From Candidatus Magnetaquicoccus inordinatus (GTDB lineage: Bacteria; Pseudomonadota; Magnetococcia; Magnetococcales; Magnetaquicoccaceae), in contig NZ_RXIU01000008.1 in NCBI RefSeq assembly GCF_004217665.1, forward strand, positions 1-44,671: DNA of 44,671 nucleotides, given 5' to 3'. This document shows, one piece after another, positions 1-44,671 of the stretch. The number at the start of each line of letters is the position of its first letter. Within the stretch, counting starts at the first letter, position 1. Both the position numbers and the translations under genes were made by a program. The notes below the pieces were generated by a model that saw only the letters and a list, made by a program, of their open reading frames with translations, did no database searches and was not told where the DNA came from.

Positions 1-495
1 TCTCAACCCAACGATTGGCGTTGCAAATGCCATAACGCTGACGGTCTTAGGATAGCTCGAGAGATCCCTCTTTTTGAGGAGATGGTCGTTGATGGCATTG
101 ACATTGGCCGCAATTGCCAAGATTCCACCGGTGCTGTGAGTGATGATTAGCACATTTTTATAACCATTAACCTTTAGCTTCCTCAGATGATCCATAAAAC
201 GGAAGATATGATCAGGAACTCGAGTGGATGTATCCAGGCTGTTGTACTCAAAGCAACTGAAGTCAAAGAAAGAAACCGGTTCTAGAATTCTCATCAGATG
301 GCCATCACCGTTGCCACCAAACGCCTCACGGCAACTGCTGTGCCAGCCATGCACCGCAACGATGGCAGTTTGGTACACACGATATTTTGGAATAGCACTC
401 AAGCCATCGCTTGCGACGCACCCGGCGGTAACATTCGTAGGCTGCGCAATGATGAAGAGGATGGCAGCAATACCCGCAATCACACGACGTAACAC
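1..495 (-). CDS. Secreted alpha/beta hydrolase (lipase-like), partial, runs off left edge
   Basis: A reading frame of 165 codons without a stop enters from the left edge; it has a start but no end in the window. It starts with GTG at 495, preceded by GGAGGAAGGG at a good distance. The N-terminus (VLRRVIAGIAAILFIIAQ, then NVTAGC) is a signal peptide, with a Cys that could make it a lipoprotein, though the lipobox is not canonical. VAVHGWH looks like the beta-strand and oxyanion loop of alpha/beta hydrolases, and THSTGG fits the nucleophile elbow (Ser in a H-S-T-G-G context). The family assignment rests on these motifs; the substrate cannot be read. The catalytic acid and His would lie outside the window. 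Confidence 0.6.
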   Translation of the reverse strand, partial: MLRRVIAGIAAILFIIAQPTNVTAGCVASDGLSAIPKYRVYQTAIVAVHGWHSSCREAFGGNGDGHLMRILEPVSFFDFSCFEYNSLDTSTRVPDHIFRFMDHLRKLKVNGYKNVLIITHSTGGILAIAANVNAINDHLLKKRDLSSYPKTVSVMAFATPIVGLR

Positions 496-866
496 AGAAC
501 CCTTCCTCCATTCCGTCTATTGCTTGAGGAACCGTTTACCAAATAAAAAATTGTGATAACTTCGATATGTTTTTTCATAAATCGATGACCAGCGCATCCA
601 TTTCCATCCTCTTCACTATCACAGGACTTTATTTCCTCTACCCACTCACCGATCAAGCACAGCAATGAACCGTCCAGCATCTCCAGTCCCGTATCTACCT
701 CAAACGCCACCCGCCCGTCCGACGCGACAGTACACCACGCATGAAAACCTCTCGCTCGCCACCGGTGCGCCAGTTATGTCGCCGATGTACCACTCAAACG
801 CCTCTTGTCCAGTCAACGCGACGAGGAAACAACGACAGCATGTTCAGCCACATCGTTACCCACATC
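496..866. other. Intergenic stretch, no supported gene
   Basis: This stretch lies between the start of the hydrolase and the end of the decayed transposase. Short open frames exist on both strands, but none has a plausible ribosome site or recognisable protein pattern. It should hold the promoter of the hydrolase and the downstream end of the insertion sequence; I could not identify either with certainty. Confidence 0.4.
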
Positions 867-2240
867 TCAGACGCTCATCTCCTTCTGGCACTGTATGGCC
901 AAGGCGAAGTCATGAACCCTCTGTAACCCTATCCAAAGAGTTTTCGGTCCCGGAAAGCCATCCCCTTTTCGCCCGATGAAACCGCCAAATCCAGCAATGA
1001 CCCGAATCATTTCGTTCAAGGTGGGTGGTTGATTCTGGACGATCTTGCGCCTTGCCACGACACAAGCTGCTTTCCATTCCTCGTCATCAAAAACTACGCT
1101 ACACGGCAGCTCCGGACACTCCTTGCCCAGTGTAGTCAGGAACAAAATGCGCCAAGCGATGATCATGTACAGAGCAATGGCTGCCTCTATTCTCTCTATC
1201 ATGCTCAAGCTGTAACTTTTCGATTTTACATCCGTCTTTCAGAATCCTGAAAAAAATTTCTACTTGCCATCTGACCATGTACCACTGGAGAATCTCCTCG
1301 GCCTGTTCTGCCGTTTCAACATGAACGCCGGACAACAACAGCCACTCAATGGGATCCTCTCCGGCGGGTGGCGTTTCCTCAGATGCCAAAAGAGCCGTGA
1401 TTTCCACAGGGGCAAATTTTTTCCCTGTCCGTCTTGGCGGATTCAAGACAACCCGTGCAACCCGTAACGTTTGCACCACATGACGCTTTTTGCGTCCCCT
1501 GGCGGGTGCCAAGTCAAATTCAACGTGACTGATTTCAGGGGCATTTTCCACAACGGTCTTCAGTTTCTGACCATCAATGGTATTTCGATCATCACGGAAC
1601 CTGATCAACCAATCAGCCGCCAGTTCATCACGCCGAAGAAACTCCTCCCGTTCGAAGAAGATGTCGTAAATATCACCCTCCCGGTCAGCGAGGTAAATCA
1701 ACCGTGTTTCCGGCATCTTTTTCTGACGTTCACTGGTCCTCTGGTACCCTCCAGCCAACGGATGCTTTCTTTCCCCCCTATTGGAGCATTTGAGGAAACA
1801 CGACTTTTGCCAAGGCTGCCAGGTTCTCTTGAGTACATCCAGGCATCAAATACACCAAGAGATAACCGGTCTTGAGTCACTGCCAGGGTCGGGTGAAGAT
1901 AAAGCCCTTTCCGTGCCTCGTAGTTGAGGGGACCGAGACCCTCAATGTCATTCTTGCCTGTGTAGTCCAACTCGGTGGTGTCCTGGATGCAAAGCACGAC
2001 AGACTGCTGTCGCATCCGTTCCTCCGTACTGGCATAGTGCGGTTCCAGGATTTTTTGCGCATCCACCTTCTCGTTGCTCAACAATCGATAGGCCGCCTTG
2101 ATTTCTCGATATCCGCCGCAGGCGACAGGAATGCTGGCAGATGGGTTGCTGCCCAATTTTTCCAGCAAACGGCGGGCTCTTCGGTTAAGACGCTGGTCAC
2201 CCAAATCGATGTCTTGAAGCTCTTCTGTCAAAGAAACCAT
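867..2240 (-). pseudogene. IS4-family DDE transposase broken by two frameshifts
   Basis: Three consecutive minus-strand frames together give one transposase of the IS4 family (Tn5-like N-terminal domain). Frame one (2240 to about 1750) has the N-terminal DNA-binding region and CIQDTTELD with the first catalytic Asp. Frame two (about 1750 to 1200) has YLADREGDIYD with the second Asp, and the YREK signature WYMVRWQVEIFFRILK with the catalytic Glu. Frame three (about 1200 to 867) has the C-terminal helix and GGFIGRKGDGFPGPKTLW. The joins are clear: RWLEG in frame one continues as GYQRTSER in frame two, and LEH in frame two continues as IERIEAAIALYM in frame three. The gene cannot make a full protein unless the shifts are sequencing errors. 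Confidence 0.88.
867..2240 (-). mobile_element. IS4-family insertion sequence remnant (outer ends not located)
   Basis: The element is defined by its transposase. I searched both flanks by eye for terminal inverted repeats and a target duplication and did not find a convincing pair, so only the coding part is marked. Confidence 0.6.
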
Positions 2241-2893
2241 GGTTAAATCCTCATTTTTGAATGAACTTAACCACGATGCTACACTCGACTACATATTATC
2301 GCAACCAAGAACGGGTGTCGTCTCATTCAGCTCATATCAGCAAACTGCTAATGATGGATAGATTTACGTGCTCCCCCGCTTCGCTTGGTTTGCAGAGATG
2401 TGGGTAACGATGTGATGTTCAGCCGGGTGTACCACCAGCAAGTAAAATGCCTTTTGTCGGTGTTCCACGCCACTGAAAACAACGATAACGAATACAGCAT
2501 AACCAGTGCCGGTGATTTTATCAGAAGAAACAAACCGATGTAAAACAAAAAAAAACAGTGATCCAAAAAAACCGGACTCCGTTTCAACTCCCGCCACCCT
2601 ACCAACATCCAGCCGACGAAAAGCTGTTGACTCCATTCCAACTCCCGTCACCCAAGGAGGCCGAACTGCAAAATTTGCATGTTGTGGATAAGTCAAACAA
2701 GATGCCAATTTCATTCAAAATAGTGAAGTCTAAAAACCTGTTGACCTTCAAGGCCGAAGTCAACAGGTTTCGGAGAATATGGCGGCGTGGAGAAGAGAAG
2801 GGGCGGTTTCCGGGGAAACAGTCGCAAAAACCAGCCGACCACCCCACAAAGCCACCCGCGCTAACCTTTGGAAACATTGGCGTTTTTTATCAC
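2241..2893. other. Intergenic stretch without a supported gene
   Basis: Open frames here are short and overlap on both strands without a ribosome site or protein-like composition. Two similar short stretches, CAACTCCCG(C/T)CACCC near 2585 and 2640, are the only local repetition noticed. Confidence 0.4.
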
Positions 2894-2917
2894 AAAAAAG
2901 CCGCCTTTGCGGGCGGC
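2894..2917 (-). terminator. Rho-independent terminator (minus strand)
   Basis: On the minus strand the sequence reads GCCGCC, a six-base loop, GGCGGC, then TTTTTTGTG: a perfect six-base-pair GC stem followed by a run of six T. It lies about 300 bases downstream of the Rpn-type nuclease and could end that transcript. Confidence 0.65.
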
Positions 2918-3226
2918 CATTTTGTGAAGAACGACTTTCAAAACTTAAATGGTGGAGCAAGTTTCCGAACGTCGAACTTTTTCTCCACCACTTTGCTGCA
3001 GCGCAGCAGGAGAACGTTTCGACGCCATCTTGGTTAGCCAAGTGATGTGCGGTTTTGAATCAACTTAATATTCAATGACTTCCAAGAAGCCGTCGAAATT
3101 TCGGCAGATCCTCACGACACACCTTCGGACTCTCTTCCGATAGTCACTTGAGTACCAAGATTGACTTCGGAATTCTCTATTGCAGATTTTGCATATAAAA
3201 GAGAGAATGCGGATTCTTCGCCACCT

Positions 3227-4153
3227 TTACGACGGGTCCGCCAGCACGCTCTCCAACGTCGGTGCGTCCAGGATTCGGAGGCTCCAATTTTCCAAAGTGG
3301 CTAGCTCAGCATCGGCAATTTTCTGGCTGGCCCATGGTGGTAGATCGCCGAAGCGATGTTGAAGGAGACGGGTCAGAACGGCTGCCTCACCCTCATGACG
3401 GCCTTTGCGCTCACCTGCCAGTTCGCCATCCATCCTCTCTTGCAGAAACAACGGTCGCAACACATCATTTTCCATCACATTGAACGTAAGAGCCATTTTT
3501 TCAGCCTCCCTTTTGACTTCTGTTTCCAACCGACGCAACCGAGACAGAATCACCAGCTTTGTCAATGCATCCGCTCTGGCCTTGTCCGGCAACTCACTGA
3601 TTCGATATAAAATTTCTCGAATGGTTTCATTCTGGTCACTCATCCGGCAGAGAATGGCCAGGATGTTTTCCTCCAAGTGAGGACTGGCCATCAACTCCCG
3701 ACAGTCAATGTCGCGAATATCGACAAGGTCATATTGAAACGATAGCCGCTCCTCCTCGATCCCCACCTGCTGATTCCATCTTGTATCCCCGACATAAAGC
3801 AACTTCTGGCGAAGTATCTTATCTGGATACTGTTGCCGTATGAACGTGTGGTACATCAGCATCCGCCAATCCATCTCCTCGGGTTTGCTGTTCAATTCCA
3901 CATGGACTATTGAGCCATCCTCCATCAGAAAAACCAAATCAGGCACCCGTTTCTGGGTTGACGCAAACTCAACTGGTAAGATTGCGACAGCCTGCTGCCC
4001 AACCAGCACATGCAGCAGTCGCTGCGGTGGCTGTTTGAACAGATCCTTGAAGGTGGTATCGTACTGCGACCTGTTTTTATCTTTATCTTCCACTATGTTC
4101 CCAGTCAAATTCAGATATCGCGCAGGCCAGAGATAGCCATCTTGATCAGTCAA
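3227..4153 (-). CDS. Rpn-family PD-(D/E)XK nuclease / DUF4351 protein
   Basis: 308 residues. YDTTFKDLF near the N-terminus and PDLVFLMEDGSIVHVELNSK in the middle match the Rpn (recombination-promoting nuclease, formerly transposase_31) family, where the Asp and Glu belong to the nuclease core. The C-terminal part (HEGEAAVLTRLLQHRFGDLP, then LENWSLRILDAPTLESVL) is the usual DUF4351 tail. Such genes are common, often multi-copy, mobile-associated genes. The start is uncertain: the frame opens with TTG at 4153, where the upstream fragment's stop overlaps it (TTGA), while GTG at 4093 (GGGA five to six bases upstream) would begin closer to the conserved core. Confidence 0.85.
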   Translation of the reverse strand: MTDQDGYLWPARYLNLTGNIVEDKDKNRSQYDTTFKDLFKQPPQRLLHVLVGQQAVAILPVEFASTQKRVPDLVFLMEDGSIVHVELNSKPEEMDWRMLMYHTFIRQQYPDKILRQKLLYVGDTRWNQQVGIEEERLSFQYDLVDIRDIDCRELMASPHLEENILAILCRMSDQNETIREILYRISELPDKARADALTKLVILSRLRRLETEVKREAEKMALTFNVMENDVLRPLFLQERMDGELAGERKGRHEGEAAVLTRLLQHRFGDLPPWASQKIADAELATLENWSLRILDAPTLESVLADPS

Positions 4154-4417
4154 ACACGCTCGAGCAGGACACTCCCGCCAACACGGTCGTTGCCAAAATC
4201 GATGCGCAGGTCAAAATCTGACAACGCCCTCTGGTCATCATGGTAAAAAGCCAGACGTCAGGAGCAGTGTATCCGGTTGATACGCGGAATGCCACTCGAA
4301 TTCCGCACAGGCTTCACCCACAAGCATCCCATTCCTGAAATTTATGGAAGTGCGACGGAGCAGAACGATGCCACAAATGGGATGGCAAATCTCCCTGACC
4401 CGGAACCTATAACGGCG
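4150..4417 (-). pseudogene. Degraded coding fragment upstream of the Rpn gene
   Basis: On the minus strand one frame stays open from 4417 to about 4245 (contains GIVLLRRTSINFRNGMLVGE and FEWHSAYQPDTLL). A second frame, one base shifted, then continues with FYHDDQRALSDFDLRIDFGN to a TGA whose bases overlap the TTG start of the Rpn gene. Composition is protein-like and the overlap suggests former translational coupling. I recognise no family, no start codon is convincing, and chance cannot be excluded. Confidence 0.3.
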
Positions 4418-4478
4418 TCATGACAGAGGAGGCACAACACAGCAGGAACCCGGTCAAAACAGCGTCCGATGAACAAAA

Positions 4479-4820
4479 TCACCCTCTGAACATGAAATAG
4501 ACCGCCCCCATCAAACATAAACCAGCCCAGACAAAATCCAGTTTGACTGCATTTCCCATGTAGAATACAGAGAAGGGCACAAAAACAACCAGAGCAATCA
4601 CTTCCTGTATTATTTTCAGTTGCGGCAAGGTAAGAGATCCAAACCCGATCCGATTAGCCGGAACTTGCAGCAGGTACTCAAAAAGGGCCACTCCCCAACT
4701 GATTACCGCAGCAATCAACCAGTAGCGATCTTCCAAATGCTTCAGATGCGCATACCAAGCAAACGTCATAAAGACGTTGGACAAGGTAAGCAGAATAACT
4801 GTTTGCAAAACTGGTGACAT
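4479..4820 (-). CDS. DUF486 / DMT-like small membrane protein
   Basis: 113 residues with four hydrophobic segments. VFMTFAWYAHLKH near the N-terminus, then AVISWGVALFEYLLQVPANRIGFG and LPQLKIIQEVI, are typical of the DUF486 family, small four-helix membrane proteins related to the drug/metabolite transporter fold. No substrate is established for the family. The gene starts with ATG at 4820. It stands apart from its neighbours by about 150 bases on the upstream side and has its own possible promoter, so it is probably not part of the signalling operon. Confidence 0.85.
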   Translation of the reverse strand: MSPVLQTVILLTLSNVFMTFAWYAHLKHLEDRYWLIAAVISWGVALFEYLLQVPANRIGFGSLTLPQLKIIQEVIALVVFVPFSVFYMGNAVKLDFVWAGLCLMGAVYFMFRG

Positions 4821-4886
4821 TTACACAGACACTCCATTCACCAAGCCAGAATAATCAGGTATCCGGCACTGAGCAGACTCGCGAAT

Positions 4887-4916
4887 TGTATACATATTTC
4901 AGAAACCAAAGCACAA
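4887..4916 (-). promoter_or_regulatory. Possible sigma70-like promoter for the DUF486 gene
   Basis: On the minus strand TTGTGC (4916-4911) and TATACA (4892-4887) are 18 bases apart, about 65 bases upstream of the DUF486 start. The -10 is good and the -35 is modest. Confidence 0.35.
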
Positions 4917-4972
4917 CATACCAACAACAAAAAAGCAAACAGACAAACACCAGTACACTAAAAAGTTGATGA

Positions 4973-6316
4973 CTATGTTACATCCGTTTCTTTAACAATC
5001 AATTTTGCAATTTCTTCATTGAGTTTCTGCCTGAACGCTTGAAATGCCTTGCGAACATCTTCCCAATCATCTGCCTCAATCAGTCCGTATAACCGCAAGG
5101 CTTGTGTTGCAACACGCACCGCACTCACCTCGGATAGGCGTGATCTCATCCACAAAGCCTCCTGCAGTGCGGATTCACTGTTCTGTAACTCAACAGCTCG
5201 GCTTAGGCTTTCCATGTGTTGTGAAAACTCAAACAAAAATATTGGCAACTGATCCGGCACTGTCTGCTGACTTTCTTCTGTTGTCGGCATCGTGACAATA
5301 CGGTGTTCATCTGTCTCATGCGCACCATCAGTCAGCAATTCGGCTTCTGCAACAGACCGCATCGCACCCGATTCCCCAGGTACACCCACACAATGTTCCC
5401 CAATGGGAACAACAATGGTGACCTCCGTCCATCCGTCATCGGAAGAGTTCATCTGGATTGTGCCGCCCATTGTTTCCACAATAAGCTTGGCGGAATAGGT
5501 ACCCAGTCCTGTTCCAGATGACTTGCCAGACGTGGCATATTTCTCAAAGAAGCTGCCTCGGATCTCCTTTGGCACAGCACCCTGGTTGCGGATCCTGACC
5601 ACTCCTCTATCCTCTTGCCCTTCCATATCGATGGTCACGACCCCTCCTTCGGGGGATGCCTCAAGGGCATTCTTGATCAAATTGGCCAGCATGGAGTAAC
5701 AAAGCACCTCTTCTCCACGGATGAAGAACGAGTTGCTTGCCACAACAGGCTTACCTTGAATCCTTGTCTCCAGAATCAGTCGATTGCCAGCAATCAATGC
5801 CGTTGCATCATTCCTGACACTCTGAATAATCGGCAGCAAATCGATCTCCACCACATCCAGTTGGTAGATACCTTGTTCCATACGATACAGGCCCAGCGAA
5901 AGGTTGATCATGTGCAAAACAGTTACACCCGACTTGCGTATCGTCTTGACATGCTTTTCCTGTTCGGCAGAGAGGGTGGTACTCAGGAGAAGGTCTGCAA
6001 AACCAATGACACCGTTCAATGGGGATTTCATATCGTGACGAGTGATCAGTTCGACATCCTGCTTTAATTTTTCTGCCTCGATGAGTGCCCTGTACTGGCG
6101 CTCCAGAGTCTCGTTTGCCTGAAGTAAATTTTCCTTGTATTCATTGAGCTGTCGTTCCGACTCGACCAATTGGCGGACAAGTTCTACCAGCAACTGGTCA
6201 TTGATTCGTCTCTCTGCCAACTTTGCCCGTTGTTCAACCAACAATAGTAGAACCCGGTCAAGCAGGGGATCCGCCCGATTGGCGCAGTCCATCAACAGGG
6301 TGTGCAGTTCAAGCAC
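4973..6316 (-). CDS. Histidine kinase with degenerate C-terminal Hpt-like domain
   Basis: About 447 residues. A coiled-coil N-terminus leads into the HisKA domain with phospho-acceptor His in ITRHDMKSPLNGVIGF. The ATPase domain follows, with N-box NLIKNALEASPEGG and glycine-rich GTGLGTYSAKLIVE. The last about 90 residues resemble the C-terminal domain of the large hybrid kinase at 13607-16621 (shared RVxxQAxRLxGxxExxxW pattern), but the position of its His is Leu here. No membrane segment is seen, so it is probably cytosolic and takes input from a partner. I chose GTG at 6316 because GGAG precedes it and it overlaps the ODP gene end only slightly; ATG at 6352 or 6292 is possible. The upstream oxygen-sensor-like protein is the obvious partner. 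Confidence 0.85.
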   Translation of the reverse strand: MLELHTLLMDCANRADPLLDRVLLLLVEQRAKLAERRINDQLLVELVRQLVESERQLNEYKENLLQANETLERQYRALIEAEKLKQDVELITRHDMKSPLNGVIGFADLLLSTTLSAEQEKHVKTIRKSGVTVLHMINLSLGLYRMEQGIYQLDVVEIDLLPIIQSVRNDATALIAGNRLILETRIQGKPVVASNSFFIRGEEVLCYSMLANLIKNALEASPEGGVVTIDMEGQEDRGVVRIRNQGAVPKEIRGSFFEKYATSGKSSGTGLGTYSAKLIVETMGGTIQMNSSDDGWTEVTIVVPIGEHCVGVPGESGAMRSVAEAELLTDGAHETDEHRIVTMPTTEESQQTVPDQLPIFLFEFSQHMESLSRAVELQNSESALQEALWMRSRLSEVSAVRVATQALRLYGLIEADDWEDVRKAFQAFRQKLNEEIAKLIVKETDVT

Positions 6317-7166
6317 GCGCCATCTCCAGAAGAACACCATCAATCCCCACATCCTCCAAATTAATCAAAATCTGGATTGTCTTGGCAATATCTTCCCGTT
6401 TGCACAGAATGGAACCATGTTGAGAAGCGATGATACGGGGATTGAGTACCTGCACTGCCGCAAGGGCGAAACGCAAAGCGGCATTGGAGGGCATCACCTG
6501 CCGATGGAACTGAACAATCCCGAAAAAGGGACACGAAGAACCGACTGTCTGACAAACCATCTTGCAGTCTGACGGAACAGCTTGATTGCATGCATGACAG
6601 CGGCGATCCACCTCCATGAAGAGTTGCCAGCCAGAACAGTGTGAGAGACTGCCAAAAAGATCACTGGAAAAAAGAATGCCCGTTTTTTCGTCATAGGTCA
6701 TAAAACTTCCCGCCGCATGGGCGTAGGGCGTTGGAATAAAACGAACTCTTCGCCCTGATTTCAACACCAATTGCAGAGCCATTTTATCAATGCAATGCAG
6801 TTCCGACCGGCAACCGTAGTGACTGATAAATGGATTGTTCTCACCCTTGGAGATCACTTTCAGATCTGCACGACCAATCATCTCTTCCAGATTGGGAAGA
6901 CTGCCACACAGATCAGGATCATAATGGTGGTAAACAAGATGGGAAATCGATCCAGGCGATACACCTGCCTGTAATATCTTCCGCATGACCGTACTGAAAT
7001 CCGGGCGACTGCCTCCATCAATGAGAACAGTTTCATCCCCATCAACAATCAAGTACGGATTGCACGAAAACCCACCCCCGGCATCATTATAACCGACCCA
7101 ATATACCCCATCAGCCAATGGGATTGGACGATCATGAGACACTTTTTCGCCAATCATATCTTTCAT
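6309..7166 (-). CDS. ODP-type metallo-beta-lactamase-fold diiron protein (oxygen/NO sensor-like)
   Basis: About 285 residues, without the flavodoxin domain of full flavodiiron proteins. The metal site can be followed: HHYDPDLCGSLP matches the flavodiiron pattern HxExDHxG with Glu changed to Asp and the second His to Leu; later ligands are His in PYAHAAGSF, Asp in LFSSDLFG and His in ASQHGSIL. A changed diiron site and missing flavodoxin domain are features of ODP proteins, which bind oxygen and pair with CheA or histidine kinases. The gene overlaps or abuts the histidine kinase downstream, supporting a sensor-kinase pair. Start is unclear: ATG at 7166 or 7205, neither with a strong ribosome site. 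Sensing oxygen is inference from the family. Confidence 0.8.
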   Translation of the reverse strand: MKDMIGEKVSHDRPIPLADGVYWVGYNDAGGGFSCNPYLIVDGDETVLIDGGSRPDFSTVMRKILQAGVSPGSISHLVYHHYDPDLCGSLPNLEEMIGRADLKVISKGENNPFISHYGCRSELHCIDKMALQLVLKSGRRVRFIPTPYAHAAGSFMTYDEKTGILFSSDLFGSLSHCSGWQLFMEVDRRCHACNQAVPSDCKMVCQTVGSSCPFFGIVQFHRQVMPSNAALRFALAAVQVLNPRIIASQHGSILCKREDIAKTIQILINLEDVGIDGVLLEMARA

Positions 7167-7287
7167 AAAATTATTACCAAAGAACGGACAATAACATGTA
7201 AACATCACCAATTTCGGACAACGATACCAGAACCTTACTGCATAAAACGACCAGTACCAGCAAGTCTTTCCACCTCAAAGCACCCCT

Positions 7288-8234
7288 TCATGGAAACCGA
7301 ATAGCAGGGGTGAGCATCTCACGGGCACCCTCGGCCTCGTGCCGGTTGCCTGCCCGTTGTTCCAACCATTCACTGGCCCGCTGCTGTCCTTTCGCGATCT
7401 GGGAACGGGTCATCTCTTTGGCAACTGTCTCACGCCATCGTTTGGCCAACCGATCCCTGTTGGAGGCGGCCAGATTGAGCCACATATAGGCGGTAACATA
7501 GTCTTTTGGCACTCCATACCCAAGAAAGTACATGGCTCCCAGGTTTCTTTGCGCTACGGTATGACCTTGTTCTCCGGCCTTGAGCCACCAATGGACAGCC
7601 AGTTTATCATCCTTGGCCACTCCCCGGCCCATTTGGTAACGGTCAGCAAGCTCCTCTTGGGCTTCGGCAATACCCTGTTGAGCCGCCTGTCGACACCAGA
7701 ACAACGCCTGCTTGGGATCCTTGGCGGTACCGATTCCCTTCTCCAGCATGACACAGATAACGGATATTGGGCTGTTTTCTCCCCCTGCGCGGCCGCCTTT
7801 TGCCACCACAGCACCGCTTTCTGATCACTTTTCTCACATCCGGTGCCATGATAATGCATATGGCCCAACCTGGTCTGTGCTCCTCCATGACCTTGTTCCG
7901 CAGCCTTCAGGTACCAGGAGCAGGCCAACGCACCATTTTTGGCAACCCCGTTGCCTGCAATATGGCGATTGGCCAATTCAAACTGGGCCTTGGCATAACC
8001 TTTGTTGGCGGAGCGATCAATCCATAGCAGCGCCAAACGATCATTGTTTGGAATAGTGCGCGTCAATGAATACATCATGCCCAGAATATACTGATAAACG
8101 GGATCACCTTCCTCAGCGAGTTTGTGCAAGGGGCCGAAGCTGCTCTCTTCCGCATGGCCAGCCGACGAGGGAACCACCCAAACGACGGACAGAACAAACA
8201 CTGCCAGGCAACGCTGAAACAAAAAACGCGGCAT
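7288..8234 (-). pseudogene. Secreted Sel1-repeat protein interrupted by a frameshift
   Basis: Two frames together encode one protein. The first (8234 to about 7760) has a signal peptide (MPRFLFQRCLAVFVLSVVW to AGHAEE) and Sel1-like repeats such as GYAKAQFELANRHIAGNGVA and GHGGAQTRLGHMHYHGTG. It ends within a repeat at AQGEKTAQYPLSV. The second frame resumes in the same repeat with VMLEKGIGTAKD and carries further repeats to the stop at 7288. The break lies at about 7750-7762. Sel1/TPR-like repeats act as protein-protein scaffolds, here in the periplasm. A sequencing error is possible, since the repeats on both sides are well kept. ATG at 8258 is an alternative start. Confidence 0.8.
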
Positions 8235-8241
8235 CTCCCAT

Positions 8242-9069
8242 TCAGTGCCCAAACACATTTACTGATGCGGCGACCGTTTCAGATTGCAGAAAGGCCAACT
8301 CGATACGTGTCAATAAATACAAGACCTCCCGTCCCAGATCTACCACATCGTTGTATACCGTCTCGGATGCACGGAAATTTTTCTTCCGCAAAAGACGAAC
8401 CGTCTCTTCTGCCTTGGCATGGAATTGATGGTGCTTTTCGTCCAACTCTTTAATGATCTTGATGATCGTTTCATCCTGACTCTTGACATCCTTGATCCAA
8501 ACACCCACAACACAGGATTCTGATGTCGACAATACGGCATCTTTTCCCCAGTGTTGGAACGCCCGCAACAGTTGCCTTGACCAGCGCAAATGCATCAATC
8601 TTGCATAACTCACATCCAGGACACCTCTTTTTTCAACATCCCCGTGTTCCGGGATATGTATATTGAACAAACGATGGATGAGACTCTTGACCGGATGTGC
8701 CGAAAAATCGCTCAATGGTTTATGTTCCAGATAATCCAGCTCCGCCTCGGTCACAAGATAGACGATATCACGGCTCAAACTGCGCAGTTGATTCATCTCT
8801 GCTTCGAGATTCTTCTGTTGGTCCGTAAAGATCAAGGCGACGAGACGATCGGCCGTATGGTGAAACGCCTCGTGAACCCTCACCAACTGTCGCACTGAAT
8901 CCAGGTGATACAGCTCCCTGATGCCATCACCATGAAGCCAGAGTCCCAGATCACAATCATTGCTGGTGCCCAGGTGAATCGTCTTCCGATGTTGCTGAAC
9001 CATCTCCTCCAATTCAGCTTCCCAAAGCACATGAGCAACACGAGCGGCACAGAAGTCAACTTGTTTCAT
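8242..9069 (-). CDS. Tandem CZB (chemoreceptor zinc-binding) domain protein
   Basis: 275 residues from ATG at 9069, which has AGGA seven bases upstream; ATG at 9156, overlapping the previous stop, is an alternative. Two copies of the CZB zinc site are visible. Copy one has His13 (VAHVLW), Cys39 (CDLGLWLHGDG), His66 and His70 (VHEAFH). Copy two has His (LMHLRW), Cys 26 residues later (SCVVGVW), then His 27 and 31 residues after the Cys (KHHQFH). These spacings match the 3His/1Cys site of known CZB proteins. CZB domains sense zinc or oxidants and usually sit on chemoreceptors or diguanylate cyclases; here there is no output domain, so the protein probably acts on a neighbouring kinase or regulator. 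Confidence 0.8.
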   Translation of the reverse strand: MKQVDFCAARVAHVLWEAELEEMVQQHRKTIHLGTSNDCDLGLWLHGDGIRELYHLDSVRQLVRVHEAFHHTADRLVALIFTDQQKNLEAEMNQLRSLSRDIVYLVTEAELDYLEHKPLSDFSAHPVKSLIHRLFNIHIPEHGDVEKRGVLDVSYARLMHLRWSRQLLRAFQHWGKDAVLSTSESCVVGVWIKDVKSQDETIIKIIKELDEKHHQFHAKAEETVRLLRKKNFRASETVYNDVVDLGREVLYLLTRIELAFLQSETVAASVNVFGH

Positions 9070-9155
9070 GATATATTCCTGACCAATATGTAACCACACA
9101 TCATCCTGTTTGATTCGACAGCATCCAGCAAGCAAACCCCTGTCCCAGCCAAGCA

Positions 9156-10073
9156 TCAATCCGTTTCCGCCCTGGCCTGTTCCGAGAAAAACATTGAATA
9201 ATCATGATCGTGCTGATTCACATGGTTCAAAAGCCACTCCAACAACCATCTGCGGATCTGGTGTACCGAGTCAGGATCCATGGCAATGATTGCCCTGTTA
9301 TACTCATTCAACTCCACAATGATCTCATCATGCCTCTCCTTGTGCTGGTCTGCCCTGGGATAGCCGTGGTGGCGAAGGTATGCCAATTCTGCACTGAAAT
9401 GAATTTTTGTGTAGGTAACGAGTTCAGCGAAAATTTCAGACATTGCCAGCCACTCGCTTTGATCAGGGGGCAGATCCGCCGCTATGGCAGTTCCAAGAAT
9501 TTCATCGATGTCTACCACCATATTGAGCAAATTTCTGTGGGCCTCATCGAAGGCCGGCACACCCACATTCACCAGTCTTTCGAACAATTTTTTATGAAAT
9601 TCTGATCTCATGTTGCCTCTGGTTTCGGGAACTGTATTGACAACGGTTGCCAGGATTGGATGATCACACTCTGCTTCGGCAAGTAAATGATACTCTTTCA
9701 GCTTGTCGAGCAAACTCCTGCGTCTGACAGGCTTGGTCAGAAAATCGGTGCAATATCCTTCAAAAAAAGCCTTCACAGCCACTTCCGGCGCATCACATGC
9801 AGTCACCATGATAATGACAGACTCTTTGTTGCCAACTCTGCCAAAGGAACGCTCCTCGACACGAATGGCCTGCAAAGCACTCAACCCGTCCATTATGGGC
9901 ATCATGACATCCAACAGAATCAAGTCGAACGGCGCTCCTTCAGACAGAGCTTCTCTTGCCCAGGTCAATGCCTCTTTGCCATTCGTTGCCACGCTGCACT
10001 CGCCATAAGAGCGAAGCAGTTGACTCAAAAGTACTCTGTTCTCCAACACATCGTCCACGATCAAAATTTTCAC
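9156..10073 (-). CDS. Response regulator receiver fused to bacteriohemerythrin
   Basis: 305 residues. Residues 1-120 are a receiver domain: DD pair in ILIVDDVLENR, phospho-acceptor Asp in FDLILLDVMMP, Thr/Lys in IIMVTA and FLTKPV. Residues about 170-300 are a hemerythrin domain with all expected diiron ligands: DEAHRNLL, YTKIHFSAE, HKERH, and HVNQHD near the end. Hemerythrin domains bind oxygen at a diiron site. The fusion may let oxygen binding and phosphorylation act on the same protein. It starts with GTG at 10073 behind GGAG. The stop overlaps a possible ATG of the CZB gene (TGATG), showing a tight operon. Confidence 0.92.
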   Translation of the reverse strand: MKILIVDDVLENRVLLSQLLRSYGECSVATNGKEALTWAREALSEGAPFDLILLDVMMPIMDGLSALQAIRVEERSFGRVGNKESVIIMVTACDAPEVAVKAFFEGYCTDFLTKPVRRRSLLDKLKEYHLLAEAECDHPILATVVNTVPETRGNMRSEFHKKLFERLVNVGVPAFDEAHRNLLNMVVDIDEILGTAIAADLPPDQSEWLAMSEIFAELVTYTKIHFSAELAYLRHHGYPRADQHKERHDEIIVELNEYNRAIIAMDPDSVHQIRRWLLEWLLNHVNQHDHDYSMFFSEQARAETD

Positions 10074-10132
10074 CTTTATAACTCCTTCGCTTTATTACTA
10101 AAGCCGACATCCCTGCCAAATCGATGAGCAAC

Positions 10133-12205
10133 TCAGTCAGTCGATTTATCCTTACCGGCATGCCTACTGATCAGTTCTGCGGATATAGCCATAATATCAC
10201 GTATTTGCAAACCTTTTGATCCTGTTTTCACCACTCGGCTCAAGGTAACGGCCCGACGACTGTAGCGGTAGAAATTGTTCCAGAAATCAGCCGGAAGATA
10301 CAATTGTCCGCTTGCATCAAAGGAAAACAGGTAGGCTTCTCCCAGATCAATCTGAAAAACCATGCGCAGATCCTTGATGGTGTCAGGCTGAAGCACAAAT
10401 TCCTCACCGGGCCGTTTGGCTGTGTGTCCCAACAACGAAGCCACTGAAAAAACAATTCCTCCTTCCGCATGGCGATCAAAAAGAATGGTATTTTGTGATT
10501 TGCCTTTTGGAGGCACCAGTTTCAGGTACGGTGCATGACGCAGGCGATCGATGGCGACCAGCTCTTGAGCATAGGGCTCCAATCCTGGTTTCGTGCGTGG
10601 CCGAGAGGAAACAGACGGCGATACCTTCTCCGCAGTGTGAGCCGCCACGCCTTCTGCAGGCAAGGCCGCAGAAACAGCTTTGGAAACCAGCTCCTCCGAC
10701 GCCGGTTTGCTCGCATCCGGAATCGCTTTGCTCGCCTTGCTGTCCAGAGCAGACGATACCTGTTTCTCCATTTTCTGAGCTGGTGGCTCCTGAAGAACAG
10801 AATCGGGAGCAATTGTCGGATCGGACTTCGTGGCTGTTTTTTCTGGCAATCTTTCTGCCTGGGGCGAAACGGGCGACAACGGACCGGGTGCCGAAAGAGG
10901 TGGGGTGGATTGGGCAACGGGAGCAGCCGGTTCGGGCACTTTTTCTGCGGGAGATTTGGGCCAATTCAGATAAAGCAGGACACAGATACCTGCGGCCATG
11001 GCTGCTCCGACCACCAGCCAAGGTCTCCTGCGACGGACGGGTTCTTCATTCGCCTGGGGCTCCTCTTTCCATTCATCAGGCAACAATTCTGCGGACTCTG
11101 GAAGAGAGGATGTCTCGGCCAATTGGTCCCATTCCATACTGTCTAACACCAACCGTATGGGTTCTTCTGTCGGAACTTCCAAGTCTTGGGAGGCTTCTGG
11201 AATCAACTCTTCCGGCACTCCTGGCTGTTCAGACTGTGCCGACTCGTCGGTTGGAACCATTTCCAGACCAGCAAGGAGGAATGGCTCTTCCTCCTGTTCC
11301 TCTCCATCTGCAGGCTGTGTTGCGGAAAGCGGTTCCTCAACGGGTATACCCCGGAGTTCTTCGTCCGATTCCACGGCCCCGCTTTGCAGTTCAAGGATCG
11401 CTTCCTGGCGAAATTTTTCTTCCAGTTCACCCAAGCGACCTTCTTCAAAAACATCTTGTTCCGCAGGCACCGACCCGGTCCCAACCATCTCTTCTGGAAC
11501 AGGCAGATGCTGGACCTGATGGGCTGACAATTGCGTGAGGGCAGCCAAAAGATCTGGCTGCAATACGGTGGCAAGCAACAGGTGCAACGATTTGCCGACA
11601 AACTGCTCGCCGATTTCCAAATCCTCGCCCAGTTTTGGCACGATATCGACTATGGTCCCGACAGTCGATACAGTCTCCTTCAGGTGATTAAAAGAGTCCC
11701 GTTTGGCACTCCAGGTGCCTGCCAGTGGCACCTCCAGACGATAGAACTGGAGCTGCTGAACCAGGGCTTCTGCCACCTCCCTGGGATAGTGCCGCAGGTC
11801 AAAGGAAACGGGAACGGGTTGTGACCAGGCTGTAAGCTTTTCTTCAATATCACCAATTACATCATCAATCCTGACTTCGTTGCTGGCAGAGACATCACCA
11901 AACAGACCTTGCAGCCTGCTCATCCCTCTTTCCAGGGAAGCAATCGTCACGGTGTCGAGTAGCGCCTGATCTTCCAGGAGGCCTTCCAGCAGGCGCTCAA
12001 GGGCCTGACTTAAACGAACCACACCGTCCAGATCATGAAATCCGGCCGTACCACGGATTCCTCGGCAGGTTCTCAGGAATGCCTCCAGTACGGGCGTCCT
12101 CGCGCTCGGCTCCCTGGTCGACAACTTGCGGACATCATCCAGCCCTTGCAAAATCCGGCGCTGCGACTCCTGTACGAACAATTCCAGGATGGTGGGTTCC
12201 GACAT
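10133..12205 (-). CDS. Kinase-less CheA-like membrane protein (degenerate Hpt, P2/ADR-like, TM, unknown C-terminal domain)
   Basis: 690 residues from ATG at 12205, behind GGAG. Residues about 5-110 look like the CheA P1/Hpt domain, but the motif that should contain the phospho-His reads RTCRGIRGTAGF, so the His is lost. Residues about 170-240 (LKETVSTVGTIVDIVP, then LLLATVL) follow the pattern of the CheA P2/ADR-like domain. A long acidic, Pro-rich linker follows, then RRRRPWLVVGAAMAAGICVL (about 391-410), part of one membrane helix. The last about 130 residues form a folded domain I do not recognise. Kinase, dimerisation and CheW-like domains are missing, so it cannot phosphorylate; a scaffold role is inference. 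Confidence 0.7.
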   Translation of the reverse strand: MSEPTILELFVQESQRRILQGLDDVRKLSTREPSARTPVLEAFLRTCRGIRGTAGFHDLDGVVRLSQALERLLEGLLEDQALLDTVTIASLERGMSRLQGLFGDVSASNEVRIDDVIGDIEEKLTAWSQPVPVSFDLRHYPREVAEALVQQLQFYRLEVPLAGTWSAKRDSFNHLKETVSTVGTIVDIVPKLGEDLEIGEQFVGKSLHLLLATVLQPDLLAALTQLSAHQVQHLPVPEEMVGTGSVPAEQDVFEEGRLGELEEKFRQEAILELQSGAVESDEELRGIPVEEPLSATQPADGEEQEEEPFLLAGLEMVPTDESAQSEQPGVPEELIPEASQDLEVPTEEPIRLVLDSMEWDQLAETSSLPESAELLPDEWKEEPQANEEPVRRRRPWLVVGAAMAAGICVLLYLNWPKSPAEKVPEPAAPVAQSTPPLSAPGPLSPVSPQAERLPEKTATKSDPTIAPDSVLQEPPAQKMEKQVSSALDSKASKAIPDASKPASEELVSKAVSAALPAEGVAAHTAEKVSPSVSSRPRTKPGLEPYAQELVAIDRLRHAPYLKLVPPKGKSQNTILFDRHAEGGIVFSVASLLGHTAKRPGEEFVLQPDTIKDLRMVFQIDLGEAYLFSFDASGQLYLPADFWNNFYRYSRRAVTLSRVVKTGSKGLQIRDIMAISAELISRHAGKDKSTD

Positions 12206-12262
12206 GAAACGTCTCCTCGATTGGATGCTCGACCGACAACCCCTCAATCCGGCATGTCAGGA

Positions 12263-13189
12263 TCATTCAATGGTAAAATACCGGTCGAATTTCATATCCA
12301 ACAATTTTTGTCTAACAGATGAGCTACAGTTGATAATTCTTGCAGGTTCCCCATGCTGTCCGCGAATATGCTGATTCAGCAGCAAAAGAGTTCCGAAGGC
12401 TGCCTTGCCAACATGATAAGTATCCTGAAAATCAAGCACAAAAATTGACTTCTTGGACCTGCTTCGGTAAATATTGGCAAAATCGTTGCGGCAATTGTAG
12501 TCAAACATCCTGGCGATGCGGACTGTGACAACATCCTGCCCTGTGTGGCCCTTTTCGACAGTAACGACAAACTGATGGTCCGTATCGACCACACGATCAT
12601 GAAAGAAGGAGATGTCAATTCCCGGCACTTGCAACTGGGACAGCTCTTTCATAACTTCTTTTTTACAGTTGCACAATACTATCCCGCCATCATTTTCCGC
12701 TTCCAGCAATAGCAACATGGCAATGCCTGACGAGGCGACATGCACGACATTTGTAAAATCTAAACGGTACAGCCGTCCACTGGCCTTTCCTTCTTGCATG
12801 CTGTAGAATTCCGTCCAAATATCGGCACTGAATTTACCTCTAAAATGGGCTATTGTTTCTCGTTCTGTGTGATGGATATGTTTCAAACCGCTTCTTGATT
12901 GATCAATCAATTGCGGAAAAATGCTTGTTTCCTCAACAGAAACAATGGAAAGGCCAGCATCGGTCACTCTGGCTACTTTCACCTTTTCTTCCACTTTCTG
13001 ACCATTCAACTCAAGCGTTAAAATACCTTTCTTGCCAACTGGAATTGAATGAGAAGTCAAACTCAGGACAAGAAAAACAGCATGTTCGTTGATATCCAGG
13101 GCGTTGCCCGGATGCCCCTCAAACTCCATAGGCAATCCACAAAACACCCTTTCCTTGCTTCTGCGATTGAATGATGCGGTATCTGACAT
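12263..13189 (-). CDS. PilZ-like / double STAS-like regulatory protein
   Basis: 308 residues from ATG at 13189, a few bases after the response regulator. The N-terminal about 95 residues begin RRSKERVFCGLPMEFEG and contain short beta-rich stretches, resembling PilZ-type domains, though the canonical RxxxR and DxSxxG c-di-GMP motifs are incomplete (NALDINEHAVFL). Two further segments look like STAS domains: around residues 105-200 (LYRLDFTNVVHVASSGIAMLLLL) and 215-308 (IFVLDFQDTYHVGKAAFGTLLLL). The STAS Ser/Thr phosphorylation site is SSG in the first and replaced by GKA in the second. STAS proteins act in partner-switching. Assignment is by pattern only. Confidence 0.6.
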   Translation of the reverse strand: MSDTASFNRRSKERVFCGLPMEFEGHPGNALDINEHAVFLVLSLTSHSIPVGKKGILTLELNGQKVEEKVKVARVTDAGLSIVSVEETSIFPQLIDQSRSGLKHIHHTERETIAHFRGKFSADIWTEFYSMQEGKASGRLYRLDFTNVVHVASSGIAMLLLLEAENDGGIVLCNCKKEVMKELSQLQVPGIDISFFHDRVVDTDHQFVVTVEKGHTGQDVVTVRIARMFDYNCRNDFANIYRSRSKKSIFVLDFQDTYHVGKAAFGTLLLLNQHIRGQHGEPARIINCSSSVRQKLLDMKFDRYFTIE

Positions 13190-13196
13190 CTCACAC

Positions 13197-13604
13197 TCAT
13201 CCTTCTTCGTCAGGAATCAATTTTAACTTGCGCATTTTTTCCAACAATAACTGTCGAGTGACCGGCTTGGTCAAATAATCTGAACACCCACCCTTGAAGT
13301 AGGCCTCCATGGCTTGCAGGGAGGAGTCCATGCCGGTCACCATGATGATGGGAATCTCCTTGGCTGTCGGCTGGACCCGTTTTTCGGCAGCCCGCATCCG
13401 ACCCAGTGTCTTCTGACCATCCATGACAGGCATGATAATATCCAGAAAGACGATGTCATAAGGCTCTCCATCCTCCAGATCGGTGACGAACAGTTCAAGG
13501 GCGGCCTTGCCGTCACTGGTCATGTCGCACTGACCAAAAGATTTCAAATAATCCCTGAGCAGTTTGCGATTGTGAAGTTCATCGTCTGCAATCAATATTT
13601 TCAC
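13197..13604 (-). CDS. Single-domain response regulator
   Basis: 135 residues, a receiver domain alone. Acidic pair in ILIADDELHNR, phospho-acceptor Asp in YDIVFLDIIMP, Thr in IIMVTGMD and Lys in YLTKPV are all present. It starts with GTG at 13604 behind AGGAG and begins three bases after the end of the hybrid kinase gene, so it is its likely partner. It closely resembles the receiver of the hemerythrin fusion at 9156-10073 (ILIxDDxxxNRxLL, then TKPVxRxxLL), suggesting local duplication. With no output domain, it probably works CheY-like or as a phosphate relay. Confidence 0.92.
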   Translation of the reverse strand: MKILIADDELHNRKLLRDYLKSFGQCDMTSDGKAALELFVTDLEDGEPYDIVFLDIIMPVMDGQKTLGRMRAAEKRVQPTAKEIPIIMVTGMDSSLQAMEAYFKGGCSDYLTKPVTRQLLLEKMRKLKLIPDEEG

Positions 13605-13606
13605 TG

Positions 13607-16600
13607 CTATTGCTCCTTGTTGCTCAACAAAAGAATCACCTTATCGACCTGTTGTGCCAGATTCTTGCTTATGTTGGCAGCACTGTCCCATTCACCCATC
13701 TCCACCTGTCCGCTCAGACGGACAGCCTGCGCACTGACCCTGGAAGCACCGATATGTCCTGCCAAATCCCTGAACCAATGAATGGCGCGCATGACCCCAC
13801 CGGCGTCCTCCCTGTCCAATCCTCTTTGCAACTGTTCAAGTCGCCCTCCGGCTTCTTGTACAAATTGATCTTGCAACCGGGCCAACGCCTCCTGGTCCAT
13901 CTCGTTGGGGGTCAGAGTCACTGCCGCACGAACCGGTTTCGATCTGGCAAACGGAGCAACCGCTGCCACCAATTGTTGTACCCGATAGGGTTTCAGCAAA
14001 AAACCGTTCATGCCAACGGAAAAGCAGCGATCCCGCTCGTTCATCATACCCATGGCGGTGACGGCCACGATGGGAATCTGCGGATTGCCGACCTCCTCCG
14101 GAGTTCCTTCACGGATGCGCACGGTGGTCTCAAAACCGTCCATCTCCGGCATCTGCAAATCCATTAGAATGAGGTCGAACGCTTCAACCCGCAAGATGGC
14201 CAGTGCCTCCAAACCATTGGCAGCCGTACGAACCCGATGCCCCTGTTTCTGCAAAAGGAGACTGGCCAGCCTTTGATTCTCAGTCAAATCATCGACCAGC
14301 AAGATGCGCAGCGACTTCTCGCCCCCTTCCTGCACCATCGGCCGAGGGTTGGGTGAATGATCGTCGGCAGGTACCGCCGCGTTGTCCCTCGAAAAAATTC
14401 TCAGCAGTTTGGCGGCACTCACCGGCTTTTTGACAATGAGTGGCGCCGGAAAAAAACCTGACGGATCCAGTGTCAAGACCGATGAACGGGCTGACATCAT
14501 CAATATCGCCGGTACGGAGCCACTCGCACCGGCAGCGATCGGCAGTTCACCCGTTTGCAGGATCACCTCATCTACCATGACCCAATCAAAAGGGTGGTCC
14601 CGGGTTTGTGCCAATTCACTCAGCATGGCCTGCATGTCTGCCACCAGGACGATCTGAGCACCATGCCCCGTCAATATCTCCTCCAGGATGGCCCGACCGG
14701 TAGTATGGCCATCTGCAACCAGCACTCTTGTTCCTGACAGTACCTTTCGATCAGCGGCTTCCCATTTGCGCCGACGCTTCAAACCTCCCGTTCGTTCCCT
14801 GGCTCCGGGTTGATCGTCCACACCCAACTCCAAGGAGAAATAAAAACAACTCCCTTGACCTGACTGGCTGGTCAGGAGCAGTTGTCCACCCATCAAACGC
14901 ACCAGATGACGGGAAATGGCCAGTCCCAGGCCGGTCCCCCCATGTTTGCGTGCCACCGAGCCATCGGCCTGGATAAAATTCTCAAAAATTTTTTCCTGAT
15001 CCCCCCTGGATATGCCAACACCCGTATCCGTTACTGAAAATTGCAACTTGACCACCTTGCTGGAACTCTCTTCTGATTGAAATCGCTTTACTGCCAGCAC
15101 AACCTCACCAGCCTGGGTAAACTTGATGGCATTGTTGATCAGGTTGACCAGAATCTGCTTCAAACGCAGCGCATCTCCCAGCAGATAGGGCGACAGATCC
15201 TGGGCAACACGACAGTACAGTTCCAATCCTTTCTGATGCGCTTTCACTGCCATCAGGTTGCACACATCATCCAGCAGACGCACCAGATCAAAGGCTGCAC
15301 ACTCCAAGATGAAATGTCCCGCCTCTATCTTGGAAAGGTCAAGAATACCGTTGATCAGATCCTGCAAGGAGAGGGAGGAGCTGTTGATGATGGCAAGGTT
15401 TTCTTTGATCTCACTGCCGGACATCTCCGTATGGCACATCAGATCGGTCAAACCAATAATGGCATTCAGCGGACTTCTGATTTCGTGACTCATGTTGGCC
15501 AAAAACTCGCTTTTGGCCCTGCTGGCAGCCTCTGCTTTTTCCTTGGTCTCTCGCAAAGCTGTATCCATGCGGGATCTCCAGATAAGATTGGCCAATGAAC
15601 CAGATACGCCATCCAGTAACGCCTTGAACTCATCCTCTTGACACTTTTTTCCCATCGGCATCTGCAGATACAGAACACCGACAGACTCCTTCCCCCAAAG
15701 CAAAGGCACACACAGGTGCAGAGGTTGTTTCCGGTGATTCTGTCCGCCCCCCTGCTTCTGATCTGCCGGCATGAATACCTCCAGGGAGAAGAGTGGAACC
15801 CCTTCCTGGTAACAGTGACAAACATTGACAGACACATAAGGACAGACATGAGTCTTCGTGGACCATGAGTGTGGTACACTGGCAAACAGTTGCAATGGCT
15901 GATCCTTGTCAAACGCCAAGAAAACAGCCCCAACAAAACTATCTGCAGCAACGCATTCCATAAGGGCAATTCGATCCATCGCCCGCTGCAACAACTCTTC
16001 CAGAGGCCCTGTTTCCAGCGAGATGCGCAACAAGTCAGCGATCAGTTGCTGTGTCTGCAATGCAGAGAAAGCCCTGCGTTCCAATTCCTTGACATGGCTC
16101 AACTCCCCTACATTCTTGTCATACAGCAATTCGGCTACCTGCAGGGTGTCCTGCAACACCGATGAAAACTGCTTGCGGGCTGTCATATCCTGAAAACTGG
16201 CCATTAAGCCTGGTCTGCGTCTGAACTCGACCAATACCAAATTGATTTCCAGTTCAATGCGTTGACCACTGCTGTGCAACCCACTGGCCTGTAATTTTTT
16301 TGCGTAGGGAAAGAGGCGTTCAGCAGGCTGGGAGGCCAAATCGCGCAACCCTACCCGGTGTCTTTCTTGCAATTCCGGTGGGATGATACAGGCATCAATC
16401 GCCCTTCCCAATACCGCCTCTCGTTGCAGACCAAACAACTGTTCTGCAGGCGTGTTGAACTCCAGTATCCGTCCTTCGAGATCCGTAATGACAACAGCCC
16501 CCATTATATGGTCCAGGAAAAGACGAATCTGGGAGTCCAGATGGCCAGCAGACTGACCTCTCCTCTCTGACAACCGTTCGGGAAAGACTACTGGACGACG

Positions 16601-16621
16601 CTCCCCATCATCCTCTTTCAT
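13607..16621 (-). CDS. Hybrid histidine kinase: PAS, GAF, HisKA, ATPase, two receivers, Hpt-like
   Basis: 1004 residues from ATG at 16621, behind GGAGGGGG, overlapping the end of the previous gene by 14 bases. Order: PAS (about 30-150, IMGAVVITDLEGRILEFN), GAF-like (about 195-355, rich in His/Cys such as VCPYVSVNVCHCY), HisKA with phospho-His in MSHEIRSPLNAIIG, ATPase with NLINNAIKFTQ and GTGLGLAISRHLV, a weak first receiver (VMVDEV), a canonical second receiver (FDLILMDLQMPEMDG, LLKPY), and a C-terminal Hpt-like domain (AIHWFRDLAGHIGA, keeping the His). No membrane helix is seen. This is a BarA/ArcB-like multistep phosphorelay layout. The gene overlap puts it in the same transcript as the magnetosome genes. 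Confidence 0.93.
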   Translation of the reverse strand: MKEDDGERRPVVFPERLSERRGQSAGHLDSQIRLFLDHIMGAVVITDLEGRILEFNTPAEQLFGLQREAVLGRAIDACIIPPELQERHRVGLRDLASQPAERLFPYAKKLQASGLHSSGQRIELEINLVLVEFRRRPGLMASFQDMTARKQFSSVLQDTLQVAELLYDKNVGELSHVKELERRAFSALQTQQLIADLLRISLETGPLEELLQRAMDRIALMECVAADSFVGAVFLAFDKDQPLQLFASVPHSWSTKTHVCPYVSVNVCHCYQEGVPLFSLEVFMPADQKQGGGQNHRKQPLHLCVPLLWGKESVGVLYLQMPMGKKCQEDEFKALLDGVSGSLANLIWRSRMDTALRETKEKAEAASRAKSEFLANMSHEIRSPLNAIIGLTDLMCHTEMSGSEIKENLAIINSSSLSLQDLINGILDLSKIEAGHFILECAAFDLVRLLDDVCNLMAVKAHQKGLELYCRVAQDLSPYLLGDALRLKQILVNLINNAIKFTQAGEVVLAVKRFQSEESSSKVVKLQFSVTDTGVGISRGDQEKIFENFIQADGSVARKHGGTGLGLAISRHLVRLMGGQLLLTSQSGQGSCFYFSLELGVDDQPGARERTGGLKRRRKWEAADRKVLSGTRVLVADGHTTGRAILEEILTGHGAQIVLVADMQAMLSELAQTRDHPFDWVMVDEVILQTGELPIAAGASGSVPAILMMSARSSVLTLDPSGFFPAPLIVKKPVSAAKLLRIFSRDNAAVPADDHSPNPRPMVQEGGEKSLRILLVDDLTENQRLASLLLQKQGHRVRTAANGLEALAILRVEAFDLILMDLQMPEMDGFETTVRIREGTPEEVGNPQIPIVAVTAMGMMNERDRCFSVGMNGFLLKPYRVQQLVAAVAPFARSKPVRAAVTLTPNEMDQEALARLQDQFVQEAGGRLEQLQRGLDREDAGGVMRAIHWFRDLAGHIGASRVSAQAVRLSGQVEMGEWDSAANISKNLAQQVDKVILLLSNKEQ

Positions 16622-17198
16622 GCTCCACCCCCTCCATGCTTTCAACGGCATGGAAAAGACCGAAGGTCACCATGTAGGGGACAGCAAGTTGCTCGTTACC
16701 GATACGAATGTCATAGACTCCCTGGCGGGAGTCCTGCCGCCAAACCAGTCGATAGCGCACCAGATGGCCCGGCTCGGCGGAAAAGACGATCTTGACACGT
16801 CGGGTGATCTGGCTTCCAAACTCAACACGCAGGTTTTTTTTGAGTTCCTCCTGAACCACCGACTCCAGTACGGGCCAGAGAATGGATTTCATGTTGGCAG
16901 TCAGCGTCTGTTCACGGCCCACACTCAAACCCACGGTGGCCGTGCGGGTAAACTCGTGTTCGCTGACCAGCATGGTGGTACCGTACCGGTTATCCAGCGG
17001 AATCTCTTCTGTCGCCAACACAACAGGCTGCTCCTGGATAAGCGACTCGGCCAGAATTTGAATCGGCGGCAAAGAGGCGTTGACGAAGGGAATCCAGCCC
17101 CCCTGTTTTTGCTGCGCATCAATCAACTGGGGCAGATATTTCTTGCCCAGCAATCCACCAACAACGGCGGCCAATCCATAAGGAATCAGTTGCAGCAT
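16608..17198 (-). CDS. Unrecognised membrane-anchored protein after mamT
   Basis: 196 residues from ATG at 17198, preceded by GGGAGG at eight bases. The N-terminus (MLQLIPYGLAAVVGGLLG) is a likely membrane anchor. The rest is soluble, mixed alpha/beta, with a segment like a secretion-type or lipid-binding fold (VKIVFSAEPGHLVRYRLVWR). I do not recognise the family. Placed directly behind mamS and mamT in the same run, it is a candidate magnetosome-associated protein, but its stop also overlaps the hybrid kinase start, so it could belong to signalling, for example as its membrane partner. Confidence 0.6.
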   Translation of the reverse strand: MLQLIPYGLAAVVGGLLGKKYLPQLIDAQQKQGGWIPFVNASLPPIQILAESLIQEQPVVLATEEIPLDNRYGTTMLVSEHEFTRTATVGLSVGREQTLTANMKSILWPVLESVVQEELKKNLRVEFGSQITRRVKIVFSAEPGHLVRYRLVWRQDSRQGVYDIRIGNEQLAVPYMVTFGLFHAVESMEGVEHERG

Positions 17199-17243
17199 GG
17201 CGAGATCCTCCCGGCAGGGGTAGCAGATCGAAACAGGTTTTGT

Positions 17244-18092
17244 TCAAGCCGACGGTTGGCCATCGGTTGCTTTTTTCTCTGTGACCATTGCCTGCATCTC
17301 CTCCAAAAAGCGGGGGAGATCCTCATGCAATTGGGCCATCAGATCGTGTGCCTGCACAATGATTTCCAGGTTGTCGCGAAACAGCCGACCCACATGCTGG
17401 AAGGGAGTGACAACTATCTGCAGTGCCTGTTGGGTGCGTTCAAAAGAGGCCTGGCATTTCTGGATCTCTTCGCTGACATGGGCCAGCATTTGGGAAATTT
17501 CCCGATCCGTGCCGCTCCGCTTGCCCTGCAAGAGGTCGTTGAGCTTTTGCAGGGCAGAGTCCTTCATCCTTTCCGCCTGTCTGCCCTCCTCCTCAAGCAT
17601 TTCAATCAACGGCTTCAGATAGATCATCAATCGTGGGTCAATCCGTCGCTCCAACGCCTGGAGAATCGTACTCTGCTGATTTTCCACCTTGGTGAACAGT
17701 TCGGGAACCTTGTTCAGTAGCTCCAACTGGCCTGCGAAGGGAGAGAGCGTGTCAGCAGAGGCAACCGACTGCTCCGACAATCTTTCCGTCAAAGCGGTCA
17801 GCATCGACTGAACGCGGGCCACCTCCTGGCGGACCTCTGCCAACTCCTGTTTCAACTCGGCATTGACCGGACTCTCCTCTGGGGTTGCCTTCGTCTGGCT
17901 CAGTGTGTCCATTCGGGTCACAAAGCCGTTGATGCTGGCGGCAATCAGTTCCATCTGTCCCAGCTTGTCATCCAGCCGTTTAACGCGACTTTCCGTGGAA
18001 AGATGGACCTCAACCACCCTCTTCAGCAGGTTTTCCAGGATGACGATCCGATTGTGTACCCCATCCTCTTCGGAACCAACTTGGTTTGGCAT
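17244..18092 (-). CDS. Unrecognised coiled-coil protein after mamT
   Basis: 282 residues from ATG at 18092, with GGAGAG seven bases upstream; an in-frame GTG at 18113 overlaps the mamT stop but has no such site. No signal peptide or membrane segment is seen. The sequence is heptad-rich throughout (HNRIVILENLLKRVVEVHL; VNAELKQELAEVRQEVARVQ; ALTERLSEQ; HVSEEIQKCQASFERTQQAL). This suggests a long cytoplasmic coiled coil. I do not recognise the family. The tight link to mamT makes a role at the magnetosome or in the adjoining signalling complex plausible. Confidence 0.6.
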   Translation of the reverse strand: MPNQVGSEEDGVHNRIVILENLLKRVVEVHLSTESRVKRLDDKLGQMELIAASINGFVTRMDTLSQTKATPEESPVNAELKQELAEVRQEVARVQSMLTALTERLSEQSVASADTLSPFAGQLELLNKVPELFTKVENQQSTILQALERRIDPRLMIYLKPLIEMLEEEGRQAERMKDSALQKLNDLLQGKRSGTDREISQMLAHVSEEIQKCQASFERTQQALQIVVTPFQHVGRLFRDNLEIIVQAHDLMAQLHEDLPRFLEEMQAMVTEKKATDGQPSA

Positions 18093-18109
18093 TGCAATCT
18101 CTCCTTGAC

Positions 18110-18628
18110 TCACTGAGTTTGGACATAGACCAGTACATCATGACACTTGATGCAGCGCCCGGAAGGCGGATGCGGCCGGGACGAGTTGGGCAAGATCGGA
18201 GGCCCCACCTTGTGATAGACAGAAATCTGCTCCCAGACCTTGGCCACGGGCGTTGCCGGCTGGCTGCCCGCTGGCAACCCACCCTGAATCAGATGACAAT
18301 TGGTGCAGGGCCCCCAACTGGGATGAGGCATGGCCGCTCCGGGAACGATGGTGGGAATGCGCTTGACCAGCATCTTTTGCAGGCGCGAAGGCTGAGGAGC
18401 GACCAACTCCAGCACCGGCGCATTCAACGCCGGCTGGGTTGGCTTCGGCATGCGCCCCAGAACCTCTCCCTGAAGCTGTGGTGAGGGATCCCACAACCGC
18501 AACGCTGCCCCCGCCTTGTCCCACGAACCGTCGCCCAACAACCCAACACCGAGGACAACCACCAGGACAAGGGTGCCCGCAATGGCCCATACCGTGGGCG
18601 AAAGGAAGTTGAAAACGCGCATCATCAT
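18110..18628 (-). CDS. mamT: Magnetosome magnetochrome protein MamT
   Basis: 172 residues from ATG at 18628 (MMMRVFNFLS), just past the mamS stop. An N-terminal membrane helix (VWAIAGTLVLVVVLGVGLL) is followed by a linker and two magnetochrome units, each with a c-type haem motif: CTNCH and CIKCH, each preceded by a Pro/His stretch (AAMPHPSWGP, SSRPHPPSG). In known magnetosomes MamT is a membrane-anchored dihaem protein thought to help set the Fe(II)/Fe(III) balance during magnetite formation. Position directly after mamB and mamS fits the mamAB cluster. Confidence 0.88.
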   Translation of the reverse strand: MMMRVFNFLSPTVWAIAGTLVLVVVLGVGLLGDGSWDKAGAALRLWDPSPQLQGEVLGRMPKPTQPALNAPVLELVAPQPSRLQKMLVKRIPTIVPGAAMPHPSWGPCTNCHLIQGGLPAGSQPATPVAKVWEQISVYHKVGPPILPNSSRPHPPSGRCIKCHDVLVYVQTQ

Positions 18629-18629
18629 C

Positions 18630-19223
18630 TTACCGCAACTTGTTGGACCAGAGTGCAAAACCCTCATCGTTGCGCAACTGACAGGTACGCCCATCCATGC
18701 GGATCCACTTGGCATAGATCATGGGCACCTGACCACCCTTCTCAAAGGTGAAGCCAGTTCCATCCACCGTGGCATCATGGCGCAACGGGCACCCCAGATA
18801 GGTCAGAAACCAGCCGGGGCCTACCGAAATGCGGCTCTCCTTCCCCTGGGGATCCTGGAGCCACAGATGCAACTGCCCATCACTTTGCGGCTGCTCGGAA
18901 ACCTGTTGCACCTGACCGCTGAAGTTCACCCTGGGCGCCTTTTGCAACAGAACCATCCCCCCTGTGGGGTCACGCCCTCCGGCCATCGCGTCTGCCCGCG
19001 TGGTGGCCACCACAGGAACCATACGCAAAGACTCCTGTCCAGCCGGGGTCAGCAAGGCATTGCTGGCTGCTTGCGGGCCTGCCCCTGCGGCAAGCGGCTT
19101 GCGCTCCTGGGTCGTACCTTCCGGGTTGCTGTCCACAAACAACGTCACCACCGCCCCTGCAAGCAGCAACAGCAAACCTCCGGTAACGATCCAATCTCCT
19201 GTTGTCATGGGTCGCTTGTTCAT
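18630..19223 (-). CDS. mamS: Magnetosome protein MamS
   Basis: 197 residues from ATG at 19223, one base after the mamB stop; the longer open frame upstream is ignored because it would run into mamB. One N-terminal membrane helix (DWIVTGGLLLLLAGAVVTLF), a variable linker, then a C-terminal domain of about 95 residues (FSGQVQQVSEQP, SVGPGWFLTYLGCPLRHDA, MIYAKWIRMDGRTCQLRNDE). That domain matches what I recall of MamS, which controls crystal size and habit. No haem motif. Placement mamB-mamS-mamT is the usual order. Two conserved Cys (GCPL, TCQL) may form a disulphide, an inference. Confidence 0.8.
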   Translation of the reverse strand: MNKRPMTTGDWIVTGGLLLLLAGAVVTLFVDSNPEGTTQERKPLAAGAGPQAASNALLTPAGQESLRMVPVVATTRADAMAGGRDPTGGMVLLQKAPRVNFSGQVQQVSEQPQSDGQLHLWLQDPQGKESRISVGPGWFLTYLGCPLRHDATVDGTGFTFEKGGQVPMIYAKWIRMDGRTCQLRNDEGFALWSNKLR

Positions 19224-19224
19224 G

Positions 19225-20109
19225 TCAATCCGAAGCCTCCTCTGGGGTGAGAAAGAATTGCATGCTGCCAATATTCTCAACGCTGTGTTTCAGTTTCTCT
19301 TTCAGAGCGGCCAGAATCAGATCCCCCTCGAATACCTTCAATCGGCCATCCACCCGCAGATCGGCTTCCACATAAAGCGTCTCGCCCAGACTCCGAGCCC
19401 GCAGATAGTTGATACCCACCACACGGGGAAAGCTGCGGATAATTTTATACAACTCCTCCAACTCCTCCACGTCGGGCGAGGAGTCCATCAAATCGTCAAC
19501 CGCCTCAATAATCAGCTCCACCCCAATTTTGATCACCAACAGGGAGAGCAGAATGGCCGCCAGAGGATCGGCAATGGGAAAATCCATGATGGTGGCAAAA
19601 AAAAGCCCGACCACCATCCCGACCGAGGAGAAAGCATCCGAACGATTGTCCCAGGCGTTGGCCATGATGGCAGGGCTGTTGTTTTCAATGGCCACACACT
19701 TCTGGTAGTGAAACATCAACTCGTTGCCCACCGTGGAGACCACGGCAGCAACCAGCGCCATATTTTCCGGGGCGGCATAGGTGCGATTGATGATACTCAT
19801 CAAGGCATCCACCAGGATGAAAACCGACCCCACCGCCAGAATCAAACCAACAATACCGGAGGAAATATGCTGAATTTTTCCATAGCCATAGGCAAACTTG
19901 TCATCCGGGGGACGGTCTGAAATACGCAGACTGATCAAGGTGAAGACACTGGCCAGCAGATCAGCCAGTGAGTGAAAGGCATCGGCCATCAACGCCGCAC
20001 AGTTGGTTACCAGGGATACAATCACCTTGTAGACCACCATGAAGACATTGAACCAGATGGAGTACCAAGTCACTTCATCACGACATTGGGCACAATGAGG
20101 ATATTTCAT
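19225..20109 (-). CDS. mamB: Magnetosome cation diffusion facilitator MamB
   Basis: 294 residues, full length. N-terminal CAQC, then CDF membrane helices: ALMADAFHSLADLLAS carries the transport Asp residues of helix II (DAFHSLAD), and WDNRSDAFSSVG those of helix V. The C-terminal cytosolic domain (about 205-294) has the usual ferredoxin-like fold pattern. MamB is required for magnetosome membrane invagination and works with MamM to move iron into the vesicle. The start overlaps the mamQ stop by four bases, showing coupling. It is related to MamM at 26281-27261 but clearly of the B type by context and the C-terminus. Confidence 0.94.
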   Translation of the reverse strand: MKYPHCAQCRDEVTWYSIWFNVFMVVYKVIVSLVTNCAALMADAFHSLADLLASVFTLISLRISDRPPDDKFAYGYGKIQHISSGIVGLILAVGSVFILVDALMSIINRTYAAPENMALVAAVVSTVGNELMFHYQKCVAIENNSPAIMANAWDNRSDAFSSVGMVVGLFFATIMDFPIADPLAAILLSLLVIKIGVELIIEAVDDLMDSSPDVEELEELYKIIRSFPRVVGINYLRARSLGETLYVEADLRVDGRLKVFEGDLILAALKEKLKHSVENIGSMQFFLTPEEASD

Positions 20110-21416
20110 GGCCTGTTCACCTCGACAGAAGGCGGCACCTCGCCAGCAGGCTGGGCCGGAAGAGAGGAGCCGACGGTTGTTTCCATAGGTCCAGGTAACA
20201 CCTCATCCCTCTTGAGCGGCTCTGGTGGCGCCGCCGCATCGACCTTGGCAGGCGATGCCTCAGGAGCAGCAACCTCTGGCAGTGGGACAACGACCGGCTT
20301 GACAACCTCAACCGCAGGCGCCGCTACCGGCAAGAGGGCTTCAGGGACCTTTGGCTGCAGTATGGGCGCCGGTGCGACGCTCTCAGGAACAGCGACCACG
20401 GCTGGCTTGGCCTCCTTGGCTGGAGTCACTGGCCCGACAACGGCGTCGGGTACCGCACTTTTGCTCTCCACCCGCTTGTCCGCTTGCGCGTTCCCCGAAA
20501 CCGGCGCCGGAACGAAGGTCATGGGCGAACGGGAAACCTCCCCTTTCCCATCCTGGGGTGCAGAAGCGCCACTCGCTTCGCCCCCGGAGGTCGTCTGCTC
20601 GCGTCGGGCATTGTTGCCCTGATGCGGTTTGCCACTCTGATGGTTGGAGGTGTCAAACTCCATTTCCGGGATCAAGCGAATAAATTTGTTGCCGTTCAAA
20701 TCCATGTTGGCATTTTCCGGCCCAGGTTCTGCCGTAAAATAGGCATGGCGTTTGAATCCCAACACCTTGGCCATGATCGACCAGGGAAACGAAGTCACGG
20801 TCGTGTTGTAGATGCGCACCTGTTCGTTATACTCATCCCGGCGCTTGCTGATCATGTTTTCGATATCCATCAGCTTATCCATCAACTGCTGATAGGTGGT
20901 GGAGGTCTTGATATCGGGATACTGCTCCACCAGGGCGAACAGACGCGCCAGGGCCGATGATGGCAACTCCCCGCCCACAGGGGCCACAGGGGTCATGCTG
21001 GCCTGCTTGCTTGCCGAGCGACCTGCCATGTCGATGCGTCCATCCGAGACATAGCGAAAAACCTCCTGTTCCAGCATGGCATGGTTCAGGGTCAGATTGA
21101 CCAGGTTGCCAAACAGATTGGAGCGTCTTTGCAGGGCATCGTGGATGTGGCCTCGCGCGGATAGCACCATCTCTTCGGCGGCGATGAAGCGGTTGAAATT
21201 GTAAAAGGTCGTCCCCAACAGAATGAGGGCAGCACCAACCGAAGCCGCCAGCACCAGATTTCTGGTTCTGGTGACTGGCAGCGGCATGGTGCGAGAGGCT
21301 TGTTCTTCCTGGTAGAGTTGGCGCATCAGCTTGCGCATGCGTTGCATGCGCTCGCTGCTGGTCATTTCCAAACCAGAGCCGTCAATCTCTTCCAAAGGGT
21401 CTGACTTATCCGTCAT
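20106..21416 (-). CDS. mamQ: Magnetosome LemA-like protein MamQ with long Pro/Ala-rich tail
   Basis: 436 residues. Residues about 1-45 are cytosolic (ERMQRMRKLMRQLYQEEQ), followed by a membrane helix (NLVLAASVGAALILLGTTFY) and a LemA domain to about 230 (AAEEMVLSARGHIHDALQRR, VEQYPDIKTSTTYQQLMDKL, RIYNTTVTSFPWSIMAKVLG). MamQ is needed for membrane invagination. The family is usually about 270 residues; here about 170 extra residues follow, first Ser/Gly-rich, then Pro/Ala/Val-rich with no obvious fold. The start overlaps the mamA stop and the end overlaps mamB (ATGA both sides). Confidence 0.92.
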   Translation of the reverse strand: MTDKSDPLEEIDGSGLEMTSSERMQRMRKLMRQLYQEEQASRTMPLPVTRTRNLVLAASVGAALILLGTTFYNFNRFIAAEEMVLSARGHIHDALQRRSNLFGNLVNLTLNHAMLEQEVFRYVSDGRIDMAGRSASKQASMTPVAPVGGELPSSALARLFALVEQYPDIKTSTTYQQLMDKLMDIENMISKRRDEYNEQVRIYNTTVTSFPWSIMAKVLGFKRHAYFTAEPGPENANMDLNGNKFIRLIPEMEFDTSNHQSGKPHQGNNARREQTTSGGEASGASAPQDGKGEVSRSPMTFVPAPVSGNAQADKRVESKSAVPDAVVGPVTPAKEAKPAVVAVPESVAPAPILQPKVPEALLPVAAPAVEVVKPVVVPLPEVAAPEASPAKVDAAAPPEPLKRDEVLPGPMETTVGSSLPAQPAGEVPPSVEVNRP

Positions 21417-22099
21417 GGTGTGCTGGTCCCGTCCCAGTTTTCTTGTAGTACTTCTTTCATTTCTCTGGTCTTCTTGAAGAAGACCACTGCCTCCTCATGT
21501 TTGCCCTGCTGGTCCAATACAAACCCAATGGACTGATAAATCTTGAGTTCATTGGGCCGAATGGCCAAAGCATTCTGGAATGCCTCAATGGCTGCGTCAT
21601 ACTCACCCAAATGGTCGAGCGCCAGACCAAGACGATAGTTCAAATTAAAATTGGTCGGACTTTTTTCCAAAGCGGCACGGAGTACCTCGACAGCCTTCTG
21701 ATACTCTTTGGCCTGAATATAGGCCATGCCCAGTATGGAACTGACCCGCGGCGTGGCCGTGGCCGGAGATTGATTGGCCTTCTCCAGTACCAGGATCCCT
21801 TCCCGGGTCTGCTCGGTCTTGAGATAGGAATATCCCAGATGAAACAAGGTCTCCTCATCATCCGGCCAGTAGCGGATGACCTGCTCCAGCAGGGGCATGG
21901 CCTGCCAATAGCGGCCCTGCTTGGTATGGGCAACACCACGCTCCCGATAATATTGGGCACGTACCCGATCATCGACCGTAAACAGCCGATTGAAACCATC
22001 AATGGAGTTGGCGGCTATCTGTTTGACCACTCCCAGAAAGGCGTGGGAAATCAACCTGACTTCATCAACAATACTGACGGGAGAACGCTGCTTGCTCAT
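21413..22099 (-). CDS. mamA: Magnetosome TPR protein MamA
   Basis: 228 residues from ATG at 22099, with GGAAGAGGA upstream; an earlier in-frame TTG lies inside that ribosome site. Tandem TPR units can be followed: YYRERGVAHTKQGRYWQAMP, EETLFHLGYSYLKTEQTREG, VSSILGMAYIQAKEYQKAVE, FNLNYRLGLALDHLGEYDAA, LKIYQSIGFVLDQQGKHEEA. MamA self-assembles into a coat on the cytosolic face of the magnetosome and serves as a docking scaffold. It lies between mamP and mamQ, with its stop overlapping mamQ. Confidence 0.94.
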   Translation of the reverse strand: MSKQRSPVSIVDEVRLISHAFLGVVKQIAANSIDGFNRLFTVDDRVRAQYYRERGVAHTKQGRYWQAMPLLEQVIRYWPDDEETLFHLGYSYLKTEQTREGILVLEKANQSPATATPRVSSILGMAYIQAKEYQKAVEVLRAALEKSPTNFNLNYRLGLALDHLGEYDAAIEAFQNALAIRPNELKIYQSIGFVLDQQGKHEEAVVFFKKTREMKEVLQENWDGTSTP

Positions 22100-22123
22100 G
22101 GATTCTTCATCCTCTTCCAAATT

Positions 22124-22972
22124 TTATTGAATAATCTGGTGGCAGGCCTGACAAGGCCCCCGGTCTTTGTGCGGTGCCGGTGTGCCCGCCCGAATGGCCG
22201 GAGGTGGCAAAACGATACCGTCCGGATCCGGTACTATGTGGCCAGTTGTACCGATGGCATGGCACTGGGTACAGGGTCCACGATAGGGATGCGGCATGAT
22301 TTCCCCAGGGAGAATCATCGGCGCGGTCTCCACCTGCGCCTGACCAAGAGAGTTCTTGGCAACCAGGAGAAAATTTTGCACCTTGCCGGCACGATAGACG
22401 GTAATGGTGGCACTTTTGGCCAACTGAATTCGCAAGGTGGCGGACTTCAACTCTTCCAATGTACGAATCCGCTGACTGTTGACCGCCAGAATGACATCCC
22501 CTGCCAACAGGCCGGCAGCGGCAGCATTCAGGGTAACCTCATCCACCAGCAACCCCTCCAGTTCCATCGGCAGACGCAATTTCTTCTTCAACTCCACGGA
22601 TAGCGGCAGAGCCTCCAACCCTTTCCAGTGCCCCTCCGCCAAACGCGCCTTGGGATTCATGAACGGCTTGAGGGTATCCGCTTGCGAAGCGGGCATCTCG
22701 GTACTGGAAGGGGACAAACCTGGGACAGCAAAGGCTGTGGCTGGTGATGCCCCCCGAACCGGATCGACAACCGGTTGAACTGAAGCCACCAAGCCAGACG
22801 AAGCAGACGCGGGCAGACTCCGTGCAGAACCCAGACTCCCAGACGCATCAGGTGTTGCCATGGTTGCCACCATGCGTTGTTCCGGGCTCAACCCTGAAAA
22901 CAGGGCAACGATCCCCAAGGCCATCAGCAGCAGCAATCCTGCCGCAACCAGCGAAACAGGATCCAGTTTCAT
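22124..22972 (-). CDS. mamP: Magnetosome c-type cytochrome MamP
   Basis: 282 residues from ATG at 22972, overlapping the mamO stop (ATGA). N-terminal membrane helix ([19 protein letters not shown]), linker, then a PDZ domain (about 140-215; [32 protein letters not shown]) and two magnetochrome motifs, CTQCH and CQACH, each after a Pro/His stretch ([17 protein letters not shown]). MamP is an iron oxidase that, by its PDZ-magnetochrome fold, makes mixed-valence iron for magnetite. Both haem motifs are intact and the length is close to the known family. Confidence 0.93.
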
Positions 22973-24948
22973 GGCAGAAACATCCTCACCGCAATGACAA
23001 ACATGAGAGCCGCATAAATCCAACGCAGCATGTTCAAGGGGATGACCACTGTCAGCCACGCCCCCACCATGCCCCCCAGAAAGGCGCCAGGGGTCAGAAT
23101 AAGGGCCATGGTAATCGGTGTTTCCAGATCAAAAGAGCCAGACTTCACGCCGTGCCAGAGGGCCACCACCGAGCCGACCAGGGAGGAAAAAAAGACCAGC
23201 GTGGCACTGTTGGCAATCGCATTGCGCAATGGCATGCGGGCAATATAGCGTTGCAGTGGCACCTCAATCACCCCGCCGGTGATCCCCAGAATACCACTGA
23301 CCAACCCCATGGGCAGCCCCAGCACCCCATGCCGGGTCGCTGGGTAGCGCCACGCGGGCACCGGTACAGACTCGTCCATCTGCGTGCCAAAATAGCGCTG
23401 CAACCACACCAGAACGCCCGTCTCCTTCTGTTTGCTCATACGGATTTCCTCGTCCAGTTCCGAGGGCTTGCGACGGGTTTCCGCAATTTCCACCAGCATT
23501 TTAATACCCAACAACAGGGCAAATCCACCCAGCAGCCACTGGATCAGCATCTTACTCATGATATTGCCAAGGAAATAGCCGGCCACCATACCGGCCATGG
23601 CCCAGGGAATCAACGGCTTGCAAAACTCAAAATGGAGCAACCCGTGGCGATGGTAGCGCAGCACCGCCGCTCCATACATAAAAATATTGGTAATGTAGGC
23701 AACTGGACGAACCAGCAACAACCCATAGCCAAAAAACCACAGCAGACCAGTGACCTTGATGATCCCCCCACCCATGGTCATCATGCCGCCGCTGATTCCC
23801 GATACAAACCCCAGCAGCAAAAGCCCAAAAAAATTGCCCGCACTGTACCCAAAAATGCGCCAAGAGGGAGAGTGGGCTGGATCATTGAGCACAGGGGCAG
23901 CCGTCTTCGTGGGCAGTGTGCCTGCAGTAGGATCCAACGCCACATGCTTGCCCAAGGAACCCAGATTGAGGATACCCTGCGCCCTCTGCCACCATTGATC
24001 CGCCGTGCGCGACGGTCTGGGCGAGACGACAGGAACATCGGCGACAGCAGAATCGGCGACAGCAGGCTGAACCAGCGCAGCAGCGCCAGTCGACGGCACC
24101 ATCTTGTGAGCAAAGGTGACTACCTCCTGAAAATGGGTCACCAGAACATGGGCCGGCACAGCAAACCCCTGAATCGAACCATCCGGGTTTTGCACCGCCA
24201 GGTTGATGCCGATCAGATGACCATGCTGGTTGACCAGAGGACCGCCGCTTTGCGCCCAATGAAAAATCGAGTTTGTTTTCATCAGATGGGTCAAGCTCAG
24301 ATCGGCCACGGCTACAGGGGATGTCAAGTCCATGCTCTCAACCACACCGACCCGTTCAACAGCGTCGGTTCCGTAAGGATCACCCCATGCCTGAACCAAT
24401 TCGCCCACCTGAGGCAAGGGTGATTGACTCAAGGCCGCATAGGGAAAGGGATCCTGTGATATGATCTTGATCAAAGCCAGATCATGTTGTGGAACCACCT
24501 TGACCGTTTTGGCAGGATATTGTCTCGGCCCGAACGGAGTGGAGACACGCACCTGGATCTCGCGCAGATTTTGAATCAGATGCTGGGCGGTGATGACATA
24601 TCCCTTGGGATTGACCAGTACACCAGAACCTGCCGAAACATAAGGACTCACCCCATTTCCAGATGCCTGACTGATTCCCGAAATGTTGACAACGGTAACC
24701 CTCAATGGGTTGGGATCGGGTTGTGCCATTGCCACGGACTGAGCAACCACATCGCCTTGAGAGGCGCTGCCCGCCATGGCCACGGAACCATCCTGGTGCC
24801 CCAGACTCAATTGATTGCGATGATCCCGCACCAGATGGATCCCCCAGGCCACCGTGCCAAAAAAGAGCAACAGCAGCAATACGGCAGGCACCCGCCAGGA
24901 TTGCCGACAGAAAGGAACCAGACGGGATGAAGAATCGCGGTATCTCAT
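22969..24948 (-). CDS. mamO: Magnetosome protein MamO: trypsin-like domain plus TauE-type membrane domain
   Basis: 659 residues. One N-terminal membrane helix, then a trypsin-like domain (about 80-285) and a C-terminal multi-helix TauE/SafE-like domain (from about 370; [35 protein letters not shown]). Possible triad residues can be read: His123 (ITAQHLI), Asp156 (QHDLALIKI), Ser234 (AQSGGPLV). As I recall, characterised MamO is a non-proteolytic pseudoprotease in which the serine position is changed, that binds metal and activates MamE; here a Ser with SGGPL is present. MamO is needed for crystal nucleation. The stop overlaps mamP and the start lies two bases after mamN. Confidence 0.93.
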
Positions 24949-24949
24949 G

Positions 24950-26281
24950 TCAGGTGATCACCAGAATGTACAGGGATGAAATCCCCAAAAAAATGGCCGC
25001 CACAGGCACTCCCCACTGCAGATAACTCCGAAAATCGAAACGGCTACCTGTGACCTGCTCTTCCCTGGGCAGGGAACGGAGATGATTGGCCATAAAACTG
25101 GCCGCAACCGGGCCCGCCGTGGCACCACTGAGTGCTGCCGAGGAGCCGGCCAGAACCCCCAAAGAGAGAGACCACCAGACAGCACTACCCGGAAAAGTGA
25201 CATTCATGGCCTGGGCCACCGGCACTAAAAAGGCCGTCGAGGGACCGGCGTTCAGAAGCGGGGTGAGCAGCGCGGCCACCCACATCAACACCAACAGTGA
25301 CAGGGTCGCATTGCCATTGCCCAACGCCACGATCATCGCATGCACTCCGCCCAGCACACCAGCGGCCTGCAAACCACCAACCATGATGAACAAGCCCAGG
25401 AAAAAGAGCAGATCGCCTCCACTGACAGCCGCAAACAACTCCTGTGGCGGAATCCGGCCCAGTACAATGATCGTCAGGCCGGCCACAAAAGAGAGCAGCG
25501 CAGGACGCACCCCCAATAGTTGCGCCAGAAAAAAACTGAACAGCGTCACCACAAAAACGCTCAAGCCAAGGCGCAGCAGATAGCGGTCCAAACCATCTGG
25601 ATGCGTTGGGCCCACCGGAGACTGTGCGCGCACGGTTGTCTGAATGGTGGTGAGATCGTCCGAAGCGATCCTGGCCTGGGCTATGTGTGCATGCCGTTGA
25701 AAAACAATCAACACAGCAGCAAGCAATACCAGACAGGGCACCATCATGCCGCCAATGAAGTCATCAAAATGGAGGCGCGCCGCCGCACCGATGATCATGT
25801 TGGGAAAATCCCCAACCAAAGTGGAGGCACCGCCCAGATTGGAAGTGATCAACTCGGCCGCCACAATCGGTGCGGGATCCATCGACAGCGCCCGGCAGAC
25901 AATCAAGGTCAGAGGAACCATGATGATCATCACCGAAAGATTGGTGAAGGCCAGCGAGAGCAGATAGGTACTCAGGGTCAACAAGACCACAATCAGCAAC
26001 GGGTTGCCACGCGAGTAACCCACAAAACGGCAGGCCAGGTAATGGAACACACCGGAACGAAACAAACAATTTGAAATGAGCGACATGCCGAACAGCAGGG
26101 CCAAGGCGTCAAAATAGATGGCTGAGAAGGCCAACTTCAGCGAGTAGAACCCTTCCGAGCTACCAATCAGCAAAAAAAGCAATGCCCCCCCCATCATGGC
26201 CAGCCCCCGATTCACCAGGTCTCTCTGAACCAGAACAAACAGGAGTACAAACAGCACCAAGGTCACCACTGCCGGAGTCAT
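24950..26281 (-). CDS. mamN: Magnetosome ion transporter MamN (ArsB/NhaD-like)
   Basis: 443 residues, about 11-12 hydrophobic segments, ion transporter superfamily. It opens MTPAVVTLVLFVLLFVLVQR and contains the repeated family signatures SLAFTNLSVMIIMVPLTLIV in the first half and LNAGPSTAFLVPVAQAMN in the second. MamN is thought to export protons released during magnetite formation. Its ATG shares a base with the mamM stop (TGATG) and its end is two bases before mamO, as in other mamAB operons. Confidence 0.92.
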   Translation of the reverse strand: MTPAVVTLVLFVLLFVLVQRDLVNRGLAMMGGALLFLLIGSSEGFYSLKLAFSAIYFDALALLFGMSLISNCLFRSGVFHYLACRFVGYSRGNPLLIVVLLTLSTYLLSLAFTNLSVMIIMVPLTLIVCRALSMDPAPIVAAELITSNLGGASTLVGDFPNMIIGAAARLHFDDFIGGMMVPCLVLLAAVLIVFQRHAHIAQARIASDDLTTIQTTVRAQSPVGPTHPDGLDRYLLRLGLSVFVVTLFSFFLAQLLGVRPALLSFVAGLTIIVLGRIPPQELFAAVSGGDLLFFLGLFIMVGGLQAAGVLGGVHAMIVALGNGNATLSLLVLMWVAALLTPLLNAGPSTAFLVPVAQAMNVTFPGSAVWWSLSLGVLAGSSAALSGATAGPVAASFMANHLRSLPREEQVTGSRFDFRSYLQWGVPVAAIFLGISSLYILVIT

Positions 26282-27261
26282 CAGGATGAACCTCCAAGAG
26301 CATCCGTTGCCTGTTGGGTCATTTCCATCTGCTGCCGCAGTTGCACAATCTCTTTGTGAATATAATCAAATTCAGCAACAGAACCGCTTGCGGACTTGAA
26401 ATGGACGCTCACGTCACCTAAATGGGGTACCATACGGACCAACAAATCTTCAACCCACAAGCTGATCTCTTTGCCCTGTTCTACGGTCAACTCAGGATCG
26501 ACACCCACCACCATGGAGACCCAGATTTCCTGCCCCACCCGCCGTGTACGAACATCCTCGACGCTTTTTACCCCGGCTACGGTAGCAGCCAGCTCACGAA
26601 TTTTATGAACAAACTCCTGAGGAGCCGAGGCATCCATCAAACCTCTCACGGCGTCCCAGGTAATTTTGGTTCCCAAATGGAAGAGATCCACGCACTCGCC
26701 AACAGCCACCACCGCATCAAGCCATGGCAAATCGAGATAATGGGAACCGATAATGCCCAATGCCACTGCCAGGGACGAATAGGCATCCGATTTCTGATGG
26801 TGGGAAAGCACACTGACCATGGGGCTGTTGATCTGGTGCGCCACACAGCGTGTGTAATACCAGAGAAACAAGTTGGCGGCGACGACAAAGAGGGCAGCCC
26901 ACAAGGCAATCATGTGGGGAGCCTGGTGTGGTGCACCATTGAGCAGCTTATCGGCCTCAAAATAGACAAACACGCCTGTGATCGTCATCATGGACAAGCC
27001 AACGCACAGGGAAAAGAGAAACTCCGCCTTGCCGTGACCGAACTGATGCTGTTCATCCAAGGGTTGCTTGGAAAACTTGAGCCCAAGGATGATCAAGAAA
27101 GAGGTCAGCACATCCTTGGCCGAGTACAAGGCATCCACCAGCAGAGCCTGGGAACCGGAGATGATCCCAACAAACACCTTCAGGATGGAGATGGCCAAAT
27201 TGGCAATCAAACCAATCCAGCCAACCGAGTGATAGCAGACAACGCACTGGGGATAGCTCAT
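26281..27261 (-). CDS. mamM: Magnetosome cation diffusion facilitator MamM
   Basis: 326 residues. N-terminal CVVC, then CDF helices with the transport Asp pairs in LLVDALYSAKDVL (helix II) and HHQKSDAYSSLAVA (helix V). A cytosolic ferredoxin-like domain follows (VEDVRTRRVGQEIWVSMVVG) with a short coiled tail (VQLRQQMEMTQQ). MamM partners with MamB to load iron into the vesicle and stabilises it. It follows mamL by about 45 bases and is coupled to mamN through a shared base. Confidence 0.94.
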   Translation of the reverse strand: MSYPQCVVCYHSVGWIGLIANLAISILKVFVGIISGSQALLVDALYSAKDVLTSFLIILGLKFSKQPLDEQHQFGHGKAEFLFSLCVGLSMMTITGVFVYFEADKLLNGAPHQAPHMIALWAALFVVAANLFLWYYTRCVAHQINSPMVSVLSHHQKSDAYSSLAVALGIIGSHYLDLPWLDAVVAVGECVDLFHLGTKITWDAVRGLMDASAPQEFVHKIRELAATVAGVKSVEDVRTRRVGQEIWVSMVVGVDPELTVEQGKEISLWVEDLLVRMVPHLGDVSVHFKSASGSVAEFDYIHKEIVQLRQQMEMTQQATDALGGSS

Positions 27262-27307
27262 GAACGGGGCATCCTCTCCTCACGATCAAAAACCGGATAG
27301 ACCGGAA

Positions 27308-27526
27308 TCACAGGTCTTCTTTGCGCCGGTTGCGCAGAGCGCGTCGCGCCAGATGGCTGACCGTCGCCACCACAAAACCGCAGATGAAGGCCCCCGATAT
27401 AATCAGAATCAGGGGAACCTCAATCGGCGGTCCAAAAATGAAACGGATCTGGGCCGGGACCATGTTCTGGGTCGCAAAGATGAGCAGCAACAAGGAAAGA
27501 AGCAGGGATACAAAGGGTTTACTCAC
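27308..27526 (-). CDS. mamL: Magnetosome protein MamL
   Basis: 72 residues from GTG at 27526. Two membrane helices (FVSLLLSLLLLIFATQN and VPLILIISGAFICGFVVATV) separated by a short loop (VPAQIRFIFGPPIE), then a strongly basic tail (ARRALRNRRKEDL). This is the MamL arrangement, related to the LapA/DUF1049 domain. MamL is essential for magnetosome membrane invagination, and its cationic tail is thought to bend the membrane. The position between mamF and mamM fits the cluster. Confidence 0.88.
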   Translation of the reverse strand: MSKPFVSLLLSLLLLIFATQNMVPAQIRFIFGPPIEVPLILIISGAFICGFVVATVSHLARRALRNRRKEDL

Positions 27527-27716
27527 TGTTCATTCCATCCCCATACCCGGCGCGGCATCCAAGACCATCCCATCTGAACTTCATCGGCCCAATTGTCCAT
27601 GACGGAAGTCACTCATCCATCCCCCTGACCCAGGTCCGTACCCTGAATTTGCGAACACGCCAACCTCTATCCTGCTGCCATTCAGGAGCGAGCCCGTACA
27701 CCAACCCAGGTACTGC
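27527..27716. other. Gap between mamF-type gene and mamL
   Basis: This is the widest gap inside the mamAB-type run. A 25-codon frame (27523-27600, beginning MDNWADEVQMGW) ends with its TGA overlapping the mamL GTG, and a 29-codon GTG frame lies above it. Neither has a clear ribosome site. They are unlikely to be functional genes but could be leader peptides. Confidence 0.2.
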
Positions 27717-28037
27717 TCAGATAGACTCCGCCCATTTACCAATCAACGGCAACTTCCAGGCCCTTCCCATAAAAACCGAGACGAGGCCAATAACCGAGAA
27801 TGCAAAACAGAGCAGACCAGACAGGTTAAAGAAAATCGCCCCAACGCCAGGGACCACCAGGCTGTAGATGGCCAAAACCTCCCACATCCACAACATGACC
27901 CCCTGACGGGCGTGGAAACGCACATAGGGATTGTCTTTGTTCACCAAAAAAGGCACCAGGGAGAGGATTCCCAGGTAACTCAAGGCAGCCATCATTTTGG
28001 AACCCAGGCCCGCAGGGGCATTCAGCGTCGTTTCCAT
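27717..28037 (-). CDS. mamF: MamF/MmsF-family magnetosome membrane protein
   Basis: 106 residues from ATG at 28037, with GGAGAA eight bases upstream. Three hydrophobic segments in a Tic20/DUF4870-like fold: KMMAALSYLGILSLVPFLV, then the family signature VRFHARQGVMLWMWEVL, then LCFAFSVIGLVSVFMGRAWK. MamF and MmsF are magnetosome membrane proteins affecting crystal size and maturation. It is a paralogue of the gene at 35024-35347. Whether it is closest to mamF or mmsF cannot be decided by eye. Confidence 0.85.
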   Translation of the reverse strand: METTLNAPAGLGSKMMAALSYLGILSLVPFLVNKDNPYVRFHARQGVMLWMWEVLAIYSLVVPGVGAIFFNLSGLLCFAFSVIGLVSVFMGRAWKLPLIGKWAESI

Positions 28038-28083
28038 ATCGAATTCTCCGTAATTCTCCAGCAAAAGAGGATGAGAAGCCTGC

Positions 28084-29130
28084 TCACGACTGCTTCACGG
28101 GACGTGAGACCTGACCAACCTGCTCCCAGTATTGCGGCGGCAACTCCATCGCCAGTTTCAATGCCCCAGCCCCACCGCAAAAATCGGGATCCGGCACCGA
28201 ACGCACAATCACTTCGCCATACTGGTGCATCTGCTGGCAAATCATCGCATCCAGACTACGAATATGGGCACCGCCACCCGTCAAATAGATGTTACGCAAC
28301 GCCTCTTCCTGATCCTCTGGGTCAAAGACCTTGATCAGGGATTGCAAATGCTCGACTATCTCTGACACCACGGTTTCGCAGGCGGTACGCACTTCGCGTG
28401 TCAAATTGCAGGTGCCAGGCTTGCCGGCAATGCGCACGTTGACAATCACCTCCTCCTTGGGCGTGCCAACAAAACCATACTGCTCCTTGATTTTGCGCGC
28501 CAAGTTGTTGGTCATCTGCACATCGGGGTAGTTATCCCGGATCAGATTTTCAAGCACCAAGTCGATGTAATTTCCAGCCTTCAACACCGTAACCTGCTCA
28601 TCCCCGGAGGGAATACTGCCTTTCATGGCACAAATATCGGTCGTGCCAGCACCGATATCGATCATGATGGCATTGTTGAGTTGATCGATCTCGTAGGCAG
28701 CCATGAATGGCTCGGAAACCACCATGGAAAGGTCAAGCAGCTCCTGAGTGATCTTCAGTAACTGGTTTTTGTTGAACATGGAGGCCCTGGCCGGCACCCC
28801 CAACACGCCATAGATGCGATCTCCAGGTTGGGGATCAGCCAGGTTGATCACATGCTGGATCAACAACTTGGCCGACTCGGCCGCCTGATCGTTGGCCTCC
28901 TTCAACACCCCATCTTCCAAGGGATAATGGATATTCAGGTATGACTGGCGCTTGAGGGCCTCTTCACCAATAATGTGGGCCTGGTGCATCAGTTTGACAC
29001 CGATGATATCTTTCGGATAGCCGACCACGGAACGCACCATCGCCCGGGCCCCCCGGTTCGACAACACCATGGTCCGTGAGGTACCCAGATCGATACCAAG
29101 CAGCAGTGGGCTGCGTTCTGCTGTTTTCAT
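28084..29130 (-). CDS. mamK: Magnetosome actin-like filament protein MamK
   Basis: 348 residues, the usual length. Actin-fold nucleotide motifs are in place: phosphate 1 LLGIDLGTSRTMVLSNRG, phosphate 2 MIDIGAGTTDICAM, adenosine motif YLTGGGAHIRSLD. MamK polymerises into cytoskeletal filaments that position and segregate the magnetosome chain. ATG at 29130 follows GAGGAG. The upstream neighbour is the acidic protein in the place where mamJ stands in magnetospirilla. Confidence 0.95.
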   Translation of the reverse strand: MKTAERSPLLLGIDLGTSRTMVLSNRGARAMVRSVVGYPKDIIGVKLMHQAHIIGEEALKRQSYLNIHYPLEDGVLKEANDQAAESAKLLIQHVINLADPQPGDRIYGVLGVPARASMFNKNQLLKITQELLDLSMVVSEPFMAAYEIDQLNNAIMIDIGAGTTDICAMKGSIPSGDEQVTVLKAGNYIDLVLENLIRDNYPDVQMTNNLARKIKEQYGFVGTPKEEVIVNVRIAGKPGTCNLTREVRTACETVVSEIVEHLQSLIKVFDPEDQEEALRNIYLTGGGAHIRSLDAMICQQMHQYGEVIVRSVPDPDFCGGAGALKLAMELPPQYWEQVGQVSRPVKQS

Positions 29131-29189
29131 TTTGAATCATCTCCTCTCACCAATTTGATGGACAGAAACAATCGAACCAGGAAACTCTC

Positions 29190-31361
29190 TTATTTTTTGG
29201 TAGAGGAGTCTTTTCGAGCTGGTTTGAAAGCCCGGTAGAGTTCTCCCACAGCCCCCACCACCGGCATCACCACGATACCCACGGTCCCAATCACTACATT
29301 ACCACTTCCCTTGACGATATCCGTCACACCACCAGCCAGCCCTCGCACCCCACCAGCCAAACGATCGGCGGCACGACTGGTACCCGTGGGCCGCGGTGGT
29401 GGCAACTCCTCCTCTGGTTCCTGTACAGGTGGAGGAACCACCTTCTTCACCTTGCCGGTTACCCGCTTGGAGGTATGGACCACGGCACCGACCATATCCC
29501 CAAGAGCATTATAGATACCTGTACCAAGGGACTCCACCGGAACCACCCCATCGCCGTCCCGTGAGGAACGACGGTGTGACCTCTGTTGTTGGCCAGCCTC
29601 TGCAGCAGCCTGCGCTGTCTCTGCCTGCTCCTGCTCCAACTCTTCCACCTCGGGCAACTCTTCCTCATGCGTCTTTGCCGAGACCGGCACAACCGGCTCT
29701 TCCGAAGGCTGCGGCTCCCCTTGCAACTGGCGCAAAAAGGCCTCGATCGCTTTGGCCTGATTGGGCGTTGGAACGGACTCCTGTTTCTGACGAAGACTGG
29801 GAGTGGCCGTTCGTGGTGAAGGAGGTACCAGACCACCTGGCGAAATCGACTGAACCGTCTCATCCCCTTCGTCCGCAGAGACCGCCTGTTGCGGCTGGCT
29901 GACGGCGTTCTCCTCTTCCTCAGGGGCCGGTGCAGTGGACACGGTCTCTTCCACGATCGTCGCTGCCGGAGACTCTTCCTGTGCCGGTTGGTCTGCGATC
30001 GCATCGGTTGCCTGACCCTCCTCCGTGACCGCCTCAGGAGCCACGGCAGAAGCTGCAGACTCAACCGCTTCCGCCACAACGACACTCTCCTCCTCGACGA
30101 CAACCACAGGCTCCTCGACGGCAGCAGACTCCGGCGATTCTGTCACGGGTTCTGTGGGTGCGGGCTCAGGTTTGGCCATCACCTGCACACCCCGCATTTT
30201 GTACCCCTCGTCCAATTTTTTGGAGGCGGCATCGCGAATCATTTGCAGCACGCGCTCTTTCTCTGCCGCTGCCACATAGGGAGCCTTGTGCGGGAACGGT
30301 TTGGGAGCCTCTTCCACAACGGGCACCTCCAGCGTACCGGCCAACTCAGCCTCCTCGGCAGCTTCCGTCACCTGGATGACCGGATCTGCAACCGCAGCCT
30401 CTTCCACCTCTCCCTGGCTGTCCACATCCGCCATTTTGGCCTTATTGCGGGCCATTTCCGAAAAACCATCGGCCAGCTTTGCCATCTCCAATTTTCTCTC
30501 TGCAACCACCGATCCAGAGAGAGGCTCCATCACCGCCGGAACAACCGCTTCTGCCCCGGATACAGCCGACTCCTCTGCCAACGAGGTAGATTCCGTCGTC
30601 GCAGCTTCGATAACAGGGGGCACATCCTCCGTCACCACGGAGAGTTCGGCCTGAGGCGCCTCCTCCACCACCGCAGACTCAACTACTGGGGCCTCGGCCT
30701 CCGTTGGCAACGACTCCAGTGCAGGTGGAAGATCTCCGGCCAAAGCAGCGGCATCAGCCACAGCAACGTCAGGCTCGATCTGCTCAACCGCCTCATGTAC
30801 CACCTCGGCAACCGCAACTGATTGCTCACCCGCAGACTGTACGGTCTCGCTGCCTTCTGCTTCCACCAAAGCTGCGGCAACAACCACTTCGGAAGAAATC
30901 TCTGCCATCTCTGCCTCCACTGATGGCGACTCTCCACCAGCAACTACGGCAACATCCTCGCCAACGACCACCTCACCACCCGACTGTTCGACCTCTTCAG
31001 CCATGGAGGCAAGCACACTGAGGCTCGCCAGAAAACCGGCATCCTCTTCCGCGTGGCCTGCAACCTGTTCAACCATGATAACCTCCGTCTGCAGGGATAC
31101 ACCTTCAACCTGTTCGTCATCCTGGTGAGAAGGCTCTGAAACACCAGCCGTATCTGCGTCAACCTGGGCCTCTTGCTCCGCAGAAGCACCGCTCTTCAGC
31201 TTATCGTCAAGCTGTTTTTGCAGAACATGGTCCAGCCCCCTTGCCAGCACATCCATGTCCATCTCGGCTGGCGGTTGCTCAGACCCACCGTTTTTTTTGT
31301 CCGACGGGGAGCGCTTCGACCCATTTCTGGTTGTCCCGGAACCTTGCTTTTGCTTATCCAT
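29190..31361 (-). CDS. Large acidic low-complexity protein in the mamJ position
   Basis: 723 residues from ATG at 31361, behind GGGAG. The protein opens with a basic, polar stretch (TRNGSKRSPSDKKNGG), then about 550 residues of Glu/Ala/Val/Pro-rich low complexity with repeated EEAP, VVE and PVVE blocks and one more ordered segment (PHKAPYVAAAEKERVLQMIR). The last about 110 residues are different: amphipathic and Gly/Val-rich (LGTGIYNALGDMVGAVVHTS; VKGSGNVVIGTVGIVVMPVV), then a basic end. An acidic, repetitive protein between mamE and mamK is where MamJ, the link between magnetosomes and MamK, lies in magnetospirilla. I see no clear homology with MamJ, so an analogous role is inference. Confidence 0.7.
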   Translation of the reverse strand: MDKQKQGSGTTRNGSKRSPSDKKNGGSEQPPAEMDMDVLARGLDHVLQKQLDDKLKSGASAEQEAQVDADTAGVSEPSHQDDEQVEGVSLQTEVIMVEQVAGHAEEDAGFLASLSVLASMAEEVEQSGGEVVVGEDVAVVAGGESPSVEAEMAEISSEVVVAAALVEAEGSETVQSAGEQSVAVAEVVHEAVEQIEPDVAVADAAALAGDLPPALESLPTEAEAPVVESAVVEEAPQAELSVVTEDVPPVIEAATTESTSLAEESAVSGAEAVVPAVMEPLSGSVVAERKLEMAKLADGFSEMARNKAKMADVDSQGEVEEAAVADPVIQVTEAAEEAELAGTLEVPVVEEAPKPFPHKAPYVAAAEKERVLQMIRDAASKKLDEGYKMRGVQVMAKPEPAPTEPVTESPESAAVEEPVVVVEEESVVVAEAVESAASAVAPEAVTEEGQATDAIADQPAQEESPAATIVEETVSTAPAPEEEENAVSQPQQAVSADEGDETVQSISPGGLVPPSPRTATPSLRQKQESVPTPNQAKAIEAFLRQLQGEPQPSEEPVVPVSAKTHEEELPEVEELEQEQAETAQAAAEAGQQQRSHRRSSRDGDGVVPVESLGTGIYNALGDMVGAVVHTSKRVTGKVKKVVPPPVQEPEEELPPPRPTGTSRAADRLAGGVRGLAGGVTDIVKGSGNVVIGTVGIVVMPVVGAVGELYRAFKPARKDSSTKK

Positions 31362-31414
31362 CCATTTATCTCCCGATCATTCGCTAACCTGGCAAATTAA
31401 AATGGCAAAACCAC

Positions 31415-33418
31415 CTATTTCAGAGTGACAAACATGCGCTTGCCGTCCCGCTCCACATCCAGCAAAATGGTTTTTGCTGGAGCAGACGCCTTGATGGCTT
31501 GATCCAATTGCGCATTGGATCCGACAGGCAAACCGTTGATCGCCATCACGACATCATTCATGCGTACACCGGCCACATCAGCCGGCAAACCGGGGTCAGT
31601 CTCCTTGACCACCGCCCCTTGCTTGCCCTTGAGAGCGGGATTCTTGGCTTCTATCGCCGCATCAATGGGGTTCAGTTCCATACCGTTCCATTCAAATTCA
31701 GTCGGAACAGCGGCAGCGGCTGGCGCCGCTGCCGGTTTGCCAGCAGACGGTACCACAGTTTGATTAACCGGAGGCGTACCAGCGACCGATGAAGGAACTG
31801 CAACGACCGGGGCAGAGGTAAGGCGCAAGGAAAAGTTTTTCCGCACTCCTTCACGTAACACAGAAAATCTCACCGTATCCCCGGTGGTATAGCCTCGCAG
31901 ACGACTGACCATCTCTTCAGGGGTGCGCACCCAGCGGCCATCCATCTTGAAAAGAATATCACCCGTCAGCAAACCCCCAACGGCCGCGATAGAACCATCT
32001 TGAACGCTTTGTACAAACACGCCATTGGCAAACGGCGGCTTGAAACGCTGGATCAATACAGGGTCTAACGCCTTGAAAGCAGCTCCCATGACGGTAACCG
32101 TGGGCGGCACTATTCCTGTCGTCGCAACCGGGTCGGCTGCAGATGGAGCGGCCAGAGCCACATTCAGCCCACTGGCACCGCTCGGCATCCCCTGAAAGGC
32201 GGGCTGACGAACCAAGGTGCCATTCAAAATGACATGGCAACTCTCACAAGCCCCCCGGTCGCCGTGCGGCGCTACCGAATTGGCCGGAATGGGGGGTGGG
32301 GTTGTTCGTCTGCCAGCGACCGGTTGACTTTGCCCGGCTGATGCAACCGTCATGGCGGGTGTCACTTCGGGAACGGTTACCACCTCGGCAAGAAATTCAC
32401 GCACCGCATTGACCGGAACAGCAAAACCAACACCCGAGAATGCCTGGGTGGGCGAATAGATGGCGGTATTGATCCCAACCACATAGCCATAACGCGAAAC
32501 CAGCGGACCACCTGAATTGCCCTGATTGATGGCTGCATCCGTCTGCAGCAAATCCTTATGGATGACACCTTCGATGGCTACCGCTTTACGGGAGCCAGAG
32601 ACAATACCCTTGCTCACCGTTTGGTCCAAACCAAAAGGACAGCCCACCGTAATAACGGGATCACCCACCTGAATCAGATCACTGTTGCCCAGAGGAGCAG
32701 CCTGAAGCGGCAGAGGGGTATTGATTTTCAGAAGTGCCAAATCGCGCAACGGATCCAGGCGCACAATATCCGCCGGATAACGCTGGGTACCTTGGGGATT
32801 GAACACCGTCACGAAAATGCTCTTGGACTTTTCCACCACGTGGAAATTGCTGATGACATAACCATCAGATGACACAATCACTCCGGAACCGATACTCTCC
32901 ATGGCAACACCGGAATAGGGGCTGGCAAACTTCAGGTTGTTGTCAGGAGGAACCGTCGCCAAAGGGGTAGATCCCGTTACAGGCTGTTGTTGAACAGCCG
33001 ACACGCCAGCCGTCTGGGCAAGGGAATTGCGATCCTGAGTACTCACGCTCACGACACTGGGCAGAATTGATCTCACCACAACCGCAAAGGACTCCTGATC
33101 GGCGGGCAATGCGGCTGTACTGCCTGGGCGGCCTGGCCAGAACGCGGCGGGCTGGGCTGTCCCCATCCCTGGCCGCAGGCTCTGAATGGGGGTACCTGGA
33201 ATTTCGGAAACGGCCTGCAAACCATTCTGTCCGGCGTTGCGAGTTGTTTTCAGCACCTTCTGTGTTTTCTCTGAGTCAATGCCAATTTCATCGAGAAAGC
33301 TGTTCATATACCAGTAGCTGCCAACCAGACCCGCCACGGCCAGACCACCGACAATCAGCAGATACTTGCGGTATGCAAGACCGCATTCAACACCCTTGCT
33401 GGAAGCGAACGTAGACAT
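31415..33418 (-). CDS. mamE: Magnetosome serine protease MamE
   Basis: 667 residues from ATG at 33418. N-terminal membrane helix (LLIVGGLAVAGLVGSYWYM), HtrA-like protease domain with complete triad His193 (SNFHVV), Asp226 (LRDLALLKI) and Ser302 (GNSGGPLV), one c-type haem motif CESCH at about 391-395, and two PDZ domains (about 440-545 and 580-667). MamE cleaves magnetosome proteins, including itself, and is needed for protein sorting and crystal maturation. Characterised MamE proteins have two CXXCH motifs; I find only one here. Confidence 0.94.
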   Translation of the reverse strand: MSTFASSKGVECGLAYRKYLLIVGGLAVAGLVGSYWYMNSFLDEIGIDSEKTQKVLKTTRNAGQNGLQAVSEIPGTPIQSLRPGMGTAQPAAFWPGRPGSTAALPADQESFAVVVRSILPSVVSVSTQDRNSLAQTAGVSAVQQQPVTGSTPLATVPPDNNLKFASPYSGVAMESIGSGVIVSSDGYVISNFHVVEKSKSIFVTVFNPQGTQRYPADIVRLDPLRDLALLKINTPLPLQAAPLGNSDLIQVGDPVITVGCPFGLDQTVSKGIVSGSRKAVAIEGVIHKDLLQTDAAINQGNSGGPLVSRYGYVVGINTAIYSPTQAFSGVGFAVPVNAVREFLAEVVTVPEVTPAMTVASAGQSQPVAGRRTTPPPIPANSVAPHGDRGACESCHVILNGTLVRQPAFQGMPSGASGLNVALAAPSAADPVATTGIVPPTVTVMGAAFKALDPVLIQRFKPPFANGVFVQSVQDGSIAAVGGLLTGDILFKMDGRWVRTPEEMVSRLRGYTTGDTVRFSVLREGVRKNFSLRLTSAPVVAVPSSVAGTPPVNQTVVPSAGKPAAAPAAAAVPTEFEWNGMELNPIDAAIEAKNPALKGKQGAVVKETDPGLPADVAGVRMNDVVMAINGLPVGSNAQLDQAIKASAPAKTILLDVERDGKRMFVTLK

Positions 33419-33424
33419 CGGAGT

Positions 33425-33652
33425 CTACTCGCCAGCACGAGGAGAATTTTCCATCAACTCGGCATCCGGTTGTTCTGGTGATGCGCCACCATCACGCATC
33501 TTGGTCAGCCCGGCTCCCAGAGCGACCAATCCGAGAACGAGCAACACCATCGGCACAAGGCCACGAAGCACCTCGACCACCGACCACCACCAGATCGATG
33601 CTCCCCACAACCCCAACGCCACCGACAGCAACCCAAACACGATTGTAGGCAT
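33425..33652 (-). CDS. mamI: Magnetosome protein MamI
   Basis: 75 residues from ATG at 33652 (MPTIVFGLLSVALGLWGAS), with GGAAGGG upstream; a longer frame runs upstream into the mamH end. Two membrane helices joined by a short loop containing WWWSVVEVLRGLVP, then GLVALGAGLTKM and an acidic tail. MamI is essential for magnetosome membrane invagination and nucleation. The order mamH-mamI-mamE is the standard beginning of mamAB operons. Confidence 0.93.
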   Translation of the reverse strand: MPTIVFGLLSVALGLWGASIWWWSVVEVLRGLVPMVLLVLGLVALGAGLTKMRDGGASPEQPDAELMENSPRAGE

Positions 33653-33677
33653 GATCAGCCCTTCCTCCCCACAGAAA

Positions 33678-35021
33678 CTAAACGGACGACAAACCTTCCC
33701 CCCTAGACGACACACCTTCATCGGCGTCCAACTTCATAACGGCCAACGCATAACCAAACAGCAGCAAATTGACCACACCTGTAAAGATGAAAGGTGCTGT
33801 TGGACCGATCCAGTCGAAGAGAATTCCTCCCACCTGCAGGAAAAAAATCACCCCGAAGCAACCAACCGTATTGAACACACCCAACACGGAACCGCGAATT
33901 CCATCCGGAGCCAAATCCAGGACCAAGGTCTGAGGAAGCAAAATGCAACCCGCCTGACCGACACCAATCAGAAAAACCGGTACCAGAATCCACCATGAGA
34001 ACGGATTGAACACCAACCCCATGGCCGCAAAACCGAGTGCCGAAAGAAACAACCCGATGGCCATAGCCGGAACCCGACCGATACGGATTGTCAACCAACC
34101 CCACACGGGAATCGAAACCAAAACGACCACACCCAGCAGGCCAATCACCAAACCTGCCCTGGAGGCTGCCTGAGCATGGGTTGTTTCCGTAACCAAGTCG
34201 GCAAAATAGATAAACCAAGTCATCAGAAACAGCCCAACGATCACCATATCATTGCGAGAGGTCAGTGCCGAGAGAAAGCTCAACCGGATACCCCGTTTAT
34301 GCTTGACCAGTTCCCACACGTCCTGGAACGGGAAGCTGATTTGTTCACGGGGCTGTGCTGTTTCGACCAGCATCCGTCGTGAGAGCCATGCACCTGCCAA
34401 CGCTATCAGGGCGGCCAACCACATGGTGACGGTCAGACCGGCCCGTTCGGCAAACTGCATCAGCACCGCGTAGACCAAGGTCACCCCAAACGCCATCATG
34501 AATCCGACATTGGCCAACTGACGCGGGCGATCCTCAACATTGCTGTAGTCACCACTCAGTGTCGCCACCTGGGGCCACACCATCGTGCCCCCCACGGACA
34601 TCAACACCCGCACCACATAAAAGACGACCAGCGAATTGACCCCCAGAAAAGCGGCGATGGACAAGTCAAAGGGAGCAATCAGCGCCGTGATGCCAGAGAG
34701 AAGAAAGCCATAAACGAGCAATGGCACCCGACCGACACGGTCGGAGACATAGCCCAGATATCCGACCAGTACCAGATCAACCAACTCGGTGATCACCTGG
34801 ATATTGGCATTGACAAACCCGGCGTTGTCACGGGCCAAACCATGCACCACGCTCAAATAGAGCGGCTGTACAGCAACCACCAGCGTCAGGAAAATCATTC
34901 CGAGTGCAACCACCAGATACAGGGCATTATGCTGGTGTTTCAGGAGCAGTTCTCCCTCTGCGCTCTGCTCACGGGACTCCGCCGTCTGGAACGGCGAAAA
35001 CTTGGGAGAGGGCGAGGCCAT
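33678..35021 (-). CDS. mamH: Magnetosome MFS transporter MamH
   Basis: 447 residues from ATG at 35021, behind GGAGGCAG; the open frame extends further upstream but runs into the preceding gene. Twelve hydrophobic segments in the major facilitator pattern, with the loop 2-3 signature GYLGYVSDRVGRVPLLVYG and its second-half repeat GWLTIRIGRVPAMAIG. MamH is thought to carry iron or a related solute across the cell or magnetosome membrane. It is read just after the mmsF-type gene and before mamI. Confidence 0.93.
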   Translation of the reverse strand: MASPSPKFSPFQTAESREQSAEGELLLKHQHNALYLVVALGMIFLTLVVAVQPLYLSVVHGLARDNAGFVNANIQVITELVDLVLVGYLGYVSDRVGRVPLLVYGFLLSGITALIAPFDLSIAAFLGVNSLVVFYVVRVLMSVGGTMVWPQVATLSGDYSNVEDRPRQLANVGFMMAFGVTLVYAVLMQFAERAGLTVTMWLAALIALAGAWLSRRMLVETAQPREQISFPFQDVWELVKHKRGIRLSFLSALTSRNDMVIVGLFLMTWFIYFADLVTETTHAQAASRAGLVIGLLGVVVLVSIPVWGWLTIRIGRVPAMAIGLFLSALGFAAMGLVFNPFSWWILVPVFLIGVGQAGCILLPQTLVLDLAPDGIRGSVLGVFNTVGCFGVIFFLQVGGILFDWIGPTAPFIFTGVVNLLLFGYALAVMKLDADEGVSSRGEGLSSV

Positions 35022-35023
35022 AC

Positions 35024-35347
35024 CTACTGCCTCCCCTCCCCAAAGAGGGTATCGGCCACCCCGGCAATGAAAGGAATCTTCCAGGATTGATTCAACGCCA
35101 CGGAAACCAACCCGAAAAGACTCAGGAAGGCAACCAGCACTGTCGAAGTACTGAACAGGTAAGGGCCGAGACCGGGAAAATGCATCACAAACATGGACAA
35201 CACTCCCCAGACCCACAACACCAATCCCTGGCGTGCATGAAAGTCCACAAAGGAATCGCCTCGGTTGAACAGCAGGGGAACGACACACAAAACCCCCAGG
35301 TAACTGAACGCGGCCATCACTTTGGCTTTCATCGCAACCCCACTCAT
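35024..35347 (-). CDS. mmsF: MmsF-type magnetosome membrane protein
   Basis: 107 residues from ATG at 35347, with AGGGAG eight bases upstream. MKAKVMAAFSYLGVLCVVPLL, then signature VDFHARQGLVLWVWGVLSMF, then a third hydrophobic stretch ending NQSWKIPFIAGVADTLFG. It belongs to the MamF/MmsF family, in which MmsF controls maturation of cubo-octahedral crystals. The terminal coding stretch (35030-35106) is repeated exactly at 44595-44671, so a second copy begins beyond the right edge. It sits between mamD and mamH. Confidence 0.85.
   Translation of the reverse strand: MSGVAMKAKVMAAFSYLGVLCVVPLLFNRGDSFVDFHARQGLVLWVWGVLSMFVMHFPGLGPYLFSTSTVLVAFLSLFGLVSVALNQSWKIPFIAGVADTLFGEGRQ
35030..35106 (-). 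repeat. 77-bp exact direct repeat (copy 1, in mmsF-type gene)
   Basis: The bases 35030-35106 are identical to 44595-44671 in the same orientation, in the 3' coding part of two mmsF-type genes. The match stops at 35029/44594 and reaches the right edge, so the true repeat may be longer. Confidence 0.95.
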
Positions 35348-35363
35348 CCCGAACACTCCCTGA

Positions 35364-36194
35364 CTAGCTGATGGCATCTTCCAAGGCTTCTTCCTCCACG
35401 GGACGTTTCATGTAGCTGTGGATACCAACACCCACAGCCGCGATGGCCGCCACCAGCAGGATTGGACCCAAGGCACCCAGCCCCAGGCCAAGGCCAAGAC
35501 TGGTACCCGAACCGGTCCAGATTGTTCCACCCGTTGCAATCCCCTTTGCCCCAACCGCTCCCACGGCCGCTCCGGTGACACCCGTCGCACCCAGGGCCGT
35601 TTTTCCTCCCACGGCAGCCGCGCTGCCGGCTGCTCCGGTCACGCCGGTGTTGGCACAAACCATCCCCTTGCCGACCGCCGCACCTTTGCCAGCTGCAACA
35701 CCTTTCCCAGCCACGGCAGCACCACCCTTCCCTGCTGCCGGGCAGGCACCCAGGGCACCTTTTCCTGCGGCCCCTTTGGAGGCACTGGAAGAGGCCTTGG
35801 CTGCTGCCGTTTCCATCTCCTTCTCGGTGACACGCATGCCCATCTGCTGCATGGCCACGCCGGTACCCGCCGCACCCTTGACGGCAGCCCCACCCATACC
35901 CTGGTGCAGAATCAGCCATTTTCCGGCCTGAGCGGTACCAATGGGCGCCTTGCCAACTGTCACGGTCTTGCCAACCAAAGCTGAAAGCTGACCGGATTGC
36001 CGGGCCCCCTCAAGCTTCAGCGCCACCATGTTTTCTGCTCCACCACCAGCAACCGGCTTCAAGAAAATCCAGTTGGCCATGCCATCTCCGGTGGCCACTG
36101 TGCTACCCACCGTGAAGGACTGACCCGCCAGCATGGGCACCTGGGCCGCCTGTGCGGCTCCACTTAACTTGAACATCATTGTCTCTGCTGCCAT
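35364..36194 (-). CDS. mamD: Magnetosome protein MamD
   Basis: 276 residues from ATG at 36194, with AGGGAG seven bases upstream. The N-terminal half has repeated motifs of the MamD type (QSFTVGSTVA, VALKLEGARQSGQLSALVGK, KTVTVGKAP). A Gly/Ala/Lys-rich middle (AGKGAAVGKG) leads to GGTIWTGSGTSLGLGLGLGA, the Leu-Gly repeat shared by MamD, Mms6 and other magnetosome proteins, then a membrane helix and an acidic tail (RPVEEEALEDAIS). The Leu-Gly family binds crystals or assembles in the membrane. It is the first gene after the promoter at 36442-36470. Confidence 0.9.
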   Translation of the reverse strand: MAAETMMFKLSGAAQAAQVPMLAGQSFTVGSTVATGDGMANWIFLKPVAGGGAENMVALKLEGARQSGQLSALVGKTVTVGKAPIGTAQAGKWLILHQGMGGAAVKGAAGTGVAMQQMGMRVTEKEMETAAAKASSSASKGAAGKGALGACPAAGKGGAAVAGKGVAAGKGAAVGKGMVCANTGVTGAAGSAAAVGGKTALGATGVTGAAVGAVGAKGIATGGTIWTGSGTSLGLGLGLGALGPILLVAAIAAVGVGIHSYMKRPVEEEALEDAIS

Positions 36195-36681
36195 TGCGCA
36201 ACTCCCTGGAAAAGGCGGTAACAAAAAACCAAACGCCAAGCCTTGTACCCTGGCGAGATCTTCCGTGACAATTCCCACGGAACACCAAAACTCTATTACG
36301 TGTCAAAACCGTAAAGCAAATCAATCCACGTCAGCCAAACTCCAACGGCCAAAAAGGCTGCGTATCACCACGAACAGCCAACTGACCAAACCCCGTGGAC
36401 CAGACGCTGACCGACCCGATACCTGACATCGTCGGAAAGGTATGCTAGAGAAAAGTCGATTATCCGTCAACTGAAAAAATGATTTATTTCCGGTATAATC
36501 GCAAAGAAAGATACCTTTCACAGGTGCAATACAATCGCGATCTGATATTAAGAAATCATTTGAAACTGATTCTCAACACATAATAACTCAACGAAAATCA
36601 ATTATTACCCCCCCCCCGACAGCACAACCATTATGAAAACAGAAGTTGCTAAAAAATATTTTAAGTGTAGCAATGAAATCA
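36195..36681. other. Leader/intergenic region between zorC-like gene and mamD
   Basis: About 490 bases with no supported gene. It contains the promoter marked at 36442-36470, leaving a leader of about 240 bases before mamD, and a run of ten C at 36608-36617. I found no clear terminator for the zor-like operon by eye. Confidence 0.5.
36442..36470 (-). promoter_or_regulatory. Sigma70-like promoter upstream of mamD and the mam operon
   Basis: On the minus strand TTGACG (36470-36465) and TAGCAT (36447-36442) are separated by exactly 17 bases. It lies 248 bases upstream of the mamD start and faces it. The -35 matches five of six consensus bases and the -10 four. It would drive mamD, mmsF, mamH and perhaps the whole co-directional run. 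Confidence 0.55.
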
Positions 36682-37953
36682 TTATTTATTTTTTGGTCTC
36701 CCTGGCAATTCATCAATGGACTCTCGAAGAGTGGTCAGCAACATAAGCAGCTTGTCAACCACGGCCACAGAAAAAGGGAGTGCTTTGTCTCGGAGTTGAA
36801 CCAGCATCCCCATCATACCCTCTCCAGCCTGCACGACCTGGGTCAACTCCAGGAAACCAGCCACACCGAGGATGGCATTCAGGCGATGGAGTGCCTGGTG
36901 CACGCGCTGCGGTTGTGCGGCCAGACCATGATCTTTCAGATGGTAAAAGTCGGTCTCCAAACCCGCCATCTGACGATTGGCTTCCTGTATGAAAAGCCAA
37001 AGCTTTTCATCTACCCTTTTCGGTTTGCCAACCAACCAGGCGATCAAAACGTCACGAGCCTTCGCCTCCACGCTCTGCCAGGCTGCTGGATGCGTTCGTG
37101 GATCTCCCAATGTTTTTACCAAAAAATCACGCAGGAACAGACGCAGTTTCTCTTCAGGATCGCTCTCTGCAAAAGGACGCAACAGCACCTCTGCCAGGCG
37201 GGCAGAAAATCCAGTCACTACCTGTTGAAGCCGACCTTGCGCATCCCGAAAGCCATGCAGCACTGCTTGCAGTGTGTTGAGAGGCAAACTGTTTGAATCC
37301 GCATGGAGTTCCATCAACTGAAGAAAATGGTCCAGACTGCGACGGACAAAACCTTGCCCGATCAACTCCCCGTGCAACCCAGCCTCCTGGCAAAGAGCGA
37401 AGAAAGAGGTTTCCCCTCGAAGGATTTCCTGGGCAAACAGCTCCGGCCCATTTTCCTCCAGCAGATGGAAACGCACGCATCTCCTCCAGGCCATCGCCAG
37501 TTGAGGATGTTGACTCTGTTGCAGATGGTGGCGCACCACCGTTCGCCAGTCCATCGCCCGTGCACCTTGGGGATTGTGCAGCAACAGATTGTGCAACAAA
37601 GCTCGCACCGTACTGCTGCTTGGATTGTTCGCCAGCCAATCCCGCCAGGCAAGGAAAAAGGCCGGTTGCTCCGCCAGCACCTGATCTGTTTCATCCGCTG
37701 CAAAAAGATACCACGGAACCTGCCGCAGATGACGCCTGCCAACACCAGACAGTGAGTGGTGGGCAGCAAAATGCTCGACCAGATGTTTGCGGCTTTCTTC
37801 CAAAGTTTCACGAGCAATCGTCTGCACAACCTGATCGGCCAATTGCGTCGTCAAACGGTGATGCGCACGCGCCACCGCGCTGCCCTGGTCCATCCAATCC
37901 GCAGGAAAAATAAATGGGAAAGAGACCTTGGCCAGGGCGCGTTGCAGACTCAT
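36682..37953 (-). CDS. ZorC-like EH-signature protein with C-terminal CheA/Hpt-like domain
   Basis: 423 residues from ATG at 37953, overlapping the stop of the zorB-like gene (ATGA). Mostly helical, Trp- and His-rich. LGDPRTHPAAWQSVEAKARD (282-301), followed by VLIAWLVGK, fits the EH-signature domain of ZorC as I recall it: GDPR, a conserved Trp and a WL motif. ZorC is the DNA-associated effector partner in type I Zorya. The last about 85 residues read like a CheA phosphotransfer domain: ALHRLNAILGVAGFLELTQV, then GMLVQLRDKALPF and VDKLLMLLTTLRESIDEL. His356 sits where CheA has the phospho-His, but the usual HTxKG reads HRLNA. The family call and Hpt resemblance are by eye and not proven; no membrane segment is seen. 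Confidence 0.6.
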   Translation of the reverse strand: MSLQRALAKVSFPFIFPADWMDQGSAVARAHHRLTTQLADQVVQTIARETLEESRKHLVEHFAAHHSLSGVGRRHLRQVPWYLFAADETDQVLAEQPAFFLAWRDWLANNPSSSTVRALLHNLLLHNPQGARAMDWRTVVRHHLQQSQHPQLAMAWRRCVRFHLLEENGPELFAQEILRGETSFFALCQEAGLHGELIGQGFVRRSLDHFLQLMELHADSNSLPLNTLQAVLHGFRDAQGRLQQVVTGFSARLAEVLLRPFAESDPEEKLRLFLRDFLVKTLGDPRTHPAAWQSVEAKARDVLIAWLVGKPKRVDEKLWLFIQEANRQMAGLETDFYHLKDHGLAAQPQRVHQALHRLNAILGVAGFLELTQVVQAGEGMMGMLVQLRDKALPFSVAVVDKLLMLLTTLRESIDELPGRPKNK

Positions 37954-38879
37954 TTCAGTGCATCAAGTGTGCGCGTCAAACCATCCAACGCGTCAAAGAT
38001 TTGTGGGATGGCGACAGATGATTTGGGATTGATCAGAAAAAAGCGCAGGTCAATACGCCTGTTGGCTGGATCAGGGGTCGGATTGTCATGGGCGACCACC
38101 GGCCGGTAGGCACCATAGCCGCTGATACCAAAAACCGGTTGGCCAGCCTGGTTGCGCAACTCCGCCAGCAGGGATTGATTATCGCCCCCCCCCATCAAGG
38201 TTGCAAAAGTCTGGATGGCGCGCATGCCGGAAAGGTGCAAATTGTTGCTGTGTGGATTGGCCTTGCTCAGGGGAATATTGTCGGTATGTCCTTCGATAAA
38301 CACCGCATCCAGAGTGCCGGGATTCCACCGGCGATCATCGCAAAAACCGGTACGAACCGCACGATCGACGCTTCCCGCATAACACGGCAGATGGCGTTCC
38401 AATACTCGTGCCAACCGACGCAGATTCTCCTCCCCCTCCGGAGTGAATTGCGCCTTGCCGGAAGGAAACAAAATTTCGTTGGGCAAGCGCAAAATGCCAT
38501 GGTTTGGGTCAATAAACACCTTCAGATTTTCCTGATGCTGCAAATCGTCCTGCAGATCGGTCAACAATTGCGTCAGCAGTTGCCGGGTCTTTTCCTGGCG
38601 CTGCTCCATCTCCTCCTTGAGTCTGGAAGAGATGGTCCGCAACTCCACAACCCCAGCCTCCAGCCTTTGCAGTTTTTTTTCCTGTTGCTCCCGCTCCCTG
38701 ATAACCTCCCGTGACTCCTTGTGATAATCCTTTTCGGTGGAGACCATGTTGAAGGCAAAAATGACGAGAATCACGATAAAAACGTACAACAATGCCGACA
38801 TCACATCGCTGATGGCAATGGAATAGTCATGGGAGGTGTACTGGGGTGCGCGAGACTCTCGGCGACGCTGCTGATACAT
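37950..38879 (-). CDS. ZorB/MotB-like stator protein with OmpA domain
   Basis: 309 residues. N-terminal cytosolic stretch, then one membrane helix in ISDVMSALLYVFIVILVIFA with Asp25 at its start, the site of the proton-binding Asp of MotB-type proteins (E. coli ZorB uses Asp26, as I recall). A coiled coil follows (about 50-105), then an OmpA/MotB peptidoglycan-binding domain: ILFPSGKAQFTPEGEENLRR, VFIEGHTDNIPLS, SGMRAIQTFATL, ISGYGAYRPV, NRRIDLRFFL. With the ZorA-like protein it should form an ion-driven motor anchored to peptidoglycan. Its start lies 12 bases past the zorA-like stop; a run of nine G (38185-38193) lies in its coding sequence. Confidence 0.85.
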   Translation of the reverse strand: MYQQRRRESRAPQYTSHDYSIAISDVMSALLYVFIVILVIFAFNMVSTEKDYHKESREVIREREQQEKKLQRLEAGVVELRTISSRLKEEMEQRQEKTRQLLTQLLTDLQDDLQHQENLKVFIDPNHGILRLPNEILFPSGKAQFTPEGEENLRRLARVLERHLPCYAGSVDRAVRTGFCDDRRWNPGTLDAVFIEGHTDNIPLSKANPHSNNLHLSGMRAIQTFATLMGGGDNQSLLAELRNQAGQPVFGISGYGAYRPVVAHDNPTPDPANRRIDLRFFLINPKSSVAIPQIFDALDGLTRTLDALK

Positions 38880-38891
38880 GAGGAGAATCCG

Positions 38892-41800
38892 CTACTTCAC
38901 ACTGGAAAGGGTATTGGCGATCACATCCATGGCCTCGTTCAGTTCATCCAGCTTGCTGTTGAAATCGCTAATGGTCACACGCAATTGATTGGAAACGCTT
39001 TCCATATGCTCGTCTACACCACCAATAAACTCGAGAATCTTTTCAGAAGAAAACTCTCTCAGGTCACTGTTGAGGTTGGCAATTGTCTGTTGCATGGCTT
39101 TGTTTTCACTACCAAACCGGGAAAGTTGCTCGGACCAAACCTTCTCCAATTGCCGCTGCATGAGAGCCACTGTCGATTTCATGCGCTCCTGCGCCTCGCC
39201 AATCGCAGTAAGGGTCTCCTTCGCCTCTTCGCTGGTGGTATCCTTTGCAGAAGTGATGGCACCAGCCAACCTGTCCAATTTGCCGAGCGTGCCATGGATC
39301 TTATCGCCGGTCATGGCAATTTGTATCGAAGCAGCCTGCATGGGCTGGACCAATGAACCAGACATCTTGTCCAGGAAACCGCCCATGGTGTCATTCATGT
39401 CATCCAATTTGCTTCCCAGATCGGTAATATTGTAGCCCAGCTTCTCGGTAATCCCCCCCATATGCTCATCCACACCGGCAATGAACTGCAACGCCCGGTT
39501 AGAAAATTCATGCAAACCATCATTCAGTTGCGTGAAGGTATGGCCCAGCACGGTATCCAGATTGGTGAAACGGTTCTCGTAGTTCTGCCAGACAGCCCGC
39601 AGTTGTTCATGAGACTTGGCAATGACCATCAGGGTTTGCCGACTGGTCTCCTGGGTGGCATTGAGGGAGAGCGACAGGGCCTCCATTTTTTCCGTACCGG
39701 CAGCCAGTTTCTCTCCGGCCACCGCAATCATCAATGCGCCTGACTCCATGGCCTCAGCCAGTTGGGCAAAACGGCCCTGGGTGAGTTCCAGATTTTTGGC
39801 AAAGTCGCCCACCCCAACACTCATCATCTGGCGGTTCTCGTCTGCACGCTGGGCAGACAACTGCATAACCTGCGCAAACCCCGGCACCATCTTAACCAGT
39901 TCATTGACTGATTGCCGGAACGAGGCAGTGGCGGAATGGAACCCCTCCTCCCAGTCCGAGCGATCCTGCACCAGCGCCTGCTGCGACTGCAGAATGACGG
40001 CCTGGGACTCCTGCTGGCCATCGTGCAGAATCTGGATGGCAGCAATCTGATTGGCCTCCAACCGCTCCATCGCCTGGGTCAGCGAGGCGACTGTCCCTTC
40101 AAAACGTTGCAAGAACCCCTGCAAGAGACTCATCGAGGCAGAAGCGGGCTCCCGTGCTCCCGCATTGGCCACAAGCAGACGCTGCATCTCCTGCTGGGCC
40201 GCCCGTATCCCGGTCGAGGCTTCCATAAGCGCCTCAACCGATTGGGCAAAGTTGGTCGACAACGCATCGTTGGCACGATGGACCCCCGTGACCATATCCG
40301 CATTGGTGGTGGTCAAGCGATCCAAAGAGGTGGCAAACAGGCTGGCCATGCCAATAGAGGTCTGCTCCAACTGCTGCCCGGCCTGCAACAGTTTTTCACC
40401 CGCCTCCACCAGGGAGGTGCTGATGCCAATCGACTCCTCGCGCAAATTGCCGGAAGCATGCTCGACCAGTTGCGACAAGGAGGAGAGCAGCTCCTGATGA
40501 TCGACAGCGCCGGGCGCACTCTCCTGTCGCGATTCGCTGATGCTGGCCAGTTTGTCGCCCAGATTGACCTGCAAACTTTCCAAACCGGACAATAAATTCT
40601 GGCTGACCGCAATCAGTTGCGGCACAGAACCCAGGACGCGCTGCATCTCGTTCTGGACAGCCAGCATGGCACTGGAGGCTTGGGCAAAATTCTGCAACGT
40701 GGCACCCATCTCACCTCGGAAAGTGAGCGAGGAGTCCTGCAACAGGGCGGCCACCTCTTGCTGGGCCTGCTTCATGCCACTGGCCACTGCCGCCAGATCA
40801 GCGGCCGTCTGCTCCATGCGACCGGCAAAACCGACCGAAGAACTGCTCAACACACCCGCCAACTCCGTCTGGGCCGCTTTCATCCCGGAAGCCACATCAG
40901 CCAGGTCGGCTATGGTGCGCTCCAGACGACCGGCAAGACTATCCGAAGAGTCCCTCATCTGGTTGGCAGAGGCCATCTGCGCCGCATTGATGCCGGAAGC
41001 CACATCGGCCAGATTGGCCAGTGTCTGCTCCAAACGCCCGCCCAGACCCGAAGAGAGTTCACGCAACGACCCCACTGTTTCCCGCTGCAAATGCTGCATT
41101 TCGTCCGCCATGCGCCCCACATTGGCCACCATCTGACCCAACAGGCTCTGCGTATCCCCGGAAACATGGCGCCAATTCTCCGCCAGAGCCTGATTGGAGT
41201 CGGTCAGAGAGTCCCGCAACCCTTGTGAACTGTCGCGGAAGGTCTGTGTCAGATAGTCATTCTGTTTTTCCAGAGTGGCCTGAATGCGCTCCATGGCCTG
41301 TTCCAATACTCGGCCAGCCCGCTCCACCGCCTCTCCCAAGAGGGAATGGGTCTCCCCACTGGCTTGACGCCACCCTTCGGCCAGCGTCTGGTTGTTGTTG
41401 GCCAGCGCCCCCTGCAACCCTTGCGACCCTTCTGCAAGCAAGCGGGTCAACTGTTCGCTCTGCCGCTCCAGAGAGGTACTGACACGATCCCCCACCTGCT
41501 CCAGAACACGCCCAAGCTGCTCTATCGATTGATCCAGCAGGGAGTGGTTCTCACCGGACGCCTGCCGCCAACTCTCCGCCAGAGAGTTGTTGGTGCTGGA
41601 CAGGGAGCTCTGCAACGCCTGCGAACTCTCCTGCAGAAGGCGGGTCAACTGTTCATTTTGTCTCGCCAGAGTGCTGTCAATGCGGGAAACACCTTCGGCC
41701 AGGATACGGCCTATCTGCTCCATCGATTGGCCAAGCGCACCCTGGGCCTCGCCAGAGGCCTGTTGCCAATTCTCAGCCAGCGTCTGGTTGCTGCTGCTCA

Positions 41801-43721
41801 ACGAATCCCGCAAGCCCTGTGAACCCTCCTGAAATGCCCTCCCCAACTGCTCGCTCTGCCTTTCCAACGTGGCATGGATACGGGCCACACCCTGTTCCAG
41901 CGCCTTCCCGACCTGCTCCACCGATTGCCCAAGCAGGTTCCGCGTCTCACCCGATGCACGCTGCCAATTTTCGGTCTGCGCCGTGTTGGAGCCAGACAAC
42001 GCCTCCTGCAACGTGTGAGAACTCTCTTTGAGCAGACGGAACAGTTGCTCGTGTTGCTTCTCCAGCGTGGCATTGACGCGGGCAGCCCCCTGCTCCATGG
42101 CACGACCAAGCTGCTCCACCGATTGGTTGAGCAAGCTGTTGGTCTCCCCGGAAGAGTGACGCCAGCTTTCGGCCATGGCACTGTTGGTATCGGCCAGAGA
42201 TCCGCGCAACTCCTGGGAACTCTCTTTGATGGCCTGGGTCAACTGCTCGTTTTTGGCCTCCACCAACGACCGCGTCTCTGTCAGGGATTGACGAAGAAGT
42301 TGGACAATCTCTTCCAGGATCTTCGAAACCTGCGTATTCTGCCTGTCCAGTGTGGCATGCAGGCGACCAACACCCTGTTCGATACTGCCAACACCACGTT
42401 GCGCATCGCTGTGTATGGCCAGAATCTGGTCATGAATCAGGCTGGGCAAGCTCTGCAGACCAAGCAACGCCTCGGTGAGGGCGTGCAGACGCTGCTCCAA
42501 GCCACCCACTGAACTGTCAGTCACCGTCTTCATTTGGGTTGAGATGGTCTCTCCCATCGCATGCAACGATTGCTGCATCTGCTCAGACGCAACCACGCCT
42601 CCGGCCCTCTGACTCTCCTGCCATCGCTCCCAGGCGGCCAACTGGGCCCCGTGAGCGGCCAATTGACTGTCATGCTGCTTGCGAAGATTCTCGTTCAAGG
42701 CATGCAAGGCCAACTCGATACCAGACAGCTTGTGAGAAAAGCCGCCCTCCAACTTTTCCATCAAACCCGTCAAAACCTCCTGCAGGCCCGTTTGCTGGGA
42801 CTGTTTCTGGTTTTCCTGAAATTTGACCAGCAGCTCAAACATTTTGCCCAAGGCTGGCGCCAGACTGCTGCCGATCTTGGATTCGATCTCCCGGGCAGAG
42901 GCCCCCGCTGGTTGGGCAGCCATCCCCTGCATGATCTGACTCAGTCGTTGCAGTTCGCCGAGTTGATCCGTCTGGATGCGACGAATTCTGGCCAAATCGG
43001 CATTCTCGGCAGGAGCCATCTCCAGACAGGCTTCAAACAACCGACTGAACCGCCGCAGCAACAAGCTGATCCAATGCTGGCGCCGCTTCTCCAGCACGGA
43101 AAAGAGAATGGACAGGCCGATACCGAAAATGGAGGTAATAAAGGCCGTTGAAACCCCTCCCATCAGCGACTGCATGGCCAGAACCATCTCCTGGGGACCA
43201 GCAGAAAAACCATCCCGCGCCAGGTAGATACCCGATACCAGACCAACAAAAGTGCCGAAGATGCCACCCCCGGTCAAAAAGCCGGGTACCGCATCAAAAA
43301 GGCGGGTATTGATATGGGAAAAATAGAGACTGCGCTCGTTGAAATAGAGGTCTGGCTCCGCTGTCGTCCGAATTGGTCTTCCCGAATCGACAGCAGGCAA
43401 TTCAAGGTGTTTGCTGAACTCACCCCATGCTCCGGCAAACAGGGCCATTTCGGGGCCCTCCATGCCGGCCTTGAACTGCGCCCAGTTGTTGGCAAAACGT
43501 TGCTTGCGAGCGGGGTCCGACGTCATGCGTTCCCGCTCGGAAAGCGCAGCAGAGTCATCACTGCATGTCTGCAACAGACGCATGGCGGCCTTGACCTGCC
43601 GGCCTATCCGTCCTGTCTGATAAAAAAAGATTGCCAGACTGGCCAGAAAACCGCTGATGACCAAAAACGCCAAAAGAAAGTGCCCGGTGTGGCTGGAAAT
43701 AAAGACAGCAAATTCTAACAA
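38892..43721 (-). CDS. ZorA/MotA-like motor protein with very long coiled-coil tail
   Basis: 1609 residues from TTG at 43721, with GGGAGG five bases upstream. The N-terminal about 250 residues form the motor part: a first helix (FLLAFLVISGFLASLAIFFY), then RLFDAVPGFLTGGGIFGTFV and MGGVSTAFITSIFGIGLSIL, the two ion-channel helices of the MotA/TolQ/ExbB family in the form seen in ZorA. The other about 1350 residues are a coiled-coil tail, including six exact-length 66-residue repeats and about four 36-residue repeats. ZorA carries a long cytosolic tail that signals from the motor. This tail is longer than that of E. coli ZorA. It is followed closely by the zorB- and zorC-like genes. Confidence 0.85.
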   Translation of the reverse strand: MLEFAVFISSHTGHFLLAFLVISGFLASLAIFFYQTGRIGRQVKAAMRLLQTCSDDSAALSERERMTSDPARKQRFANNWAQFKAGMEGPEMALFAGAWGEFSKHLELPAVDSGRPIRTTAEPDLYFNERSLYFSHINTRLFDAVPGFLTGGGIFGTFVGLVSGIYLARDGFSAGPQEMVLAMQSLMGGVSTAFITSIFGIGLSILFSVLEKRRQHWISLLLRRFSRLFEACLEMAPAENADLARIRRIQTDQLGELQRLSQIMQGMAAQPAGASAREIESKIGSSLAPALGKMFELLVKFQENQKQSQQTGLQEVLTGLMEKLEGGFSHKLSGIELALHALNENLRKQHDSQLAAHGAQLAAWERWQESQRAGGVVASEQMQQSLHAMGETISTQMKTVTDSSVGGLEQRLHALTEALLGLQSLPSLIHDQILAIHSDAQRGVGSIEQGVGRLHATLDRQNTQVSKILEEIVQLLRQSLTETRSLVEAKNEQLTQAIKESSQELRGSLADTNSAMAESWRHSSGETNSLLNQSVEQLGRAMEQGAARVNATLEKQHEQLFRLLKESSHTLQEALSGSNTAQTENWQRASGETRNLLGQSVEQVGKALEQGVARIHATLERQSEQLGRAFQEGSQGLRDSLSSSNQTLAENWQQASGEAQGALGQSMEQIGRILAEGVSRIDSTLARQNEQLTRLLQESSQALQSSLSSTNNSLAESWRQASGENHSLLDQSIEQLGRVLEQVGDRVSTSLERQSEQLTRLLAEGSQGLQGALANNNQTLAEGWRQASGETHSLLGEAVERAGRVLEQAMERIQATLEKQNDYLTQTFRDSSQGLRDSLTDSNQALAENWRHVSGDTQSLLGQMVANVGRMADEMQHLQRETVGSLRELSSGLGGRLEQTLANLADVASGINAAQMASANQMRDSSDSLAGRLERTIADLADVASGMKAAQTELAGVLSSSSVGFAGRMEQTAADLAAVASGMKQAQQEVAALLQDSSLTFRGEMGATLQNFAQASSAMLAVQNEMQRVLGSVPQLIAVSQNLLSGLESLQVNLGDKLASISESRQESAPGAVDHQELLSSLSQLVEHASGNLREESIGISTSLVEAGEKLLQAGQQLEQTSIGMASLFATSLDRLTTTNADMVTGVHRANDALSTNFAQSVEALMEASTGIRAAQQEMQRLLVANAGAREPASASMSLLQGFLQRFEGTVASLTQAMERLEANQIAAIQILHDGQQESQAVILQSQQALVQDRSDWEEGFHSATASFRQSVNELVKMVPGFAQVMQLSAQRADENRQMMSVGVGDFAKNLELTQGRFAQLAEAMESGALMIAVAGEKLAAGTEKMEALSLSLNATQETSRQTLMVIAKSHEQLRAVWQNYENRFTNLDTVLGHTFTQLNDGLHEFSNRALQFIAGVDEHMGGITEKLGYNITDLGSKLDDMNDTMGGFLDKMSGSLVQPMQAASIQIAMTGDKIHGTLGKLDRLAGAITSAKDTTSEEAKETLTAIGEAQERMKSTVALMQRQLEKVWSEQLSRFGSENKAMQQTIANLNSDLREFSSEKILEFIGGVDEHMESVSNQLRVTISDFNSKLDELNEAMDVIANTLSSVK
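40608..41039 (-). repeat. About four 108-bp (36-residue) tandem repeats in the zorA-like tail
   Basis: GRLEQTLANLADVASG, GRLERTIADLADVASG and GRMEQTAADLAAVASG recur at exactly 36-residue spacing, and a diverged fourth unit follows (GEMGATLQNFAQASSA). The boundaries are read from the first GR motif; the last unit is weak. Confidence 0.8.
41076..42263 (-). repeat. Six 198-bp (66-residue) tandem repeats in the zorA-like tail
   Basis: Six units of exactly 66 residues, without insertions, each of the form LExQxEQLTRLLxESSQ, SLxxxNxxLAEsWRxASGE, SLLxQSVEQLGRxLEQ. Unit one begins at 42263 (VEAKNEQL) and unit six at 41273 (LEKQNDYL). 66 equals six 11-residue periods, so a hendecad coiled coil is likely. 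Confidence 0.92.
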
Positions 43722-43741
43722 TTCGGCCTCCCTTGTGCGGG

Positions 43742-43774
43742 ATTATACTATGAATGTGCCGTAAAAATGGTCAA
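43742..43774 (-). promoter_or_regulatory. Possible promoter for the zorABC-like operon
   Basis: On the minus strand a perfect TATAAT (43747-43742) lies 20 bases before the TTG start, with TTGACC (43774-43769) 21 bases upstream. The spacing is too long for a normal sigma70 site, so the -10 is the main evidence. It overlaps the 3' end of the regulator gene. Confidence 0.3.
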
Positions 43775-44469
43775 ACAGCCGGAAAAGCGTGCGCCACAAT
43801 GCCCAGGTTGGTCGGCATGGTACTCCATACCCGGAGATCGTTGCCGACAGACTCTTCAAAAGCAATCTGCCGTTGTTCATTTTGTACCACCATGGCCGGG
43901 TAGCGTTGCAGCAGGGTAATATGTGTCCCCGGCAACAACCCCAGCGCCATCAGTCGGTTGAGTCGTTCTGGATCATCTGTCTCCAGGGAAGCAATACGGG
44001 TCGGAACGCCCACATCCATCAGAGAAAGCGGCACCAAAGCCGGTTTGATCATCACCTCTCTCTTCTGGCAACAGATCCCCTGCGGGATGGGCATGCCCCG
44101 AGGCGATAGCGCCGGATGTCCCAACAAAGTACAAATGGCATTCACCAATTCGGGTGCCAACAGATGCTCAAATTCACATGCAGCGTTTTCCGTTTCCGCT
44201 GGCTGTTTGCCCAGTACATCCACAATCAACCGCTCTGCCAATCTGTGGCGTCGCACGATATCCTCGGCCCGACTTTTCCCTGCTGCAGAAAATGCAAGAT
44301 TCTCTCCCTCTACAGAGAACATGCCGCTCTCCGCTTGCTCTCTCAGAGTCCCCTCATAGGCATGGTCCTGGTCAGCCTGGCGTAGAGCGGTCAGGGTCAA
44401 CTCTTGTCGTTCATGGAGCCGCCACAGCATCTCCAGCAGTTCATCCAACGGCACAGAACAGCTATGCAT
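43771..44469 (-). CDS. DtxR/MntR-type metal-dependent regulator with C-terminal FeoA domain
   Basis: 232 residues from ATG at 44469, preceded by GAGGAG. The N-terminal helix-turn-helix (LLEMLWRLHERQELTLTALR) leads to the metal-binding dimerisation domain, HRLAERLIVDVLG then CEFEHLLAPELVNAI with LLGHPALSPRGMPIP; the Cys/Glu/His trio in CEFEH is conserved, while the His four residues before Cys is Glu. The C-terminal about 75 residues are a FeoA/SH3-like domain (MDVGVPTRIASLETD, RLMALGLLPGTHITLLQRYP). Such proteins repress iron or manganese genes when metal is high. It is read just before the zorA-like gene. The metal cannot be told from sequence alone. Confidence 0.88.
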   Translation of the reverse strand: MHSCSVPLDELLEMLWRLHERQELTLTALRQADQDHAYEGTLREQAESGMFSVEGENLAFSAAGKSRAEDIVRRHRLAERLIVDVLGKQPAETENAACEFEHLLAPELVNAICTLLGHPALSPRGMPIPQGICCQKREVMIKPALVPLSLMDVGVPTRIASLETDDPERLNRLMALGLLPGTHITLLQRYPAMVVQNEQRQIAFEESVGNDLRVWSTMPTNLGIVAHAFPAV

Positions 44470-44481
44470 CGTATTCTCTCC

Positions 44482-44592
44482 TCAGACAAACAGCCGCAAC
44501 AGATGATTGATGGTTCCCCCAACCAGAATGGCAATGGCAATAATCGCCAGGTTGGTCGATACAGCCCAGCGCACGCCATACTCCTTGAGCAT
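44482..44592 (-). CDS. 36-residue single-pass membrane peptide
   Basis: ATG at 44592 overlaps the stop of the mmsF-type gene (TGATG), and the stop lies 12 bases before the DtxR-type regulator. MLKEYGVRWAVSTNLAIIAI and the following AILVGGTINHLLRLFV form one membrane helix with short ends. It is too short for a family assignment. The position between a magnetosome membrane protein and an iron regulator, with coupling on the upstream side, makes a real gene likely. Small membrane proteins are common partners of larger membrane complexes. Confidence 0.6.
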   Translation of the reverse strand: MLKEYGVRWAVSTNLAIIAIAILVGGTINHLLRLFV

Positions 44593-44671
44593 CACCTCCC
44601 CTCCCCAAAGAGGGTATCGGCCACCCCGGCAATGAAAGGAATCTTCCAGGATTGATTCAACGCCACGGAAA
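44592..44671 (-). CDS. Second MmsF-type gene, 3' end only (runs off right edge)
   Basis: The last 25 codons (SVALNQSWKIPFIAGVADTL to FGEGR, then TGA at 44594-44592) are identical to the end of the gene at 35024-35347, except that the stop falls one codon earlier. The rest lies beyond the window. It is coupled to the 36-residue peptide downstream. Confidence 0.85.
   Translation of the reverse strand, partial: SVALNQSWKIPFIAGVADTLFGEGR
44595..44671 (-). repeat. 77-bp exact direct repeat (copy 2, at right edge)
   Basis: The bases are identical to 35030-35106 in the same orientation and reach the edge of the window. The two copies enclose about 9.5 kb: mamD, the zorABC-like genes, the regulator and the small peptide. 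Confidence 0.95.

Follow-up and report, generated by a model that had tools for sequence, protein, structure and literature searches.

A conserved signalling block with a predicted tandem-CZB sensor and added putative diiron modules continues the mamAB operon of 'Ca. Magnetaquicoccus inordinatus' UR-1

In the uncultured 'Ca. Magnetaquicoccus inordinatus' UR-1, the genes downstream of mamT appear to be best described as the conserved signalling tail of a magnetosome operon: a tandem-CZB protein stands at its core, and diiron modules were added in certain lineages. The window analysed is the whole contig RXIU01000008 (44,671 bases) from a genome of 546 contigs and 4,143,644 bases. The reading that this run serves as the signalling tail of the mamAB operon, comprising a conserved core and two diiron modules added in the UR-1 lineage, with the sensing roles proposed below, is given slightly better than an even chance. 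The initial annotation had described a cluster of diiron oxygen sensors next to magnetosome genes, and this diiron-centred interpretation is partly supported. An aerotaxis receptor complex has been worked out only recently and in one species (PMC12442639). For the question of how magnetotactic bacteria couple oxygen sensing to their magnetosomes, a sensory block that shares the mam operon and moves with it between families would provide named candidates to test.

All genes from mamM (27261) to the soluble kinase (4973) lie on the minus strand; many of them overlap, and no gap exceeds 86 bp. The receiver-hemerythrin, the ODP and the soluble kinase share this one co-directional run continuing the mamAB operon. 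Its upstream part contains mamT, mamS, mamB, mamQ, mamA, mamP, mamO, mamN and mamM (18110-27261). Downstream of mamT follow, in order, a coiled-coil protein directly 3' of it (17244-18113), a protein without known function, which is kept in the block and adjoins CZB genes in other families (16608-17198), a hybrid kinase with PAS-GAF-HisKA-HATPase-(degenerate REC)-REC-Hpt architecture (13607-16651), a single-domain receiver (13197-13604), a double-STAS protein with an N-terminus that looks PilZ-like by eye only (12263-13189), a membrane-anchored protein (10133-12247), a receiver-hemerythrin fusion (9156-10073), a stand-alone tandem-CZB protein (8242-9159), a Sel1-repeat gene (7288-8258), an ODP (6309-7211) and a soluble histidine kinase (4973-6352). 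The membrane-anchored protein has one likely transmembrane segment at about 409-427, a C-terminal domain of no known kind and a degenerate Hpt/CheA-P1-like N-terminus with the phospho-acceptor His replaced and RTxRGxxG invariant; this Hpt-like stretch and that in the tail of the soluble kinase were aligned by eye, with Pfam scores below threshold. The Sel1-repeat gene is split by a frameshift near 7751 and is undamaged (322 aa) in G004. The far end of the region is hypervariable, with transposase fragments, Sel1, DUF486 and Rpn genes. A consensus scan for terminators, at the operon end or within it, returned no more sites than shuffled sequence, and the window gave no Rfam match to a structured RNA. 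The three proteins initially singled out are all present on the minus strand with confirmed domains, but the tandem-CZB gene and the frameshifted Sel1 gene among them had been overlooked, and the run reaches unbroken upstream into six further signalling or uncharacterised genes before mamT-mamM. The count of 11 genes 3' of mamT equals that in PMC6783814, where '11 genes downstream of mamT' in UR-1 and WMHbinv6 are called hypothetical and chemotaxis proteins; the contig and the genes are the same, whereas their domains, the CZB protein, the ODP pairing and the wider distribution are not in the main text of that paper.

The fusion at 9156-10073 matches the Response_reg (5.8e-18) and Hemerythrin (9.3e-9) profiles. 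The receiver active site is complete (D7, D8, D55, T91 and K114, with D55 as phospho-acceptor), and all seven diiron ligands (H179, H225, E229, H244, H248, H284, D289) are in place, as had been claimed at the outset, so that the sequence carries the bacteriohemerythrin set of five His, one Glu and one Asp predicted to hold the diiron site. The hemerythrin part scores 73.8 bits against TIGR02481 (cut-off 51.75) and 36.3 against Pfam (cut-off 25.3), but 75.9 against the stricter NF033749, below its cut-off of 84. The architecture is that of the four CheY-like-hemerythrin chimeras listed in PMC2556348 without function or magnetosome context, but it stands here in a magnetosome context. Hemerythrins have been described near mam genes in Magnetofaba australis IT-1, Magnetococcus MC-1 and Magnetospirillum, and a magneto-aerotaxis role for them is an old proposal (PMC5088516, PMC3934378, PMC3197154); the UR-1 protein differs by its fusion to a receiver and its position inside the continuous mamAB run. 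Deletion of two hemerythrin-like genes of the MSR-1 Magnetospirillum island gave no phenotype, for which 23 homologues elsewhere may compensate (PMC3197154). Only G000, G004 and G006 encode the full-length fusion, and the idea that magnetosome islands generally carry it was rejected on this count. With 19 hemerythrin and four ODP matches in the 4.14-Mb genome, about 0.1 and 0.02, respectively, would be expected per 22-kb operon. The hemerythrin taken alone could be there by chance, but a chance origin of the combination of sensors is unlikely, and a trio of ODP, kinase and hemerythrin, arranged otherwise, again adjoins the same block in another genome (L027/G012), where the ODP-kinase pair is in reverse orientation and is followed by another hemerythrin protein.

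The product of 6309-7211 matches PF19583 (2.1e-54) and has all six ODP ligands (H96, D98, D100, H165, D184, H265), and the set HxDPD / H / D / H is invariant in 14 ODP sequences. The initial annotation correctly recognised an ODP-like protein, but the site that it regarded as changed is normal by alignment, as the solved ODPs 6qrq and 6qnm read HQDPDV and HxDPDL differs from flavodiiron proteins only. Assignment as a flavodiiron protein was rejected, because HxDPDL replaces HxExDH and the 300-aa protein has no flavodoxin or other second domain. The AF2 model (mean pLDDT 82.8) finds its best PDB matches in 6qrq, 6qwo, 6qnm and 6r9n (TMt 0.75-0.84), and its predicted fold is that of the solved chemotaxis sensor ODPs. 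With the ODPs of Treponema denticola (6qnm/6r9n) and Thermotoga maritima (6qrq/6qwo), also of PF19583, it shares this fold, the HxDPD...H...D...H ligands, the lack of a flavodoxin domain and a sensor-less partner. However, those ODPs pair with a chemoreceptor and that of UR-1 with a histidine kinase, and the UR-1 protein carries a four-Cys insert (C205, C208, C220, C227) and is only locally conserved beside mam genes. Coupling to chemoreceptors, reportedly established in PNAS work of 2019 and in agreement with the PDB titles, is a trait of known ODP sensors and not part of the Pfam definition; the UR-1 ODP lacks it, being genetically coupled to the kinase instead.

The kinase gene (4973-6352) overlaps the ODP gene, and its HisKA (3e-9) and HATPase_c (4.7e-17) matches bear out the adjoining histidine kinase initially proposed. 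H106, the N-box and GTGLG are invariant in six orthologues, and the phospho-His and ATP-binding boxes mark the product as a predicted histidine kinase. It has an N-terminal coiled coil of about 95 aa, neither a sensor domain nor a predicted membrane span, and a C-terminal Hpt-like stretch without the phospho-His. G006, G009, G010, G011 and G012 retain the ODP-kinase pair; it adjoins the block in four genomes (G000, G004, G006 and G012), lies away from mam genes in G009 and is on short contigs in G010 and G011. No report of ODP-kinase pairs was found in the open-access papers searched.

The conserved metal-binding member of the block, by its predicted sites, is the tandem-CZB protein, found mostly beside mam genes. 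It scores 55.4 bits against PF13682 (cut-off 29.4), and two 3His/1Cys sites (H43, C69, H96, H100 and H190, C216, H243, H247) predict zinc binding twice. Both sites are invariant in 30 orthologues and make up eight of the 21 invariant columns; the second unit in the window reads CVVGVW against the motif CxLGxW, and the orthologues point to a start at 9069. The model is all-helical and gave a suggestive match to the DgcZ CZB domain 3t9o, with a probability of 0.98 and TMt 0.73 but an E-value of 1.3, and the PDB held no sequence match to the tandem CZB. The protein lacks an output domain and consists of sensor throughout. It shares the 3His/1Cys zinc motif and a cytosolic nature with CZB-only proteins and with the CZB domains of DgcZ, TlpD and McpA (PMC8262984, PMC13370339), but differs in having two units without an output domain, in its link to mam genes and in its restriction to Magnetococcales within the phylum sample, where tandem CZB was found in 34 of the 48 Magnetococcales genomes and in none of the 350 others. 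In about 20 genomes a tandem or single CZB gene lies within roughly 5-23 kb of mamK on the same contig, either 3' of mamT, as in UR-1, or adjoining mamH in other families, the latter as a single-CZB gene in MC-1 and relatives. For a random gene in a genome of 4 Mb, the chance of lying so near mamK is about 1%, which makes no formal test, as the sampled genomes are related; in the remaining genomes CZB and mamK are on different contigs, through true separation or a contig break. CZB in magnetotactic bacteria was found in none of the open-access papers searched.

By comparison of gene neighbourhoods, many of which are broken in MAG contigs, the conserved core would comprise the coiled coil, the unknown protein, the hybrid kinase, the receiver, the double STAS, the membrane pseudo-Hpt protein and the tandem CZB. 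More than a dozen genomes, drawn from several families, keep the order of the block after mamT, and the block or most of it is present in G018 (f2), G031 (f4) and G023 (f7). UR-1 and WMHbinv6 differ by about six mismatches over 6135-12100, and their hybrid-kinase and mam part is 82-99% identical per kb; recent island transfer between the two is already reported (PMC6783814). G029, of family f13, carries the whole block, with MamK 84% and CZB 52% identical to those of the window. In contrast, its congeners G039 and G044-G047 have distant MamK (57-62%) and CZB (32-35%), and the block was not found in their mam regions examined. On this evidence the hybrid-kinase/REC/STAS/CZB block moved with mamAB between families. 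In G027, which we take to be Magnetococcus marinus MC-1, the block is absent and only a single-CZB gene is found near mamH, though the organism forms magnetosomes. The core block and CZB are conserved with mam in Magnetococcales only, while hemerythrin and ODP are not conserved with mam and, judged by this distribution, are lineage-specific additions; occurring in only three and four genomes, respectively, the receiver-hemerythrin and the ODP-kinase pair are dispensable to the block. Thus, the sensory link to magnetosome genes proposed initially gains from the continuous operon, the kept order and the co-transfer with mamAB, which take it beyond the position from which it had been drawn, but the diiron pair is not the conserved core.

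From sequence features we infer oxygen and zinc binding, the choice of partners and the output of the block. By analogy with ODPs acting on sensor-less cytoplasmic chemoreceptors, the ODP would be a detachable subunit for oxygen or redox input and would switch, by protein contact, the sensor-less kinase of the overlapping gene. The hemerythrin domain could render receiver phosphorylation or binding dependent on oxygen, the tandem CZB may report labile zinc or redox state, and the output might be swimming polarity, an oxygen set-point or a magnetosome-related behaviour; among the block proteins no output domain tying it to flagella or crystals was found. The phosphoryl donor to the receiver-hemerythrin would be the Hpt of a hybrid kinase, which is more likely to donate to D55 than the ODP kinase and is favoured because the nearest receivers are encoded beside hybrid kinases: those closest to the receiver of the fusion (57-61% identical) are single receivers encoded right after large hybrid kinases (G000:C490, G004:C4, G001:C52) and the receiver that adjoins the hybrid kinase of the G020 mam block. 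A relay in which the ODP kinase phosphorylates the receiver-hemerythrin, with oxygen gating both, fits their joint presence in G000, G004 and G006 and a kinase that has no receiver of its own and an Hpt-like tail without His; it is nevertheless improbable, given these neighbours of the receiver type and the occurrence of the ODP-kinase pair without the fusion in G009-G012, and the kinase-receiver relay of the initial annotation accordingly finds no support.

Two further explanations compete with the signalling-tail reading. The sensors could have come to lie 3' of mamT by island shuffling as passengers serving general microaerobic regulation unrelated to magnetosomes, as the hypervariable far end, ODP-kinase pairs far from mam in other genomes and the 19 hemerythrins genome-wide would allow; this is rather unlikely, given that several families keep the core order after mamT and that the core block moved along with mamAB. 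The tandem CZB, ODP and hemerythrin might instead buffer or report zinc and iron for the transporters MamB/MamM and magnetite formation, rather than serve aerotaxis, since the CZB protein is sensor-only and has the closest ties to mam genes within the block, and CZB domains respond to the availability of zinc (PMC8262984, PMC13370339). Such a role in metal homeostasis is still less probable, as the other block genes belong to two-component signalling and CZB domains of other proteins control chemoreceptors and diguanylate cyclases.

Relatives of the UR-1 ODP were collected by a scan of GTDB genomes and occur in Firmicutes, Desulfobacterota, Nitrospirota, Nitrospinota, Riflebacteria, alphaproteobacterial magnetotactic bacteria and others. 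Four cysteines between the fifth and sixth ligand (CX2CX5-11CX6C) are present in 76 of 79 relatives, and the insert is absent from solved ODPs and from a second Magnetococcales ODP group (L072-L074). The gene 3' of the ODP typically overlaps it (median distance -4) and lies within 15 bp in 63 of 66 relatives. Among 69 downstream genes scanned, 23 carried an HD-GYP-type HD domain, 16 SpoIIE, 15 HisKA and 12 GGDEF, hence up to 66 output genes, provided that none is counted twice. The insert and the overlap with downstream signalling genes suggest a widespread detachable diiron sensor, and a sensor subunit with variable outputs, like known ODPs with chemoreceptors, would be the simplest reading. 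That these proteins form an undescribed large ODP subfamily with a second, four-Cys metal site, acting in anaerobic and microaerophilic members of several phyla as a detachable oxygen/redox subunit for the output enzyme that the adjoining, overlapping gene encodes (histidine kinase, PP2C phosphatase, HD-GYP or GGDEF), with one pair recruited to the Magnetococcales magnetosome operon beside a zinc/redox sensor found only in Magnetococcales within the sampled phylum, we consider evenly balanced. If confirmed, the pairing of ODP and output gene would supply an oxygen or redox input for many kinases, phosphatases and c-di-GMP enzymes that are orphans in anaerobes. The 66 upstream neighbours of the ODP are mixed, their largest signalling family numbering seven, and the commonest forms of the insert are CX2CX5CX6C and CX2CX11CX6C.

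Along the island, the segment at 6135-12100 (about 6 kb) is nearly identical between UR-1 and the compared genome WMHbinv6, with about six mismatches, while the flanking island genes diverge more, and because of this difference the sensor part may be the latest segment exchanged between the two genomes. Within the hybrid kinase gene, identity between UR-1 and WMHbinv6 drops sharply to 82% at 14001-15000, in the receiver/linker region, and this dip suggests that the segment has recombined or is changing fast. The far end of the run holds a transposase-like gene, assigned as such by eye, in two overlapping frames at 867-2240.

The Sel1-repeat gene (7288-8258) is split, with two frames sharing the coding. 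Its counterpart in WMHbinv6 is unbroken and encodes 322 aa, mismatches between the two being located at 7751-7752, and the gene is absent from YD0425bin7. The split reflects either a recent frameshift or an assembly error. In the membrane-anchored protein encoded at 10133-12247, the C-terminal 118 aa constitute a well conserved domain with no match in Pfam or NCBIfam.

Among relatives of the oxygen-binding diiron protein ODP (6309-7211), 76 of 79 carry an insert of four Cys, CX2CX5-11CX6C, possibly an undescribed second metal site, and in nearly all relatives a signalling gene overlaps downstream. In the MC-1-like genome, CZB and hemerythrin domains share an open frame of about 800-1030 aa at each of C1:358337/357923, C1:735546/735942 and C1:3631587/3631164, by which predicted zinc and diiron sensors are combined within single proteins in this genome too.

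A cluster of EH-signature, MotB and large coiled-coil genes is located at 36682-43721, upstream of the mamD-like gene. In two other Magnetococcales genomes (G008 and G013), this cluster comes directly after the CZB gene, and behind it lies a receiver with 54-55% likeness to the one in the receiver-hemerythrin fusion (9156-10073).
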